A stretch of 64,000 nt of DNA from Roseovarius sp. Pro17 (GTDB lineage: Bacteria; Pseudomonadota; Alphaproteobacteria; Rhodobacterales; Rhodobacteraceae), in NCBI RefSeq assembly GCF_035599575.1, contig NZ_CP141179.1:1674001-1738000 (forward strand), in the 5' to 3' direction. The notes under the pieces were generated by a model. That model ran no database searches, had not been told where the DNA came from, and saw nothing but the letters and a program-made list of their open reading frames with translations. Positions 1 to 64,000 of this stretch are shown here, one piece after another. A program made the translations under genes and the position numbers. Numbering within the stretch: position 1 is the stretch's first letter; every line of letters starts with the position of its first letter.

Positions 1-154
1 GTGGACAGCCGGGGATGTCTCCCCCGGACGGCCCGCCCGTGCCTGCGGATTTCAAGTATCGCGCGTATAGACCGCGCCGCGCCGAGGTGCAAGACCCCCT
101 TGTGCCGCCGCCCCTGCCCCGGCAGGATCGCGGCAACAGCGCAGGGAGGCCCAA

Positions 155-1078
155 ATGAGTGAGATGATCTGGTCCGCCGAGGCCGCCACCGCCCGCGCTG
201 GTGGCACGCCTCTTGTGGCGCTGGAAAGCACGATAATCACTCATGGGATGCCTTGGCCCGACAATATGCGCACTGCGCAGGCTGTCGAGGACGACGTGCG
301 ACAGGCAGGCGCGACCCCGGCCACCATCGCCGTGCTGGACGGTATCCTGCATGTTGGGTTAGAGGCCGCCGAACTGGAACGCCTCGCTCAGCTTCCTGCG
401 CCGATGAAGCTGAGCCGCGCGGATCTGGCTGTCTGCATGGCACTGGGTGCTAGCGGCGGCACGACTGTCGCGGCCACCATGATCGCCGCTGTGCGCGCCG
501 GGATCGCCGTGTTCGCAACCGGCGGCATCGGCGGCGTGCATATGGGGGCCGAGCGCAGTTGGGACGTTTCGGCCGACCTGCCTGAGCTGGCCCAGAGCCG
601 TGTAACGGTGGTTTGCGCCGGACCCAAAGCCATCCTCGACCTGCCCAAGACGCTGGAAATGCTCGAGACATTAGGCGTGCCGGTCATCGCATATGGGCAG
701 GATGCGCTGCCCGCCTTTTGGTCGCCCGCCTCGCCGCTGCCTGCGCCGTTGCGGATGGACAGCGCGGAGCAGATTGCTGCCGCCCATGCGGCCCGCGCAG
801 CGCTGAACCTTCCCGGCGGGCAATTGGTGTGCAATCCAGTTTCGGCGGCAGACGGCATTCCCTATGCCACTCTCGCACCGCTCATCGCGCAGGCGGCAGC
901 GGACGCCGAGGTGGATTGCATCGCGGCCAAGGACGTGACCCCCTATCTGCTGCGCCGCCTGAACGATCTGACCGAAGGTCGCACGCTGGCCGCCAATATC
1001 GCACTGATCCGAAACAACGCACGCCTCGCAGCCGCCATCGCACGGGCCTTGCAGGCAGGCACGCCGCGCCCCACATAA
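155..1078 (+). CDS. psuG: Pseudouridine-5'-phosphate glycosidase
   Basis: PsuG reversibly splits pseudouridine 5'-phosphate into uracil and ribose 5-phosphate, the C-C cleavage step of pseudouridine breakdown, in the cytoplasm. The 307-residue length is normal for the family. The family block LESTIITHGMP is at residues 23-33, a conserved Lys is in PAPMK (residue 85), the SADL Asp is at 141, and the GxKxILD-type block carrying the catalytic Lys is at 156-162 (Lys158). The ATG follows an AGGGAGG ribosome site. The usual partner kinase psuK is not seen in the 154 bases upstream and could lie outside the window. The DUF502 gene follows in the same direction after 87 bases. Confidence 0.95.
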   Translation: MSEMIWSAEAATARAGGTPLVALESTIITHGMPWPDNMRTAQAVEDDVRQAGATPATIAVLDGILHVGLEAAELERLAQLPAPMKLSRADLAVCMALGASGGTTVAATMIAAVRAGIAVFATGGIGGVHMGAERSWDVSADLPELAQSRVTVVCAGPKAILDLPKTLEMLETLGVPVIAYGQDALPAFWSPASPLPAPLRMDSAEQIAAAHAARAALNLPGGQLVCNPVSAADGIPYATLAPLIAQAAADAEVDCIAAKDVTPYLLRRLNDLTEGRTLAANIALIRNNARLAAAIARALQAGTPRPT

Positions 1079-1165
1079 TCAGGCAGCTTGGCCGCGCGCG
1101 CCATTGCCGTGTCCGAATTTTGTCCCTACACCTGCGCAATCGCGCCCCGAGCCTGAAAAGAGACC

Positions 1166-1858
1166 ATGACCACACCTTTCGACGAAGACACCGGCCCGCC
1201 GCGCCGTATCAGCATCCTCGCACGGCTGCGCGCCCGGTTCCTCACCGGCCTTGTCGTTATTGCGCCAGTCGCGCTGACCATATGGCTGATCTGGACGCTG
1301 ATTGGCTGGGTCGATGCGCTGGTGCTGCCGCTGATCCCCTACGATCTGACCCCGGCGCGTTACATCGGTTATAATCTACGCGGCGCCGGTCTGATCGTCT
1401 TTCTCGTCTTTACCATCCTCGTAGGCTCGGTCGCCAGGGGACTGATCGGGCGGACCTTGATCCGCCTCGGCGAAAGTCTGGTGAACCGGATGCCGGTCGT
1501 GCGCTCGATCTATTCGGGCGTGAAACAGATCGCCGAGACGATCTTTGCCCAGAGCGAGCGCAGTTTTGAGACCGCCTGCCTTATCCAATATCCGCGCAAA
1601 GGAATCTGGGCCATCGGCTTTATCTCGACCACCGCCAAGGGCGAGATCGCGAACCGTGCCGAGACCGGCGGCGAGTTGATGAGCGTGTTCCTTCCCACGA
1701 CGCCAAACCCAACCTCGGGCTTTCTTTTGTTCCTGCCCAAGGAGGACGTGATCGAGCTGGACATGTCGGTCGAGGACGCGGCTAAACTGGTGATTTCGGC
1801 GGGCCTCGTCTATCCCAACCAGATCAAGCCCGAAGAGCTGCCCCGCAAACAGGCCTGA
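1166..1858 (+). CDS. DUF502 family membrane protein
   Basis: A 230-residue protein of the DUF502 family. Two hydrophobic segments are visible at about residues 28-58 and 72-97, flanking a short loop; the rest is a soluble C-terminal part with the family stretch RMPVVRSIYSGVKQ near residue 110. It should sit in the inner membrane. No biochemical function is established for the family to my knowledge. It lies between psuG and the convergent patatin-like gene, and codon use matches the neighbours. The 73 bases to the convergent stop at 1932 show no strong terminator hairpin. Confidence 0.88.
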   Translation: MTTPFDEDTGPPRRISILARLRARFLTGLVVIAPVALTIWLIWTLIGWVDALVLPLIPYDLTPARYIGYNLRGAGLIVFLVFTILVGSVARGLIGRTLIRLGESLVNRMPVVRSIYSGVKQIAETIFAQSERSFETACLIQYPRKGIWAIGFISTTAKGEIANRAETGGELMSVFLPTTPNPTSGFLLFLPKEDVIELDMSVEDAAKLVISAGLVYPNQIKPEELPRKQA

Positions 1859-1931
1859 AGCGGTTCAGCTTTTGGTCGGTATTGTGGTCGTTTCGCATCA
1901 AACCTGTAATCCAGATTAAATGCAAAACCCT

Positions 1932-2951
1932 TTAGCCGAACATGTCGCCCAGGCGGGTGCTGCCACGCTGCCCCAGATCATCCCAATGCGCCGTCAGAAA
2001 CCGATCAGCGGCGATGCGGCCCGCCTGTTTGAGCCGGTCCAGCAGGTAGGGGTTCGGCATCATTTTGGTCGCGACCGACAGATCTGCCATCAGCGGGTCG
2101 TCAGCGATCATATGCACGTAAATACGCTTCATCGCGCCGTCGGGGACAGCGTCCGAATCCAACAATCGCTGCACGAAATCGATCGCGCGCAACTCGCGCA
2201 AGAGCGATGAGTTAAAACTGATCTCGTTGATGCGGTTCTGGATTTCCTGCGGGTTGCGCGGCACGTCGGGCCGCTCAAGCGGGTTGATATTGACGATCAC
2301 GATGTCACTGGGCAGGTCTGCATGAAACAGCGGGAATAGCGCCGGATTGCCGGTATAGCCGCCGTCCCAATAGGCCTCGCCGTTGATTTCGACGGCCTGA
2401 AACAGCGTCGGCAGGCAAGCAGACGCCAGCAGCGCATCGGGGCCGATATCGTCGCCCTGAAACACGCGGATCTTGCCGCTGCGCACATTCGTTGCACACA
2501 CGCTTAACAGTGGCGCATGATCAGCGCAGACCTTGTCGTAGGAGAATTTTTCGACCACGCGTTGCAATGGATTACTGTAAAACGGCCCGTAGGCGTAGGG
2601 CGACAGAACGCGCGACACAGCCTCGGACATCGAGAGCGGCAGCGAATACTCCATGGCCGAAGTGAACGCCCCGTTGCCGGGCATGGCGCCCATCATCCAG
2701 CCGGGCATCCGCATGTCCTGCACGGCGCCCATCTGCGCCCAAAGCCAGTCCAAATTCTCGCGCGCGCCGTCCCGTCCGCCAGCGACCCAGCCCGCCTTGT
2801 AGGCGGCCCCATTCAGCGCGCCTGCCGAGGTGCCCGAAATGGCGGCGATCTCCAACGACTCTTCGTCCAAAAGCCGGTCGAGAACGCCCCAGGTGAACGC
2901 GCCATGTGCGCCACCACCCTGTAGAGCCAGATTGATCCGCTTCTTTTCCAT
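1932..2951 (-). CDS. Patatin-like phospholipase family protein
   Basis: A 339-residue patatin-fold hydrolase. The glycine-rich oxyanion loop GGGAHGAF is at residues 12-19, the nucleophile motif GTSAG at 40-44 (Ser42), and the second catalytic residue in DGG at 196-198 (Asp196), so the Ser-Asp dyad is intact. There is no signal peptide, so it probably acts in the cytoplasm. A GGAAGGGCAG ribosome site precedes the ATG. It lies 125 bases downstream of hydroxybutyrate dehydrogenase in the same direction. That context, with a PhaR-like site in front of the pair, suggests an intracellular polyhydroxybutyrate-related esterase, but a phospholipid or triglyceride substrate cannot be excluded. Confidence 0.9.
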   Translation of the reverse strand: MEKKRINLALQGGGAHGAFTWGVLDRLLDEESLEIAAISGTSAGALNGAAYKAGWVAGGRDGARENLDWLWAQMGAVQDMRMPGWMMGAMPGNGAFTSAMEYSLPLSMSEAVSRVLSPYAYGPFYSNPLQRVVEKFSYDKVCADHAPLLSVCATNVRSGKIRVFQGDDIGPDALLASACLPTLFQAVEINGEAYWDGGYTGNPALFPLFHADLPSDIVIVNINPLERPDVPRNPQEIQNRINEISFNSSLLRELRAIDFVQRLLDSDAVPDGAMKRIYVHMIADDPLMADLSVATKMMPNPYLLDRLKQAGRIAADRFLTAHWDDLGQRGSTRLGDMFG

Positions 2952-3076
2952 TTCTGCCCTTCCGGTCTTTTCTTGGGTCTAAATACCCCAAATGGCGTTT
3001 GCAAAAAACATGGGCGCCAAGTCATGGGGATGCCGCATCCGCAGCACCCCCGAAAATTCGCAAAGTTTTTTTTGCG

Positions 3077-3850
3077 TCAGAGCGCCGTCCAGCCGCCATC
3101 CACGCTGATGGTCGTGCCTGTCACCTGCGCCGCCGCGTCCGAGCATAGGTAAAGCGCCGTGCCGCCCAACTGCTCGACCGTAGCAAACTCCTTCGACGGT
3201 TGCCGTTTCAGCATGACGTTCTTGATCACGTCCTCACGGCTCATGTCGTATTCCTTCATCGTATCCGGAATCTGCGCCTCGACCAGAGGGGTCAGCACGT
3301 AACCAGGGCAGATCGCGTTGGCTGTGATCAGCTCCTGCGCTGTTTCCAGCGCCGTAACCTTGGTAAACCCGACGATCCCGTGCTTGGCGGCGACATAGGC
3401 CGATTTGTAGGGGCTGGCAGTCAGGCCGTGAGCCGACGCGATGTTGATGACCCGGCCCCAGCCTGCCTTGCGCATCATCGGCAGCGCGGCGGCGGTCGTG
3501 TGAAAAGCAGAGCTGAGATTGATCGCGATGATCGCATCCCACTTGGCGGTCGGAAATTCAGGGATCGGCGCGACATGCTGGATGCCTGCGTTGTTGATCA
3601 GAATATCACAAGCGCCTGCCTTTTCGATCAGCGCGCGGCACTCTTCGCCCTTGGACATGTCGGCCTGAATATAGCGCACATCAGTGCCGAATTCCTTGGC
3701 CATGTCCTCGGCCAGCTTGTGATCCTCATCATTGTCGGTGAACGAGTTAAGCACCACATGCGCCTTGGCCCGCGCCAGTTCGCGTGCGATCCCTAGGCCG
3801 ATACCTGAGTTGCTGCCAGTGACGATCGCTGTCTTGCCTTGAACGCTCAT
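3077..3850 (-). CDS. hbdH: 3-hydroxybutyrate dehydrogenase (SDR)
   Basis: Oxidises D-3-hydroxybutyrate to acetoacetate with NAD+, the step after polyhydroxybutyrate depolymerisation. The protein starting at MSVQGK has 257 residues, the family's usual size. The cofactor motif TGSNSGIG is at 11-18, NNAG at 86-89, and the catalytic Ser139, Tyr152 and Lys156 are present (AYVAAK). A longer open frame adds 34 residues, but AGGAGA sits just before the chosen ATG and the extension covers the likely operator, so I reject the longer start. The patatin-like gene follows. A CGCAAA/TTTGCG hairpin with a T-rich loop lies directly after the stop (3059-3076). Confidence 0.92.
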   Translation of the reverse strand: MSVQGKTAIVTGSNSGIGLGIARELARAKAHVVLNSFTDNDEDHKLAEDMAKEFGTDVRYIQADMSKGEECRALIEKAGACDILINNAGIQHVAPIPEFPTAKWDAIIAINLSSAFHTTAAALPMMRKAGWGRVINIASAHGLTASPYKSAYVAAKHGIVGFTKVTALETAQELITANAICPGYVLTPLVEAQIPDTMKEYDMSREDVIKNVMLKRQPSKEFATVEQLGGTALYLCSDAAAQVTGTTISVDGGWTAL

Positions 3851-3872
3851 AAAATATTCTCCTGCATGATGT

Positions 3873-3896
3873 TGCATTGCAGCATATATTGCTGCA
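3873..3896. promoter_or_regulatory. TGC-rich inverted repeat, PhaR-like operator
   Basis: TGCAGCA (3878-3884), 5 bases, TGCTGCA (3890-3896) form a perfect 7+7 inverted repeat, and a further TTGCA lies at 3873-3877. On the hbdH strand the core reads TGCTGCAATGCA. PhaR, the repressor of polyhydroxybutyrate genes in Paracoccus and Rhodobacter, is known to bind TGC-rich sites of CTGC-spacer-GCAG type. The site lies 23-46 bases upstream of the hbdH start. Assignment to PhaR is inference from motif and gene content; no phaR gene is in the window. Confidence 0.55.
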
Positions 3897-3962
3897 TTCG
3901 CAAATGTCACGAGGTCCATGTCACCTAACGACTCGGCCAGCCATATCGCCAAACCAAAAAAA

Positions 3963-3985
3963 AACGCCAGCGCGAAGCTGGCGTT
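3963..3985 (-). terminator. Rho-independent terminator, minus strand
   Basis: AACGCCAGC (3963-3971), GCGAA loop, GCTGGCGTT (3977-3985) is a perfect 9-bp stem. Read on the minus strand the stem runs into a tract of about nine T's; on the plus strand it is followed by AAGTTATT. It therefore ends a minus-strand transcript arriving from above 3985. The only candidate gene there is the 54-codon frame whose TAA lies in the stem. Confidence 0.85.
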
Positions 3986-4148
3986 AAGTTATTGAGGCAG
4001 GTTTCATACAGGCAAGAAACCTATCGAGCAGTGACTCTCTTATAAGCAATCTCGCGCCGGCATCCAAGCTAAAAGTTTGAAAAGGCAAGAATCCCCCTCT
4101 ACCGTCGAGTTCAATGAAATAACGCATATCAGGATTTGTCGTCGCCAT
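3984..4148 (-). CDS. Possible small protein of 54 residues
   Basis: An open frame starting MATTNPDMRYFIELDG. I do not recognise it and assign no function. Support comes from position: its TAA stop (3986-3984) sits in the outer pairs of a strong minus-strand terminator that otherwise has no gene to end. Against it, codon use is AT-richer than the neighbours, no good ribosome site lies before the ATG (GAGGGAAG is about 15 bases away), and the ATG overlaps the divergent start at 4147. The frame can be extended upstream to 4223 with a basic N-terminus, but that would overlap the neighbour's signal peptide. A 3' remnant of an older gene is another option. Confidence 0.35.
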   Translation of the reverse strand: MATTNPDMRYFIELDGRGGFLPFQTFSLDAGARLLIRESLLDRFLACMKPASIT

Positions 4149-6000
4149 GAGATCACGCCGCTTCCCTCTCTTTGAGCGCCTTTCCGCTGCTCTGGCCGTT
4201 GTTTCCTTGGGGCTTGGCGCCATTGGGGATGCCTCCGCGCAGCCGCAGCACGGTATCGCGATGTATGGCGACCCGGCCCTGCCGCCGGGATATGCCGCCC
4301 TGCCCTACGCCAACCCGGACGCACCCAAGGGTGGGCGGGTCACCACGGGTAATGTCGGCGGATTCGATTCGCTGAACCCGTTTGCACCCAAGGGCACGCC
4401 GCCGTGGCAGCTGCGATTCTTTGCCTACGAATCGCTTTTGGGGCGATCCTGGGACGAGCCTTTCACGCTCTACGGTCTGCTGGCCGAGACGATCGAGACG
4501 GACGAGTCGCGCGCTTGGGTCGAGTTCACGCTGAACCCCGCCGCGCAGTTTTCTGACGGCAGCCCGGTGACGCCGGAGGATGTGATCTGGTCTTTTGAGA
4601 CGCTCGGCACGCGCGGTCATCTACGCTACCGCGATTTCTGGTCGCGCATCGCCAGCATCAAGCAGACAGGCCCCGGCAAGGTGCGGCTGGATTTTAACAC
4701 TTCTGACGGGCCACCCGACCGAGATCTAGTCCTGCTGGCTGGCCTGCGCCCCATCCTAAAAAAGTCCCAATGGGACGACAAGGTTTTCGAGGATGGCGCG
4801 ATTGAGGATGTGCCGCTGGGCACCGCGCCTTATGTGATCGATAGCTACCAGATCGACCGGCAAGTGATCCTGCGCCGCAACCCCGATTACTGGGGTGCAG
4901 ACCTCGCCTTTCGGCGTGGCACCGGCAATTTCGATGAAATCCGCATCGATTTTTACGGTGACGACTCGGTAATGAAAGAGGCGTTCAAGGCAGGCGAGAT
5001 CAGCTATATCCGCGAATTCAACGCCGAACGCTGGGAAGAGATGGCAAACCTGCCCGCCGTTAAGCGCGGCGACATCAAGCGCAGTGAGATCCCGAATGGT
5101 CAGCCCTCGGGCATCAGCGGATTCGTGATGAACACGCGCAATGCCCCGCTGGACGATTGGCGCGTGCGCCAGGCGCTGATCGACGCGTTCAACTTTGAGT
5201 ATATCAACGACACGCTGACCGGCGGACGCCAGCCGCGCATCACATCCTATTTCTCGAATTCCGAGCTGGGGATGCACCCCGGCCCTGCCGCAGACGAGGT
5301 GCGAAAGCTGCTCGCGCCATTTGCAGACACTCTTCTGCCCGGCACGCTGGAAGGATATACACTGCCTGTTTCTGACGGGTCCAAGCGCAACCGCGCCAAT
5401 ATCCGCGCCGCCGCAGACCTGTTGAATGACGCCGGCTGGACCGTGCAGGAAGGCGTTTTGCGCAATGCGGATGGCCAGCCGCTGGAGTTGACCGTGCTTT
5501 TGCAACAGGACGCACTGGTGCAGCAGGCAACTGCGATGATGGACATCTACGCCCGCGCGCTGGATCGCCTCGGTATCACGCTAAAGGTCGAGAGTGTCGA
5601 CAACGCGCAATATACTGTGCGCGAGGCGAATTATGATTTCGATCTGACCTACATGCGTCGCTCACTGTCGTTGTCACCGGGGACCGAGCAGTATTTCTAC
5701 TGGGGCGCAAAGGGCGCTGACCAGCCGGGCAGCCGCAACCTGATGGGCATGAATAGCCCCGCCGCCGAAGGCATGATCCACGCCATGCTGGCCGCGACCA
5801 GCCACGAGGATTTCGTCACGGCTGTGCGCGCACTGGACCGGGTGTTGATTTCGGGCCGCTACGTCATCCCGATTCACCAGTATTCGGTGGGCCGTATTGC
5901 CCACGACGCCCGCCTGCACTATCCAGAGGACAGGCTGCCCCTCTATGGCGACGGCGTGGGTTTCCTGCCCGAAGTCTGGTGGATGGCCGACGAAGAATAA
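4147..6000 (+). CDS. ABC transporter substrate-binding protein, family 5 (YejA-like)
   Basis: A 617-residue periplasmic binding protein of the peptide/nickel (SBP family 5) class, closest in layout to YejA, which delivers oligopeptides to an ABC importer. Residues 1-31 form a signal peptide with cleavage likely after GDASA. The mature start HGIAMYGDPALPPGY and the block YANPDAPKGG are typical of YejA. No permease or ATPase genes are adjacent; the next genes are a small lipoprotein and a DsbA-like protein, so it is an orphan here. No clear ribosome site precedes the ATG, and the start overlaps the small minus-strand frame at 3984-4148. Confidence 0.92.
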   Translation: MRSRRFPLFERLSAALAVVSLGLGAIGDASAQPQHGIAMYGDPALPPGYAALPYANPDAPKGGRVTTGNVGGFDSLNPFAPKGTPPWQLRFFAYESLLGRSWDEPFTLYGLLAETIETDESRAWVEFTLNPAAQFSDGSPVTPEDVIWSFETLGTRGHLRYRDFWSRIASIKQTGPGKVRLDFNTSDGPPDRDLVLLAGLRPILKKSQWDDKVFEDGAIEDVPLGTAPYVIDSYQIDRQVILRRNPDYWGADLAFRRGTGNFDEIRIDFYGDDSVMKEAFKAGEISYIREFNAERWEEMANLPAVKRGDIKRSEIPNGQPSGISGFVMNTRNAPLDDWRVRQALIDAFNFEYINDTLTGGRQPRITSYFSNSELGMHPGPAADEVRKLLAPFADTLLPGTLEGYTLPVSDGSKRNRANIRAAADLLNDAGWTVQEGVLRNADGQPLELTVLLQQDALVQQATAMMDIYARALDRLGITLKVESVDNAQYTVREANYDFDLTYMRRSLSLSPGTEQYFYWGAKGADQPGSRNLMGMNSPAAEGMIHAMLAATSHEDFVTAVRALDRVLISGRYVIPIHQYSVGRIAHDARLHYPEDRLPLYGDGVGFLPEVWWMADEE

Positions 6001-6063
6001 TCAAAGACCGGGAAAATCCGGCGCGATTGCACGAGCAGACAGAAGCATAGACAGGTAAATCCG

Positions 6064-6177
6064 ATGAAAAAGATGATCGCTCTTTGTGCGCTGGTCCTTG
6101 TGGCTGGCTGCAACACGGTCGAAGGTGCGGGCCGTGATATCTCAGGCGCGGCGCGCGGCGTTCAGAGCTTGTTCTGA
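6064..6177 (+). CDS. Entericidin-like small lipoprotein
   Basis: A 37-residue frame starting MKKMIALCALVLVAGC. It has a short basic start, a hydrophobic stretch and a lipobox VAGC at 13-16, so Cys16 should be lipidated and the 22-residue mature peptide anchored in a membrane. The tail NTVEGAGRDISGAARG matches the Entericidin A/B family, small cell-envelope lipoproteins linked to stress. AGGT at 6053-6056 is the likely ribosome site. It stands alone, 63 bases after the peptide-binding protein. Confidence 0.85.
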   Translation: MKKMIALCALVLVAGCNTVEGAGRDISGAARGVQSLF

Positions 6178-6308
6178 CACAGGCTTAGGCGCTGGACTGC
6201 ATGGTTCGGCCCTGCGGCGGATCGCTGCGGGGCTTTGGGCGTGACGTCTTGCAATGGCATCGGCCTGCGCATACCAAGGCGACGCCCCTCGCATGAAAGG
6301 CCCCAGAC

Positions 6309-6959
6309 ATGGTCAAACTAGACATCGTTTCAGATCCAATCTGCCCGTGGTGCTATATCGGCAAGACACTGCTGGACCGCGCTCTGGAGCAGCGCCCTGA
6401 CCACCCTTTCGTGGTTGAGTGGCACCCTTTTCAGTTGAACCCCGATATGCCCAAGGGCGGGATGGAGCGGCGCGCTTACCTCGAAACCAAATTCGGCGGC
6501 AAGGATGCAGCCATCGCCGCTTACAAGCCCGTGGTAGAACGGGCCGAGGCCGTCGGCCTCTCCATCGATTTTGAGGCAATGCAGCGCACGCCCAATACGC
6601 TGGACGCGCATCGCCTGATCCACTGGGCGGGCATCGAGGGCAAGCAGAACGCCGCCGCAATGACGCTGTTCGCCGCCTATTTCACCCAAGGGCGCGATAT
6701 CGGCGATTCCGAGGTGCTGGCCGATATCGCCGACAGCCTTGGCATGGACGCCGGCGTCATCTCCCGGCTTTTGGCCAGCGATGCCGATTCCGATGCCATC
6801 CGCACCCGCGACGCGCAATTTCGTGAAATGGGCGTCACTTCGGTTCCGACCTTCATCGTCGCCGCGCAGCATGCCGTGCCAGGTGCCCAAGACACCGATT
6901 TGTGGCTGAACGTCATGGACGAGATCATCGCGCAGCGCGCCGCCGATCAGGACGGCTGA
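6309..6959 (+). CDS. DsbA family oxidoreductase (FrnE-like)
   Basis: A 216-residue thioredoxin-fold protein of the DsbA/2-hydroxychromene-2-carboxylate isomerase superfamily, nearest to FrnE. The redox motif CPWC is at residues 12-15 and the cis-proline loop GVTSVPTF near 175-182 (Pro180). No signal peptide is present, so it acts in the cytoplasm, as FrnE does, probably as a disulfide oxidoreductase or isomerase. The start follows a GAAAGG-type ribosome site. It is monocistronic, followed by icd in the same direction after about 100 bases that probably hold the icd promoter. Confidence 0.9.
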   Translation: MVKLDIVSDPICPWCYIGKTLLDRALEQRPDHPFVVEWHPFQLNPDMPKGGMERRAYLETKFGGKDAAIAAYKPVVERAEAVGLSIDFEAMQRTPNTLDAHRLIHWAGIEGKQNAAAMTLFAAYFTQGRDIGDSEVLADIADSLGMDAGVISRLLASDADSDAIRTRDAQFREMGVTSVPTFIVAAQHAVPGAQDTDLWLNVMDEIIAQRAADQDG

Positions 6960-7055
6960 TCTCTGCATACCGCCGTATACTGACGCCTTCCATTTCTCAC
7001 GCCATTGCGCTAGAACGCGCGCAATCAAACGCCCCTCTCACGTGAAAGGCCGCCC

Positions 7056-8270
7056 ATGTCCAAAATCAAGGTAGACAACCCCATCGTCGAGCTAGACGGC
7101 GACGAAATGACCCGCATCATTTGGGATTTTATCAAGAAAAAGCTGATCCTGCCCTATCTCGACGTCGATCTGAAATACTACGATCTGGGCATCATGGCCC
7201 GCGATGAGACCGACGATCAAATCACCGTCGATGCCGCCCACGCGATCCAGAAATACGGCGTCGGCGTCAAATGCGCGACCATCACGCCCGACGAGGGCCG
7301 CGTCGAGGAATTCGGCCTGAAAAAGATGTGGCGCAGCCCCAACGGCACGATCCGTAACATCCTTGGCGGTGTCGTATTCCGCGAGCCGATCCTGTGCAAA
7401 AACGTGCCGCGTCTTGTGCCGGGATGGACCAAACCCATCGTCATCGGCCGCCACGCCTACGGCGATCAATACCGTGCGACCGACATGAAATTCCCCGGCC
7501 CCGGCACGCTGTCGATGAAATTCGTCGGCGACGACGGCACCGTGATGGAAGAAGAAGTGTTCAAGGCGCCCTCCTCGGGTGTCTACATGGCGATGTATAA
7601 CCTTGACGATTCAATCAAGGATTTCGCTCGCGCGTCCATGAATTATGGCCTGCAACGCAAGTGGCCGGTCTATCTGTCGACCAAGAATACGATCCTGAAA
7701 AATTACGACGGCCAGTTCATGTTGCTGTTCCAGCAAATCTTTGACGAGGAATTCAAGGACAAGTTCGAAGAGGCAGGTATCACCTACGAGCACCGCCTGA
7801 TCGACGACATGGTGGCGGCCGCGATGAAATGGTCCGGCGGCTACGTGTGGGCCTGCAAGAACTACGACGGCGATGTGCAGTCCGATACGGTCGCGCAAGG
7901 CTTTGGCTCGCTTGGCCTGATGACGTCCGTGTTGATGACCCCCGACGGCCAGACGGTCGAGGCTGAGGCGGCGCACGGCACCGTCACGCGCCACTATCGC
8001 CAACACCAGAAGGGCGAAGAGACGTCGACCAACTCTATCGCGTCGATCTATGCGTGGACTGGCGGCCTCAAGCATCGCGGCAAGCTGGATGGAAACACCG
8101 CGCTGACGAATTTTGCCGAGACATTGGAGAAGGTGGTCGTCGATACTGTCGAAGCGGGCGACATGACCAAGGATCTGGCCCTGCTGGTCGGCCCCGATCA
8201 AAGCTGGCTGACGACGATGGGTTTCTTGGAGAAGGTTGACGAGAACCTGAACAAGGCGCTCAAGGGCTGA
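7056..8270 (+). CDS. icd: NADP-dependent isocitrate dehydrogenase
   Basis: Converts isocitrate to 2-oxoglutarate and CO2 in the TCA cycle, giving NADPH. The 404-residue length and the N-terminus [20 protein letters not shown] place it in the eukaryote-like type II homodimeric class common in alphaproteobacteria, not the E. coli Icd class. Substrate-binding blocks [12 protein letters not shown] and the Asp-rich metal site region around [12 protein letters not shown] are intact. AAAGG precedes the ATG. A hairpin at 8293-8318 follows the gene. Confidence 0.97.
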
Positions 8271-8292
8271 TAGCCTTGCAGTTGAGAAAAGG

Positions 8293-8318
8293 AAGGGCGG
8301 GCCAATCGGTCCGCCCTT
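8293..8318 (+). terminator. Terminator after icd
   Basis: AAGGGCGG (8293-8300) pairs with CCGCCCTT (8311-8318), extended inward by one G-T and two G-C pairs around an AATC loop. It lies 22 bases after the icd stop. The following T run is short (TTTA), and the stem ends in A/T pairs, so it could work on either strand. Confidence 0.75.
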
Positions 8319-8432
8319 TACCGGATCTATCGCACCGCTAGGTTTTCAGGCGTTAGTCTACGAAAAGGCCGATTGGATATGCTCCCAGACAGCTGTCAGA
8401 GTGTCTGCTGTGCAGGACGAAGCGGCCATTAG

Positions 8433-9041
8433 CTATAAGTTCAAACCACTGAAGTTTGCTAAACCTGCGAGTGTTTCATCTGGTGTGTAGATGTGCTTCA
8501 GCCCAAGCTGGGAAAGCATTTTGGAATTTTTCTGGAAATCCCGGGTATTGTTAGTCACAAAGACATCTCGGCGGTCATGAATGTGCGAGTATGCCGAAAT
8601 TACGTCACACCATGTATTTCTCCACTTAGAGAGTGGTTCGGACTGGATTACATCGTCGGTGAGAACAGCCCCCGTAGGCAAATGTTCGGAGGGTTTTCTT
8701 GGAACCTTAGGAGCGATTGCGCTCCAAAGTGCATCCATATCGTGTTCGAACCTGTCACTATCCCCAACGTTGTAACAGAAATCCCAATAGCTTAATCCAA
8801 AAATTCCCGGCATAGGAACGAGAGGCAGGTCTTGCCAACCGAGTGCTGAGATCCTGTCTTTAAAAAGATTGGCGCTGCCAGGGAAACGTTTCGATTTCGA
8901 GTTCTCAGATGCTGAAGCGGCCAAAAACGCCACCTCAAACTGTCCTTGCCTATGGCAATTTATCAAGTCTCTCACGTAAGCGGCCTGAGGGCGATCTTCC
9001 TCGACCTCGATAACGCAATTCCAATCGAGCGTTAGTCTCAT
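8433..9041 (-). CDS. PIN-like domain protein of unusual composition
   Basis: A 202-residue protein I can place only by pattern. The N-terminus MRLTLDWNCVIEVEE gives an Asp at residue 6 at the end of a first beta strand, Asp146 lies in TWCDVISAYSHIHDRRD, and Asp168 in VFVTNNTRDF. These match the acidic positions of PIN-domain ribonucleases (D...D...TND.DF). No antitoxin-like gene lies next to it, and at about 200 residues it is longer than VapC toxins, so a free-standing PIN-like nuclease is a better guess than a toxin. Codon use is clearly more AT-rich than in icd or the tat genes, which suggests transfer. The flanks (8319-8432 and 9042-9280) hold no gene that I can see. Confidence 0.7.
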   Translation of the reverse strand: MRLTLDWNCVIEVEEDRPQAAYVRDLINCHRQGQFEVAFLAASASENSKSKRFPGSANLFKDRISALGWQDLPLVPMPGIFGLSYWDFCYNVGDSDRFEHDMDALWSAIAPKVPRKPSEHLPTGAVLTDDVIQSEPLSKWRNTWCDVISAYSHIHDRRDVFVTNNTRDFQKNSKMLSQLGLKHIYTPDETLAGLANFSGLNL

Positions 9042-9280
9042 GCTCTACAACCTATCTCCGCTGCGCCACCAATACGGGATCACCCAGCCATCTGTTAGAC
9101 CAAAATGCTGTCTACAAACGGCTCAGAGCGGACCCTTGACGATTGATTGCGTCGGGGCGCTCAAGCAAAATCTGCACCGCCTTTAGGAAGTGGTTTGTCC
9201 AAGCGTTCCGCTCAGTATCTGACCACGGAGCATCTTACGACGGAGCGCCGATTTGTCCGGATGAACGGCAAGTGGTCAGC

Positions 9281-10123
9281 CTATTGCGAGATCTTCACCC
9301 CATGCCGTCCCGCCAAATCAGTCACAAACTGCCACGCGACGCGCCCTGAGCGGCCTCCGCGTGTGGCCTGCCACTCAATCGCCTCGGCGCGCAGATCCTC
9401 GTCCGAAATCTCGATCCCGAACGCGTCGCAATAGCCCCGGACCATCGACAGGAAGCCGTCCTGATCGCAGGCGTGAAAGCCCAGCCACAGGCCGAAGCGG
9501 TCGCTCAGCGAGACTTTCTCTTCGACCGCTTCGCCGGGATTGATGGCTGACCCGCGCTCATTCTCGATCATGTCGCGGGGCATCAGGTGGCGGCGATTCG
9601 ACGTAGCGTAGAAAATTACGTTTTCAGGCCGCCCCTCGATGCCGCCATCCAGCACGGCCTTGAGAGATTTGTACTGATGGTCGTCATGGCTGAAGCTGAG
9701 ATCGTCGCAATAGAGGATGAACCGCGCGTCACTGGCGCGCAGCAACGTCAGTAGACGCGTGACGCTGGTCAGATCCTCGCGCTGAAGCTCGACGATTTTC
9801 AGGGGCATGCCTTGCGAGACGACCTCGGCATGGACCGCCTTGACGAGGCTGGATTTGCCCATTCCCCGCGCGCCCCAAAGCAGCGCGTTATTCGCAGGTA
9901 GCCCGTGCGCGAATTGCAGGGTGTTTTCGAGCAGCGTGTCGCGGGCGCGGTCGATACCGACCAGCAGCGCCATATCGACGCGCGCCACATTGGGCACCGG
10001 TTGCAGATGATCGGGCGAGATGTGCCAGACATAGGCGTCATGCGCCGTCAGATCCGGCGCAGGGTGCGGGGCTGGGCTGATACGCTCCAGTGCGGCGGCG
10101 ATACGCTCCATCGGGTCGCTCAC
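9281..10123 (-). CDS. DUF815 AAA-type ATPase
   Basis: A 280-residue P-loop ATPase of the DUF815 family. Walker A GARGMGKS is at 84-91 and Walker B FILYCDD at 135-141. The start is GTG at 10123, inside the overlap GTGA with the tatC stop, so translation is probably coupled. The cellular role of DUF815 is not known to me; the C-terminal part resembles the lid region of DnaA/DnaC-like helicase loaders. It is the last gene of the tatA-tatB-tatC run, but a role in Tat export is not implied by its sequence. Confidence 0.88.
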   Translation of the reverse strand: MSDPMERIAAALERISPAPHPAPDLTAHDAYVWHISPDHLQPVPNVARVDMALLVGIDRARDTLLENTLQFAHGLPANNALLWGARGMGKSSLVKAVHAEVVSQGMPLKIVELQREDLTSVTRLLTLLRASDARFILYCDDLSFSHDDHQYKSLKAVLDGGIEGRPENVIFYATSNRRHLMPRDMIENERGSAINPGEAVEEKVSLSDRFGLWLGFHACDQDGFLSMVRGYCDAFGIEISDEDLRAEAIEWQATRGGRSGRVAWQFVTDLAGRHGVKISQ

Positions 10124-11016
10124 GCGCGCGGCTCCTCGTCCTCGAAATCCTCGGGATGGCTGTCCTCGCCTTCCATCTCTTCCTCGTCATCGAACCACAG
10201 GCCCTCGGCGCGCAGCTTGGCTTCGCGTTTACGCTCGACGCGGGCGACGAGGTGGATGGAAATCTCGTAGAGGCCATAGACCACGACAAAGAGAATGCCT
10301 TGGGTGATGACGTCGGGCGGTGTCACCAGCGCGGCCAGCACCAGGATGCCAACCACGGCGTATTTGCGCACCGCGCGCAGGCCCACGGCACCGACGAGGC
10401 CCGCCTTGCCCATGAGGGTCAGCAGCACTGGCAACTGAAAGCACAGGCCGAAGGCGACGATAAACTTGATCGTGAGGTTCAGGTATTCCTGCGCCGAGCC
10501 TTGGAACACGACGCTAAGCGGCGCGGCGCCCTCGACCCCGTCGATCACCTCTCCAGACGTGCCGAATTGCTGGAAGCCAAGGAAGAAGTCATAGGCCAGC
10601 GGTGTGACGACAAAGAACGCAAAGCTGGCGCCGAGAATGAACATGAACGGCGACGCGATGATAAAGGGCAGGAACGCGCCCTTTTCATTCTTGTACAGGC
10701 CCGGCGCAACAAAGCGCCACATCTGGTTGGCGATGAACGGGAATGACAGGATCAGACCGCCCAGCAGCGATACCTTGATCGCGACGAAAAAGCCCTCTTG
10801 CGGGCTAATAAAGATCAAGTCGCAATCCTGCCCCCGTTCCGCTAGCTGCGAGCAAAGCGGTGCTGTCAGGAAGTTAAAGATCGGTTGTGCGACGGAAAAA
10901 CAGATGATCATCCCGGCAAGGAAGTAGAGCGTCGAGTGGATGAGGCGCGTGCGCAGCTCGGCCAGATGCTCGATCAGGGGCGCGCTGCTGTCCTCGATAT
11001 CGTCGCCCGTGCTCAT
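10120..11016 (-). CDS. tatC: Twin-arginine translocase subunit TatC
   Basis: The integral membrane core of the Tat translocon, which recognises twin-arginine signal peptides and exports folded proteins. The 298-residue protein starts with the conserved [10 protein letters not shown] segment (residues 18-27) and has the six expected membrane spans. Family blocks [19 protein letters not shown] and [17 protein letters not shown] are present. The C-terminal tail after the last span is unusually acidic ([20 protein letters not shown]). It overlaps the tatB stop by four bases (ATGA) and the following DUF815 start by four bases. Confidence 0.97.
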
Positions 11017-11774
11017 GCCTTGCCCTCAGAGGACGCGCTGGACGCCTTGGCGGTCTTGCGCGCCGGTTTCGCGGTTGGCTTGGTGCTCTTGGGTTTGGCT
11101 GCGGCGGATTTTGTGGCGGCAGGTTTACTGGCACTCGCCGTAGGCGCGGCGGCCTTGACCGATGGCGTCTTGGTGGCAGGTTTCTTGGCGGCAGGTTTCG
11201 CCTTGGGTGCGCTGGCGGCCTTGCTTGCCACAGCTCTTTTAGCTGGCGGCTTCTTGGTGGTTGCCTTTTTGGGCGCGGTCTTCTTGGTGGTTTTGGCTGC
11301 CGGTGCGGGTTTGGGCCCGTCCTGCGCAGGTGCGATAGACTTGGCCGCATCTGAGTTGGCGGTGTTGGCTGCCACGGCCTCGGCCTTTTCGCGGTCCAGC
11401 CGCTCTTGCGTGGCCTTGGCGGAATGGGCGGTGATCTTGTCCTTGGCGTCCTGTCGCTCCGGAGACAGCTTGGACTTGGGCTTAGGTTTGCCCGCGTCGC
11501 GGGTGGCCTCGGTAAAGCTCTTGGTGCTTTTGCGCACCTCATCGATGGCCGAGCCTATGGGATTGCTGGCCTTGCGCAGCGTGTCGGACATGCCCGAAAC
11601 GCCCGACTCGTCGGCGGCATCGTTCATCGCCTTCGAGAATTCGCGCGCCATGCCCTTGGCCTTGCCGATGAACTGGCCGACCGTGCGGAACATGCCGGGC
11701 AGATCCTTGGGGCCGACGACGATCAGCGCCACGATGCCAATGACCAGAAGCTCGGTCCAGCCTAGGTCGAACAT
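11013..11774 (-). CDS. tatB: Sec-independent translocase protein TatB
   Basis: TatB receives signal peptides with TatC. Residues 1-20 form the short membrane helix ([20 protein letters not shown]) followed by [10 protein letters not shown] and an amphipathic helix, which is the TatB rather than TatA pattern. At 253 residues it is long: roughly residues 120-250 are a low-complexity Lys/Ala/Pro/Thr-rich tail ([19 protein letters not shown] and similar), like histone-H1-type tails. It lies between tatA (7 bases away) and tatC (4-base overlap). Confidence 0.95.
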
Positions 11775-11781
11775 GGGGCCC

Positions 11782-12015
11782 TCAGACCTTGTCTTTGTGC
11801 TCGGGGGTCACGTCGCGCGTGCCAGCCTCGTGATCGATGTCGCTCTGCGCGTCCGCGTTCTCGATTTCCTTGCTGCCCTCGTCGATGCCCTTCTTGAAGG
11901 ACGTAATGCCTTTGCCGACCTCGCCCATCAGCGACGAAATCTTGCCGCGCCCAAACAGCACGAGCACAACGACGGCGATGAGCAGGAGGCCGGGAAGGCC
12001 GATATTCTGGAACAT
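11782..12015 (-). CDS. tatA: Sec-independent translocase protein TatA
   Basis: The pore-forming small subunit of the Tat system, 77 residues. The membrane helix [20 protein letters not shown] (residues 7-26) is followed by the amphipathic helix [19 protein letters not shown] and an acidic tail. A GGGAG ribosome site precedes the ATG. It heads tatA-tatB-tatC-DUF815. The likely promoter region is 12016-12198, between it and the ABC ATPase that reads in the same direction. Two proteins in this window carry RR-type signals that could use the system (for example 51444). Confidence 0.96.
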
Positions 12016-12198
12016 GTCATTCTCCCTGAGTTCGGGACGCCTTTTTATGGCCCCGCTTTGGATATCTTGGACGTATCTAAACGCTGGCGCGGCTGGTTAA
12101 AAGGGCTATCAGCGCAGCCGCGCGGGGATTTGTGAAAAAAGCGCGGGCGCGCCGGGTCACGATCGCCCGAAATGAGTATTTTCAGAACGGTGAAGCCC

Positions 12199-13284
12199 TC
12201 AGCCGCGCGCCGGAAAGACAAAGCACCGATCGCGGCGGATCATCAGCCATAGCGCCTCGCCTGGGTTGGGCAGAAAGACGTTCGGCACCGTCACCTTGAG
12301 GATTGAGCCGTCGTGATCCATTCGGAACTCGACCAGGCTTTCGGACCCCATAAAGCGCGCCCGCTCCACTACGCCGCGCGCCGGGGTGCCGTCCTGCGCG
12401 GTAGGGTTGGGGCCACGGCCCGCGCGATCAAAGTCGATCTTGATATGCTGCGGGCGGATCACGATATCGACCGCGCTGCCGTCAGGTACGCCGGGCGCGA
12501 GGAACTGGCCAAAGGGCGTTTCGGTCAACGCGCCGCGAACTGTGCCGCGTATCACGTTGATATCGCTGAAAAACGCCACTGCGTCACGATCCACCGGCGC
12601 GTTATAGATATTGTAAGGCGCGCCCTGCTGCACGATGCGCCCGCCGCGCATCAGTGCAATTTCGTCGGCCATGCGCATCGCCTCGTCCGGCTCGTGCGTG
12701 ACCAGCAGCACAGCCGCGTCCTGCTCGCGCAGGATATCAAGCGTTTCGTCGCGGATGCCGTCGCGCAGGCGATTGTCGAGGCCTGAAAACGGCTCATCCA
12801 TCAGCATGATGCGGGGGCGTGGCGCGAGCGCGCGGGCCAGCGCCACGCGCTGCTGTTCGCCGCCCGACAACTCATGCGGGAAGGATTTGGTGAAATGACC
12901 CATGCCGACGCGGTCCAGCAATTCCGCGACGCGCGCCTGCATGGCCGCGCGTGCGCCATTCAGGCCAAAGGCCACATTCCCCTCGACCGTCAGATGCGGA
13001 AAAAGTGCAAAGTCCTGAAACATCAGGCCGATCTGGCGCTGTTCAGGTGGCACACGGTCCGTGCCGCTGCAAATCACTTTGCCATCGACCAGTACCTTGC
13101 CGGAATCTTGCGTCTCGACCCCTGCGATCATGCGCAGCGTCGTGGATTTGCCGCAGCCTGACGGCCCCAACAGGCAGGTCACCTGCCCCGGCATCACTGC
13201 CAGCGAGATGTCGTCGACCACCAGCCGGCCGTCGTAGCGACGGCTCAGGTTCTCGATCTGCAATCTCGGCACAGGAGCTGACAT
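12199..13284 (-). CDS. ABC transporter ATP-binding protein, Fe3+/polyamine type (orphan)
   Basis: A 361-residue ABC ATPase of the iron(III)/spermidine/putrescine class. Walker A GPSGCGKST is at 40-48, signature LSGGEQ at 139-144, Walker B LMDEP at 161-165, and a TOBE-type regulatory region follows from about residue 235. No binding protein or permease is adjacent: the neighbours are an SDR upstream and tatA downstream, all on the same strand. The partner subunits must be encoded elsewhere, so the substrate cannot be told from context. AAGG precedes the ATG. Confidence 0.9.
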   Translation of the reverse strand: MSAPVPRLQIENLSRRYDGRLVVDDISLAVMPGQVTCLLGPSGCGKSTTLRMIAGVETQDSGKVLVDGKVICSGTDRVPPEQRQIGLMFQDFALFPHLTVEGNVAFGLNGARAAMQARVAELLDRVGMGHFTKSFPHELSGGEQQRVALARALAPRPRIMLMDEPFSGLDNRLRDGIRDETLDILREQDAAVLLVTHEPDEAMRMADEIALMRGGRIVQQGAPYNIYNAPVDRDAVAFFSDINVIRGTVRGALTETPFGQFLAPGVPDGSAVDIVIRPQHIKIDFDRAGRGPNPTAQDGTPARGVVERARFMGSESLVEFRMDHDGSILKVTVPNVFLPNPGEALWLMIRRDRCFVFPARG

Positions 13285-13404
13285 GAAGGGCCTTTTCGGC
13301 TATCCGACTGAAAGCGTCGGGATCGGCTTGAATGGGCCAATAACAACGCCCTGCCGGTCATGCAAGCGCCTTAGCGGCACCGCGCCCGCATGCTGCCCAG
13401 TGTG

Positions 13405-14184
13405 CTACATCGTCGAGGAAACCGCGCCGCCGTCCAGCAGCAGGTTTTGCCCCACGATAAATCCCGCCTGCACCGAGCAGAGGAACGCACAGGCGGCGCC
13501 GAAGTCATCAGACGTGCCATAGCGGCCAGCGGGGATGGTGGCATAGCGCTGCTCGCGCGCCGCCTGCATCGAAATGCCTTGCGCCTCGCTGACGCCGGTA
13601 TCCAGCTGCACGGCGCGGTCGGTGGCGTGGATGCCGGGCAGCAAGTTATTGATGGTCACGCCCTTGCCAGCCACCTGCCGGGCGGTTCCAGCAACATATC
13701 CTGTCAAGCCGGTGCGCGCCGCGTTTGACAGCCCCAGTGCCGGGATCGGTGCCTTGACCGACTGCGACGTAATGTTGACCACACGGCCCCAACCGCGCGC
13801 CATCATGCCGGGCAGAACGGCCTTCATCAGCGCGATGGGCGTCAACATGTTGGCGTCGAGTGCTGCGATGAAATCATCGCGGTCCCAGTCGCTCCAGACG
13901 CCCGGCGGTGGACCACCCGCGTTGGTCACCAGGATGTCCAGATCACCCGCCGCCTTTAGCACGGCCGCCTGCCCTTCTTGGGTGGTGATATCGCAGGCCA
14001 CAATCGTCACATCGACGCCGAACTCGGCGCGAATCGTATCTGCTGCCGCATCCAGCGCATCCTGCCCGCGCGCGTTCATCACCAGATGCACGCCCTCGGC
14101 GGCCAAAGCCCGCGCGCAACCCAGTCCCAGCCCTTTGGACGACGCGCAAACCAGTGCGCGTTTGCCGTTCAGACCCATATCCAT
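13405..14184 (-). CDS. SDR family protein lacking the YxxxK motif
   Basis: A 259-residue Rossmann-fold protein annotated in relatives as 3-oxoacyl-ACP reductase-like. The cofactor motif is ASSKGLG (14-20) and NAGG is at 88-91, with Ser140 in NITS. Where a classical SDR has YxxxK, this one has SNAAR (153-157, Ser153 and Arg157), inside LGLSNAARTGLTGYVAG. I know this as a recurring divergent SDR branch, so it is probably functional but not by the usual Tyr-Lys mechanism. It stands 120 bases upstream of the ABC ATPase. Substrate unknown. Confidence 0.85.
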   Translation of the reverse strand: MDMGLNGKRALVCASSKGLGLGCARALAAEGVHLVMNARGQDALDAAADTIRAEFGVDVTIVACDITTQEGQAAVLKAAGDLDILVTNAGGPPPGVWSDWDRDDFIAALDANMLTPIALMKAVLPGMMARGWGRVVNITSQSVKAPIPALGLSNAARTGLTGYVAGTARQVAGKGVTINNLLPGIHATDRAVQLDTGVSEAQGISMQAAREQRYATIPAGRYGTSDDFGAACAFLCSVQAGFIVGQNLLLDGGAVSSTM

Positions 14185-14400
14185 GTAAAATTCCTCTGAT
14201 GTGCCCCGCCGCGCGGGAGTGCCGTTAAATATGCCGATTATGACCGTGAGCGCGCCACAATCGGATTATAATACGAACCCTAAGCCAGTCGCCGCAGGAC
14301 CAAAAGGCGAAATCCAGACGGTGGCATACAGACGGAAAAACTGAGCGCCGGTCTATACAATGTACCAGACGCGCACGCGACAATTAGGGAGCGACAGCAG

Positions 14401-14979
14401 ATGACCACCGCCTTCGTTCAGGCCCTACCTGTTTTTCGCGCCGCCGACCTCACTGTGGTTGATGGCGCGAATCTGGGTGATGCAATGTCGTTCGCGGACG
14501 AGCTGGGCCTTGACGATGTCTATCGGCTGGATCAGCACGCGCGGCCTGCGCGCCTTACCGTGCAACCGGGGCGCGGCGGGGCTCTGGCGGTCGCGCAGGG
14601 ATCGCCTGTTGGGGCCACCGGCCATGTGGTGCATTTGGACACGACGCTGACACTGATGACGACGAACGGCGCCACGATCGAACTGCTGATTTTGGTCGAG
14701 GTCGATGGCGCGGGCGATGTCGAGGGGGTGTATGCGATGCCCCTCGCCGAACTGACACCGCGCACAGAATATACGCTAATCGATATCGATAGGGCCACCG
14801 CGCGCCCCCGCTTTGCCGAGGTGGCCTGCGTGCTGCGCCCACTGCGCTGGATCGGTGCGGCAACGGCGCGCGCCCTGCCGGATCACACGGATCGACCGCT
14901 CACTGAAACCGAAGTGCAGCAGCACCTCGTCGCGCGCCCTGACGCCGCCGAGGTATTGCACAGCGCCTCCATCGGTTAG
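14401..14979 (+). CDS. Hypothetical protein resembling a Hint-domain protein without the Hint core
   Basis: A 192-residue protein. From memory, its first 145 residues (MTTAFVQALPVFRAADL through RFAEVACV) resemble the N-terminal module of Rhodobacterales Hint-domain proteins, and LRPLRWIGAATARA resembles the sequence that follows the first Hint segment there. The intervening part, which should begin SFTRGTHI and carry the Hint catalytic residues, is absent, and so is the usual C-terminal half. It thus looks like an internally deleted and shortened relative. The frame is intact with normal codon use and an AGGGAG ribosome site. Function unknown; it would not be expected to self-process. Confidence 0.65.
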   Translation: MTTAFVQALPVFRAADLTVVDGANLGDAMSFADELGLDDVYRLDQHARPARLTVQPGRGGALAVAQGSPVGATGHVVHLDTTLTLMTTNGATIELLILVEVDGAGDVEGVYAMPLAELTPRTEYTLIDIDRATARPRFAEVACVLRPLRWIGAATARALPDHTDRPLTETEVQQHLVARPDAAEVLHSASIG

Positions 14980-15009
14980 AACCTCGCCGCTGAGGGGTGC
15001 AGCGCCCCA

Positions 15010-15045
15010 TTGCGCGCCCGCGCGCGTAGCACTATACGCCCCCCA
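15010..15045 (+). promoter_or_regulatory. Possible promoter for leaderless prfC mRNA
   Basis: TTGCGC (15010-15015), 17 bases, TATACG (15033-15038) resembles a sigma-70 promoter, which would start transcription at about 15045, the A of the prfC ATG. The seven bases before the ATG are all C or G and no Shine-Dalgarno sequence is present. This is inference from spacing and from the missing ribosome site. Confidence 0.35.
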
Positions 15046-16664
15046 TGCTGGACATTGCCCAAAACCGCCCCGATAACCGCCCGGACCTGCCGCGCGAAAT
15101 TGCGCGCCGCCGCACCTTTGCGATCATCTCGCATCCCGATGCGGGCAAGACGACGCTGACGGAGAAATTCCTGCTATTCGGCGGTGCGATCCAGATGGCC
15201 GGCCAGGTGCGCGCCAAGGGCGAAGCGCGGCGCACGCGCAGCGACTTCATGCAGATGGAGAAGGATCGCGGCATTTCTGTAAGCGCCTCGGCCATGTCAT
15301 TCGATTTCAAGGAATTCCGCTTCAATCTGGTCGACACGCCCGGCCACTCGGATTTCTCCGAAGACACCTACCGCACCCTCACGGCGGTCGACGCGGCCGT
15401 CATGGTCATCGACGGCGCCAAGGGCGTAGAATCCCAGACGCAAAAGCTGTTTGAAGTCTGCCGCATGCGCGACCTGCCTATCCTGACATTTTGCAATAAA
15501 ATGGACCGCGAAAGCCGCGACACCTTTGATATTATTGACGAGATTCAGGAAAACCTCGCCATCGACGTGACCCCGGCCAGCTGGCCCATCGGCACGGGGC
15601 GCGAGTTTGTTGGATGCTACGACATGCTGAACGACCGGCTGGAGCTGATGGACCGCGCCGACCGCAACAAGGTGGCTGCCAGCATCGAAATCAACGGTCT
15701 CGATGATCCGGCGCTGGACGAAAACCTGCCCGCCGATCTGGTCGTCAAGCTGCGCGAAGAGGTCGAGATGGCGCGCGAATTGCTGCCAACGCTGGACCCG
15801 CAGGCCGTATTGGAAGGTCACATGACCCCCATCTGGTTCGGCTCTGCCATCAATTCCTTTGGCGTCAAAGAGCTGATGAACGGCATCGCAGTCTATGGCC
15901 CCCAACCCCAGCCGCAATCGGCCGAGCCGCGCAAGATCGCGCCCGAAGAAGACAAGGTTACCGGCTTTGTCTTTAAGGTGCAGGCCAATATGGACCCCAA
16001 GCACCGCGACCGCGTGGCATTCCTGCGCATGGCGTCGGGGCATTTCAAGCGTGGCATGAAACTGACCCATGTGCGCAGCAAAAAGCCGATGACGATCACC
16101 AATCCGGTTCTCTTCCTCGCCTCCGACCGTGAATTGGCGGACGAGGCATGGGCTGGCGACATCATCGGCATCCCGAACCACGGCCAGCTGCGCATCGGCG
16201 ACACCCTGACCGAGGGCGAGGCCCTGCGCGTCACCGGCATCCCCAGCTTTGCGCCGGAACTCTTGCAGACCGCCCGCGCGGGCGATCCGTTGAAATCCAA
16301 GCATCTGGAAAAGGCGCTGATGCAATTTGCCGAAGAAGGCGCGGCCAAGGTGTTCAAGCCGGTCTTTGGCTCAGGCTTTATTGTGGGCGTCGTCGGCCAG
16401 CTGCAATTTGAGGTGCTGGCCAGTCGCATCGAGCTGGAATACGGCCTGCCCGTCCGGTTCGAGCAATCGCAATTCACCTCGGCCCGTTGGGTGCAGGGCG
16501 AGCGCGCGGCGTTGGAGGCGTTCATCGACGCCAATCAGGCGCATATCGCCCACGACAACGACGGCGATGTCGTTTACCTCACGCGCCTGCAATGGGATAT
16601 CGACCGCGTCCAGCGCGACTATCCAGACATCCGCCTGACCGCGACCAAAGAAATGATGGTTTGA
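15045..16664 (+). CDS. prfC: Peptide chain release factor 3
   Basis: RF3 is the translational GTPase that removes RF1/RF2 from the ribosome after termination. The 539 residues carry G1 SHPDAGKTT (29-37), G3 DTPGH (97-101) and G4 NKMD (151-154), then the beta-barrel and C-terminal domains of the family. The start fits relatives, which begin just before the REIARRRTFAIISHPDAGK block. No ribosome site precedes the ATG; see the promoter entry. A short ACCAGCC/GGCTGGT hairpin follows the stop (16670-16692) without a T tract. Confidence 0.96.
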   Translation: MLDIAQNRPDNRPDLPREIARRRTFAIISHPDAGKTTLTEKFLLFGGAIQMAGQVRAKGEARRTRSDFMQMEKDRGISVSASAMSFDFKEFRFNLVDTPGHSDFSEDTYRTLTAVDAAVMVIDGAKGVESQTQKLFEVCRMRDLPILTFCNKMDRESRDTFDIIDEIQENLAIDVTPASWPIGTGREFVGCYDMLNDRLELMDRADRNKVAASIEINGLDDPALDENLPADLVVKLREEVEMARELLPTLDPQAVLEGHMTPIWFGSAINSFGVKELMNGIAVYGPQPQPQSAEPRKIAPEEDKVTGFVFKVQANMDPKHRDRVAFLRMASGHFKRGMKLTHVRSKKPMTITNPVLFLASDRELADEAWAGDIIGIPNHGQLRIGDTLTEGEALRVTGIPSFAPELLQTARAGDPLKSKHLEKALMQFAEEGAAKVFKPVFGSGFIVGVVGQLQFEVLASRIELEYGLPVRFEQSQFTSARWVQGERAALEAFIDANQAHIAHDNDGDVVYLTRLQWDIDRVQRDYPDIRLTATKEMMV

Positions 16665-16800
16665 TCCAAACCAGCCTGATGACCGGGCTGGTAACATCGC
16701 TCAGTCGGAGGCCTAAGCCTTAGACCTGAGCCTCAGAATCGACAGAATCGTCATTTCCGGTCCCGATAACCTCCGATCTTATCACGAATCTGCCTTCAAA

Positions 16801-16816
16801 TTAACGTTGCGTTAAC
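16801..16816 (+). promoter_or_regulatory. CtrA-type box TTAA-N7-TTAAC
   Basis: TTAA (16801-16804), seven bases, TTAAC (16812-16816) is a perfect match to the alphaproteobacterial CtrA consensus. A second, partial copy TTAA-N7-TTTC lies at 16847-16861, inside direct repeats of ACGCGTT (16842-16848 and 16853-16859). The nearest plus-strand gene is the exopolysaccharide sugar transferase about 400 bases downstream. The match is directly visible; regulation by CtrA is inference. Confidence 0.5.
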
Positions 16817-16933
16817 GTCACTGCTATTGATATGGTCAATGACGCGTTAACGACGCGTTTCTTTGATCGAAACAATGGGGGGGTGTTTGGTAATATTGTC
16901 TGGTAATTCAGGATAAGAGCGCACGTGTTGCGT

Positions 16934-16952
16934 GTGTGATAAATTATCACAC
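16934..16952. promoter_or_regulatory. 19-bp perfect palindrome, operator-like
   Basis: GTGTGATAA, central A, TTATCACAC: 9+9 perfect dyad. Its TGTGA/TCACA half-sites resemble CRP/FNR-superfamily boxes, but the spacer is seven rather than six bases. It lies 262 bases upstream of the sugar transferase start. Which regulator binds is unknown. Confidence 0.5.
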
Positions 16953-17044
16953 CACTGCTAGATGCTTTTCGGACAGAAACAATCTGTTTCTTTCGAATTC
17001 TCTGAAAAAACCACCGACAAATGTTACTTGGAACTATACCAAAT

Positions 17045-17065
17045 TGAAGACGTTGTTCGTCTTCA
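17045..17065 (+). promoter_or_regulatory. Stem-loop in the leader of the sugar transferase
   Basis: TGAAGACG (17045-17052), TTGTT loop, CGTCTTCA (17058-17065) is a perfect 8-bp stem. It is not followed by a T tract, so a structured leader or a dyad operator is more likely than a terminator. Confidence 0.35.
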
Positions 17066-17213
17066 GCCCGCTCCGATCCGTTCCGATTGCGGCCTGTTTG
17101 TCCCGATTCGGGCAGGCGGGACACAGACTTCGCGGACGAATGGTTAGGGCAGTTAATTAGTTTTGTGGATGCAGACCTCGGGCCTCGCATTCACGTGAGA
17201 AGTGAGGTGTATC

Positions 17214-17999
17214 ATGTCCGATGCGAATATCAATCTTGCGCCGTCCCAGCAGCGTGTTGTGTTCCCGCACAACCGGGTGATGCGCCAGCGACCGGCGGTC
17301 CGGCCGGGTCAGAACAGCGCCACCCCGTTGGATGGCACTGAGTCAGATCCAGACTCCACAAGCCACCTGCCATCGCCCCCTAGATCCGGCCGCGTCTATC
17401 GCGCATTCGGCAAACGCGTGCTGGATATCACGCTGATCATGCTGGCTGCGCCACTGGCGCTGTTGCTGATCGGTGCGGCGGCGATAGCGTTGTGGATCGA
17501 AGGCGGCTCGCCCTTTTACCGTCAGGCGCGACTGGGCAAGGGGGGCGAAATTTTTTCGATCCTCAAACTGCGCACCATGGTGCATGACGCCGACCGCCTG
17601 CTAGAGGCGAATCTGGCCGCCGATCCGGCCCTGCGCGAAGAATGGAACACCACCCAAAAGCTAAGGCGCGATCCGCGCATCACCCCCCTCGGAGCGCTTC
17701 TGCGCAAGACCTCCATGGACGAGTTGCCCCAACTCTGGAACGTGTTGAAAGGCGATATGAGCCTTGTCGGCCCCCGCCCCATGCTGCCCGAGCAGCTGCC
17801 GCTTTATGGTGATGCAGCGCATTATTTTGCCCTACGGCCCGGTATCACCGGCTATTGGCAGGTTTCGCAGCGCAATCAGAGCGCGTTCACCGCCCGCGCG
17901 GAGCAGGATGCAGCTTATGATCTGGACATGTCCATTGTCCAGGACGCCAAGGTGTTGTGGCGCACTATCGGCGCTGTCATCAAGCAGACGGGCTACTAG
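17214..17999 (+). CDS. Exopolysaccharide sugar transferase (undecaprenyl-phosphate phosphoglycosyltransferase)
   Basis: Transfers a sugar phosphate to undecaprenyl phosphate to start exopolysaccharide repeat synthesis at the inner membrane (bacterial sugar transferase family, ExoY/WcaJ-like). In 261 residues it has a disordered 50-residue N-terminus, one membrane helix (about 64-86) and the catalytic domain with KLRTMVHDAD, RKTSMDELPQLWNVLKGDMS, VGPRP and RPGITGYWQVS. GTG at 17202 could extend it by four residues, but GAGG just before ATG 17214 fits better. It lies downstream of the CtrA-type box and near the rfb genes, which may supply rhamnose. Confidence 0.92.
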   Translation: MSDANINLAPSQQRVVFPHNRVMRQRPAVRPGQNSATPLDGTESDPDSTSHLPSPPRSGRVYRAFGKRVLDITLIMLAAPLALLLIGAAAIALWIEGGSPFYRQARLGKGGEIFSILKLRTMVHDADRLLEANLAADPALREEWNTTQKLRRDPRITPLGALLRKTSMDELPQLWNVLKGDMSLVGPRPMLPEQLPLYGDAAHYFALRPGITGYWQVSQRNQSAFTARAEQDAAYDLDMSIVQDAKVLWRTIGAVIKQTGY

Positions 18000-18188
18000 G
18001 GTCATATTTGAACGCTACGCGATCAGCATCCCGGAGCGCGCGCCCTCATAGTATCCTGCACGTAGGATCGAAACCCGTAGAACCTGCACGCTGATCCGAA
18101 ACCTCCGCAACGGGTCGACGGTTAAGCCAATGGTGTTAAGACAGAGCGCGTGTCGGCAATTAAATTATGGCGACCATCCGCCGCACGC

Positions 18189-19478
18189 CTACCGAGCGAT
18201 CACCAGATCGGCACACAGCCCGCCCAGACGTTCGGAGCGGCCCAGCCGCAGGCTGCCGCCATGGGCGCGCACGATGTCAGTGGCGATCGACAGACCCAAG
18301 CCCACGCCCGGTCCCTTGTCTTGATTGCGCGCCGGTTCAAGCCGCGCAAATGGGCGTAGCGCCTCTTCCAAACGGTTCTCGGGGATGCCGGGGCCGTCAT
18401 CCTCGATGCGGATGCGCAGTGCGCGGTCGGTCAGCGCGACCGATAGCTCGGCGCGGCTGCCATAGCGCACGGCATTGCCGATGAGGTTTTCGATTGCACG
18501 CCGGATCGCGACGGGGCGCAGTGGCACGGTGCCGCTGCCGGTAATCTCATGCACGGTCGCGGGGATATTGGCGCGCGCGCAATCCTCGGCGATGTGCCGG
18601 ATCAGCGCGGCTGGATCGACTGGCTCGGGCTCGCCTTCGGACGCGCCGCGCGCAAAATCGAGGAAGGCATCCAGCAGACGCTCCATATCGCGCACGTCGC
18701 GCAGCATCGGCTCGCGCTCTTCGCTATCGTCCAGCATCGCTAGGCTCAGCTTGAGCCGGGTAAGCGGCGTGCGTAGATCGTGACTGACACCCGACAACAT
18801 CAGCGTGCGCTGCTCAATCTGGCGTTCGAGCCGGGCGCGCATGTCCAGGAACGCGCTGCCAGCGGCGCGGACTTCGTTCGCGCCCGATGGGCGATAGGGC
18901 ACGTTGCGTCCGCGCCCGAATGCCTCGGCAGCACGGGCCAGACGCGTGATCGGACGCAGCTGGTTGCGCAGGTAGAGGTAGGCAATCAGCGTCATCAGGA
19001 CGCCAAAAAATATCATATTTACAAATAGTTGATGTGGGTTTGATGCTGAAAATCGACGCCGGTCCATCGTCATACGGATCGGGCCGTCCTTGCTGTTCAG
19101 GTAAAGGCTCACGAGTTGCTTGTTGCTCAGATCAATCGCGGCCAGCCGGGGCAAACGGCCGTTAATTTCGTCCAGCAGCACGATGCCGGTGACGTCATAC
19201 CACTGGCGCAGGTTGCGCGGTGGGATATCTTCGGGCGCAACAGGTTCGATCGCGATCGCCAAGACGGAGGCGATAGGCCCGGGATCGGGACTGTTCATCA
19301 GCAAGCGCACCTCGCGGCTGACCGACGTGGTCATCTGGCGCGTCACCCCCTCGAACAGGCGCTGCGCCGAGACGATCGACACAACCAAGAGCAGCGAGAT
19401 CACCGGCAGCAGCAGGATCAGAAAGGCCCGGCCATAAAGACCGCGCGGCATGGTGCGTTTGAGCCATCGAAATATCAT
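18189..19478 (-). CDS. Sensor histidine kinase (EnvZ/OmpB-like), no adjacent response regulator
   Basis: A 429-residue membrane kinase. Membrane spans lie at about 18-38 and 152-170 with a 110-residue periplasmic sensor between them, then HAMP (about 170-222), the H-box SGVSHDLRTPLTR with phospho-acceptor His233, the N-box IENLIGNAVRYG, and DDGPGIP in the ATP domain. Such kinases normally follow an OmpR-type regulator in the same operon. None is present here: upstream are 134 bases and a divergent hydrolase. A reading frame ending TAG at 19487 looks like the tail of another gene and may be the remains of one. Confidence 0.92.
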   Translation of the reverse strand: MIFRWLKRTMPRGLYGRAFLILLLPVISLLLVVSIVSAQRLFEGVTRQMTTSVSREVRLLMNSPDPGPIASVLAIAIEPVAPEDIPPRNLRQWYDVTGIVLLDEINGRLPRLAAIDLSNKQLVSLYLNSKDGPIRMTMDRRRFSASNPHQLFVNMIFFGVLMTLIAYLYLRNQLRPITRLARAAEAFGRGRNVPYRPSGANEVRAAGSAFLDMRARLERQIEQRTLMLSGVSHDLRTPLTRLKLSLAMLDDSEEREPMLRDVRDMERLLDAFLDFARGASEGEPEPVDPAALIRHIAEDCARANIPATVHEITGSGTVPLRPVAIRRAIENLIGNAVRYGSRAELSVALTDRALRIRIEDDGPGIPENRLEEALRPFARLEPARNQDKGPGVGLGLSIATDIVRAHGGSLRLGRSERLGGLCADLVIAR

Positions 19479-19486
19479 GGCCGACG

Positions 19487-19594
19487 CTACGCCACGCGGT
19501 GCGGCAGGTGCAAGCGGATGCGCGCACCCTGCCCGTCCGGCTTGGTCGCTGGACGCCGCGCAACGGCGCGGCTAGCCTGCGTCGGCAAGCCCGC
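19487..19594 (-). pseudogene. Possible 3' remnant of a gene upstream of the histidine kinase
   Basis: In the frame ending TAG at 19489-19487 the last codons read KPDGQGARIRLHLPHRVA, which resembles the C-terminal end of a signalling protein ATPase domain (GxGARxxLxLP). The frame is open for about 35 codons back to a TGA at 19597-19595 and has no start codon. It ends 8 bases before the kinase ATG, the spacing expected of an operon neighbour. This is weak evidence from pattern alone and chance is possible. Confidence 0.25.
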
Positions 19595-19612
19595 TCAAGG
19601 ATCGCCCGACCT

Positions 19613-20530
19613 GTGCCAGATACCCCAGATTTCAATCCAGTTCCCGGCATGGCCGAGACGCTGACGTCCGGCCTAAGGCGTATACTAGCGCCGAACCCAT
19701 CGCCAATGACGTATCGCGGCACGAACACCTACCTCGTCGGCACCCGCGGGATCGCTGTCATCGACCCCGGACCTGACGATGCGAGCCACCTGCGCGCGAT
19801 CCTCGCCGCACTCGGTCCCGGCCAGCATGTGACGCATATCCTGATTACCCATGCGCATCGCGATCATTCGCCCTGCGCACGTCCTTTGGCGGCGGCAACC
19901 GGCGCGCCGGTGCTGGCCTTTGGCGATGCCTCTACCGGGCGCAGCGCGATCATGGAACGGCTGGCTGCGGACGGCATGATCCGGGGTGGCGAAGGCGTTG
20001 ATGTGAATTTCGCGCCGGATACCTGCCTGGACGATGGCGCATTCGTCACCGGCGATGGTTGGCAGATCGAGTCGATCTGGACCCCCGGTCATTTCGGCAA
20101 TCATCTGTGTTTTGCATGGGATGATGCGATCTTCACCGGGGATCTGGTGATGGGCTGGGCCAGTTCGCTGGTCTCGCCGCCCGATGGCGACGCGGCGCAG
20201 TTCGTCGCGTCCTGCCGCAGGTTGAAGGCGCGGGGCGCACATATTCTGCATTCTGGCCATGGTGCGCCAATTACCGATCCCGCCGCGCGGCTTGATTGGC
20301 TGATAGCACATCGCGCGGCGCGCGAGGCGGCAATCCTTGATCAGCTAACGCACGGACCAGCAACAGCCGCCGGGCTGGCAGCAGCGATCTATACGGACAC
20401 GCCGGGCAGACTGATACCTGCCGCCACGCGCAACGTGCTGGCGCATCTGATCGACCTCAGCGCGCGTGGGCTGGTAGCGCCGGCTGGAGCGCTCAAGGCA
20501 GACTCGGTATTTGCGCTTTCGCCGATCTAG
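19613..20530 (+). CDS. MBL-fold metallo-hydrolase
   Basis: A 305-residue metallo-beta-lactamase-fold hydrolase of the LACTB2-like group. The metal motif THAHRDH gives HxHxDH at residues 80-85, with GPDD for the family N-terminal block NPSPMTYRGTNTYLVG and a further metal His in the GH motif near HILHSGHG. A winged-helix-like tail (from about 235) is usual in this branch. I chose GTG at 19613 because the block NPVPGMAETL before the later ATG (19649) is conserved in relatives as I recall them, and AAGGA lies upstream. A start at 19499 is unlikely. Its stop overlaps the convergent rfbA stop. Confidence 0.87.
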   Translation: MPDTPDFNPVPGMAETLTSGLRRILAPNPSPMTYRGTNTYLVGTRGIAVIDPGPDDASHLRAILAALGPGQHVTHILITHAHRDHSPCARPLAAATGAPVLAFGDASTGRSAIMERLAADGMIRGGEGVDVNFAPDTCLDDGAFVTGDGWQIESIWTPGHFGNHLCFAWDDAIFTGDLVMGWASSLVSPPDGDAAQFVASCRRLKARGAHILHSGHGAPITDPAARLDWLIAHRAAREAAILDQLTHGPATAAGLAAAIYTDTPGRLIPAATRNVLAHLIDLSARGLVAPAGALKADSVFALSPI

Positions 20531-21399
20531 TCGTCCAGCAGCGCGGACAGGTAACTGCCATAGGCATTCTTTTTGAACAGGTCCGCGCGCGCACGCAGGC
20601 TGGCCGCGTCAATCCAGCCCGCGCGATACGCGATCTCGTCGGGGCACCCGATCTGGAGACCTTGGCGCAGGGTCAGCGTGCGCACGAAATTGCCCGCATC
20701 CATCAGGCTGTCATGCGTGCCGGTATCCAACCACGCATAGCCGCGCCCCATGGTTTCGACCTTGAGGCTACCTTCGGCGCGGTAGAATTCCAGCAGATCA
20801 ACGATCTCCAACTCGCCGCGCGGCGAGGGTTTGACCTGACGTGCAAGGTCCGGCGCGCGCCCATCCAGCAGGTAGAGGCCGGTCACGGCAAAACTGCTGG
20901 GCGGCACTGCGGGCTTTTCGATGATAGCACGCACGGTGCCGTCGGCGTCGAAATCGACCACGCCATATCGTTCCGGGTCCGAGACGTGATAGCCGAAAAC
21001 AGTGCCACCCTCAGGTTGCGCATCCGCCGCCGCCAGCATTTCCGGCAGGCCATGACCAAAGAAGATGTTGTCGCCCAGCACCATTGCCGATGGCGCCCCA
21101 TCAAGGAAATCCTCGGCCAGCACATAGGCCTGCGCGAGGCCATCCGGGCTGGGCTGCACGATCCATTCAATCGAAAGGCCCCATTGGCTGCCATCGCCCA
21201 TCAGGCGCTGAAATTGCGGCTGATCGTCCTGCGTGGTGATCATCGCGATCTCGCGGATACCGCCCAGCATGAGGACCGACAGGGGGTAGTAGATCATCGG
21301 CTTGTCATAGATCGGCAGCAGCTGTTTAGACACGCCCATCGTGATCGGATAGAGCCGCGTGCCGGACCCGCCTGCCAGAATGATGCCCTTGCGTTTCAT
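20527..21399 (-). CDS. rfbA: Glucose-1-phosphate thymidylyltransferase
   Basis: Makes dTDP-glucose from glucose 1-phosphate and dTTP, the first step of dTDP-L-rhamnose synthesis. From ATG 21399 it has 290 residues with the nucleotide-binding motif GGSGTRL (10-16) at the expected place. The upstream extension to 21447 lies in rfbD and is rejected. It overlaps the rfbD stop by four bases (ATGA) and is the last gene of rfbC-rfbB-rfbD-rfbA. Confidence 0.96.
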   Translation of the reverse strand: MKRKGIILAGGSGTRLYPITMGVSKQLLPIYDKPMIYYPLSVLMLGGIREIAMITTQDDQPQFQRLMGDGSQWGLSIEWIVQPSPDGLAQAYVLAEDFLDGAPSAMVLGDNIFFGHGLPEMLAAADAQPEGGTVFGYHVSDPERYGVVDFDADGTVRAIIEKPAVPPSSFAVTGLYLLDGRAPDLARQVKPSPRGELEIVDLLEFYRAEGSLKVETMGRGYAWLDTGTHDSLMDAGNFVRTLTLRQGLQIGCPDEIAYRAGWIDAASLRARADLFKKNAYGSYLSALLDD

Positions 21400-22250
21400 G
21401 CACTTTCTCCAAGTTCTGCGATGACAGCGGCCATGCCTTGGCGCCAATCGGGGCGCGTCAGGCCAAGCTGTGTCAGCGTGGCGCAGTCCATTCGGCTGTC
21501 GGCGGGGCGGCGCGCCGGGGTCGGGTAATCGCTGCTGGGGATGTCGTCGATGCGGCAGGTCAGCCCGGCCTTAGCCATGATAGCACGCGCGAAATCGGCC
21601 CATGAGACGTCAGGCGCGCCTGAGAGATGATAGGTACCGCTCAGGCCCGGATCCTCGTTTAGTTTTGCCACGCAGGTCAGGCAGGCCTCTGCGATAGCCG
21701 ATGCCGGAGTCGGTCCGCCGATCTGGTCTGCGACCACCGTAAGACTGTCGCGCTCGCTGCCCAAACGCAGCATCGTCTTGAGAAAATTCGCACCATGGGC
21801 CGAGAACACCCAAGAGGTGCGCAGAATGATGTGATTGCCGGGCAATTCCGTGCGTACGCCGACCTCGCCTGCCAGCTTGGAGCGGCCATAGGCCCCGAGT
21901 GGCGCAGTGGCGTGATCCGGCGCAAAGGGCGCGCCATCCCCGCCGTCAAAGACGTAGTCGGTCGATATATGCACCATCGGGATGCTCAGCGCAGCACAGG
22001 CGCGGGCCATCGCCTTGGGGGCGTCGCCATTGACGATGGTAGCTGCGGCCTCATCACTCTCGGCCTTGTCGACGGCGGTCCAAGCGGCGGCGTTGATGAC
22101 GGCATCCGGGCGATGCTGCTTGATAGCAGCAGCGCAGGCGGCAGGATCAGACAGGTCTGCCTCGCTACGCCCCAGATACGTGGCCTCAGGTGCGCGGCGC
22201 GCCAGTTCCCGTGCGACCTGGCCCGTCTGGCCGAAAACCAATAGCCTCAT
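21396..22250 (-). CDS. rfbD: dTDP-4-dehydrorhamnose reductase
   Basis: Reduces dTDP-4-keto-L-rhamnose to dTDP-L-rhamnose with NAD(P)H. It has 284 residues; the Rossmann motif is GQTGQVA (7-13), followed by STDYVFDG and the catalytic YGRSK motif of the extended SDR fold. ATG 22250 overlaps the rfbB stop (ATGA), which decides the start over the longer frame to 22328. Confidence 0.96.
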
Positions 22251-23296
22251 GTGCCGGTTCCCAGCCGCTTGCCCACGCCGGCGCGGGTCAGCAGCGGGTG
22301 CCACCAATCCTCGTTCGCCAGATACCAATCGACCGTGCGCGCCAACCCCTCTTCGATCGTGACGCTGGGCCGCCAGCCCAAATCGGCGCGAATGCGCGAC
22401 GGGTCGATCGCATAGCGCGCGTCATGGCCGGGTCGGTCGGTGACGAAGGTGATCTGATCGGCGTAGGTGCCCTTCGTCTTGGGCTGTTTTTCATCCAAGA
22501 TGTCGCAGAGGGTGCGCACCAACTCCAGATTGGTGCGCTCATTCTCGCCGCCAATATTGTAGGTGGTGCCCGGCGCGGCGCGTTCCAACACTGTCAGCAG
22601 CGCATCGGCGTGATCCTCGACAAATAGCCAGTCACGAATGTTCGATCCGTCGCCGTAGATCGGCAGCGCCTTGCCTGCCAGCGCATTGAGGATGATCACC
22701 GGGATCAGCTTTTCGGGAAAGTGGTAAGGCCCGTAATTGTTCGAGCAGTTGGTGATGAGCGTGGGCAGCCCGTAGGTTTCGAACCACGCCCGCACCAAAT
22801 GGTCCGACGATGCCTTGGACGCCGAATAGGGGCTGCGCGGATCATATGGCGTGTCCTCGGTGAACAGGACTTTCGGATCGGCGGGCAGCGAGCCATAGAC
22901 CTCATCGGTGCTGATATGGTGAAAACGAAAGCCTGCGGGCTTGTCCGCCTCAATCCAATAGGCGCGCGCGGCCTCCAGCATATTGTAGGTCCCGGTTACG
23001 TTGGTGTCGATGAACGCGCCGGGCGCGTCGATAGAGCGGTCTACATGGCTCTCGGCCGCGAGGTGCATCACAGTATCAGGCCGATGATCTGCAAAGATCC
23101 GGTTCAGCGCGTCGCGGTCGCGAATATCTACCTGCTCAAATGCATAGAGCGGATCGTCGGCCACCGGCGCGACGTTTTCGAGGCATGCGGCATAGGTCAG
23201 GCAATCAACGTTGACCACGCCGTGCCCGCGTGCCACCGCTTGGCGCACCACGGCGGAGCCGATGAACCCCGCGCCGCCTGTCACGAGGATCTTCAT
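22247..23296 (-). CDS. rfbB: dTDP-glucose 4,6-dehydratase
   Basis: Converts dTDP-glucose to dTDP-4-keto-6-deoxyglucose with bound NAD+. In 349 residues it carries GGAGFIGS (7-14), the STDEVYG block with catalytic Asp-Glu, and YSASK with catalytic Tyr/Lys. Length is normal. Both neighbours overlap it by four bases, so rfbC, rfbB, rfbD and rfbA should be translated as a coupled set. Confidence 0.97.
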
Positions 23297-23856
23297 CGCG
23301 CGCCGTCCCAGCGAAACGGGCGTGGCGCATCGGCGAGACGCGGCGCATTGCGATCCTTGTCCGAAAGCACTGGCTGCAAAACGCCCCAGTCGACGCCAAT
23401 ATCAGGGTCGTCCCACGCGACGGCACCATCACAATCGGGCGCGTAGATGTCGCTGCATTTATACTGCACCTCGGTATTGTCGCTCAGGGTCAGAAAACCG
23501 TGCAGAAAGCCCTTTGGCACAAATATCTGGCGCCCGTTTTCAGCCGACAACTCGGCCGAGACCCAGCGCCCGAAATGCGGCGACCCCTCGCGAAAATCCA
23601 CTGCCACGTCCAGGATCGCGCCACGTGAGCAGCGCACCAGTTTGTCCTGAGCGTGGGGTGGGCGCTGATAATGCAGGCCGCGAAGCGTGCCCTTGGCCGC
23701 GGACAACGAATGATTGTCCTGCACCCAAGGAATGTCGATTCCTGCAGCGGCCATCTGCGCAGCATTGAATGTCTCGCTGAACCAGCCACGATCGTCGCCA
23801 AAGCGGCGGGGCGTCACCATCAGCACGTCGGGAAGGTCGGTGGGGTCGATCTGCAT
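23293..23856 (-). CDS. rfbC: dTDP-4-dehydrorhamnose 3,5-epimerase
   Basis: Epimerises C3 and C5 of the keto sugar in rhamnose synthesis. The core [26 protein letters not shown] and [12 protein letters not shown] are all present. I start it at ATG 23856 (187 residues, the usual size, with the family N-terminus [11 protein letters not shown]); the open frame continues to 23901, adding 15 residues, and no strong ribosome site favours either. It is the first gene of the rhamnose operon, so the promoter should lie within 23857-24100. Confidence 0.94.
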
Positions 23857-24419
23857 GGCGCTCAGCTCAGACTTTGCTTTGGCATGGTAGGAAACTGCCA
23901 TGCGGACAGGGTGCCGTGTGCGAAAGGCGGGCGGGCGGTGCGGGCGATTGAATGTCCGGTGCGGGGCATGAAAAATCCATCAGGCAAGGATAGTTGCATC
24001 CCTGATACCGTCTGAGCGCGCGCCATGCCACCCAATTGTCACTCGGCGCGCCCGCATGGCTGCGCCGCAATCCTGTGCGCCTTGCGCGCGCCAGTTCGAT
24101 GAAATGGAGCAGATGCTGACGGGCGATGGATGATAAATTGCCCAGCCGAAATATTCGACATTCCCACCACATCCATCTGTGTCGAGACCGTGGCGCTGGG
24201 TGCGTCCTGAGAAACACGTTCGATCATCCGTTCGGCGTGGATATAATCACGCCCGGCACCGATGGCAGAGCAGGCGCAATGTGCACCGGGCCATCAGCTT
24301 TGACACCTATATCGTCAAAGCTGCTCGTCTCGCCAATATGGTCGTTCTTGCACGCCCTTTGGCTTAGGTCACAGCGTCGACACCTGACTTTCGGTGTCCT
24401 AGAAAGGTATTGCGACCTC
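23857..24419. other. 563-base stretch without a recognisable gene
   Basis: Between the starts of the rhamnose operon and the stop of the redoxin gene I see no convincing coding frame on either strand. It holds a perfect 9+9 inverted repeat AGCTTTGAC/GTCAAAGCT (24296-24304 and 24314-24322) and a GACACC/GGTGTC hairpin (24379-24384 and 24393-24398) that may end the redoxin transcript. The left end must contain the rfbC promoter. Frames such as 24039-24227 minus have no family features. Confidence 0.6.
24296..24322. repeat. Perfect 9-bp inverted repeat with 9-bp spacer
   Basis: AGCTTTGAC at 24296-24304, spacer ACCTATATC, GTCAAAGCT at 24314-24322. No T tract follows on either strand, so it does not look like a simple terminator. 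It stands in a gene-free stretch downstream of the redoxin gene. Role unknown. Confidence 0.45.
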
Positions 24420-24932
24420 TCAGGCGGTGCTGCCTGATCCCAAAACTTGCGCGCCTTTTGGGGGTCGCCACATCGTTTCGCAAGCACACAGCGAGGCAAT
24501 CTCGGCGCCCAATTGCAGGTTGGACACTTGCCCGAAGTGATGTGCGCGTAACGCGCCGCGCTGGTCGATGATCAACAGGCTTGGCGTGCCGCGCATTTGA
24601 TAGGCTGCCATGGTCAGGGGCATGCCGCCCGGTCCGGGGGCATCGACTGCCACCGGAAAGGTAACCCTGAACTCGTGCAGGAACGCTTGCAGCGACACCG
24701 GGGTCATCGCCTGATGATGCTCAAACACGGTGTGCAGGCCGATAACTGCCACCTGCTCGGGCGAAAACATGCGCTGAACCGATTGTGCCAGCGGAATTCC
24801 ATGCAGGATGCATCCCGGACACAGCATCTGGAATGCTTCGATAACGACGACCTTGCCGCGCATGTCGGCCAGTTTCAGGTCGCGCGGCGTGTTGAACCAC
24901 TGCGCGACCGTCAACTCGGGGGCTTGTGTCAC
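24420..24932 (-). CDS. Redoxin/TlpA-like thiol-disulfide protein
   Basis: A 170-residue thioredoxin-fold protein of the AhpC/TSA-redoxin type. The redox motif is CPGC at 38-41 in EAFQMLCPGCILHG, and GTPSLLIID gives the cis-proline loop. No signal peptide, so it should be cytoplasmic. GTG 24932 overlaps the stop of the heme-protein gene (GTGA), which decides the start over the TTG four codons upstream. Coupling to a peroxidase-like heme protein suggests a peroxide or thiol-redox function. Confidence 0.85.
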   Translation of the reverse strand: MTQAPELTVAQWFNTPRDLKLADMRGKVVVIEAFQMLCPGCILHGIPLAQSVQRMFSPEQVAVIGLHTVFEHHQAMTPVSLQAFLHEFRVTFPVAVDAPGPGGMPLTMAAYQMRGTPSLLIIDQRGALRAHHFGQVSNLQLGAEIASLCACETMWRPPKGAQVLGSGSTA

Positions 24933-25162
24933 GTGTCCGCCCAATACTTGTTGGCTTTGGCGACTGTCTGAAAATGCGTGGCAACGACCGCCGACACCGC
25001 GATCAGCGCTGACGCATCATTCTCATAGACCTCGCGCAAGCGGGTGCGCGCATCGGCGTCAGGTTGGGTCATTTTGACGGCAACCCGCGAAAGCTTGACC
25101 GCCAGGTCATAGCCCTCCTGCGGTGTGGCGGTCCGTAGCGATGGCAACCAGGTATCTGACAT
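24929..25162 (-). CDS. Hexameric tyrosine-coordinated heme protein (HTHP)
   Basis: A 77-residue protein closely resembling HTHP of Ruegeria (Silicibacter) pomeroyi, a ring-shaped hexamer in which each chain binds a heme through a tyrosine and which shows peroxidase and catalase activity in vitro. Tyr46 (Tyr45 without the initiator Met), in VYENDASALIAVSAVVATHF, is at the axial-ligand position. ATG 25162 follows GGAGGCG; the four-residue longer frame is rejected. It is translationally coupled to the redoxin downstream and preceded, after a GGCCAC/GTGGCC stem-loop (25189-25213), by a secreted-protein gene. Confidence 0.92.
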   Translation of the reverse strand: MSDTWLPSLRTATPQEGYDLAVKLSRVAVKMTQPDADARTRLREVYENDASALIAVSAVVATHFQTVAKANKYWADT

Positions 25163-25222
25163 TTTCGCCTCCATTCATGGTGTGAGAGGCCACGCAGACT
25201 GAGCGTGTGGCCCGACCTATTG

Positions 25223-25972
25223 TTACTGCAGGACCCCCGGCAAAGAAAGGTCGCCCGAGGCGACGTCAAAGACATCCGTGACGCATAGCAGCGGCGCGTG
25301 GATATTGGCATTGACCCGCAAGGCGGCGGTCACCCCATCATAAGCGGCATCGGCAATTTCGACATCGCTGGCAAAGCCCACGGTTACCTTGATCTCTGGC
25401 CCGTCAAACAGTGGGGTAAAGCCGGGGCTGTCGAGGAATATCGGCAGACCGGGCCAAGTGGCCGGCAATTTCGGGGTTTCGCCTTCGGGGATGTCGCGAA
25501 CGGCCAGCGCACCGGGGCCACAGGGTTCGGTCGGCGTCAGCACGACCCAATGGCTGTGCCAGATCAGACCGTCATTGGCCGGATCACCGTCGCGGTTTTC
25601 GTCGACCAACGGCGTGTCGTCAAAATCGGGGTGGCTGGTCGCGGCAAGGGCAAGAATACCCGTTCCTCCCTCAAACCCGACAGCCGCCGGGTCCAGTGAT
25701 GTTGGCCAGACGTAGGACTGTACAGACGCTCCACCAAGCGCTCCGGTTGGGTCAGGCGTGTCTGCGCCCGCCACCCCGTTTGTGGTCATGTGAAACGTTA
25801 CCTGATTGGCATTGCGGTGTGCATGCGCGGCAAGGATATCAAACGAGGCGACGATGGCCTCGTCGGCGGGCGAGAGGATTGCGCCCTCCTGATCAAGCGC
25901 GTGATCGCTGTCGGCGAAACCGGCAGAAGCGCTTACACTCAGCGCGAGAATGGAAAGAAGATATCTGGTCAT
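25223..25972 (-). CDS. Secreted protein of unknown function
   Basis: A 249-residue protein with a signal peptide (residues 1-20, MTRYLLSILALSVSASAGFA). I do not recognise the family. The mature part is acidic, starts with an Asp/Glu/His-rich helix-like segment (SDHALDQEGAILSPADEAI, then LAAHAHRNANQVTFHM) and contains LVDENRDGDPANDGLIWHSHWVVL, whose Asp- and His-rich residues could bind a metal. It leads the operon with HTHP and redoxin and is divergent from the MarR gene across an operator-like region. An AAGGGGA ribosome site precedes the ATG. Confidence 0.8.
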   Translation of the reverse strand: MTRYLLSILALSVSASAGFADSDHALDQEGAILSPADEAIVASFDILAAHAHRNANQVTFHMTTNGVAGADTPDPTGALGGASVQSYVWPTSLDPAAVGFEGGTGILALAATSHPDFDDTPLVDENRDGDPANDGLIWHSHWVVLTPTEPCGPGALAVRDIPEGETPKLPATWPGLPIFLDSPGFTPLFDGPEIKVTVGFASDVEIADAAYDGVTAALRVNANIHAPLLCVTDVFDVASGDLSLPGVLQ

Positions 25973-26022
25973 GGCGTCGGTCCCCTTGATGGCATGGATT
26001 TGATACGTGTCGATTCTTATAG

Positions 26023-26065
26023 TAGCGAGTCGCTAATATTGCAATAGTGATTTCGACTCGCTATA
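26023..26065. promoter_or_regulatory. Probable MarR operator between divergent operons
   Basis: TAGCGAGTCGCTA (26023-26035) is a 13-bp palindrome, and CGACTCGCTA (26054-26063) is an inverted copy of its first ten bases. Both lie in the 101-base gap between the secreted-protein start (25972) and the MarR start (26074), AT-rich otherwise. MarR regulators usually repress themselves and a divergent gene from such sites. The repeats are seen directly; the regulator is inferred. Confidence 0.6.
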
Positions 26066-26073
26066 AAAAGGGC

Positions 26074-26616
26074 ATGATGCAAACTGAACAAATACGCGCG
26101 CTGATCAACCGCCTCGCGCGCTTGGACTCAGCGGAAAATTGGGACGGGACGCTGAATCCGGCGCAGCGTGCCGCGCTCGACTATCTTGCGCGCGCCAATC
26201 GCTTTTCGCGATCCCCCTCCCACGTCGCCGATTTTCTCGGGACGACACGGGGAACAACGTCCCAGACCTTGAAGGCACTCATGCGCAAAGGGTTTGTGGC
26301 CGAAGAACGCTCGGACATGGACAGGCGTTCAATCAGCTATCGGCTGACGGATGCAGGGCGGAGGATGGTTGGAACCAGATCTCTGCTGCTGACGGTGCTA
26401 GAAGAGATGCCCGAGAATGACCGTGCCCAGATCGAATCCTCCATGCAGCGTTTGTTGAACTTAGCAATGCGCAAGAACGGCTCAAAGCCCTTTGGCATCT
26501 GCCGCACCTGCCGACATTTCAAGCCGACAGGTGCCGGAGGCTATTGCAAGCTTTTGCAGGTTGCGCTGGACCCTGCGGAGACAGAACAGATTTGCCACGA
26601 GCAGGAGCCTGCCTGA
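26074..26616 (+). CDS. MarR family regulator with a Cys-rich C-terminus
   Basis: A 180-residue winged-helix regulator. The DNA-binding part SPSHVADFLGTTRGTTSQTLKALMRKGFVAEERSD is typical MarR with the wing following. After the helical C-terminal dimer region comes CRTCRHF, then GGYC and QIC: four cysteines in a C-X2-C...C...C pattern that could bind zinc, an iron-sulfur cluster or sense oxidants. The frame extends back to GTG 26047, but that start would cover the operator copy at 26054-26063, and AAAGGG lies before the paired ATGs, so I use 26074. The MOSC gene overlaps its stop (TGATG). Confidence 0.88.
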   Translation: MMQTEQIRALINRLARLDSAENWDGTLNPAQRAALDYLARANRFSRSPSHVADFLGTTRGTTSQTLKALMRKGFVAEERSDMDRRSISYRLTDAGRRMVGTRSLLLTVLEEMPENDRAQIESSMQRLLNLAMRKNGSKPFGICRTCRHFKPTGAGGYCKLLQVALDPAETEQICHEQEPA

Positions 26617-27302
26617 TGACCCAGTTCGATTCCTACGTGATTGAGGGCCTTTTTGTGGGTCCTGCCCGGGAGCGGTGGGCCGGCAAACCCGCGTCGGCCA
26701 TTGACAAGACTTCTGCCGAGGGGCCGCAATCATTGACCCTTACCGGGTTCGAAATGGATCAACAGGCGGACCTGACGGTGCATGGCGGCCCGCAAAAGGC
26801 GGTGCATCACTATCCCGCCGATCACTATGCGGATTGGCAGGCCGAAGGCATGATCCCCCCCGGCACCCACCCTGCAGCCTTTGGCGAGAATATCTCGACC
26901 CACGGGCTGCTGGAAACTGAGGTTTGCATTGGGGATATCTTTCGCATTGGAACAGCCCTTGTGCAGATCAGCCAAGGGCGGCAGCCCTGCTGGAAGCTGA
27001 ATATGCACACCGAAAAGGATCAGATGGCCCATCTATTTCAAAAAACGTTGCGCACAGGATGGTATTACCGCGTTCTAGAGACGGGCATTGTCAGCCAAGG
27101 TGATACAATCCAGTTGGTTGAGCGGCCACAGCCGAACTGGCCTGTCGCGACCGTCACCCATGCGCGTCTGAATGGACAAACGGCCCGGCGCAACGCCAAG
27201 GAGCTGGCGCAACTCTCTGAATTGGCACCGGGTTGGCGCAAGGCCTTTGCCCGCATTGCAGAGGGAAATGTGACTGAAGACACAAGCAAAAGGTTGGGCT
27301 GA
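26616..27302 (+). CDS. MOSC domain protein (YiiM-like)
   Basis: A 228-residue MOSC protein with the YiiM layout. The core runs from DLTVHGGPQKAVHHYPADHY through FGENIS to the molybdenum-cofactor Cys in ISQGRQPCWKLN, and a C-terminal 3-alpha region follows. YiiM uses molybdenum cofactor to reduce N-hydroxylated compounds. ATG 26616 overlaps the MarR stop, so the two are co-translated; the longer frame from 26544 lies inside marR and is rejected. Control by the upstream Cys-rich MarR fits a detoxification role. Confidence 0.92.
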   Translation: MTQFDSYVIEGLFVGPARERWAGKPASAIDKTSAEGPQSLTLTGFEMDQQADLTVHGGPQKAVHHYPADHYADWQAEGMIPPGTHPAAFGENISTHGLLETEVCIGDIFRIGTALVQISQGRQPCWKLNMHTEKDQMAHLFQKTLRTGWYYRVLETGIVSQGDTIQLVERPQPNWPVATVTHARLNGQTARRNAKELAQLSELAPGWRKAFARIAEGNVTEDTSKRLG

Positions 27303-27372
27303 CTAAGCCTGTCGACCAAACCGCACAAGCCCATCAAACTATCGCTTAAACGCGAATCCGATGAGGATCATC

Positions 27373-28863
27373 TCAGTCGCTACGCTCCTCCAGTACGACG
27401 TCATAGCCCCAAAGGCTGCGAATATTATCTAGCGTCGCGTCGCGCGTTTCGGCGTCGAGAGGGACATGATCGCGCTGGACATGACACAGCTTGAGCCAGC
27501 GATCGCCCAGCAGGTCCACATCGACCACCTGAATATCCGGATCCGACCCTGAAATGTCGAGATTGGCAACCATGACGTCACGCACCGCGTGATAGCCGCG
27601 CGAGTCATGGATCGCGCTGACCGTGCAAAAGGAATCCTTGGCGTCGTCGGCTAACGCGAACAAGTGGAACCGGCGTATCACCTCTGGTCCGAGGAATTGT
27701 TGCACGAAACTTTCGTCGCGGTAATTGGCCCAGGCATCCTGCAACACGCCGCGCCAGTCGTCTACGCCTGCGATATCTGGGAACCATTCGTGATCTTCGG
27801 GCGTCGGGTTTTCGCAGACGCGCCGGATATCCTGCATCATGGCAAACCCAAGCGCGTAGGGGTTGATCCCTGCAGAGTGTGGCGCATCGAAATCCGGTTG
27901 CGTCAGAACGTTGGTATGATTGTGCAAAATCTCGAACATGGCACCGTCGCTCAGACGGCCCGAACTGTGCAGTGCGTTCATGATGTAATAGTGGACGAAA
28001 CACGCGCAGCCCTCGTTCATCACCTTGGTCTGCCGCTGGGGATAGAAATACTGTGCGATGTTACGCACAATGCGCAGTATTTCGCGCTGCCACGGCTCCA
28101 GTATCGGGCTGTGGCGCTCTAGAAAATAGAGCAGGTTTTCCTCGGGCAGCTTCATCGCGCGTTTGCGTTCGCGCACATGTTCGTCAACAATTCTCTGGGG
28201 TCGGGCACGCTCGAACGAATTCCAGAGGTAATGCACCGCCGCCTCCTCGTCGCGCAGTCGCTCGCGCTGTCTGGCCCGCTCCTCGCGCAGCGAGATGCTG
28301 GCAGGACGGCGGTGGCGAAACACGCTGGTGTGCATCAATGAATGGGCGGCATCAAGAAGCTGTTCGACCTCGTGATCGCCATGCTTCTCTTCGCAACGCG
28401 CGATGAACTCACGCGCATATTCGAGATAGTCGAGTATCCCTTCAGCGTCGCTCCATTGCCGAAACAGATGGTTATTCTTAAAAAAATGATTGTGACCGAA
28501 TGCCGCGTGCGCGATCACCAGCGCCTGCAAGGCCATGCTGTTGTCTTCGAGGCAATAACTGATGCAGGGGTTCGAGTTGATGACGATCTCATAGGCCAGC
28601 CCGCGCGCGCCTTTGCGATAAAGCCGCTCGTCATGCACAAAGCGTTTGCCGAACGACCAATGGCGATACATCAGCGGCATACCGTTCGACGAATAGGCGT
28701 CGACCATCTGCTGGGCTGAGATGATCTCGATCTGATTGGGATAAACGTCCAGCTTGAGATCATCGATCGCAATCTTTTCGATCGCGTCATAGCTGCGTTG
28801 GATCGCGTCGAAATTCCACTCGGTGGACTCGAAAAGCGGCGCAGAGCCAGATTGTTCAGGCAT
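27373..28863 (-). CDS. SpoVR family protein
   Basis: A 496-residue member of the SpoVR/YcgB family, widespread in Proteobacteria and encoded with PrkA and YeaH. The family blocks FGHNHFFKNN, NEGCACFVHYYIM and HSAGINPYALGFAMMQDI are present. The molecular role is unknown; in enteric bacteria the three genes respond to stress and starvation. It overlaps the upstream DUF444 gene by 8 bases. Confidence 0.95.
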   Translation of the reverse strand: MPEQSGSAPLFESTEWNFDAIQRSYDAIEKIAIDDLKLDVYPNQIEIISAQQMVDAYSSNGMPLMYRHWSFGKRFVHDERLYRKGARGLAYEIVINSNPCISYCLEDNSMALQALVIAHAAFGHNHFFKNNHLFRQWSDAEGILDYLEYAREFIARCEEKHGDHEVEQLLDAAHSLMHTSVFRHRRPASISLREERARQRERLRDEEAAVHYLWNSFERARPQRIVDEHVRERKRAMKLPEENLLYFLERHSPILEPWQREILRIVRNIAQYFYPQRQTKVMNEGCACFVHYYIMNALHSSGRLSDGAMFEILHNHTNVLTQPDFDAPHSAGINPYALGFAMMQDIRRVCENPTPEDHEWFPDIAGVDDWRGVLQDAWANYRDESFVQQFLGPEVIRRFHLFALADDAKDSFCTVSAIHDSRGYHAVRDVMVANLDISGSDPDIQVVDVDLLGDRWLKLCHVQRDHVPLDAETRDATLDNIRSLWGYDVVLEERSD

Positions 28864-30178
28864 CAGACACCCCCTGCCCTTTTTTGACGAAAAGCTCGCG
28901 AAACACCGGGTAAATGTCGGCGGGGGTCGCTATCCGCTTCATTGCGAAGTTGGGGCAATGGCCCGCAACCTTGCGGTAGGCGCGCCACAGTTCCATGCCA
29001 TTGTCGTCGCTGTTCATCAGCTTGACCTCGGATTCCTGCAAAATTTCGATATAGGCGAAATATTGACAGAGCGGCATCAGGGCCTCTTGCAGCAAATCGG
29101 CGCAAACCTCGGAATCGCCGCCGTAATTTTCGCCGTCCGATGCCTGCGCAGCGTATATGTTCCACTCGGACGGTGGGTATCGCTGGTTGATGACCTCTTT
29201 CATCTGCTTCAGCGCGGTGCTGACCACGGTGCCGCCCGTCTCGCGAGAGTGAAAGAACGTCTCTTCGTCGACCTCGCTGGCGGTCTGGGTGTGGCGGATA
29301 AAAACAAGCTCGATCTTGTCATAGCGCTGCTTGAGAAAGAGGTGCAGCAGGACGAAAAACCGCTTGGCGAGGTCTTTTTCACGCTCGCCCATCGAGGCGG
29401 AGACGTCCATCAGGCAAAACATCACGGCCTTGGACGACGGTTCGGGACGCATCTCGAAAAACTTGTAGCGCACATCCAGCGGATCGACGAAGGGCACACT
29501 GCGCTGCCGTTTGCGCAGCAGGTCCACCCGCTCGCGCAACTCTCCCAATTCCGCCAGTTCTGCGGCATCGGGCATGTCCAGCGCCTCAAGCGCCTGAATG
29601 CGCAAGATCAGATCATCGAGGTCGCGAATTTTGGGGCGACGCATCGCTATGCGCCTGCCATACGCATTGCGCATCGTGCGCATGACGCTGAGATTGGCCG
29701 GCGTCCCAGCAACCGTATATCCCATGCGTATCGGCTTGGCGGCCTTGATCTCTTTCAGGCTGCGCTTGACCAGATCGGGCAGCTCCAGATCCTCGAAGTA
29801 AAGCTCCAGGAACTCGTTGCGCGTCAGCAGGAACAGGAAATCATCCTCGCCCTCGCCATCCGCAGACCCCTCGCGGCCACCTCCGCCGGGCGCGCCCGAG
29901 GGCGGTTTCCTGATCCGGTCGCCGACGCTGAAACTCCGGTTACCGCTTAGCACCCACTGGCGCCGCCCGCCCTTGGCAGCGTGGCGAAAACTGGGCTCGG
30001 CGATGCCCTTTGCGGGCACCGTGATCATTTTCTCGCCATCGGCATCCGCGATGTCCCGATTGCGCACGCTCTCATCAACTGCGTTTTTCACCGCCGCACG
30101 GACGCGCCCGATAAAGCGACGGCGATTGCCGTGGCTTTTGCCTTTCGGATTCAGGCGGCGATCAACCAAATGGGCCAT
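28856..30178 (-). CDS. DUF444 family protein (YeaH/YhbH)
   Basis: A 440-residue YeaH-type protein. The N-terminus DRRLNPKGKSHGNRRRF is the family signature, a Gly-rich linker lies around residue 100, and FCLMDVSASMGE (near 255) is a von Willebrand factor A-like metal site. ATG 30178 (MAHLVD) matches relatives and follows GGGAGGACGCAGG; the 18-residue longer frame is rejected. It is the middle gene of prkA-yeaH-spoVR. Confidence 0.94.
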   Translation of the reverse strand: MAHLVDRRLNPKGKSHGNRRRFIGRVRAAVKNAVDESVRNRDIADADGEKMITVPAKGIAEPSFRHAAKGGRRQWVLSGNRSFSVGDRIRKPPSGAPGGGGREGSADGEGEDDFLFLLTRNEFLELYFEDLELPDLVKRSLKEIKAAKPIRMGYTVAGTPANLSVMRTMRNAYGRRIAMRRPKIRDLDDLILRIQALEALDMPDAAELAELGELRERVDLLRKRQRSVPFVDPLDVRYKFFEMRPEPSSKAVMFCLMDVSASMGEREKDLAKRFFVLLHLFLKQRYDKIELVFIRHTQTASEVDEETFFHSRETGGTVVSTALKQMKEVINQRYPPSEWNIYAAQASDGENYGGDSEVCADLLQEALMPLCQYFAYIEILQESEVKLMNSDDNGMELWRAYRKVAGHCPNFAMKRIATPADIYPVFRELFVKKGQGVSDA

Positions 30179-30201
30179 CTGCCTGCGTCCTCCCTCACTT
30201 G

Positions 30202-32136
30202 TTACCCTGCCTTGTTGACCCGCATGTACCATTCCACCAGACGTCTGACCTGTCGGCGCGTGTAACCCCGGTCAATCATACGATCGATAAACTCGTTGTG
30301 CTTGGCTTCGGTTTCCTTGTCGCGCTTGGCGCCGAAACTGACGATGGGCAACAGATCCTCGATCTGCCCGAACATCCGCTTTTCGATGACGCGGCGCAGC
30401 TTTTCATACTTGCGCCAGTCCGGGTTCTTGCCGTGGTTTTCGGCCCGCGTGCGCAGCACAAACTTGACCACTTCGTTGCGGAAGTCCTTGGGGTTGGCGA
30501 TCCCGACGGGCTTCTCGATCTTTTCCAGTTCCTGCTCCAGAATTTCGCGATCAAAGAGCTGGCCGGTATCGGCATCCTTGTAATCCTGATCCTCGATCCA
30601 TGCGTCGGCATAGGCGATGTAGCGATCAAACAGGTTCTGACCGTAGTCGGAATAGGATTCCAGATAGGCCTTCTGAATTTCGTTGCCGATAAATTCCGCA
30701 TAGCGCGGGGCAAGTTCGTCCTTCATGAAGGCCAGATAGCTGCTCTCGGTCTCTTCGGGCATCTGGTCGCGTTTTATTGCCTGCTCCAGCGCATAGAACA
30801 AATGCACCGGATCTGCCGAGATTTCCTCGGTGTCGTGGTTGAAGGTCTCGGACAATACCTTGAACGCAAACCGCGTCGACATCCCGTTCATACCCTCGTC
30901 GACACCTGCAGCATCGCGATATTCCTGCGCTGAGCGCGCGTTGGGGTCGGTATCTTTCAGCGTTTCACCGTCATAGACGCGCAGCTTGGAATAAAGCGGA
31001 GAGTTCTCATGCTCTTTCAGGCGGGTAAGCACACTGAAACGGCCCAGCATCTCTAACGTTTCGGGCGCGCAGGATGCATCATTGAGGCTGCTCTCATCGA
31101 GCAGTTTCTGATAAATCCGGGTCTCGTCGCTGGCCCGCAGGCAATAGGGCACATTGACGACGCTGATACGATCGAGAAATGCCTCGTTGTTTTTGTTGGT
31201 CTTAAATTGCCGCCATTCGGCCTCGTTGGAATGTGCGACGATGACGCCCTGATAGGGAATGGCGCCGATATTCTCGGTCCCGACATATGACCCTTCCTGA
31301 GTTGCGGTCAGCAAGGGGTGCAGCACCTTGATCGGTGCTTTGAACATCTCGACGAACTCCATCATGCCTTGCGTCGTGCGGTTCAGCGCGCCGGAATAGC
31401 TGTAGGCGTCGGGATCGTTCTGGCTGAAATCCTCCAGTTTGCGAATATCGAGCTTGCCGACCAGCGATGAAATGTCCTGATTATTTTCATCGCCGGGCTC
31501 AGTCTTGGCGACGCAAATTTGGCGCAGCTTTGATGGGTAGAGTTTGACGACCGTGAACTTGGACACATCGCCATCAAGCTCGGTCAGCCTTTTGACGGCC
31601 CAAGGCGATATGAGGCCGTTCAGCAGTCTTTTGGGGATGTTATATTTGCTCTCCAGCAGGTCGCCCATTTGTGCGCGATCAAACAGGCCCAGAGGCGATT
31701 CAAAGATCGGGCTGATGTCATTGCCAGCCTTCAGCACATAGATCGGCTCGCGCTCCATCAGGTTTTTAAGCACTTCGGCGAGGGTTGATTTGCCGCCCCC
31801 GACCGGGCCCAGCATATAGAGGATCTGCTTGCGTTCCTCGAGGCCCTGACTGGCATGGCGAAAGAAGCCGACAATGCGTTCAATAGTCTCCTCAATGCCA
31901 AAGAGATCCTCGAACGGCTTGTATCGTTTGATCGTCCGGTTAAGGAAAATCCGGCTTAGCCGCTGATCCTGACTGGTGTCGATCAGCTCGGGTTCCCCGA
32001 TGGCCGACACCATCCGTTCCGCCGCAGTCGCCCGTAGCCCCGAGTCTTCGCGGCATCCCAGCAGATAATCCTGCAGCGTCATTTCAACGAGCTTTGTGCG
32101 CCCGTATTCCTCTGCGAACTGATCGAAAACTTCCAT
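30202..32136 (-). CDS. prkA: PrkA serine protein kinase family
   Basis: A 644-residue PrkA protein: an AAA-type ATPase module with Walker A GPVGGGKST (110-118) joined to a C-terminal domain related to Hanks-type kinases. PrkA acts in stress and sporulation signalling in other bacteria, and recent work on Bacillus PrkA points to AAA+ protease activity, so the kinase label is uncertain. It heads prkA-yeaH-spoVR; 158 bases separate it from the desaturase on the same strand, with no strong terminator between. Confidence 0.95.
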   Translation of the reverse strand: MEVFDQFAEEYGRTKLVEMTLQDYLLGCREDSGLRATAAERMVSAIGEPELIDTSQDQRLSRIFLNRTIKRYKPFEDLFGIEETIERIVGFFRHASQGLEERKQILYMLGPVGGGKSTLAEVLKNLMEREPIYVLKAGNDISPIFESPLGLFDRAQMGDLLESKYNIPKRLLNGLISPWAVKRLTELDGDVSKFTVVKLYPSKLRQICVAKTEPGDENNQDISSLVGKLDIRKLEDFSQNDPDAYSYSGALNRTTQGMMEFVEMFKAPIKVLHPLLTATQEGSYVGTENIGAIPYQGVIVAHSNEAEWRQFKTNKNNEAFLDRISVVNVPYCLRASDETRIYQKLLDESSLNDASCAPETLEMLGRFSVLTRLKEHENSPLYSKLRVYDGETLKDTDPNARSAQEYRDAAGVDEGMNGMSTRFAFKVLSETFNHDTEEISADPVHLFYALEQAIKRDQMPEETESSYLAFMKDELAPRYAEFIGNEIQKAYLESYSDYGQNLFDRYIAYADAWIEDQDYKDADTGQLFDREILEQELEKIEKPVGIANPKDFRNEVVKFVLRTRAENHGKNPDWRKYEKLRRVIEKRMFGQIEDLLPIVSFGAKRDKETEAKHNEFIDRMIDRGYTRRQVRRLVEWYMRVNKAG

Positions 32137-32294
32137 TTTGGTGTCCTCCCTGCTCTGATCGACCTCTCATCGTGTTTTGCAGTTTGCGTCCTCATAAAAT
32201 ATGGGCAACGAAGTATTTTTAAAGAACACTTTTCCTTCAATCTTTTTCAGCCGCCACCTCCGGGCGGATCCGGTATCCTTGCCGACGACACCCG

Positions 32295-33338
32295 TTATAG
32301 GGCGGGATTGCCAGCAGACAGGCGCGCTTGGCGGAACGAAATCAGTTGTTTGGCATGTTCGTCCCAGAGCGTCAGCCTGACGCAGCCCAAGCTTTGCAGC
32401 AGTGTAATACGCCCGATATCGCGCAATTCGGGGTGATCGCGCAGGATCTGAGGCAAACGGTAGAACGGCACCCGGCAACATAAATGATGCACATGATGGA
32501 TGCCGATATTGCCGGTGAACCAACGTAGCATCAGCGGAAGATCATAGTGAGAACTGCCATGAAGTGCGGCGCTTTGAAAATTCCATTCATCACCCTCGGA
32601 CCAATGCGTATCGGGGAACTGGTGCTGGACATAAAACAGCCAGACACCGATGGTCGCCGACATAATGGTGATCGGCAATTGCACCAAAAGGAACGGCCCG
32701 ATACCCATCAGCCAGATCAGGATAACAACCGGCAGCGCGATGCCCAGATTGGTCACGAAGGTCGATACCCAAGGCTGCATTCCCGCCCGCATGAGGCCAA
32801 GGGGCAACCGGTATTGAAAGATAAAGAGCCACGCAGGCGCGAGGCCGAACAGCACAATAGGATGACGATAGAGCCAATAGCGCATGCGTCCCCACCAAGG
32901 CAGGGCGCGATACTCGGCCACGGTCAGGGTGCTGATTTCGCCCATACCGCGATTGCCCAGATCACCTGCCGTTGCGTGATGCGTTGCGTGGGTGCGACGC
33001 CAATAATCATAGGGCGTCAATGTCAGGACACCAATCGTGCGGCCGATCCAATCGTTGAGCCGGCGGCCCGCGAACAGGGCGCCATGACCGCAATCATGCT
33101 GTAGCACGAACAAGCGAACCAGAAATCCAGCCGCGGGAATGGTCAGCAAAAGGCCCCACCAAAAACCGTTCACGGCCGCCAAAGCGGTCAGTATCCAAAG
33201 AGTGAAAAAAGAGACGGCGGTGATGCTCAATTCGAACACGCTGCGCACCGGGCTGGGCTGACGATAACGCGCCAGAATTCCTACCAACGAAACACTTCTC
33301 TTTTCTGTCACGGTGCCTGTGTTCATACCCGTGTTCAT
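32295..33338 (-). CDS. Membrane fatty acid desaturase
   Basis: A membrane di-iron desaturase that introduces double bonds into fatty acyl chains. From ATG 33338 it has 347 residues with the three His boxes HDCGH (81-85), HATHH (117-121) and HHVHH (281-285) and about four membrane spans. The frame extends to a GTG at 33494 (52 more residues of no family resemblance). ATGs at 33338 and 33326 are close alternatives within a repeated MNTGMNTG. TATAAT just upstream of 33338 may be a -10 box, which would rule out the long form. It reads towards prkA. Confidence 0.85.
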   Translation of the reverse strand: MNTGMNTGTVTEKRSVSLVGILARYRQPSPVRSVFELSITAVSFFTLWILTALAAVNGFWWGLLLTIPAAGFLVRLFVLQHDCGHGALFAGRRLNDWIGRTIGVLTLTPYDYWRRTHATHHATAGDLGNRGMGEISTLTVAEYRALPWWGRMRYWLYRHPIVLFGLAPAWLFIFQYRLPLGLMRAGMQPWVSTFVTNLGIALPVVILIWLMGIGPFLLVQLPITIMSATIGVWLFYVQHQFPDTHWSEGDEWNFQSAALHGSSHYDLPLMLRWFTGNIGIHHVHHLCCRVPFYRLPQILRDHPELRDIGRITLLQSLGCVRLTLWDEHAKQLISFRQARLSAGNPAL

Positions 33339-34075
33339 ACCAATATTATAGTCCTCAGACTGCACGATGCCTGTCCTTTTCTGCGACGGATTAAATTTGG
33401 AAATATCTGGCTTGCACCACGTTTTGCTGCGGAGTTGCAAATGACCAAGGTCCTGCTTGACGATTGACACTAGCTTACCATTCGTCTCGCCCACCGATGC
33501 TTACCAATGTTAGCCTTTGGTGGATTTTTAAGGTTTACGCAAGTGCATGCAGCTTGAGACGTTGCGAAACTGGATAGGTGCACAGCCGGATTCAAAGCGC
33601 CTGACGCCGAATTTCCGTTGGTATTGCGTCTGTTGTCATGCGGTGAATGGTCCTGAAATCAAGTGGTGAAAGTACCACACCAACAGCACGACAAAGTGGC
33701 TCTACTGCCCGGCGCAGGACGACGGCTTATCCAAGACGGATTTGGGATTAGATTTCCCGCCGCCGGTTCCTGCTCCCAACCAGTCAGCACGCCGCCCTTG
33801 GCATTCGGCAATCGTTAAGGGAACGTAACCGCTATGTGCTGCAAAGCGCATCCAATTGCTGATGGCGCACCAGTCTGAGCGGCCTATCAGATCACATCAA
33901 AGTGGATGACCCACGGCGTCGGCAATCGCCGCGCCGGTCATTCAAGATGTCGCCAAGCAAGCGCGCGTTGACGCAGCGTAAAGGCCGCACGCCCCCAGCG
34001 TCTTCTGTTGTTATTTCAAGATCACTTGTCGTAAGGTGGCCGAACGCAAAGGCGAAAGCAGAGGAAAAGCCACCG
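33339..34075. other. 737-base stretch without a recognisable gene
   Basis: This lies between the divergent starts of the desaturase and the nitrilase. Frames here (33339-33494 minus as a desaturase extension, 33902-34075 plus as a nitrilase extension) lack family resemblance. The stretch 33560-33830 is less GC-rich and looks like decayed sequence, but I could not match it to a known element. Promoters for both neighbours must be here. Confidence 0.55.
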
Positions 34076-35101
34076 ATGATGCCATTCGCAATCGCAGGTG
34101 TTCAGATGTATGTGAACGCTCTGCAATCCAATGTCGACGGCATGATCCACCGACTGGACCTGCTGATGTCGCGCTTTCCTTGGACGCAGATGGTGCTTTT
34201 CTCGGAGCTGGCCCCGTTCGGGCCGCTGACCAAGTTTTCGCTGCCGCTACGCAATGAAACGGTGGACCGTTTTTGCGAGGCTGCGCGCCGCCATAACATC
34301 TGGCTGATCCCCGGTTCGATGTTCGAGACCGCTGAGGACGGGCGCATCTACAACACCTCGACCGTGATCAACCCGGCGGGCGAAATCGTGTGCAACTACC
34401 GCAAGATATTTCCGTTCCGCCCCTATGAGGGCGGCGTCGAGGCGGGCACCGATTTTTGCGTCTTTGACGTGCCCGATGTGGGCCGGTTCGGCCTGTCGAT
34501 CTGTTATGACATGTGGTTTCCCGAAACGACGCGCCAGATGACGTCTCAGGGCGTCGAGGTGTTGCTGCACCCGGTTCTGACCGGCACGACCGACCGCGAG
34601 GCCGAGCTGTCGATCGCGCGTGCCACGGCGGCGCAGTTCCAGTGCTATGTCATCGACGTCAACGGCCTTGGCGCGGGCGGTGTGGGTAAATCCTGCGTGA
34701 TCGATCCGACCTCGACCGTGCTGCACCAGTCGGCAGGCCAAGAGGATATGTTTCCGATCGAGATCGACCTCAGCCATGTGCGCCGCCAACGCGAGCGCGG
34801 CATGAAGGGGCTGGGCCAGGTCCTCAAGAGTTTTCGCGACCGCGAAGTCGATTTTTCCGTCTATGACCGCACCAGCGGCACCGACGCCTATCTGCACGGG
34901 CTGGGTCCGCTGGTCGTTCCGGGCCAGGACACATCCGGCGCTGCACGCGCCGACCTGGGCCGAGATCTGGGCGCACGTCCGGGCACGCATGACACAGTTG
35001 GCGCCCCGCCCGTTCTAGAGAAAACACAAGAAAGCGCCCAAGCGGCGGTCGGCATGACGCCGGGTACCAACGCCGGAGGCGCGCCGCCGATCACCAATTA
35101 A
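34076..35101 (+). CDS. Carbon-nitrogen hydrolase (nitrilase superfamily)
   Basis: A 341-residue amidase/nitrilase-fold enzyme that hydrolyses or condenses amide C-N bonds. The catalytic triad is complete: Glu44 (FSELAPFGP), Lys110 (YRKIFPF) and Cys143 (SICYDMWFPE). The last 75 residues are a Gly/Ala/Pro-rich tail beyond the fold. ATG 34076 follows AGAGGA; the frame extends 58 residues upstream but with a basic, unconserved sequence. It is first in a four-gene run with a PLP decarboxylase, an ATP-grasp ligase and a C45 hydrolase. N-carbamoylputrescine amidase-like activity is possible but the substrate cannot be read from the sequence. Confidence 0.88.
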   Translation: MMPFAIAGVQMYVNALQSNVDGMIHRLDLLMSRFPWTQMVLFSELAPFGPLTKFSLPLRNETVDRFCEAARRHNIWLIPGSMFETAEDGRIYNTSTVINPAGEIVCNYRKIFPFRPYEGGVEAGTDFCVFDVPDVGRFGLSICYDMWFPETTRQMTSQGVEVLLHPVLTGTTDREAELSIARATAAQFQCYVIDVNGLGAGGVGKSCVIDPTSTVLHQSAGQEDMFPIEIDLSHVRRQRERGMKGLGQVLKSFRDREVDFSVYDRTSGTDAYLHGLGPLVVPGQDTSGAARADLGRDLGARPGTHDTVGAPPVLEKTQESAQAAVGMTPGTNAGGAPPITN

Positions 35102-35113
35102 CACCATAAAAAA

Positions 35114-35164
35114 TGCGGACGATCAGAATCTGCCCGCACTATCTTTGCCTTCATTTTCTGATCG
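35114..35164 (+). promoter_or_regulatory. Alternative stem-loops between nitrilase and decarboxylase genes
   Basis: TGCGG/CCGCA (35114-35118 and 35134-35138) encloses the left arm of a second, perfect 9-bp stem CGATCAGAA/TTCTGATCG (35120-35128 and 35156-35164). The two cannot form together. The arrangement resembles an attenuator or a processing site setting the ratio of the two products. No T tract is present. Confidence 0.35.
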
Positions 35165-35187
35165 CCCGTCAATAGCGGGGAAGTGAT

Positions 35188-37962
35188 ATGCATTCGATGG
35201 CAGACTATTATTCGGCGGTCCAACTCAGGGCCGACCGGTGGAGTTCGCTTCGCGAAGCCACGGCTCAAATGATCCGGGTCGACAGGGGCGGCGCATCGGG
35301 AGGCCGCCCAACGAAAAGCGGGGCGAAACAGATCGAGGAGCTGCTCGATCAACTGGCCCCGATCGAGACGTTCTGGGCCTTTCCCGGCACTGCCGCATTC
35401 GACGTGCTGCGCCGTCACTTTGACGCCGGCCACTACAGCGAGCTGGCCTTTACCGTGCAGCGCATCACCCGCGCACTGACCAGCGGCGCGTATCGGCGCC
35501 GCCAAATCCCGCTGGACCGCGACGGCACCGAGGCCGATGATCACGACGACGAGGCGATGCAATCGCTGGAGGCGCGCGCGCTGAGCAAGCCCTATTTCGA
35601 GGTCATGGTGGTCGATAACCTGAACGAACATCAGGAGCGCTGGCTCAAGAGTAATTTCCAGCGGATGCGCCGCCCCGAAGACCCCTTCCACTACGAGCCG
35701 GTCGTCGTGCCCAGCCTTCAGGACGCGCTGATGGGCGTACTTTTCAATCACAACATTCAGGCCATCGTGGTGCGCCCCGGCCTCACGCTGCACTCAAAAA
35801 TGGTGCTGCCTATACTTGAACGGTATCTCAACCGTGCAGGCGGCATAGCGGCGCTGGAAGAGCTGGACCCCAGCAACTACGGCCCCGAACTGTGCCGCTT
35901 GATCGCCCGCGTGCGCCCCGAGCTGGACGCATACCTGATTACCGACCGCTCGGCCGAGGATATCGCGGGGCTGGATCTGGGGATTTGTCGCCGCGTTTTC
36001 TATAATCAGGAGGATTTCCTCGAACTGCACCTGAACATTATTAGGGGCGTGCAGGCGCGCTATAAAACACCGTTCTTTACCGCGCTGGTCGAGTATTCCA
36101 AGCAGCCAACGGGCGTTTTCCACGCGATGCCGATCAGCCGAGGTAAGTCGATTAACCGCAGTCACTGGATTCAGGACATGGGTGCGTTTTACGGGCCTAA
36201 CATCTTTATGGCCGAAACCTCTGCCACCTCTGGCGGCCTAGACAGCCTGCTAGAGCCGCACGGCCCCATCAAAGAGGCGCAGCGCCTTGCCAGCCGTGCG
36301 TTTGGATCAAAACAGACGTATTTCGCCACCAACGGCACCTCGACCTGCAACAAGATCGTCGTCCAAGCCCTTGTTCGGCCCGGAGATCTCGTTCTGGTCG
36401 ACCGCGATTGCCACAAGTCGCACCATTACGGCATGGTGCTGGCCGGTGCGCAGGTCTGCTACCTCGATAGCTATCCGCTGAACGAATATTCGATGTATGG
36501 CGCGGTCCCTCTCAAGGACATCAAGGCGCAGCTGCTGCAGCTAAAAGCAGCCGGCAAGCTGGACCGCGTGCGCATGCTATTGCTGACCAACTGCACATTC
36601 GACGGTATTGTCTATAACGTCGAGCGGGTCATGCAGGAATGTCTGGCGATCAAGCCGGACCTTGTGTTCCTGTGGGACGAGGCGTGGTTCGCCTTTGCCC
36701 GCTTTGGCCCCACATACCGCCAGCGCACCGCGATGAACGCTGCAAACAACCTGCGCGAACGGTTCCGCAGCGAAGCGCACGCCAAGGCCTACGAGGCCCA
36801 ACAGGAGCTGCTGAAGGATGCCGACGACGAGACGTTGATTAACACGCGTCTGGTGCCTCCGCCCAACTCTCGCGTGCGCGTCTATGCCACGCAATCGACG
36901 CACAAAACGCTGACGTCGCTGCGCCAGGGATCGATGATCCACGTAAACGATCAGGACTTCAAAGGCGAGGTAGAGGCGTCGTTTCACGAGGCCTACATGA
37001 CCCACACGTCGACCTCACCCAACTACCAGATCATCGCATCGCTGGACGTGGGGCGTCGTCAGGTCGAACTGGAAGGGTTTGAGTTCGTGCAGCGGCAGGT
37101 CGAGGCGGCCATGTCGATGCGCCGCGCGATATCGACCCATCCGCTCTTGCAGAAATATTTCAAGGTTCTGACCGCAGGCGACATGATCCCCGAAGAACAC
37201 CGCGAAAGCGGCGTCAGCAGCTACTACGATTCCGATCAGGGCTGGACCGATATGTGGGAGTGTTGGGAAAACGACGAATTCGTGCTGGACGCAACGCGCG
37301 TGACCCTTTCGGTCGGCGGAACCGGCTGGGACGGCGACACGTTCAAGACCGAAATCCTGATGGATAAATACGGCATCCAGATCAACAAAACGTCGCGCAA
37401 TACGGTCCTGTTCATGACCAATATCGGCACGACGCGATCCTCGGTCGCCTACCTCATCGAAGTGCTGGTCGAAATCGCGCGCGAACTGGACGAATTGCAG
37501 GACGACGCCTCGATGATGGAGCGGCGCGGGTTTCAAAAGCGTGTGTCGAACCTGATGGACGACCTGCCCCCCCTGCCCGATTTCTCGCGTTTCCATGATG
37601 CGTTCCGCTCGGGCAGCGAGACGCCAGAGGGCGACATCCGCTCGGCCTTTTTCCTCAGCTACGACGAAAAGAACTGCGACTACCTCGAACTTGACGGCTC
37701 GATCCACGACGCGATGAAGAGCGGCGAGGATATCGTATCGTCGCAATTCATCATCCCCTACCCGCCCGGCTTTCCCATTCTGGTGCCGGGACAGGTGGTC
37801 AGCGACGAGATCCTGTCATTCATGCGCGCGCTGGATGTGAGCGAAATCCACGGCTATCGCGGCGATCTGGGCCTACGCGTGTTCACGCAAGACGCGCTGA
37901 AACGCGCAGGCAAGGCCAACACAGCGCGCTTGAAACTGAACGACGCGCGCGCAAAGCTCTAG
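35188..37962 (+). CDS. Large Orn/Lys/Arg decarboxylase family protein
   Basis: A 924-residue fold-type I PLP enzyme of the inducible ornithine/lysine/arginine decarboxylase class. Those usually have about 710-755 residues, so this one has an N-terminal part of about 330 residues, longer than the normal wing domain. The cofactor region starts near TSATSGGLDSLL; CHKSHHYGMVLAG (408-420) stacks on PLP, WDEAW (496-500, Asp497) binds the ring nitrogen, and STHKTLTSLRQGS carries Lys573 as the Schiff-base lysine. The C-terminal domain is present. A GGGGAAG ribosome site precedes the ATG. The product amine would be substrate for the next genes; which amino acid is used is unknown. Confidence 0.9.
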   Translation: MHSMADYYSAVQLRADRWSSLREATAQMIRVDRGGASGGRPTKSGAKQIEELLDQLAPIETFWAFPGTAAFDVLRRHFDAGHYSELAFTVQRITRALTSGAYRRRQIPLDRDGTEADDHDDEAMQSLEARALSKPYFEVMVVDNLNEHQERWLKSNFQRMRRPEDPFHYEPVVVPSLQDALMGVLFNHNIQAIVVRPGLTLHSKMVLPILERYLNRAGGIAALEELDPSNYGPELCRLIARVRPELDAYLITDRSAEDIAGLDLGICRRVFYNQEDFLELHLNIIRGVQARYKTPFFTALVEYSKQPTGVFHAMPISRGKSINRSHWIQDMGAFYGPNIFMAETSATSGGLDSLLEPHGPIKEAQRLASRAFGSKQTYFATNGTSTCNKIVVQALVRPGDLVLVDRDCHKSHHYGMVLAGAQVCYLDSYPLNEYSMYGAVPLKDIKAQLLQLKAAGKLDRVRMLLLTNCTFDGIVYNVERVMQECLAIKPDLVFLWDEAWFAFARFGPTYRQRTAMNAANNLRERFRSEAHAKAYEAQQELLKDADDETLINTRLVPPPNSRVRVYATQSTHKTLTSLRQGSMIHVNDQDFKGEVEASFHEAYMTHTSTSPNYQIIASLDVGRRQVELEGFEFVQRQVEAAMSMRRAISTHPLLQKYFKVLTAGDMIPEEHRESGVSSYYDSDQGWTDMWECWENDEFVLDATRVTLSVGGTGWDGDTFKTEILMDKYGIQINKTSRNTVLFMTNIGTTRSSVAYLIEVLVEIARELDELQDDASMMERRGFQKRVSNLMDDLPPLPDFSRFHDAFRSGSETPEGDIRSAFFLSYDEKNCDYLELDGSIHDAMKSGEDIVSSQFIIPYPPGFPILVPGQVVSDEILSFMRALDVSEIHGYRGDLGLRVFTQDALKRAGKANTARLKLNDARAKL

Positions 37963-38012
37963 ACGACAAGAGCAAAATAAAAAACGACCCTACCAACAGG
38001 AGGACCACAACC

Positions 38013-39470
38013 ATGTCCGCAGAGCTCAAGAATATCTCGGAAATCCGTCGCCACTTTCACCGCAACGAGGATCCGATCTATTTCATATCGGCCACCAATT
38101 TCAACCTGCTGGGCCTTGATGAATGGTGCAAGAATTTCAAGTTTATCAGCTATATAGACTGCTATGGCGGCAAGCATCCGAACACGTTTGTCCCGTCCGA
38201 GCAGCCTCATGCCGAATTCCAGTCGATTGAGGACATCAACAACTATCTGCTGCAGCACAAGGAGGTCATCGACCTCATCAAACGGCGTGGCGGCAAGCCG
38301 AAATTCGTGTTCCTGATGTTTGACGCCGAAACTGAGCGGCTGAGCAAGGAACTGGGCGCCGACGTCTGGTTCCCCAAAGCCAAGCTGCGCCAAAAGATGG
38401 ACAATAAGATCGAGACGGTCCGCATCGGCAACAAGGCGGGTGTGCCGTCTGTGCCCAACACGCTGAGCGTCGTCGAGAACTACGAGCATCTGAAAGAGAT
38501 TTGCGACAAAGCCGGCCTCGGCCACGATCTGGTGCTGCAATCGGCCTATGGCGATAGTGGCCACACCACGTTTTTCATCAAGTCCGAGGCCGATTTCCGC
38601 CGCCACGAGCACGAGATCGTCGGCGAGGGCGAGATCAAGATCATGAAGCGGATCGATTGCCGCGGTTCCGCAATTGAGGCCTGCGCCACCAAGGAGGGCA
38701 CCATCGTCGGCCCGCTGATGACCGAGCTTGTTGGCTTCAAAGAACTAACCCCCTATCGCGGCGGCTGGTGCGGGAACGAGATCTTTGCGACAGCCTTCCC
38801 ACCCAAAGTGCGCCAGAAGGCCCGTGAACTGACCTTCAAATTCGGCGAGCAACTGCGCAAGGAGGGATATCGCGGCTATTTTGAGCTGGATTTCCTGATT
38901 GACAAGAAAACCGGTGATATCTGGCTGGGCGAACTGAACCCGCGCATCACCGGCTGTTCGTCGATGACGAATCACGCGGCATTCGCCCATGCCGACGCGC
39001 CATTGTTCCTCTTCCACCTGCTGGAATTCTCGAAAAAGAAATTCAAGCTGGACGTGGACGAACTGAACAGCCGTTGGGCCGATCCCAAGATGATCGACTC
39101 GTGGTCGCAGATGGTCATCAAACATACCGAAGATACCGTCGACATCGCGACCGCAGTGCCCGAAACTGGCATCTACCGGATGCGCGACGATGGCAGCATC
39201 GACTTTAACCGGTTTGATTATCACCGCCGCGCGGTTGGGTCCGAGAATGAGGCATTCTTTCTGCGCATTCTGCAACCCGGCGATTATCGCTATGAGGGGG
39301 CCGATATTGGCATTCTGGTGACGCGCGGACGCTCGATGACCAACGGATTCAAGCTGAACGAGCGTGGCAAGCGCTGGATTCATGGCATCAAAAAGGGCGT
39401 TCACGGGCGTCCCATGCCCACAGCCGAGGCAGGACCGGCCCTTGCCGATCCGGCCTTCAAGATCATGTAG
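38013..39470 (+). CDS. ATP-grasp ligase, biotin-carboxylase-like
   Basis: A 485-residue ATP-grasp enzyme. Such enzymes join a carboxylate to an amine, thiol or bicarbonate through an acyl phosphate. The ATP-binding part runs from about 120 to 330 with VLQSAYGDSGHTTFF (174-188), metal ligands in FELDF (290-294) and ELNPR (307-311). There are no biotin carrier or carboxyltransferase genes nearby, so a peptide or amide ligase is likelier than a carboxylase. AGGAGG precedes the ATG. It sits 50 bases after the decarboxylase, so it probably ligates that amine, directly or after modification. Confidence 0.85.
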   Translation: MSAELKNISEIRRHFHRNEDPIYFISATNFNLLGLDEWCKNFKFISYIDCYGGKHPNTFVPSEQPHAEFQSIEDINNYLLQHKEVIDLIKRRGGKPKFVFLMFDAETERLSKELGADVWFPKAKLRQKMDNKIETVRIGNKAGVPSVPNTLSVVENYEHLKEICDKAGLGHDLVLQSAYGDSGHTTFFIKSEADFRRHEHEIVGEGEIKIMKRIDCRGSAIEACATKEGTIVGPLMTELVGFKELTPYRGGWCGNEIFATAFPPKVRQKARELTFKFGEQLRKEGYRGYFELDFLIDKKTGDIWLGELNPRITGCSSMTNHAAFAHADAPLFLFHLLEFSKKKFKLDVDELNSRWADPKMIDSWSQMVIKHTEDTVDIATAVPETGIYRMRDDGSIDFNRFDYHRRAVGSENEAFFLRILQPGDYRYEGADIGILVTRGRSMTNGFKLNERGKRWIHGIKKGVHGRPMPTAEAGPALADPAFKIM

Positions 39471-39478
39471 ATGGCTTG

Positions 39479-40471
39479 ATGGAACTGAATTGGCGCGCAA
39501 TCTCCGAGGATGAACCCGGCCCGAAATGGGCCGGGCTTTTCCATGAATACTGGCCCGACTACCATCGCTGGTGGGCGCGCGAGGGGCCCGAGGCGCGGCC
39601 CGGCTTTCTGGACAGTCACAAGGCGCTGCGCGCGCATATGCCGGAATTACTGCCGCTCTACGATCAGCTCTGCGAACTGGCGGGCGGCACGGACCACGCT
39701 GCGCGCTTTCTCAGCTTTTATTGCCCGCCCCCCTACCTATCGTCATGTTCACAGGCGATCTGGCCGGGGGCCGAGCCTGTTCTGGTGCGCAATTACGACT
39801 ACTCGCCCAAGGCGTTCGACAGCCTGACCCTGCGCACCAATTGGCAGGGCCGCGCCGTCATGGGCACGTCCGACGGGCTCTGGGGGCTGGTCGACGGGAT
39901 CAATGATGCGGGCCTCGCCGTCTCCCTGACATTCGGCGGCCGGCGGGTGGTTGGCGACGGCTTCGGCGTGCCGCTGATCCTGCGCTACGTACTGCAAACA
40001 TGTGAGACGGCCGCCGAGGCGGGCCGCGTTCTGGCCCGCGTGCCGACCCATATGAGTTACAACGTCACCGTGGTCGATGCTCAGCGCAAATTCCTGACCG
40101 CGCTAATGGCCCCCGACCGCAAGACCACCATCACCCATCAGGCGGTCGCCACCAACCATCAGGAGCGGGTCGAGTGGGCCAGCCACGCGCGGTTCACAGC
40201 GACGGTCGAGCGCGAGCGCTATCTGCTGCAACGTCTGACCCTGCATGTCGATCCCGAAGAGAAATTCATCAACGCCTTCCTGCGCCCACCGCTTTATTCA
40301 TCGCGCTTCGACGAGGGGTTCGGCACGCTCTATACGGCGGTCTATCGCCCGCAGAGGCTACAGATGGAGATGTGCTGGCCCCGCGCCCGCTGGCCGCTGA
40401 ACCTGCATGATTTTCACGAGGACACGCGCGTGATTTATACGCCCGAGGGATCGCCTTCGGCAGCGGAATAG
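39479..40471 (+). CDS. C45-family autoproteolytic acyltransferase/hydrolase
   Basis: A 330-residue Ntn-hydrolase of peptidase family C45, the family of fungal acyl-CoA:6-aminopenicillanate acyltransferase. Cleavage exposes an N-terminal Cys nucleophile; here Cys90 in PYLSSCSQAIW is followed by PVLVRNYDYS, the family's usual continuation. It may transfer or remove an acyl group on the product of the preceding genes. TTG at 39476 and ATG at 39479 are both possible; I use the ATG. It starts 8 bases after the ATP-grasp stop. Confidence 0.85.
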   Translation: MELNWRAISEDEPGPKWAGLFHEYWPDYHRWWAREGPEARPGFLDSHKALRAHMPELLPLYDQLCELAGGTDHAARFLSFYCPPPYLSSCSQAIWPGAEPVLVRNYDYSPKAFDSLTLRTNWQGRAVMGTSDGLWGLVDGINDAGLAVSLTFGGRRVVGDGFGVPLILRYVLQTCETAAEAGRVLARVPTHMSYNVTVVDAQRKFLTALMAPDRKTTITHQAVATNHQERVEWASHARFTATVERERYLLQRLTLHVDPEEKFINAFLRPPLYSSRFDEGFGTLYTAVYRPQRLQMEMCWPRARWPLNLHDFHEDTRVIYTPEGSPSAAE

Positions 40472-40502
40472 GCGCGGCGGAAGCCGGGCAAAATGGCGCC
40501 CC

Positions 40503-41504
40503 TCACCACCTCTTGCGAAACTTCCCTGGCGCCACGTCAAACTTGGCGCGGAACGCCCGCGCAAAGGCCGATGTTCCGCCAAAGCCGGTCGCGGCAGAGA
40601 TCTCGGCAATGGGCAGATCCGTCTCGCTCAGCAGCGAATAGGCCCGCGCGAGGCGCATGTCGGTATAATAGCGCCGCGGGCTGAGGCCGGTATGCTGGGA
40701 AAAGCTGCGCTCAAGCTGGCGTTTCGAGATGCCGGTCTGTTGCGCGATCTCTTCGACTCTCAGCGGTTCTTCGAGGTGCAAGTGCATCAGGCGCATCGCG
40801 GCGATCAGGTGCCGATTGCGGCTGCCGATAACCGCCGAGCGGGCGGTTTTCTGGGGCGCATGGTCCGAATGACTGCGCCCGTGCAGGCACATATCCGACA
40901 CGACCAGCGCGAAATCGTGGCCGAAATCAGCCTCGATCACGCTCAGCATCAGGTCGGTCGACGCGGATCCGCCCGCCGCCGTCATCAGGTCGCGGTCCAC
41001 CTCATATAGGTTCGGCGTCGGCACAAGGTCGGGATAAGCCTCGACAAAAGAGGGCTGGTTTTCCCAGTGCAGCGTAAAAGTCCGCCCCCCCAGCAGACCG
41101 GCCTTGGCCAGCGTGAACGCCCCGGTGCAGATCGCGCCCACCGGCACGCCATGCGCTGCCTGCCGCGCGGCCCAATGCGTGACGCCGGTGTCCAGCGTCT
41201 CGGCAGGTTCGACGCCCGAGCAGACGAACACGCGCGCCCCCCGCTCAGGCGGCCCCAGCGGCGCATCAGCCACGATGGAAATGTTGTTCGAACAGCGCAC
41301 GGGCGCGCCAGCCGGCGTCATCGTGCGCCAACGATACAGCTCCTGCTGCGAGATCTGATTGGCCACGCGCAAAGGCTCGATCGCCGCCGACAACGCCAGC
41401 ATCGTCAGCTTGGGCAGCAGCACGAAATCAAACATCCGCGGCGCTTCGACGCGCGCGATGCGAAAACTGGCCGCGCCCTTGGGGATGTAGTCGGAATACG
41501 TCAT
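40503..41504 (-). CDS. GlxA-type AraC family transcriptional regulator
   Basis: A 333-residue regulator with an N-terminal DJ-1/PfpI (GATase-like) domain (about 20-190, with VGAICTGAFTLAKAGLL) and a C-terminal AraC double helix-turn-helix (RVEEIAQQTGISKRQLERSFSQHTGLSPRRYY). Regulators of this type include GbdR and ArgR of Pseudomonas, which control betaine and arginine catabolism. It is convergent with the C45 gene, so it may regulate the nitrilase-decarboxylase-ligase cluster or the betaine-type genes to its right; the sequence does not decide. ATG 41504 is preferred to 41555, which gives a 17-residue extension of no known pattern. Confidence 0.9.
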   Translation of the reverse strand: MTYSDYIPKGAASFRIARVEAPRMFDFVLLPKLTMLALSAAIEPLRVANQISQQELYRWRTMTPAGAPVRCSNNISIVADAPLGPPERGARVFVCSGVEPAETLDTGVTHWAARQAAHGVPVGAICTGAFTLAKAGLLGGRTFTLHWENQPSFVEAYPDLVPTPNLYEVDRDLMTAAGGSASTDLMLSVIEADFGHDFALVVSDMCLHGRSHSDHAPQKTARSAVIGSRNRHLIAAMRLMHLHLEEPLRVEEIAQQTGISKRQLERSFSQHTGLSPRRYYTDMRLARAYSLLSETDLPIAEISAATGFGGTSAFARAFRAKFDVAPGKFRKRW

Positions 41505-41579
41505 GTTGGTTTTTTGCCGGTAATCTACAGCAACCTTAACATGCTCCCACGCCAAGGCCCAGCAGTAGCGAGCCCGATC

Positions 41580-42359
41580 TCAGCCGTTCAGCACGTCCAA
41601 GAGCGCCGCGTGCAGAGCAGGCGTCGCCGCCGTGACGACCCGCCCGTCCGAACCGAGGGCCAGCGGTCGCCCCTCCCAATCCGTGATGATCCCGCCAGCC
41701 GCCTCGATCAGCGGAACGAGCGGCATGAAATCGTAAGGCTCAAGGCCGATATCTGTCACCGCATCAATCTGTCCCGCTGCGACCAGCGCGTGAGGATAGC
41801 AATCGTGGGACATGCGCCGCGTGTGACCAATTTTGCACAGCCGCGCGAATAGCGCCGGATCATGCACATGCGTGCGCTCGGCCTCGTTGATATATAGGCG
41901 CGCATCCTCTAGCCGCGTGGTGGCGCGCACCGCAATCGGCGCGCCGTTCAACGTTGCGCCACCGCCCCGAATGCCGACAAATGTTTCATTCAGCGCAGGC
42001 ATCCGCACGATACCGATCTGCGGCACACCTGCCCGCAAATGCCCGATCAGCATCCCAAAACCGGGATAGCCCGTCAGAAAGAACCGCGTGCCGTCGATCG
42101 GGTCGATGATCCAGGCGGGGCCGTCCAGCGATCCTGCGATGCCAAACTCTTCGCCAAAAATGCCGTGGCCGGGAAATTCGGCGCTCAGTGCCGCGCGGAT
42201 CGCCTCTTCGGTGGCGCGGTCAGCGATTGTGACGGGGCTGGAATCGACGTCGTCCTTGGTCTCGATCCCGAGGTCGGACTGGCGGAAATGGCGCATCGGA
42301 ACGGCACTGGCATCCTCTGCGATGCGCGCGGCGATGGCCGCAATCTCAATCAAACTCAT
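41580..42359 (-). CDS. Inositol monophosphatase family phosphatase (HisN-like)
   Basis: A 259-residue Mg-dependent phosphatase. The metal sites GEEFG and WIIDPIDGTRFF are intact, as is the C-terminal block GLEPYDFMPLVPLIEAAGG. Relatives with this layout are annotated as histidinol-phosphatase HisN, but other sugar-phosphate substrates are equally possible. The ATG overlaps the DeoR stop (ATGA), so the two are co-translated. That pairing, rather than a his operon, points to a catabolic role with the divergent transporter genes. Confidence 0.88.
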   Translation of the reverse strand: MSLIEIAAIAARIAEDASAVPMRHFRQSDLGIETKDDVDSSPVTIADRATEEAIRAALSAEFPGHGIFGEEFGIAGSLDGPAWIIDPIDGTRFFLTGYPGFGMLIGHLRAGVPQIGIVRMPALNETFVGIRGGGATLNGAPIAVRATTRLEDARLYINEAERTHVHDPALFARLCKIGHTRRMSHDCYPHALVAAGQIDAVTDIGLEPYDFMPLVPLIEAAGGIITDWEGRPLALGSDGRVVTAATPALHAALLDVLNG

Positions 42360-43132
42360 ACGCTTGCCACCTCTATCTGCGTGTTCCACTCTGCCGCCGC
42401 CGCCGCCAGATCCGCGGGCGGGGCCGTGTCTGTTACCAGTGTGTCGATCAACGCCGGATTGCAAAGCTTGATCGGCGCCGCGCGGCCAAATTTGGCGGAA
42501 TCCGCCGCCACGATGCGCCGTGCTGCGCCCTTGATGATCGCGCGGCTGAAATTCGCCTCTTCGAGGTCGAACAGCATAAAACCGCCTTGCGCCGTAATGC
42601 CTGCTGTCGACAACACCGCCAGATCCGTCTTGAAATTACCGGCAAAGGCCATCGCCTCGGCCCCGAACGCGCCGCCGTCATGGGCGCGCAGCGCGCCCCC
42701 TGCCATGTAGACGCGGTTGCCGCCCCGCGTCGCCAGCTTGTAGGCGACCGAAACAGAATTGGTCACCACCAGCAGCCCCGCGTGATCGCGCAGCGCGTCG
42801 GCGATGTAGCTGGTCGTGCTGCCCACATCCAGAAAGACCGATCCGCCATCGGGGATCATCGCCGCGACGTGGCGCGCGATGCGCTGCTTGGCCTCAGGTG
42901 CGATCCGCAGCCGGTGCTGAAAGTCGCCCTCGCCGCCGATCTCGGCCAGACGCGCGCCGCCATGCATCTTTTCTACATGGCCCGCCTCGGCCAACGGCTT
43001 GAGGTTGCGGCGCACTGTTTCCTCGCTGACGTCCAGCTCGGTCGCCAGACGCTGTACGCGCAGCGAACCACCCGCGCGACGCAGCGCGTCAAGAATTTCC
43101 TGCTGTCGGTGCGTGGGATGGGCGCTGTCCAT
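42356..43132 (-). CDS. DeoR/GlpR family transcriptional regulator
   Basis: A 258-residue repressor. The N-terminal winged helix (RQQEILDALRRAGGSLRVQ, then ELDVSEETVRRNLKPL) is the DeoR signature, and the C-terminal sensor domain carries GSTTSYIA, typical for binding sugar phosphates. Divergent from a betaine-type importer, with a perfect inverted repeat at 43222-43246 in the 202-base gap between the two starts. DeoR regulators usually respond to a phosphorylated metabolite; the kinase gene at 47373 and the phosphatase next door could make and remove such an effector. Confidence 0.93.
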   Translation of the reverse strand: MDSAHPTHRQQEILDALRRAGGSLRVQRLATELDVSEETVRRNLKPLAEAGHVEKMHGGARLAEIGGEGDFQHRLRIAPEAKQRIARHVAAMIPDGGSVFLDVGSTTSYIADALRDHAGLLVVTNSVSVAYKLATRGGNRVYMAGGALRAHDGGAFGAEAMAFAGNFKTDLAVLSTAGITAQGGFMLFDLEEANFSRAIIKGAARRIVAADSAKFGRAAPIKLCNPALIDTLVTDTAPPADLAAAAAEWNTQIEVASV

Positions 43133-43221
43133 GGGGCCTGCCGATTAATAAGGGGCGCTGCCGGGGTCGCATTGCGCCGCGCCGTGTGCAAGCAGATTTT
43201 GGCATGACGCGCCACATAATC

Positions 43222-43246
43222 CAACATAAAACCACATTTTATGTTG
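43222..43246. promoter_or_regulatory. Probable DeoR operator, 10+10 inverted repeat
   Basis: CAACATAAAA (43222-43231), CCACA, TTTTATGTTG (43237-43246) is a perfect dyad, and ATGTTG recurs at 43251-43256. It lies in the divergent gap between the DeoR gene and the betaine-type binding protein, in the AT-rich stretch expected for promoters. The repeat is seen directly; binding by the adjacent DeoR protein is inferred. Confidence 0.65.
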
Positions 43247-43334
43247 CCATATGTTGCTTTCTGCGGTTCACTTACGGTCATAAGGCCGCACCCGACCGAA
43301 CGAGGCGCAGCCGATATTCAGGGAGTCCCATTTA

Positions 43335-44270
43335 ATGAAACGCATCGCCATTTCCGCCGCCGCGCTGGCCACGCTCGCGGCGCCCGTCCTTGCCGAGGTC
43401 GAAAGTCAGGATCCGATCCGCCTGACAACGCATGACTGGACCGGCCAGATCGTCAACGCCACGATCCTCAAGGACGTGCTGGAGCAGGCAGGCTACAATA
43501 TCGAACTGGTTCAAGCCGACTACATCGCCCAATTTGCGGGCCTCAAGACCGGCGATCTGCACGTCGCCGTCGAGATGTGGGAGACGACAGGCCGCGAGGC
43601 AATGGATGAGGCCATCGGCACTGGCAACGTCGTCAACATGGGCGAAGGCGGCATGATAGCCATCGAGGAATGGTGGTATCCCAGCTATATGGAGGCACGC
43701 TGCCCCGGCCTGCCAAACTGGGAGGCACTGAACGATTGCGCGCAGGAATTCGCCACGTCCGAGACGGCCCCGCTGGGTCGATACCTCGGCGGGCCGGTCA
43801 CATGGGGCGGCTTTGACGAAGAACGCGTCGAGGCATTGGGCCTGGATTTCGAAGTGGTCCATGCTGGCACAGACGCCGCGCTATTCGCCGAACTTGAATC
43901 GGCCTACCAGCGCGAGGCGCCCATCGTCCTGTGGATCTATTCGCCGCACTGGTCGACCACCAAATACGACGGTAAATTCGTGGAATTCCCCGAATACTCC
44001 AAGGCTTGCTACGAGGATCCGAGCGTCGGCATAAACCCCGACGCCGCCTATGATTGCGGCAAGCCGACAGGACCGATCTGGAAGGTCGCTTGGGCGGGCG
44101 TCGAGGACAAGTGGCCCGGCGCGGCCGAGATCATCCGCAACTACACGCTGACCAATGACGAAATGGGCGCGATGGTTACCGCCATCGATCTGGACGGGCA
44201 GTCCATCGAGGCGGTCGCTGACCAATGGATGACCGACAACGCCGACAAGGTAGACGGCTGGATCAACTGA
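43335..44270 (+). CDS. ABC transporter substrate-binding protein, glycine betaine/proline type
   Basis: A 311-residue periplasmic OpuAC/ProX-type protein. Residues 1-20 are a signal peptide (cleavage after VLA). The mature protein has DWTGQIVNATILKDVLEQAGY, and Trp residues in VEMWETTG, EEWWYPSY and YSPHW that could form an aromatic cage for a quaternary ammonium group. Cysteines in ARCPG, DCAQ, KACYED and DCGK may form disulfides. It starts the importer operon, with a stem-loop (44289-44309) after its stop that may favour its higher expression. Confidence 0.93.
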   Translation: MKRIAISAAALATLAAPVLAEVESQDPIRLTTHDWTGQIVNATILKDVLEQAGYNIELVQADYIAQFAGLKTGDLHVAVEMWETTGREAMDEAIGTGNVVNMGEGGMIAIEEWWYPSYMEARCPGLPNWEALNDCAQEFATSETAPLGRYLGGPVTWGGFDEERVEALGLDFEVVHAGTDAALFAELESAYQREAPIVLWIYSPHWSTTKYDGKFVEFPEYSKACYEDPSVGINPDAAYDCGKPTGPIWKVAWAGVEDKWPGAAEIIRNYTLTNDEMGAMVTAIDLDGQSIEAVADQWMTDNADKVDGWIN

Positions 44271-44288
44271 TTTTTTGCTGAGCCTGAG

Positions 44289-44315
44289 CGGGGGGCGCTT
44301 TGCCCCTCGTTTATT
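44289..44315 (+). terminator. Attenuator-like hairpin after the binding-protein gene
   Basis: CGGGGGGC (44289-44296), GCTTT loop, GCCCCTCG (44302-44309) forms an 8-bp stem with one G-T pair, followed by TTTATT. Such hairpins after binding-protein genes often let only part of transcription continue or protect the upstream mRNA. Confidence 0.6.
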
Positions 44316-44362
44316 CCACGGTATTTCCTTTATGCCCGCCTCCGGGCCATTTTGAGGTGCAG

Positions 44363-45382
44363 ATGCCCCGCGCGCGTAAACTGCTCTGCCGCAATGTCTG
44401 GAAGCTATACGGCCCGGATGCTGGCAACTTCCTGAACAAGCACCCTGATCCTGATGACGCCACTCTGCGCGATGCGGCCATGATTGGCGCCGTGCGCGCC
44501 GCCGATGTCGAAATCTGCGAGGGCGAGATTTTTGTCATCATGGGTTTGTCGGGGTCCGGTAAGTCCACGCTGGTGCGGTGTCTGTCGCGCCTCGTCGAGC
44601 CGACGGGTGGCGAGATTGAATTTGACGGCGAGGATTTGCTGGCGATGAGCAGCGCACAGCTAACGCAATTGAGGCGGCGCAAGATCGGGATGGTGTTCCA
44701 GAACTTTGCCCTGCTGCCGCATCTGAGCGTTCTGCAGAACGTCGCCTTTCCGCTGGATGTGCAGGGTGTTGACCGCCGCACCCGCGAGGCGCGCGCGAAT
44801 GAGATGATCGAGACGGTCGGCCTGAAAGGGCGCGAGGACTATTTTCCCCGCCAATTGTCGGGCGGTCAGCAGCAACGCGTCGGCATCGCTCGCAGCCTCG
44901 TGGGCGAGCCTGAAATCTGGTTTCTCGACGAGCCTTTCAGCGCGCTCGACCCGCTTATACGGCGCGAGATGCAGGACGAATTCATGCGCCTTCAGGGGCT
45001 GCTCAAGAAAACGATTGTCTTTATCACGCACGATTTCGATGAGGCGATCCGCCTTGCTGACCGGATTGCGGTGATGAAAGATGGGCACATCGTGCAGACC
45101 GCCACGCCCGAGGAATTGGTGTTGAACCCCGCCACAGACTACGTCGCGGAATTCACCAAGCACATCCCGCGCGGCAAGGTGCTAAGCGTGGGCGCGATCA
45201 TGGCGCGCCTCACGAACGGCACCTATGCCGGCGATCTGGAGGCATCCCAAAGGGTCGCGGATGTCGCAGATCAGGTCGAGGCGGCCCAGCGCCCCTTTCG
45301 CGTGATGAGGGATGGCGAGGCTGTCGGCAGCGTTGATGCCGCCGCCGTCATCGACGTTCTGATTGGTCGGGCCCGCGCATGA
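44363..45382 (+). CDS. ABC transporter ATP-binding protein, glycine betaine/proline type
   Basis: A 339-residue OpuAA/ProV-type ATPase. Walker [10 protein letters not shown] is at 61-69, LSGGQQQRV is the signature, [11 protein letters not shown] is Walker B and [14 protein letters not shown] the switch. The C-terminal part, where ProV has paired CBS domains, is short (about 70 residues), so osmotic sensing of the usual kind is doubtful. ATG 44363 follows GAGG; the longer frame from 44300 would run through the hairpin. Its stop overlaps the permease start (ATGA). Confidence 0.93.
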
Positions 45383-47376
45383 GTTGGCGACGCCTGATCG
45401 CGCCCAGCGCGCTGTTCTGGTGGGCGCTGCTGGCGGTGACATGGGCGCTCTCCAGTTATTCCTTTCAGCTTTACAAGGCGCTGGATGCGCGCTGGATCAT
45501 CCGCTTTCCCAAGGGGTGGCAGCTGAACATCGAAGGCTGGATTTCCACCGCGATGAAATGGCTGCTGGAGGACGCGACATTCGGTCTGTTCACCTTTCAG
45601 GAGCTGACTCGCTTTATCTCGGCCCTGATCGAGGTGCCGTATGACGCCGCGCGTGCCCTGTTGGCGGACGGGTTTATCCACGGCCTTGGCAGCAACGCTG
45701 TTCAGATCGCGCCGCCGCTCAGCTGGATCGCGGTCACCGCGCTGATGGTGTTGCTGGCGCGCTATGCCAAGGGCTGGGGGCTGGCCGCGCTGGTTGGCGC
45801 ATGTTTTATCTATCTGGCGGTGTTTGGCCAGTGGGACAGCGCGATGGTCACGCTTGCCTCGGTGGTGATCGCAGTGCCTATCGGCGTGCTGGGGGGCCTC
45901 GCCCTTGGGATTGCGTGCTACCGCGCGGCGTGGGTCGAGCGGGCGATGCGCCCGGTGCTGGACCTAATGCAGACGGTGCCGATATTCGCCTATCTCGTGC
46001 CGATCCTGTTCCTGTTTGGCTTCGGCCCCGTCTCTGCGTTGGTTGCAACAGTCATCTATGCGATGCCGCCGATGGTGCGGGTCGCTACGGTCGCCTTGCA
46101 GAGCGTGCCGCCCGAAGTGGTCGAGGCAGGGCATATGGCCGGCTGCACCAAGCGTCAGATGATGTGGAAGGTTCTGGTGCCCTCCGCCGCGCCGACGCTG
46201 ATGGTGGGTGTCAATCAGGTGATCATGTTGTCGCTGAACATGGTCATCATTGCGTCGATGATCGGCGCCGGTGGCCTTGGGTTCGACGTCCTCAGCGCGC
46301 TGCGCCGTCTCGATATAGGCGGCGGGATCGAGGCTGGTCTGGCTATCGTGGTCATCGCCATCGCGCTGGATCGCGTCAGTCAGGCCTTCTCAAAACGCTT
46401 GCCCGCTGCCGCGCCCAAGCGGGGTGCAAACCTCGCCCAACGCCATCCTTACCTCGTGGCGGCGACGCTGATCGTCGGCGGCACGTATCTGGTCAGCCTC
46501 GCCCTGCCCTTTGTGCAGGACTACCCCGAGCGGTTCACCCTGACGACCAGCGCATTCTGGGAGGATGCGATGCGGTGGATCAACATCACGTTCTTTGACA
46601 TTCTGGACACGATCAAGTCGTTCTTTCTCACGTGGCTCCTGCTGCCGGTGAAACGCTTTTTCACCGGTATCCCATGGGCATGGGGCATCATCGCCACCGG
46701 TTTGGCCGCTGCGCGTGTCGGTGGATGGCGACTGGGCCTGATGTCGGCGGCCATGGCCACGCTGATCGCTGCCGTGGGCCTCTGGGACAAGGCAATGACG
46801 ACCGTCTACCTTTGCGGTGTATCGGTTCTGATCGCCTACGCCATTGGCGTCCCCCTTGGCATCTGGGCCGGGCAGCGGGCGCGCGCCCACGCGTGGGTCG
46901 GCGCGTTCATCGACACGCTGCAAACCCTGCCCAGCTTTGTTTATCTGATCCCGGTGGTGATGCTGTTCCGCGTCGGCGACTTTTCGGCGATGATCGCGGT
47001 TGTTCTCTACGCGCTGGCCCCTGCCGTGCGCTATGCGGCGCATGGCGTGCGCTCGGTCGATCCGCAGATGATCGAAGCCGGGCTGGTCGCGGGCTGCACA
47101 CCCCGCCAGCTACTCTGGCGGATCAAGCTGCCGCTGGCCGCGCCCTCACTACTGCTGGGCCTGAACCAAACGATCATGTTGGCGCTGTCGATGCTGGTCA
47201 TCACAGCCCTCGTCGGCACCCGCGATCTGGGTCAGGAGGTCTATATCGCGCTGACCAAGGCGAACACCGGCCAAGGTATCGTCGCCGGCCTTGCGGTCGC
47301 GTTTATCGCGATCATCGCGGATCGCATCATCTCGGCCATGGCGCGCCGATCACGGGAAAGGCTGGGCCTGTCATGA
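45379..47376 (+). CDS. Tandem ABC permease, glycine betaine/proline type
   Basis: A 665-residue membrane protein made of two ProW-like permease units in one chain. The first carries the EAA loop VEAGHMAGCTKRQMMWKVLVPSAAP (first half); the second has IEAGLVAGCTPRQLLWRIKLPLAAP, so both halves keep the ATPase-contact motif. Each ends with a GxxQxIMLxLxM segment. A pseudodimer in one polypeptide would replace the usual homodimer. It overlaps the upstream ATPase and downstream kinase genes by four bases each. Confidence 0.92.
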   Translation: MSWRRLIAPSALFWWALLAVTWALSSYSFQLYKALDARWIIRFPKGWQLNIEGWISTAMKWLLEDATFGLFTFQELTRFISALIEVPYDAARALLADGFIHGLGSNAVQIAPPLSWIAVTALMVLLARYAKGWGLAALVGACFIYLAVFGQWDSAMVTLASVVIAVPIGVLGGLALGIACYRAAWVERAMRPVLDLMQTVPIFAYLVPILFLFGFGPVSALVATVIYAMPPMVRVATVALQSVPPEVVEAGHMAGCTKRQMMWKVLVPSAAPTLMVGVNQVIMLSLNMVIIASMIGAGGLGFDVLSALRRLDIGGGIEAGLAIVVIAIALDRVSQAFSKRLPAAAPKRGANLAQRHPYLVAATLIVGGTYLVSLALPFVQDYPERFTLTTSAFWEDAMRWINITFFDILDTIKSFFLTWLLLPVKRFFTGIPWAWGIIATGLAAARVGGWRLGLMSAAMATLIAAVGLWDKAMTTVYLCGVSVLIAYAIGVPLGIWAGQRARAHAWVGAFIDTLQTLPSFVYLIPVVMLFRVGDFSAMIAVVLYALAPAVRYAAHGVRSVDPQMIEAGLVAGCTPRQLLWRIKLPLAAPSLLLGLNQTIMLALSMLVITALVGTRDLGQEVYIALTKANTGQGIVAGLAVAFIAIIADRIISAMARRSRERLGLS

Positions 47377-48260
47377 CTCCTGATGAGGCGATCAAGACCG
47401 CGCGCGCCCTGCCCTGCTGGACAGCTGTGAGTGCCGCCGTGCCGTTGGATGGCGGCATCACCAACCACAACATCCGCGTGACGGATAAGGGACGCGACTA
47501 TGTGGTGCGGCTGGGGCAGGACATCCCCGAGCACGGCATCCTGCGCTGGCACGAGTTGTCGCTCAGCCGTGCGGCTGCCGAGGCAGGGCTATCACCGCAA
47601 GTGCATCACGTCGAGCCGGGCGCGCTGGTCATCGACTTTATTGACAGCGTCGCACTGACCGAAAACGATCTGCATGACGAGGCCACGCTGATGCAGGCGA
47701 CCGACCTCATCGCGCGGGTCCATCGCGACATGCCGCGCTATGCACATGGCCCGATCCTCGCCTTCTGGGTGTTTCATATTCTGCGCAGCTACGCCCATGA
47801 CCTTCGGGAACGGGGCTCGCGCCATACCCCGCAACTGAGCGGCCTGCTGGACGAGGCGGACATGCTGGAACGCGCCGTCGGCCCCGTTGATCTGGTTCTG
47901 GGGCATAACGATCTGTTGCCTGCCAACATCCTGCGGGCCGAGGATCGCCTCTGGGTCATCGACTGGGAATACGGCGGGTTCAACTCGCCGCTTTTCGATC
48001 TGGGTGGCATCGCCTCGAACTGCGATCTGCCGCGCGCCGCCGAAGAGGCGATGCTGACCCGCTACTATGGCCATCCGCCGGATACCGCCCTCTGGCGCAG
48101 TTATTCGGCCATGAAATGCGCGTCGCTCCTGCGCGAAACGATGTGGTCGATGGTCAGCGAGCAGACCTCGACCCTCGAATTCGACTACGCCGACTACACC
48201 GACAAGAACCTCAACCGCTACCGCGCTGCGCTGGCCGCCTTCACAGACAAGGACACCTGA
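47373..48260 (+). CDS. Choline-kinase-like phosphotransferase
   Basis: A 295-residue protein of the aminoglycoside phosphotransferase/choline kinase family. GGITNHNIRV is the nucleotide loop, GHNDLLPANIL the Brenner catalytic motif (HxDxxxxN, His replaced in part as HND), and VIDWEYGGFNSPLFDLG the Mg-binding segment. Choline and ethanolamine kinases have this same order. ATG 47373 overlaps the permease stop (ATGA); the long frame from 46632 is out of frame with the permease and not real. It probably phosphorylates the imported compound or a product of it. Confidence 0.9.
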   Translation: MTPDEAIKTARALPCWTAVSAAVPLDGGITNHNIRVTDKGRDYVVRLGQDIPEHGILRWHELSLSRAAAEAGLSPQVHHVEPGALVIDFIDSVALTENDLHDEATLMQATDLIARVHRDMPRYAHGPILAFWVFHILRSYAHDLRERGSRHTPQLSGLLDEADMLERAVGPVDLVLGHNDLLPANILRAEDRLWVIDWEYGGFNSPLFDLGGIASNCDLPRAAEEAMLTRYYGHPPDTALWRSYSAMKCASLLRETMWSMVSEQTSTLEFDYADYTDKNLNRYRAALAAFTDKDT

Positions 48261-48261
48261 C

Positions 48262-50700
48262 ATGAGCGATTTCCCCAATCAGGCCCGTGCGGTCATCGTC
48301 GGCGGCGGCATCGTCGGATGCTCGACCGCCTATCACCTTGCCGATCTGGGTTGGGACGTGGTGCTGCTCGAGCGGAAGAAGCTGACCTCCGGCACCACGT
48401 TTCACGCCGCCGGCCTCGTCGGGCAGCTACGCTCGAACGCCAATATCACGCAGCTGCTGGGTTATTCCGTCGATCTCTACAAACGGCTCGAGGCCGAGAC
48501 GGGTCAGGCAACCGGGTGGAAGATGAACGGCGGGCTGCGCCTTGCCTGCAACGCCGAACGCTGGACCGAGGTAAAGCGACAAGCGACGACTGCGCATTCC
48601 TTTGGCCTGGAAATGGAGCTGCTGACGCCATCGGAGGCACAGGAATTATGGCCGCTGATGCAGGTCGACGACGTCGTCGGCGCGGCCTTCATGCCGACCG
48701 ACGGACAGGCGAACCCCTCGGACATCACCCTGTCACTGGCCAAGGGTGCGCGGCAGAAGGGCACCCGGATTTTCGAGGATACCAAGGTCACAGAGGTCAT
48801 CGTCGAAAACGGCATCATCAAAGGCGTCGAGACGGAAAAAGGCCGCATCGACACGCCCATCGTAATCGCCTGCTGTGGCCAGTGGACGCGCCAATTTGCC
48901 AAACAGGTCGGCGTCAACGTCCCCCTCGTCCCGATCGAACATCAATATATGGTCACGGACCAGATAGACGGCGTAACCCCCGATTTGCCGACCCTGCGCG
49001 ATCCTGACCGCCTGACCTACTACAAGGAGGAGGTCGGCGGCCTAGTCATGGGGGGCTATGAGGCCAATCCGATCCTCTGGGCCAAAAACGGCATCCCCAA
49101 GGATTTTCACTACACCCTGCTCGACAGTAACTTCGACCATTTCGAGCAGTTGATGGAGCTGTCCTTGGGCCGTGTTCCCGCGCTGGAAACCGCTGGTATC
49201 AAGACACTGACCAATGGCCCAGAAAGCTTTACCCCCGATGGCAATTTCATCCTCGGTGAAGCGCCAGAATTGCGCAATTTTTTTGTCGGAGCGGGCTTTA
49301 ACGCCTATGGCATCGCGGCGGGGGGCGGCGCGGGCATGGCGCTGGCCGAATGGGTGGCCAAGGGCGCGCCGCCCTATGACCTCTGGGCCGTCGATATCCG
49401 CCGTTTTGGTCGCCCGCATTTCGACGACGACTGGATCCGCGCTCGTACTTACGAGGCCTATGGCAAGCACTACACGATGGCATGGCCGCATGAGGAACAC
49501 TCATCAGCGCGCCCCTGCCGCAAATCACCACTCTATGACGCGCTGAAAACCCAAGGCGCGGTCTTCGGCGAGAAACTGGGATGGGAACGGCCCAACTGGT
49601 TCGCAGAACCCGGCGAAGAGGCGCGCGATATCTATACGTATCAAACGCCCAATTGGCACGACGCGGTCGCGCGCGAACACAAAGCGGCACGCGAAGCGGC
49701 TGTCCTCTTTGATCAGACGTCCTTTGCCAAGTTTGTGCTAAAGGGCCCGGAAGCCGAGGCAGCGCTGGGATGGATCGCGGCGAACGACGTGCGCGGCCCG
49801 GTCGGCACGCTGACCTACACCCAGATGCTCAACGATCATGGCGGGATCGAATGCGATTTGACTTGCGCACGCACAGCGCCTGATGAGTTCTACATCGTCA
49901 CCGGCACGGGCTATGCAACGCATGATTTCGACCATATCGCGCGCAACATTCCTCAGGGTATGGACGCGCAACTCGTTGATGTGACGTCGGCCTATGCGGT
50001 TCTGTCAATCATGGGGCCAAGGGCGCGCGATATCGTTCAGGCCTTGACCCATGCGGACATGGGCAACGACGCTTTCCCCTTTGGCACGTGCCAGATGATC
50101 GCGATCGCGGGCGCGCCCGTGCGCGCATTGCGTGTCACATATGTGGGCGAATTGGGGTGGGAATTGCACGTGCCCACCGAGTACGCCACCGCCGTTCACG
50201 GCGCACTGATGCAGGCAGGTGAGCCGCACGGCCTATGCAACGCGGGCTACCGCGCGATTGAGACGCTGCGGTTGGAAAAAGGCTATCGCGCTTGGGCGTC
50301 CGATATCGGGCCGGACCACACGCCGCTGGAGGCGGGCCTCGGCTGGGCGGTCAAGCTAAAGACGAATATCGACTTCCGCGGTCGTTCTGCCTGCGCCGCG
50401 CAAACCGAGAATGGCGTCAAAAAGATCATGGCGACCTTCACCACTGCGCCGGGCGTGATCCTCTCGGGGCGCGAGACAATCTATCGGGATGGAGCGCGGT
50501 GCGGTTGGCTTAGCTCCGCTGGCTTTGGCCATACGGTGCAAAAATCAATCGGCATGGGCTATGTGCGCGACGCTAGCGGCATCACGCGCGCGGACGTGCT
50601 GAATGGCCAGTATGAACTGGAGGTCGCGGGCGAGCGCGTGCCCGCCGAGGCCTGCCTGAGCGCGCTCTACGATCCCAAAATTGAGAAGGTGAAGGCCTGA
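48262..50700 (+). CDS. FAD-dependent oxidoreductase, dimethylglycine/sarcosine dehydrogenase type
   Basis: An 812-residue flavoprotein. It has an N-terminal DAO domain with VGGGIVG (13-19) and TTFHAAG (45-51, His48 at the covalent-FAD position of dimethylglycine dehydrogenase), then a central oxidoreductase linker, and C-terminal GcvT/aminomethyltransferase-type domains from about 430 (with LGWELHVPTEYA and GYRAIETLRLEKGY) that pass the methyl carbon to tetrahydrofolate. It should oxidise an N-methyl amine. It directly follows the kinase gene and is the last gene of the importer operon, ending at a strong hairpin. Confidence 0.93.
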   Translation: MSDFPNQARAVIVGGGIVGCSTAYHLADLGWDVVLLERKKLTSGTTFHAAGLVGQLRSNANITQLLGYSVDLYKRLEAETGQATGWKMNGGLRLACNAERWTEVKRQATTAHSFGLEMELLTPSEAQELWPLMQVDDVVGAAFMPTDGQANPSDITLSLAKGARQKGTRIFEDTKVTEVIVENGIIKGVETEKGRIDTPIVIACCGQWTRQFAKQVGVNVPLVPIEHQYMVTDQIDGVTPDLPTLRDPDRLTYYKEEVGGLVMGGYEANPILWAKNGIPKDFHYTLLDSNFDHFEQLMELSLGRVPALETAGIKTLTNGPESFTPDGNFILGEAPELRNFFVGAGFNAYGIAAGGGAGMALAEWVAKGAPPYDLWAVDIRRFGRPHFDDDWIRARTYEAYGKHYTMAWPHEEHSSARPCRKSPLYDALKTQGAVFGEKLGWERPNWFAEPGEEARDIYTYQTPNWHDAVAREHKAAREAAVLFDQTSFAKFVLKGPEAEAALGWIAANDVRGPVGTLTYTQMLNDHGGIECDLTCARTAPDEFYIVTGTGYATHDFDHIARNIPQGMDAQLVDVTSAYAVLSIMGPRARDIVQALTHADMGNDAFPFGTCQMIAIAGAPVRALRVTYVGELGWELHVPTEYATAVHGALMQAGEPHGLCNAGYRAIETLRLEKGYRAWASDIGPDHTPLEAGLGWAVKLKTNIDFRGRSACAAQTENGVKKIMATFTTAPGVILSGRETIYRDGARCGWLSSAGFGHTVQKSIGMGYVRDASGITRADVLNGQYELEVAGERVPAEACLSALYDPKIEKVKA

Positions 50701-50720
50701 GGCATCCCAATCGTACCGTG

Positions 50721-50746
50721 AAAGGCAGGCCACTTGGCCTGCCTTT
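50721..50746. terminator. Bidirectional terminator
   Basis: AAAGGCAGGCC (50721-50731), ACTT, GGCCTGCCTTT (50736-50746) is a perfect 11-bp stem between the convergent flavoprotein and cytochrome genes. It ends in A/T pairs on both sides, so it can serve both transcripts. Confidence 0.88.
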
Positions 50747-50766
50747 GGGCAGATCGGTCAGCTTCT

Positions 50767-51243
50767 CTACTCGGCCTTGGCCGGGGCGATCGAATGGAGA
50801 AAAGCGTAAATATCCGCTGCTTCCTGTGGGTCACGCACCCTCCAGCTCATCTTGCTGCGGGCTTTCTTGTCGTCCAGCTTTTCGCGCAGCCAGTCCGTTG
50901 GATTTTGAACGTAGGTCACAAAGTTTTCTTCGGTCCACACAATGTCCGTATCGGCCATCTCGGCCATCGACTTGCTGAATTTGAACCCTTCGACCGTCCC
51001 GACGGTCCCGCCCATGACGCCATAAAGGTTCGGGCCGGTGCGACCGCGCTTGCCTGCCAGCACTTCGCCGTCGTCGGATTTCACCACATGGCACGCCGTG
51101 CATTGCTTGGCGAACGCTTCCTCGCCGGCTGCGACGTCGCCGGTGGGGGCGGCAGTCGCGGTTTCGGGATTATCGCTTGCGGCAAGGGCTGGCGCGCTTA
51201 GCAGCAGCACGGCGGCGGTGGCTGTTGCAACAATGGGTTTCAT
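50767..51243 (-). CDS. Cytochrome c, c2/c550 type
   Basis: A 158-residue periplasmic class I cytochrome c. Signal peptide 1-21 (APALA), heme motif CTACH at 48-52, and the axial Met in KKARSKMSWRV. The PNLYGVMGGTVGTVEGFKFSKSM block is typical of the c2/c550 group, which carries electrons to oxidases, reaction centres or dehydrogenases. It is alone on its strand, convergent with the DMGDH-like gene, and could accept electrons indirectly, but no link is shown by the sequence. Confidence 0.92.
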   Translation of the reverse strand: MKPIVATATAAVLLLSAPALAASDNPETATAAPTGDVAAGEEAFAKQCTACHVVKSDDGEVLAGKRGRTGPNLYGVMGGTVGTVEGFKFSKSMAEMADTDIVWTEENFVTYVQNPTDWLREKLDDKKARSKMSWRVRDPQEAADIYAFLHSIAPAKAE

Positions 51244-51443
51244 TGGTCCTCCTTGGCCCTCAGCGGGCCTCTGTTCGGTTCAGTGGCACAACAAATATTA
51301 CGCTGCGTCAGTTCCACTTTCACCCTGCCATTGCCTGAACGCACATGCCAACGCGCAGGGGGCGCAAATCGCTGGCATTTGGCGGCGTCTGATTTTATGC
51401 TCCGGCGCAAGCCTGCTAGAAACTTCGGGGGGATCCAGGACCA

Positions 51444-52475
51444 ATGACCAATGCACCAAATTCGCAGCGCGGACTGACGCGTCGCCGCTTCATGGCTACT
51501 GCCGCTGCCGCCGCGTTGACCGTAGGCCTGTTTTCAGGCGTGCGCCCACTGATGGCCGCAGAGCCGATCAAGACTGCAGGCATCTATACGGTCCCGGTCG
51601 AACAGCAATGGGTCAGCCGCATCCACAAGGCCGCAACCGCCGCCGCTGAGCGCGGCGATATCGACTATGCGTTTTCGGAAAACGTCAGCAATACCGACTA
51701 CGCCCGCGTCATGCGCGAATACGCCGAAAGCGGCTATACCCTAATCATCGGCGAAGCATTTGCCGTCGAGCAGGAGGCGCGCGAAGTCGCGGCGGAATAC
51801 CCCAACATCGCCTTTCTTCTCGGCTCGAGCTTCAAGGAAGACCGCGCGCTGCCGAACTTTGCAGTATTCGACAACTATATTCAGGACGCCTCATATCTGA
51901 CTGGGATCATTGCCGGATCTATGAGTAAGTCAGGTAATATCGGGCTGATCGGCGGCTTTCCGATCCCCGAGGTGAACCGCCTGATGCACGCCTTCATGGC
52001 CGGCGTTCGCGAGACCAAGCCTGATGCCACGTTCCAGGTCAGCTTTATCGGCTCGTGGTTCGATCCGCCCGCCGCCAAGGAGACCGCCTACGCAATGATC
52101 GAAAACGGTGCAGACATGCTTTATGCCGAGCGATTCGGTGTCAGCGATGCGGCACAGGAAAAGGGCGTGCTGGCCATTGGCAACGTGATCGACACACAGG
52201 CCGACTATCCCGAAACGGTCGTCGCCTCGGCAATCTGGAATTTCGAGCCGACGCTGGACAAGGCTATCAAGGAAGTCAAAAACGCCACCTTCTCAGCCGC
52301 CGACTACGGCAGCTATTCCAATATGAAGGCAGGCGGCGCCGAACTGGCTCCGCTTGGCACGTTCGAGGACAAGGTTCCCCCAAGCGCGTTGAAACTGGTC
52401 GAGAAACGCAAGGCCGAAATCATGTCCGGCATCTACACCACCGAGATCAACGACGAAGAGCCGAAGTCCCAGTGA
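51444..52475 (+). CDS. BMP family ABC transporter substrate-binding protein
   Basis: A 343-residue basic-membrane-protein-type binding protein; the family binds nucleosides and purines. The N-terminus TRRRFMATAAAAALTVG has a twin-arginine pattern ahead of a hydrophobic segment, so export through Tat is possible, and tatABC is in this window. The BMP region follows with SRIHKAATAAAERGDIDYAF and GYTLIIGEAFAVEQEAREVA. It begins an operon with ATPase, two permeases and a cytosine-deaminase-like enzyme, so pyrimidine or related ligands are likely. Confidence 0.92.
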   Translation: MTNAPNSQRGLTRRRFMATAAAAALTVGLFSGVRPLMAAEPIKTAGIYTVPVEQQWVSRIHKAATAAAERGDIDYAFSENVSNTDYARVMREYAESGYTLIIGEAFAVEQEAREVAAEYPNIAFLLGSSFKEDRALPNFAVFDNYIQDASYLTGIIAGSMSKSGNIGLIGGFPIPEVNRLMHAFMAGVRETKPDATFQVSFIGSWFDPPAAKETAYAMIENGADMLYAERFGVSDAAQEKGVLAIGNVIDTQADYPETVVASAIWNFEPTLDKAIKEVKNATFSAADYGSYSNMKAGGAELAPLGTFEDKVPPSALKLVEKRKAEIMSGIYTTEINDEEPKSQ

Positions 52476-54020
52476 ATGTCTGATACGACGGAGGCGCAGG
52501 TCGTCCTGCGCCTCGATAAAATTACCAAGACATTCGGCGCTCTCACCGCGAATGACGCGGTCAGCCTGACCCTTCACAAGGGCGAGGTGATCGCGCTGCT
52601 CGGCGAAAACGGCGCTGGCAAGACGACGCTGATGAACATCCTCTTCGGCCAATACACCGCCGATTCCGGTGGCGTCGAGGTGATGGGCGCGCCCCTGCCC
52701 CCCGGCAACCCGCGCGCGGCGCTGGATGCGGGGGTCGGCATGGTGCATCAGCATTTCACGCTGGCCGACAACATGACCGTGCTTGAGAACGTGACGCTGG
52801 GTACTCGCTCACTTTGGTCGCTGGGGCAGGATCGCACAGCAGCGCGGACGCGGATCACGCAACTGGCGCATGACTTCAAGTTAAGCGTTGATCCCGACGC
52901 CCGTGTCGGAACGCTGACGGTCGGCGAGCGACAGAGGGTCGAAATCCTCAAGGCGCTCTACCGCGATGCGCGCATCCTGATATTGGACGAACCGACAGCG
53001 GTGCTGACGCCGCAAGAAACCAACGATCTGTTCGAGACGCTGCGCAAGGCCGTCACGCTGGGTCTGTCTATCGTCTTTATTTCGCACAAGCTGCATGAGG
53101 TCATGGCGATCTCGGACCGCGTCGTGATCCTGCGCCACGGCAAGGTCGTACATGAGGGCGCGACCAATGACACCGATCGCAACGATCTGGCCGCGCGCAT
53201 GGTCGGTGGCGACGTCAGCGCGCCCAAGGCCGAGCCGGGCAAACCGGGCGCACCGCTGTTGGCGCTGCGAGGAGTATCAACACCGGATCGCGGCAGCGCT
53301 CCGGGCCTGAAATCGCTGGATTTCAGTCTGATGGCAGGGCAGATCACCGGGCTTGCCGGGGTGTCGGGCAATGGTCAGGCGGCGCTGGCAGAGCTTATCG
53401 GCGGCGTGATCAGGCCCGCGCGCGGAACGCTGGTGCTAAACGGCTCTGACGTCCAGCACTGGACACCCCGCGCCGCTGTCCATGCCGGGATCGCGCGCAT
53501 CCCCGAGGACCGGCACAAAACCGGCACTATCGCCGATTTCGATCTGACCGAAAACGCCATTCTGGAAACCTACAAGGATGCACCGTTCAGCCGCCACGGC
53601 TGGATGAACTGGCGCGCTGCCAAGGATTTTGCCGAGGGCATCATCACCCGCTACGACGTGCGCTGCCCCGGTCCCGGCACACGCATCCGCCTGCTATCAG
53701 GCGGCAACATGCAAAAACTGATCCTGGGTCGCGTGATGGAGGGCGAACCGCAGATCATCCTCGCCAATCAGCCCGTGCGCGGCCTTGATATCGGCGCGGT
53801 TAACTATGTTCACTCGCAGCTCCTTGAGGCGCGGGATCGCGGCGCGGCCGTTCTGCTGATTTCCGAAGATCTGGATGAAATCATGGCTTTGTCGGACGTC
53901 ATTCATGTCATCTCTGAGGGCCACCTGTCGCCCCCGTTCGAACGCGGCACGATGTCGCCCGCCGATCTGGGCGTCTGGATGGCCGGGCATGGTTTTGAGG
54001 AGCGCACCCATGCGTCTTGA
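52476..54020 (+). CDS. ABC transporter ATP-binding protein, nucleoside type (two ABC domains)
   Basis: A 514-residue double ATPase. The first half has Walker A GENGAGKTT (43-51) and GMVHQHF; the second has the degenerate Walker A VSGNGQAALA usual for this class and signature LLSGGNMQK. This matches YufO/BMP-type and ribose-type ATPases. The ATG touches the preceding stop, and the stop overlaps the next permease by 11 bases. Confidence 0.94.
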   Translation: MSDTTEAQVVLRLDKITKTFGALTANDAVSLTLHKGEVIALLGENGAGKTTLMNILFGQYTADSGGVEVMGAPLPPGNPRAALDAGVGMVHQHFTLADNMTVLENVTLGTRSLWSLGQDRTAARTRITQLAHDFKLSVDPDARVGTLTVGERQRVEILKALYRDARILILDEPTAVLTPQETNDLFETLRKAVTLGLSIVFISHKLHEVMAISDRVVILRHGKVVHEGATNDTDRNDLAARMVGGDVSAPKAEPGKPGAPLLALRGVSTPDRGSAPGLKSLDFSLMAGQITGLAGVSGNGQAALAELIGGVIRPARGTLVLNGSDVQHWTPRAAVHAGIARIPEDRHKTGTIADFDLTENAILETYKDAPFSRHGWMNWRAAKDFAEGIITRYDVRCPGPGTRIRLLSGGNMQKLILGRVMEGEPQIILANQPVRGLDIGAVNYVHSQLLEARDRGAAVLLISEDLDEIMALSDVIHVISEGHLSPPFERGTMSPADLGVWMAGHGFEERTHAS

Positions 54021-55059
54021 ACCCATCGCCAATCCCTCACTGACCCGCACGCTAACGCCGCCAGCGTTGGCGATCAGCGCCACTGTCGTCATCGCCTCAC
54101 TGCTGGCGATGATCGCGGGCGCGAACCCGTTTTCGGTGCTCGGCCTGATCCTCAGGGGCGCGTTCGGCAGCACATTTGCCCTGCTGGAAACGCTGAACCG
54201 CGCCACGCCGCTGATCTTTACCGGCCTCGCCGTGGCCGTCGCATTCCGCGCGCGGCTGTGGAACATCGGCGCCGAGGCACAGCTATATGGCGGCGCACTG
54301 GTCGTTGCGATCCTCGGCGCGGGTTTGCTGGATTGGCCCGCCTTCCTTTTGCTGCCGACAATGGCAATCCTCGCCATGCTGGCAGGCGCAATCCTGCTGT
54401 TGATCCCCGCGTTGCTCAAGGTTCGCCTTGGCGTTGACGAGGTGGTCACGACGCTATTGATAAACTTCATCTTCCTCTTGTTCGTATCAATGTTGCTGGA
54501 GGGCGCGCTCAAGGACCCGATGGGCATGGGCTGGCCCAAATCCGCGCGCCTCATCCCCGAGGCCCGCCTGCCCCGCATCTTTGACGGGCTGCGCCTACAC
54601 TGGGGCTTTGGCCTTGCCCTGATTTCGGCTGTTATCGTCTGGATCATCGGCGCGCGAACGACGCTGGGCTATGAAATGCGCGCCGTCGGCCTCAACCGGC
54701 AGGCCGCCGAATTCGCCGGTATTCCCGTGGGCCGCGTTCTGATCAAGACGGCGCTGCTGTCTGGTGGCCTCGCGGCACTTGCAGGCTATTCCGAAGTAGC
54801 GGGCCTCAAGGGCTCGCTCACTCTCGATCTCAGCCCCGGCTTTGGCTACACGGGCATTATCGTGGCGATGCTGGCGCTGCTCAATCCGCTGGGCGTGATC
54901 GTCGCCGCGCTATTCGTCGCGGGCATCTTTGTCGGTGCCGACAGCATGAGCCGCGCGGTCGGCGTACCGACTTACCTCGCCGATATCATGCTGGCGACGG
55001 CGCTGCTGCTCATGGTGCTCGCGATCCTGCTGACCCGTTTTCGCGTGGTGAGGGAATAG
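54010..55059 (+). CDS. ABC transporter permease, nucleoside type
   Basis: A 349-residue permease of the branched-chain/nucleoside (BPD type 2) class with eight or more membrane spans. GLAVAVAFRARLWNIGAEAQL and ALRAVGLNRQAAEFAGIPV-like segments (here MRAVGLNRQAAEFAGI) are family blocks. The longer frame from 53875 lies within the ATPase gene and is rejected; ATG 54010 is used. Second permease follows immediately. Confidence 0.93.
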   Translation: MRLEPIANPSLTRTLTPPALAISATVVIASLLAMIAGANPFSVLGLILRGAFGSTFALLETLNRATPLIFTGLAVAVAFRARLWNIGAEAQLYGGALVVAILGAGLLDWPAFLLLPTMAILAMLAGAILLLIPALLKVRLGVDEVVTTLLINFIFLLFVSMLLEGALKDPMGMGWPKSARLIPEARLPRIFDGLRLHWGFGLALISAVIVWIIGARTTLGYEMRAVGLNRQAAEFAGIPVGRVLIKTALLSGGLAALAGYSEVAGLKGSLTLDLSPGFGYTGIIVAMLALLNPLGVIVAALFVAGIFVGADSMSRAVGVPTYLADIMLATALLLMVLAILLTRFRVVRE

Positions 55060-55061
55060 TC

Positions 55062-56006
55062 GTGGACATACTGGAAATCCTCCTTACCGCCAGCTTCTGG
55101 ACCGCTGCGATCCGCATCGCGTCACCGCTGATCTTTGCCACGCTGGGCGAGCTGATTTGCGAGCGCGCGGGTGTTCTGAACCTCGGGATCGAGGGGATCA
55201 TGGTTGCGGGCGCTTTTGCGGGCTGGATGGCGGTCTATTCCGGCCTTGGCCTGTGGCCCGGCGTGGCGGTGGCATTCGTCGTCGGCATGGGGTTCGGCCT
55301 GATCCATTCCATCCTGACGGTGCCCTTCGGCCTGTCGCAGCATGTCGTTGGCCTTGGTGTCACGTTGCTGGCGACGTCCAGCACTTACTACGCCTATCGC
55401 CTTGCCCTACCCGAGGTCACCAGCCCACCCAAGATCGAGGCCTTTCAGCCGTTTGAAATCCCGATTCTGTCCGACATTCCGCTGATCGGCCCGGCCCTGT
55501 TCGCGCAGACACCGCTGACCTACCTGGCCTTTGCGATGGTGCTGATCGTCGCGCTGATCCTCTACCGCACGCCACTGGGGTTGGCCGTGCGCGCCGCTGG
55601 CGAAAGCCCTCAGGCCGTCGCGGCCCAAGGCCTGTCGGTCACCGCCATCCGCATGGGCGCAGTCATGGTCGGCAGCGGCCTGATGGCGATCGGCGGCGCG
55701 TTTCTGACCATGTCGGCCTTTAACAGCTTCTTCTTTGAGATGGTGTCAGGGCGCGGCTGGATCTGCATCGCCCTCGTCGTCTTTGGCGCGTGGAAGCCGG
55801 GCAAGGCGCTGCTGGGCGCGATCCTTTTCGCCGCCTTCGACGCGCTGCAAATCCGCATCCAGCAGACACCGCTGGGCGCGGGCATCCCCTATCAGATATT
55901 CCTGATGATGCCCTATTTCCTGTCTATCCTCGCACTTGTCGTCATGTCGCGCCGGGCCGAAGTGCCTGCCGCCCTGATGGTGCCATTCAACAAGGGGGAA
56001 CGCTGA
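55062..56006 (+). CDS. ABC transporter permease, nucleoside type
   Basis: A 314-residue permease partner. It begins at GTG 55062, two bases after the previous stop. IRIASPLIFATLGELICER and NLGIEGIMVAGAFAGW are typical of the second BMP-system permease; RAAGESPQAVAAQGLSV is the conserved cytoplasmic loop. Together with the preceding gene it should form a heterodimeric channel. Confidence 0.93.
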   Translation: MDILEILLTASFWTAAIRIASPLIFATLGELICERAGVLNLGIEGIMVAGAFAGWMAVYSGLGLWPGVAVAFVVGMGFGLIHSILTVPFGLSQHVVGLGVTLLATSSTYYAYRLALPEVTSPPKIEAFQPFEIPILSDIPLIGPALFAQTPLTYLAFAMVLIVALILYRTPLGLAVRAAGESPQAVAAQGLSVTAIRMGAVMVGSGLMAIGGAFLTMSAFNSFFFEMVSGRGWICIALVVFGAWKPGKALLGAILFAAFDALQIRIQQTPLGAGIPYQIFLMMPYFLSILALVVMSRRAEVPAALMVPFNKGER

Positions 56007-57287
56007 ATGTTCGACATAATCATCAAGGGCGGCACGCTGCCCGATGGCCGCGTGAGCGATATCGGCATTGAGGCTGGCCGCATCAAAGCGGTCGAGCCAC
56101 TTGATGCCGAGGCGGGCGAGGTTATCGACGCCACCGGCGATCTGGTGTCGCCACCGTTCGTCGATCCGCATTTTCACCTCGACGCCACGCAATCCTATGG
56201 CATGCCGCGCATCAACCAGTCCGGCACGCTGCTGGAGGGAATCGGTCTCTGGGGCGAGCTGAAAAAGGTCATGACCGTCGACGACATGGTTGAGCGCGCT
56301 CTGACCTATTGCGACTGGGCCGCATCAATGGGCCTGCTGGCGATCCGCAGCCATGTGGACACCTGCGACGATACGCTCAAGGGCGTCGAGGCGATGCTGC
56401 ACGTCAAAAGCGCCGTAAAGGACTATATCGACCTGCAACTGGTCGCCTTTCCACAGGACGGTCTCTACCGCGACCCCACGGCGCGCGAAAACACCATTCG
56501 CGCCCTCGATATGGGCGTCGACGTGGTCGGCGGCATCCCTCATTTCGAGCGGACTATGGCAGACGGCGCCGCGTCGGTGCGCGACCTGTGCGAAATGGCC
56601 GCCCAACGCGGCCTGCAAGTCGACATGCATTGCGACGAATCCGACGATCCCATGAGCCGCCATATCGAGACGCTGGCATATGAGACGCAGCGCCTTGGCC
56701 TAGAGGGCCGCGTCAACGGCAGCCATCTCAGCTCAATGCACTCGATGGACAACTATTATGTGTCGAAACTTCTGCCGCTTATCGCCGAGGCGGGCGTATC
56801 GGCGGTCCCCAACCCTCTGATCAATATCATGATCCAAGGACGCCAAGACACGTTCCCCAAGCGCCGCGGCATGACCCGCGTCAAGGAAATGCAGGCCCAT
56901 GGCATCACCGTCGGCTGGGGTCAGGACTGTGTGCTGGACCCCTGGTATTCACTGGGAACCGCCGATATGCTGGATGTGGCATTCATGGGCATGCATGTCG
57001 CGCAAATGTCCGCGCCTCAGGAAATGGCCCGCTGCTTTGACATGGTCACGCACCAGAACGCCGCCATCATGGGCCTGCCTGATTACGGCCTCCATGTCGG
57101 TGCCAACGCCTCGCTCGTGATACTGGATGCGGCAAACCCGATAGAAGCGCTGCGCCTGCGCCCCACGCGCCTTTGCGTTATCTCCAAGGGCCGCGTGATA
57201 TCGCGCACGCCGCGCATGGATGCGACCCTCAGCTTGCCCAAACGCCCGGCAACGATGAACCGCCGCCACGCCACTCCATTAGACTAA
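56007..57287 (+). CDS. Amidohydrolase, cytosine-deaminase-like
   Basis: A 426-residue metal-dependent amidohydrolase. DPHFHLD gives the HxH metal pair near residue 55, HCDES the substrate/metal block, and GWGQDCVLDPWYSLG the catalytic Asp, all in the order of cytosine deaminase CodA. It would release ammonia from cytosine or a related pyrimidine or pterin-like ring. It starts directly at the end of the last transporter gene, so the imported compound is likely its substrate or yields it. Confidence 0.88.
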   Translation: MFDIIIKGGTLPDGRVSDIGIEAGRIKAVEPLDAEAGEVIDATGDLVSPPFVDPHFHLDATQSYGMPRINQSGTLLEGIGLWGELKKVMTVDDMVERALTYCDWAASMGLLAIRSHVDTCDDTLKGVEAMLHVKSAVKDYIDLQLVAFPQDGLYRDPTARENTIRALDMGVDVVGGIPHFERTMADGAASVRDLCEMAAQRGLQVDMHCDESDDPMSRHIETLAYETQRLGLEGRVNGSHLSSMHSMDNYYVSKLLPLIAEAGVSAVPNPLINIMIQGRQDTFPKRRGMTRVKEMQAHGITVGWGQDCVLDPWYSLGTADMLDVAFMGMHVAQMSAPQEMARCFDMVTHQNAAIMGLPDYGLHVGANASLVILDAANPIEALRLRPTRLCVISKGRVISRTPRMDATLSLPKRPATMNRRHATPLD

Positions 57288-57468
57288 TCGCGAGCTTATT
57301 GTGGGGCCGCAGATATCCTGAGGGGAATTTTCCACAGGCAGAGAGGGGCAGCGCACGCACCCTCACCATAGTGGCATAACACCGCCTGCACCTGTCGCAT
57401 TGGGTATAGGCCCCGCACGCGCAACCTGTCACAAGGGCAGAGCCACGCGATTCCGAGGAGGCACGTCC

Positions 57469-58842
57469 ATGTTCCTATCCGTCTTTGACATGTTCAAGGT
57501 GGGCATTGGCCCGTCTTCGTCCCATACGATGGGCCCGATGGTGGCCGCCGCACGGTTTCTGGACAAAATGCGCGCCGCGCCGTTCCAATGCGCGGGCGTC
57601 AAGGGCTCGCTGCATGGCAGCCTCGCCTTTACCGGAATCGGCCACGCAACCGACCGCGCGACCATTCTGGGCCTCGCAGGCTTCATGCCCGACACCTACG
57701 ACCATGAGCAGGCCGAAAAGGTGATGCAGCAGATACGCGATACGCACACCCTGACGCCCGATGGCCTGCCCCCACTGGCGTTCAACCCAAAAGAAGACCT
57801 GCTCTTTGATTTTGGCCCCAACCTGCCCGGCCACGCCAATGGCATGATCCTGATGGCGACCGACAGCCAAGGCGACACTATACTGCAAGAGACCTATTAT
57901 TCCATCGGAGGCGGCTTTGTGATGACCGAGGCCGAGCTGGCGGCAGGGCGCAATACCGATGAGGGCGATCCTGTCCCCTACCCGTTCAAATCCGCTGCCG
58001 AAATGCTGCAGATGTGCGAAACGTCCGGCAAGACCATCGCCGAGATGAAAAAAGCCAACGAGATAGCGCGCAAGGGCGAAACCGACATGAGTGCCGGCGT
58101 CAAACGCATCTGGCAGGTGATGAACGACTGCATCGAACGTGGCATGACCACGGATGGCATCCTGCCCGGCGGGTTGAACGTGAAACGACGCGCCAAGGGC
58201 ATCCGCGACGCGCTGATCGCCGAGCGCGGCACAAACCTTCAGGCCCCGCACAAGATCAACGACTGGATGAGCCTCTATGCCATGGCCGTCAACGAAGAGA
58301 ACGCGGCAGGCGGTCAGGTCGTGACAGCGCCCACCAATGGCGCTGCTGGCGTCGTTCCAGCCGTGATTCGCTACTATCTCGACCACTATCCCGGCGCATC
58401 CGAGGACCGCGTCGAGGATTTCCTGCTGACCGCCGCCGCCATCGGCGGACTGGTCAAGTTCAACGCCTCGATCTCGGGCGCCGAGGCTGGCTGTCAGGCC
58501 GAGGTCGGCAGCGCCGCCGCGATGGGGGCCGCTGGCCTCTGCGCCGTCATGGGCGGCACGCCCCAGCAGATCGAAAACGCCGCCGAAATCGCGCTGGAGC
58601 ATCACCTGGGTATGACCTGCGATCCGGTAAAGGGTCTCGTGCAGGTGCCCTGCATCGAACGCAACGGTCTGGGCGCGATCAAGGCCGTGTCGGCCGCCTC
58701 GCTGGCAATGCGCGGCGACGGCACGCACCTTGTGCCGCTGGATGCCTGTATCGAAACGATGCGCCAGACCGGCGCCGACATGATGGACAAATACAAGGAA
58801 ACATCGCTGGGCGGCCTGGCCGTCAACGTGCCGAATTGCTGA
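57469..58842 (+). CDS. sdaA: L-serine ammonia-lyase (single-chain, iron-sulfur type)
   Basis: Converts L-serine to pyruvate and ammonia through a 4Fe-4S centre. In 457 residues it has [13 protein letters not shown] (about 12-24), the alpha-domain block [20 protein letters not shown], and the cluster cysteines in [18 protein letters not shown] and VPCIERN. A GAGGAGG ribosome site lies just before ATG 57469; the 23-residue longer frame is rejected. The DMT transporter follows 7 bases downstream. In C1 metabolism serine is the sink for methyl groups from methylamine breakdown, which may tie it to the DMGDH-like gene. Confidence 0.95.
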
Positions 58843-58849
58843 CGCAGCG

Positions 58850-59764
58850 GTGACGGAGCCGCTACCACGCGTCTCGCTCGGCATCCTGTTGATGGTCGGC
58901 TTTTCGTTGATCGCGCCGGTGATGGACAGTTTTGCCAAGCTGATTGGCGACGCGCTACCTGTCGCTGAGGTCGCGGCAATCCGGTTCTTTGCGCAGGCCA
59001 TACTGCTCACGCCACTGGCCGCCGCGATGGGCTGGCTGCACCGTCCCTCGGGCGCGGAAATGGCGATGCATGTGTTGCGCGCAGGGCTTCTGCTGATCGC
59101 CACCACCTGCTTTTTCTATGCGCTGCACTTCATGCCAGTCGCCGACGCCATCGCCATCTTCTTTGTCGAGCCGTTCATCCTGACCTTGCTGGGCGGTCTG
59201 CTGCTAGGCGAGGCGATCGGCCCGCGCCGCTACGTTGCCTGCACGGTCGGGTTTGCTGGGGCGCTGCTGATCATCAGGCCCAGCTTTCAGGATATTGGCG
59301 CGGTCGCGCTCTTGCCGTTGGTGACTGCGCTGCTATTCGCCTTTTACATGATCCTGACGCGGCGCATGGCGACGCGGATGCATCCCATTACATTGCAGGC
59401 CTATACCGGCCTCGCCGCGCTGGTCCTTGCCGTGCCGGTGCTGGCGGCGCTCGATGGCTCGGGTCATGCACTGCTTGATCCCGAATGGCCCGCCGCGCGC
59501 GAGGCATGGCTGCTGGTCGGCCTCGGCCTGTGTGCCACGGCCAGCCACATCTGCATCAGCTTTGCGCTGAAATTCGCGCCCGCCTCGACCCTCGCGCCAG
59601 TGCAGTATTTCGAGATCGTGACGGCCACGGCGCTGGGATTTTACATCTTCGGCGATTTGCCTGATGCGACTGCCTTCTGCGGAATTGCCCTGATCGTGGC
59701 ATCCGGCCTCTTTGTGTTCCTGCGCGAGCGCCATCTTGAGCGGCGGCCCCTCCCGCAGCCCTGA
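58850..59764 (+). CDS. DMT superfamily (EamA) transporter
   Basis: A 304-residue inner-membrane carrier with ten predicted spans in two EamA repeats. The start is GTG at 58850, 8 bases after the sdaA stop, so the two genes are probably co-transcribed. An amino-acid or metabolite exporter is the common role of this group; the substrate is unknown. It meets the convergent thiamine kinase gene with only two bases between stops. Confidence 0.9.
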   Translation: MTEPLPRVSLGILLMVGFSLIAPVMDSFAKLIGDALPVAEVAAIRFFAQAILLTPLAAAMGWLHRPSGAEMAMHVLRAGLLLIATTCFFYALHFMPVADAIAIFFVEPFILTLLGGLLLGEAIGPRRYVACTVGFAGALLIIRPSFQDIGAVALLPLVTALLFAFYMILTRRMATRMHPITLQAYTGLAALVLAVPVLAALDGSGHALLDPEWPAAREAWLLVGLGLCATASHICISFALKFAPASTLAPVQYFEIVTATALGFYIFGDLPDATAFCGIALIVASGLFVFLRERHLERRPLPQP

Positions 59765-59766
59765 GG

Positions 59767-60435
59767 CTATGGCCATCGCGCCGGGTTGCTCAGCAACATC
59801 TGCACGACCTGTTCCAGATGCTCTACCGGCAGGATCGCCAGCAGCTTGGGCGCGGTGACAGTTAACTGCACGGGGCCGACGGCAAAATTCGACGTGCCGA
59901 TCTGACCGTCGGGCGTCAGCGTCAGCCCGTCTATCGGCCAGTTCAGCCCCTCCGAGCGCCCCTCGACCGCCCCCATCGGAAACAGCGACACCCGGCAACC
60001 GTCCGGCAGATCCAGCGCCATGGTCGGCGGCGCAAGAAACAAAAGGTCATCGGTGCCGATCAAAACGCAGCGCCTAGCGGGCCAGCGCACCAATACGTTG
60101 CAGACCGCCAGCTGATGATCCACCCGCGCCCCACTGAACCCCGCACCAACGATCAGCGGCGCGTCGATGCGCGTCAGGCATTTTTCGAAATCGGTGCTGT
60201 CCTGTTCGGCAACCTCGTGCAAAATATCCGGCGGCAGCGCCGCGCGCACATTATCGGGAATCGAATCAAAATCGCCGATCACGGCCTGCGGCGTTATCCC
60301 ATGCGCCAGCGCTGTGGCCGCCCCGCCATCCGCCGCGACGACGACGTCGCCAAGGTCGACGGCCATGCGCAGCACGTGGTGGTCCAACTCGGCGCCCCCA
60401 ATCAGCACGACGGGCCCCAATTTGTGAACAATCAT
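59767..60435 (-). CDS. Thiamine pyrophosphokinase
   Basis: Transfers pyrophosphate from ATP to thiamine to give thiamine diphosphate. The 222-residue protein has the family blocks VVAADGGAATALAHG, VIGDFDSIPDN and QDSTDFEKCL, matching ThiN-type thiamine diphosphokinase. Length is normal. It is monocistronic and divergent from the 855-residue acidic protein. No thi-box riboswitch is visible in 60436-60582. Confidence 0.93.
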   Translation of the reverse strand: MIVHKLGPVVLIGGAELDHHVLRMAVDLGDVVVAADGGAATALAHGITPQAVIGDFDSIPDNVRAALPPDILHEVAEQDSTDFEKCLTRIDAPLIVGAGFSGARVDHQLAVCNVLVRWPARRCVLIGTDDLLFLAPPTMALDLPDGCRVSLFPMGAVEGRSEGLNWPIDGLTLTPDGQIGTSNFAVGPVQLTVTAPKLLAILPVEHLEQVVQMLLSNPARWP

Positions 60436-60582
60436 ACTTAAATCCTTTGGACTTACTGCTTTTTTGGAAACAGATCACAATGTTGCCATGAAATGATACG
60501 ATGATGATCGCAGATTCGGGCCTCTCTGGCTTGCCCGCCATGGTGAAGATCGACTTCGTAGTCAAGGAAAGGAGCGCTTATT

Positions 60583-63150
60583 ATGGTCAGCAACAGCAAG
60601 ATCCTCACGGTTTCCTACGGCACATTCTCATGCACGTTGGAAGGCTTTGACGATTCGTTCGACACCATGAAGGCCATCGCCGAGTATTTCCGCGACCTGG
60701 CGGCCGACGACCGCTACTTTGGTGCCGAGCCAGCGGCGCCCGACGCCGAGATGCTGGCACGCATCGCCGAGCGCGAGATTTCCCGCCGTGTCGAGGTGCG
60801 CGATACCGATGGCAACATCCATCTGCGCGCTGGCGCCGCCGCTCTTCCGGTGGCTGCGCCCCAAGAAACCGCGCCCAAAGAAACTGCCCCTACAGAAGCC
60901 GCCGCTGCGCCGCAGCCCGTTGCCCAAGAGGCCCCCTCGGAGGTGACGGCGGACGAATGGCTTGACCACAGCCCGCCGCAGGCTGCGCCGACCCCGCGCC
61001 AAAACGCCCTCGCCAGTGAGAGCATCGCGGACAAGCTGCGCCGTATTCGCGCTGTCGCCACGCCGGGCGTATCGTCCTTTCCCGTCAACGGCTTTGACGA
61101 TGACGAGCAGGCGCGGGACCTCATTACTGCAACGGCGGAGTTCGAGGACGATGACATCGTCGCCGATCAGACGCCCGATGCTGTCGCAGCCGAACCGCCC
61201 AGTTTCGACGACCAAGTGGCGACTGACGACGCCCCGTTGGACACGTCGGAAGAATCAGCGGATGACGTGATCGCTGCTGATGATGCAGTTGCCGAAGCGC
61301 CTATCGAGGTGCCCGCACCAGATGAACTGCGCACCGATGCCCTCGCGTCAGAAGAGCCGGGCATAGACGCCGTTTCACCCGACAGCTTTGCTGAGGATAT
61401 CGCGGCCAGCGACGTCAGCGCCGAACCAGCTTCAGAGATCGAAGAGTCCGGCGACGACGACATTCTGTCACGCATCGGCGCCGAGACCGCTCAACCCACT
61501 CAGGACACCGTATCTGAGATCACCGAAGAGCGCCCCCAAGATGCGGAGGACACTCAGGAATGGGTCGACGCGGACGACGACGAACTGGAAGCGTTTTTGC
61601 GCGCTTCCGATGTAGGTCATCCAAACTTAGACTACGACTACGAAGATGAGGCCGCGCCGCAATCGTCCGAGCAGAACACACTGTCGCTGCTTCTGAGCGA
61701 TGCCGCCGACGGTGAGCCGCAGGATGACACCGCTGAAGACGACGACGCCGCACCGCATAGCGCAGCGGATGAGGCCGCGTCGCAGGCATCCGAGCAGGAT
61801 ACACCGTCTCTGCTTCTGACCAATGCCATCAATGGTGAGCCGCAGAACGATACCGCTGAAGATGACACCGCCGCGTCGGATAGCGCAGCAGATGAGGCCG
61901 CGCCGCAATCGTCCGAGCAGGACGCACCGTCGCTGCTTCTGACAAATGCCATCAATGGTGAGCCGCATCACGACACCGCTGAGGACGACACCGCCGCGTC
62001 GGATAGCGCAGCAAAGGGCGACGTCGTAGCAGACCGCCCGCAAGGCGCCCGTGTGATCAAGATGAAGCGCGCCGATCTTGACGCAGCCCTCGCCGACAGC
62101 GATCTTTACGAAGAGATGGAAGAGGCTGCTGGTCCCAGCGATCTGAGCCCTGAGGCCGAGACCGATCTCCAACGCGAGCTGGCCGAGGTCGAGGCCGAAT
62201 TGGAGCATTCGCGCGCACCCAACGCACAGATTCCCCATCCCACATACGCGCCCGTGCCCACGACCGACGCCGATATCGAGGCCGATATCAAGGACCATGC
62301 CGACAAAGATACCGACGACGATGTTGACCGCGAAGTGGCGGCGGCTCTTCCCAAGGGGGACGACAATACGCAGGATGACGGCAAGGGGATTGAGGCCGAA
62401 CAGCACGAGGCCGCGCCTCAAAACGATCCCGGACGTGCCGGGCGCCTAGGTGCCCCAGCGTCCGACGCGCAGGCCGCGCGCATATTTGATGAGGCCAACA
62501 CCCAGTTGGGTGAGCCTGAATCGAACAAGCGCCGCAGCGTCATTCAGCATCTACGCGCTGCCGTCGCCGCCACCAGGGCCGAGCGCCGCGCAGGCGTCGC
62601 CATGCAGGAGGATGTCGACGATCAGCCCTACCGCAACGATCTGCAAAGCGCCGTGCGTCCCCGCCGCCCGCACCCTGTTGCAGCTTCGGCAACACCGCGC
62701 CCGGCGGCGAGCATGGCAATCCGCCCCGCCCCGCTCAAGCTGGTGGCAGAGCAGCGCATCGACCAACCGACGCAGCCCGTACGCCCGCGTCGCATCACCC
62801 GCGCCGACGTGGCGATGACGCCACAGTCGGACGACGACGCCCATGCACCCGACGCCATAGCCAGCAACAGCGATCACGCTGGTTTTGCCAAGTTCGCCGA
62901 GCAGATGGGCGCGAACAGCCTGACCGACCTGCTTGAGGCAGCAGCGGCCTACATGGCCGATATTGAGGGCACGCCACAATTTTCACGCCCCATGCTGATG
63001 CAGAAACTGCGCGAAGCGAACGACGACGAATTTTCGCGTGAGGATGGTCTGCGTTCGTTCGGGCAATTGCTGCGCCAAGGCAAGCTCCAAAAGCTGAAAG
63101 GCGGACGTTTTGCCGTGACTTCAGTGACGGATTTCCGCCAGTCAGCCTGA
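60583..63150 (+). CDS. Large acidic repeat protein of unknown function
   Basis: An 855-residue protein. The N-terminal 80 residues (SKILTVSYGTFSCTLEGFDDSFDTMKAIAEYFRDLAADDRYFG) and the C-terminal 110 residues (FAEQMGANSLTDLLEAAAAYMADIEGTPQFSRP...FGQLLRQGKLQKLKGGRF) look folded and, as I recall, recur in Rhodobacterales proteins of variable length. Between them lie about 600 low-complexity residues rich in Asp, Glu, Ala, Pro and Ser, including three 41-residue tandem repeats. No signal peptide or membrane span. GGAAAGGAG precedes the ATG. Function not known; a scaffold with adjustable spacer is a guess. Confidence 0.85.
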   Translation: MVSNSKILTVSYGTFSCTLEGFDDSFDTMKAIAEYFRDLAADDRYFGAEPAAPDAEMLARIAEREISRRVEVRDTDGNIHLRAGAAALPVAAPQETAPKETAPTEAAAAPQPVAQEAPSEVTADEWLDHSPPQAAPTPRQNALASESIADKLRRIRAVATPGVSSFPVNGFDDDEQARDLITATAEFEDDDIVADQTPDAVAAEPPSFDDQVATDDAPLDTSEESADDVIAADDAVAEAPIEVPAPDELRTDALASEEPGIDAVSPDSFAEDIAASDVSAEPASEIEESGDDDILSRIGAETAQPTQDTVSEITEERPQDAEDTQEWVDADDDELEAFLRASDVGHPNLDYDYEDEAAPQSSEQNTLSLLLSDAADGEPQDDTAEDDDAAPHSAADEAASQASEQDTPSLLLTNAINGEPQNDTAEDDTAASDSAADEAAPQSSEQDAPSLLLTNAINGEPHHDTAEDDTAASDSAAKGDVVADRPQGARVIKMKRADLDAALADSDLYEEMEEAAGPSDLSPEAETDLQRELAEVEAELEHSRAPNAQIPHPTYAPVPTTDADIEADIKDHADKDTDDDVDREVAAALPKGDDNTQDDGKGIEAEQHEAAPQNDPGRAGRLGAPASDAQAARIFDEANTQLGEPESNKRRSVIQHLRAAVAATRAERRAGVAMQEDVDDQPYRNDLQSAVRPRRPHPVAASATPRPAASMAIRPAPLKLVAEQRIDQPTQPVRPRRITRADVAMTPQSDDDAHAPDAIASNSDHAGFAKFAEQMGANSLTDLLEAAAAYMADIEGTPQFSRPMLMQKLREANDDEFSREDGLRSFGQLLRQGKLQKLKGGRFAVTSVTDFRQSA
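61645..62013 (+). repeat. Three in-frame 123-bp tandem repeats
   Basis: Copies start at 61645, 61768 and 61891, each 123 bases (41 codons), beginning DEAA and ending around DSAA. The second and third copies are most alike, with SLLLTNAINGEP in both; the first has SLLLSDAADGEP. The unit is in frame, so copy number can change without breaking the gene. Confidence 0.9.
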
Positions 63151-63171
63151 GGTCAACGCTCTGCAAACGAA

Positions 63172-63203
63172 AAACGCTGCCGAAGGATACTTCGGCAGCG
63201 TTT
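63172..63203. terminator. Strong bidirectional terminator
   Basis: AAACGCTGCCGAAG (63172-63185), GATA, CTTCGGCAGCGTTT (63190-63203) is a perfect 14-bp stem. T-rich runs follow on both strands (GCGTTTTT on plus, a T tract at 63171-63167 on minus). It separates the convergent acidic-protein and fasciclin genes. Confidence 0.92.
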
Positions 63204-63250
63204 GCGTTTTTAGCTCCGCGCAGGGCGGACGGGCCGCCCCGCTGGGCCGT

Positions 63251-63727
63251 TTACATAGACGGCATCAGCACGCTGTCGATGACATGGATGACGCCATTCG
63301 ACGCCTCGATATCGGCCGTGGTGACGTTGGCATCATTCACCATGACGCCGCCCTCGGTTTTGATCGTGACATCGCTGCCCTCGACCGTCGCGGCGGTCAT
63401 GCCATCGCTCAGATCGCCCGACATAACTTTACCAGCAACGACGTGATAAGTCAGGATCGCGGCCAGCTTGTCCTTATTTTCGGGCTTTAGCAGGTCCTCG
63501 ACGGTGCCTTCGGGCAGTGCCGCAAAGGCATCGTCAGTGGGGGCAAACACGGTAAAGGGGCCTTCTCCCTTGAGCGTCTCGACCAGGCCTGCGGCCTCGA
63601 CTGCAGCAACCAGCGTGCTGAACGAGCCCGCTTCGACCGCGGTGTCGACAATGTCTTTGTCGGCCGCGAACGCGGGGAATGCCATTGCCGTGGAGGCAGC
63701 GAGCGCCATAAAGGTTCTACGGATCAT
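63251..63727 (-). CDS. Secreted fasciclin-domain protein
   Basis: A 158-residue protein with a signal peptide (1-21, [15 protein letters not shown]) and one FAS1 domain carrying the family blocks [17 protein letters not shown] and [18 protein letters not shown]1 domains act in adhesion and matrix binding at the cell surface or in the periplasm. The start follows GGAG. Single gene, divergent from the partial gene at the window end across about 200 bases. Confidence 0.93.
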
Positions 63728-63926
63728 TCTGAAAACTCCTGTCTGAGTGTCGCCATTATCAGCGATGGGAGGGTTACGCGCCGCTCCCTAAACAGGATCA
63801 CTCACATATTCGTGATGGGCGGCGCGCCACGACATCCCGCCCCTTGGCCGCCACATCGCTGCCAAATTAGGCACATTTTTACGTATTAGCGTCATTCCTA
63901 AGCGAACCAGAGACATAGGATGGCAC

Positions 63927-64000
63927 ATGCAGCATTTCGTATTCGATGCGCCCACACCCGCGCGCCATGCACGCCTGTTCGAGCTGATCCGCCAGCAAAA
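63927..64000 (+). CDS. Start of a gene cut by the window end, function unknown
   Basis: The frame from ATG 63927 reads MQHFVFDAPTPARHARLFEL and stays open to the last base. GC-rich third positions and AGGATGG about 7 bases upstream support coding. Only 24 codons are visible, too few to name it. ATG 63920 opens another frame with no coding character. Confidence 0.55.
   Translation, partial: MQHFVFDAPTPARHARLFELIRQQ

Follow-up and report, generated by a model that had tools for sequence, protein, structure and literature searches.

The window analysed here is a 64,000-nucleotide stretch of the Roseovarius sp. Pro17 genome and carries four enzyme genes on the forward strand: a nitrilase superfamily amidase (carbon–nitrogen hydrolase; NIT, 34076..35101, 341 aa), an Orn/Lys/Arg-type PLP decarboxylase related to Rv2531c (DEC, 35188..37962, 924 aa), an ATP-grasp ligase (LIG, 38013..39470, 485 aa), and an Ntn-hydrolase of the isopenicillin-N acyltransferase family (C45, 39479..40471, 330 aa). 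The ORF check bore out the original prediction that the genes lie head to tail with gaps of 86, 50, and 8 bases, and none of the four reading frames contains an internal stop. An in-frame TTG at 39476 would extend C45 to 331 aa; we number its nucleophile, Cys90, from 39479. The predicted catalytic residues are all present (Glu44/Lys110/Cys143 in NIT, Lys573 in DEC, ELNPR from residue 307 in LIG, and Cys90 in C45), and the family assignments are backed by Pfam for NIT (PF00795), DEC (PF01276), and C45 (PF03417, 113.6 bits) and by the modelled fold for LIG. DEC had also been called “giant”, which is a relative term, given that Rv2531c of M. tuberculosis has 947 aa.

Conservation was assessed in the best 80 named LIG loci among the 423 relatives found. 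All four genes occur together in 74 of these loci; the other six comprise the full-length locus L013, in which NIT alone is missing, and five that are short or touch a contig end. DEC accompanies LIG in 77 of the 80. The four-gene set is a portable, co-inherited cassette, which agrees with its predicted role as one functional unit; relatives scattered across genomes were not observed. Literature text searches, which covered passages of the papers cited, returned no paper on the set, in keeping with the original prediction. A regulator with DJ-1 and AraC domains (PF12833/PF01965; 279.7 bits against the GbdR model, cut-off 480) converges on the cassette from the reverse strand (40503..41555). 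This neighbour, also part of the original prediction, is real, but because it adjoins the block in 6 of the 80 loci it falls outside the conserved set, being a local trait among close relatives of the window. Partial sets occur as well: LIG and C45 are found without DEC nearby in L090, L143, L192, and L098, and DEC without LIG nearby in regions L100, L148–L151, L225, and L226. NIT is absent beside the rhizobial DEC–LIG–C45 genes (L096, L097, and L101) and in L141 and L142, and no informative neighbour was recognized in further lineages (L095, L136, L141, L142, L206, L211, and L214); both observations count against the glutamate-based reading favoured below. On a rhizobial plasmid, cassette genes adjoin nifHDKEN.

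NIT is a nitrilase superfamily member by its PF00795 score (113 bits, cut-off 23.2) and its Glu-Lys-Cys triad, and it reaches the cut-off of none of the 10 listed NCBIfam models. C45 exceeds the cut-off of NF040521 (173 bits versus 85), and its nucleophile Cys is invariant in 32 aligned rows. The fold nearest to its structure model (pLDDT 73.5) is that of isopenicillin N acyltransferase (2x1c), which belongs to the same C45/AAT Ntn-hydrolase family, with 11–13% identity between C45 and solved acyltransferase chains; insect Tan is a further member of this family. LIG has no Pfam match at E ≤ 0.001, and its structure model (pLDDT 90.6) adopts an ATP-grasp fold like those of biotin carboxylase, PurK, and PylC, which together with carbamoyl-phosphate synthetase are its nearest known ATP-grasp systems. 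It exceeds the cut-off of NF005096, a model called “biotin carboxylase” (749.8 bits, cut-off 684), and the same label is carried by several listed members of the LIG family, which comprises 6889 matched proteins among 7999 scored. In biotin carboxylase, the Glu of the RIQVEH motif is the bicarbonate base. The LIG family profile reads PRISGASP where pyruvate carboxylase has PRIQVEHT, so that by profile alignment LIG lacks the motif and this Glu, and the name “biotin carboxylase” looks wrong for it.

DEC belongs to the PF01276 family (256 bits, cut-off 27) and has its PLP lysine in 96 of 96 aligned rows, sharing fold and catalytic Lys with LdcI and the enterobacterial-type Lys/Arg/Orn decarboxylases. 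It differs from these enzymes in carrying ~230–330 residues ahead of the alignable region and from LdcI in a loop before Asn733 that is seven residues shorter. It lies outside the known Lys/Arg/Orn subfamilies, since the best-scoring curated model reaches 212 bits (cut-off 968) and the five further Lys/Arg/Orn models listed are missed by a similar margin. Asn733 aligns with Glu526 of LdcI, described in the cited passages of PMC5607190 as the postulated substrate-binding residue of lysine decarboxylase. DEC thus has no acidic residue at this position, which is Asn in 94 of the 96 rows, Glu in one, and a gap in one; four residues on, Arg737 is kept in 93 of the 96. The closest solved relative is Rv2531c (9n0n, 9n0o, and 9n0p), to which DEC aligns over residues 12–913 (E 4e-251 to 9n0n) and with which it shares length class, PLP core, and N-terminal extension. 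It is named a probable amino acid decarboxylase, with an activity that is not established in the cited passages of PMC12910592. The Asn is conserved in Rv2531c, but the position of Arg737 is occupied by Ile there and by Pro in S. meliloti L101; both substitutions speak against a glutamate substrate.

From the pocket and the neighbours described below, we infer that DEC is a glutamate or aspartate decarboxylase; this decarboxylation is moderately supported, and specificity within the Orn/Lys/Arg decarboxylase fold would have shifted from basic to acidic substrates. The alternative in which DEC acts as an ordinary decarboxylase of arginine, lysine, or ornithine, in a cluster that degrades agmatine or a similar amine via an acylated intermediate, seems to us very improbable. 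Its Pfam and NCBIfam relatives are such enzymes, LIG–C45 is found in an arginine operon, a gene of the agmatinase family is found upstream in L094 (186 bits, cut-off 174), and a gene that by eye resembles acetylpolyamine amidohydrolase lies ~3 kb upstream in L138. The latter two genes suit an amine pathway and to that extent count against glutamate. Set against this are the scores far under each curated Arg/Lys/Orn cut-off listed, the Asn in place of Glu526, and the fact that the arginine operons with LIG–C45 have no DEC in the stretch. The canonical glutamate decarboxylase model, TIGR01788, does not appear in the list of seven families that DEC matches at E ≤ 0.001. It has no match in the Pro17 genome, and of 121 genomes in the order 2 score above its cut-off, a near absence that favours the glutamate reading and a gap that DEC would fill if it takes glutamate.

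Genes associated with glutamate and GABA recur around the cassette, in counts that are not independent of one another within the Rhodobacteraceae: 38 of the 80 loci have a fused TRAP permease ≤ 1.5 kb upstream in the same orientation, 37 have a TAXI binding protein gene beside the cassette, and 24 have a gabT-like gene nearby (at least 50% to probe L087, whose own score is 546 bits, cut-off 507). The one TAXI protein tested, that of L035, finds its best solved matches in 8s4j and 9ibo (E 3e-120), which we take to be the glutamate receptor VcGluP because their residues fit the published numbering. With positions counted by hand, it keeps the VcGluP pocket residues V44, Y45, S75, Q93, H123, E125, G156, Y200, and G203 and differs at S40, Y46, D157, and M201. 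C. sphaeroides requires a TAXI-TRAP system to grow on glutamate in a sodium-dependent manner, according to the cited passages of PMC12632250. Linkage to the GABA shunt, scored as GABA transaminase and/or SSADH over cut-off, was found in relatives. gabT exceeds its curated cut-off in loci L087, L205, and L210, the lineages besides L087 being G735 (570) and G1056 (562); PutA adjoins L210 and is over cut-off in G1056 (1652, cut-off 747), and SSADH exceeds its cut-off in L213 (715 in G1162, cut-off 646). Pro17 itself has a gabT over cut-off beside an XRE-cupin-like gene, unlinked to the cassette, and adjacent TAXI, TRAP, and aminotransferase genes away from it. No glutamate gene lies beside the cassette in the 64-kb window, where the probes matched only the four genes at E ≤ 1e-15, an observation that tells against glutamate.

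In a halomonad-like family, the cassette lies inside the ectoine-degradation operon in 21 of 22 LIG-bearing genomes, in the order doeABX-[NIT-LIG-C45-DEC]-doeCD; doe probes had no match in the window. According to the cited passages, doeC comes directly after doeX in H. elongata, with nothing inserted (PMC3187862), H. hydrothermalis Y2 carries a single additional GGDEF ORF ahead of doeX (PMC6815383), and the doe pathway ends in aspartate (PMC3187862 and PMC5320631). DEC without LIG nearby adjoins an annotated aspT in five of the seven annotated plasmid regions opened, two of the five also having aspD, one ectoine genes, and one an HdeA gene (PF06411); the aspT neighbours support an acidic amino acid as substrate. 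These data also suit a near rival, in which DEC is an aspartate alpha-decarboxylase that converts L-aspartate to beta-alanine, while LIG and C45 make and cleave carnosine-like beta-alanyl amides or the set supplies beta-alanine without PanD, an enzyme lacking in many alphaproteobacteria in the cited passages of PMC10228743. We consider it unlikely, as in Rhodobacteraceae loci the cassette has a TAXI importer of glutamate type and a gabT-like gene as partners, the PutA beside L210 yields glutamate, and an annotated arginine operon that holds LIG–C45 without DEC leads, as read from its annotation, to GABA. L100 and L151, with DEC and no LIG, also have no aspT listed, which counts against the aspartate and the glutamate readings alike.

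The ectoine-operon context and aspT would suit aspartate or diaminobutyrate no less than glutamate, which weakens the case for the last. If DEC converted L-2,4-diaminobutyrate to 1,3-diaminopropane, LIG would cap one amine, a class III aminotransferase and an aldehyde dehydrogenase would oxidize the other end, and C45 would uncap the product to beta-alanine in a Puu-like sequence. The doe operon that surrounds the block makes diaminobutyrate and includes a class III aminotransferase and a dehydrogenase; a class III aminotransferase follows C45 by 18–178 bases (between aligned ends) in 26 of the 80 loci, the one scanned, from L029, being PRK07483 (765.7 bits, cut-off 485); and in S. meliloti a DEC is preceded, at a distance of ~2.7 kb, by an ectB gene (646.5 bits, cut-off 552). 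However, a transposase gene separates this ectB from DEC, the postulated acidic substrate-binding residue of lysine decarboxylase is Asn in DEC with Arg four residues on, and the AspT and glutamate-importer neighbours are left unexplained. This route is more doubtful than that from aspartate.

The order of steps could also be reversed. In butirosin biosynthesis, the logic of BtrJ, BtrK, and BtrG offers a model in which LIG would first attach an amine or carrier to the glutamate gamma-carboxyl, DEC would decarboxylate the gamma-glutamyl amide, and C45 and NIT would free GABA, as a free-standing counterpart. The glutamate-type importer and gabT that flank the set in many loci and the presence of DEC in 77 of 80 LIG loci agree with such a scheme, and the Asn that stands in for Glu526 would be compatible with an amide. 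Nonetheless, the loci in which LIG–C45 and DEC occur apart make it improbable, and BtrK is assigned to another fold group, that of alanine racemase, in the cited passages of PMC8503589.

Taken together, the four genes probably form an undescribed amino-acid pathway in which an acidic amino acid gives rise to GABA that is linked to a partner molecule. Tentatively, and at somewhat less than an even chance, we favour a cassette of acidic amino-acid catabolism. Here, DEC would most likely make GABA from L-glutamate, with L-aspartate to beta-alanine as the near rival; for the remaining steps we infer from family chemistry that LIG would form an amide between a carboxylate and an amine at the expense of ATP, with the omega-amino acid as one of the two partners, and that C45 and NIT would later hydrolyse or transfer this amide to release the omega-amino acid for a transaminase. 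The original prediction of a decarboxylase combined with amide-bond enzymes stands, but the amine need not be of the polyamine type; the DEC pocket and several neighbouring genes indicate an acidic amino acid as substrate and an omega-amino acid as product. Synthesis or breakdown had been left undecided, and the glutamate-type importer, GABA transaminase, doe operon, arginine operon, and PutA now lean toward catabolism. Such a pathway would give marine roseobacters and halomonad-like bacteria one more route for the nitrogen of glutamate, ectoine, and arginine and might account for the cassette genes beside nifHDKEN. It also gives a testable assignment to the structurally solved Rv2531c type of decarboxylase and to the large LIG family.

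Two known systems offer analogies. The Puu (gamma-glutamyl-putrescine) pathway follows a protect-and-release logic with a glutamine synthetase-like PuuA and a class I amidotransferase-like PuuD; in the cassette, the ligase and hydrolase are of the ATP-grasp and C45 types instead, although the logic may be alike. In insects, black, ebony, and tan provide a decarboxylase, an amide synthase, and a C45 hydrolase. Either logic would match the proposed scheme. It is conceivable, if doubtful, that the cassette is a bacterial counterpart of black-ebony-tan, an undescribed pathway whose decarboxylase, recruited from the family that acts on basic amino acids, would take glutamate (or aspartate) and feed an ATP-grasp/Ntn-hydrolase amide cycle. 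The omega-amino acid would be attached to a partner molecule and set free again, and the genes would have spread as a cassette that plugs into loci for glutamate uptake, ectoine and arginine breakdown, and rhizobial symbiosis.

The window encodes four enzymes on the + strand: a nitrilase-superfamily protein (NIT, 34076–35101), a 924-aa PLP decarboxylase (DEC, 35188–37962), an ATP-grasp ligase (LIG, 38013–39470), and a C45 Ntn-hydrolase (C45, 39479–40471). The original prediction of four intact ORFs at these positions, with gaps of 86, 50, and 8 bases, was borne out, and all catalytic residues that it named were found in the window sequence. NIT, DEC, and C45 match Pfam families PF00795, PF01276, and PF03417, respectively; for LIG, Pfam gave nothing at E ≤ 0.001, but the protein passes the NCBIfam model NF005096 ("biotin carboxylase"). 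Its predicted model (pLDDT 90.6) has an ATP-grasp fold that most resembles those of biotin carboxylase and PurK, and the nearest fold to the C45 model (pLDDT 73.5) is isopenicillin N acyltransferase. The RIQVEH residues of biotin carboxylases are absent from LIG in a profile alignment; the NF005096 name is attached to the family despite this, and several public records repeat it. From sequence, we treat LIG as a putative carboxylate–amine ligase, and C45 and NIT, by family, as predicted amide hydrolases or transferases. On the 3′ side of the block (43335–56006), Pfam identifies an OpuAC binding protein; ProV/ProW-like, choline-kinase-like, dimethylglycine-dehydrogenase-like, and BMP/nucleoside-type ABC genes were recognised there by eye.

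Scanning named genomes yielded 423 LIG relatives. Among the best 80 of these, 74 loci contain all four genes, L013 lacks NIT alone, and L025, L038, L054, L056, and L064 are short or run into a contig end. NIT, DEC, LIG, and C45 form one unit, and this four-gene set is patchily distributed and moves between genomic contexts. LIG was found in 27 of 121 genomes of the order, 5 of 142 and 11 of 385 genomes of the class (two overlapping draws), and 11 of 398 genomes of the phylum, each counting the Pro17 genome itself, as well as in 8 of 274 genomes of the class of G202.

Across the 80 Rhodobacteraceae loci, 71 of which include at least 3.5 kb of upstream DNA, a fused TRAP permease gene lies within 1.5 kb upstream on the same strand in 38, and genes for a TAXI binding protein, a gabT-like protein (at least 50% identity), and an XRE-cupin-type regulator occur in 37, 24, and 16, respectively. 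The class III aminotransferase of L029 (PRK07483) has counterparts 18–178 bases after C45, measured between aligned ends, in 26 of 80 loci, and the convergent DJ-1/AraC regulator of the window (40503–41555, −) is present in 6 of 80. A single TAXI protein, that of L035, was tested, and its nearest solved structures are 8s4j/9ibo; we take these to be Vibrio cholerae VcGluP because the residue numbering in passages of PMC11574862 fits the chain. By hand count on the alignment, it retains V44, Y45, S75, Q93, H123, E125, G156, Y200, and G203 and departs at S40, Y46, D157, and M201; the Thr at the last position also occurs in the Thermus thermophilus protein (same passages). A TAXI-TRAP system of C. 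sphaeroides is required for sodium-dependent growth on glutamate (excerpt of PMC12632250).

In the Pro17 genome these partners are scattered. A TAXI gene (80% to L035), a TRAP permease gene, and an adjoining L029-type aminotransferase gene (71%) lie at ~381.7–387.4 kb of contig C1, and the four genes are absent between permease and aminotransferase, their site in relatives; gabT (over cut-off) lies at ~2279.6 kb, divergent from an XRE-cupin-like gene. A LIG phylogeny places the window with L010, L012, and L014 (support 100/98), in which TAXI and TRAP probes had no match. The earlier branches L144, L145, and L093 are TAXI-linked, and the simpler reading is therefore that the window's clade lost this link. 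A second LIG–C45 pair (45%/44% identity; ~2211.5–2214.3 kb, or 8318–11831 of L090, C1:2203000–2222000) is a paralogous system, located near DctP-type binding-protein and amino-acid permease genes; neither DEC nor NIT was recognised in L090. A third C45 paralogue is found in L091 (9467–10753, −), with genes resembling class III aminotransferase, XRE-cupin regulator, and acetylpolyamine-amidohydrolase within ~6 kb by eye.

Glutamate as the DEC substrate is a tentative assignment, favoured by the VcGluP-like TAXI protein and by the DEC pocket residues described below. Canonical glutamate decarboxylase is also rare in the order, exceeding its cut-off in 2 of 121 genomes. In other lineages, neighbours of the set include gabT with an XRE-cupin-type gene (G735), gabT and PutA (G1056), SSADH (G1162), and a partial TRAP_fused permease at a contig end (G1055; 178 bits against a cut-off of 321); Cupriavidus has genes for an SDF symporter and a MocR-type regulator. 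L096 and Sinorhizobium meliloti L101 each have a glutamate dehydrogenase-family gene (PF00208) within ~6 kb of DEC; L096 (R. beringeri pRlX1) also carries annotated radical-SAM RiPP genes with a Nif11-like precursor (3142–6969), ~2 kb from DEC. An agmatinase-family gene in L094 counts against glutamate, and an acetylpolyamine-amidohydrolase-like gene seen by eye in L138 (4373–5452), ~3 kb upstream of NIT-LIG-C45-DEC, would likewise fit an amine pathway instead. On rhizobial and related plasmids of Shinella, Roseateles XES5, and Sinorhizobium RAC02, LIG–C45 (with NIT ~7–8 kb off) lies in an operon whose annotation, available for two of them, comprises agmatinase, 5-guanidino-2-oxopentanoate decarboxylase, aldehyde dehydrogenase, D-amino acid dehydrogenase, and racemase; we read this operon as an arginine-to-GABA route. 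On R. leguminosarum Vaf10 plasmid unnamed3 (L097, 1143–14471), DEC-LIG-C45 lies beside nifHDKEN and is followed by a peptide-type ABC transporter, a position that suggests expression in nodules; the three genes begin ~1 kb from nifH, divergent to nifHDKEN. No informative neighbour was recognised in L095, L136, L141, L142, L206, L211, or L214.

Other contexts argue for aspartate or diaminobutyrate, both of which are made by the doe (ectoine degradation) operon. In the family of G508, labelled halomonad-like from its doe genes, LIG occurs in 22 of 81 genomes, and 21 of these share the single-strand order doeA-doeB-doeX-NIT-LIG-C45-DEC-doeC-doeD (L137, L139, L173–L191); the remaining locus, L192 (46% identity), has LIG–C45 only. 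DoeA and DoeB of L137 score 670 and 492 against curated cut-offs of 613 and 403, and the remaining doe genes were assigned by similarity to L137. The doeX–doeC gap of H. elongata, in contrast, has no insert (passages of PMC3187862), and H. hydrothermalis Y2 has an additional GGDEF gene ahead of doeX; given this gene and the four-gene insert, the doe locus looks insertion-prone. Among seven annotated plasmid regions with DEC and no LIG nearby, aspT adjoins DEC in five (L148, L149, L150, L225, L226; two Ensifer, Rhizobium, Rhodobacter, Phyllobacterium), two of which contain aspD and one a nearby HdeA gene (PF06411); aspT is not listed in the annotated regions L100 (Roseateles) and L151 (S. meliloti). 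These DEC–aspT regions are a candidate for a separate acid-stress module. In L151, ectB lies upstream of DEC, though with a transposase gene in between. Because of the doe, aspT, and ectB contexts, we hold "acidic amino acid", which is probably correct, more firmly than "glutamate".

Mycobacterium tuberculosis Rv2531c (9n0n, 9n0o; the latter identified in an excerpt of the review PMC12910592, which terms its activity unclarified) aligns with DEC residues 12–913 (E 4e-251). LdcI Glu526, a postulated substrate-binding residue in a docking study (excerpt of PMC5607190), corresponds to DEC Asn733, and LdcI Pro530 to Arg737, numbered by count along the alignment. These are Asn in 94 and Arg in 93 of 96 DEC rows, which are not dereplicated and leave most halomonad-like loci outside; Rv2531c has Asn and Ile at these positions.

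All four enzymes come from known families. Their grouping as a set, the portability of that set, and the decarboxylase specificity proposed here are apparently new, with no description found in the portions of open-licence full texts covered. A ligase and two hydrolases in one operon would allow conjugation of the DEC product to a partner molecule, then its release. The insect black-ebony-tan system has three matching roles, and there a true C45 enzyme performs the release.
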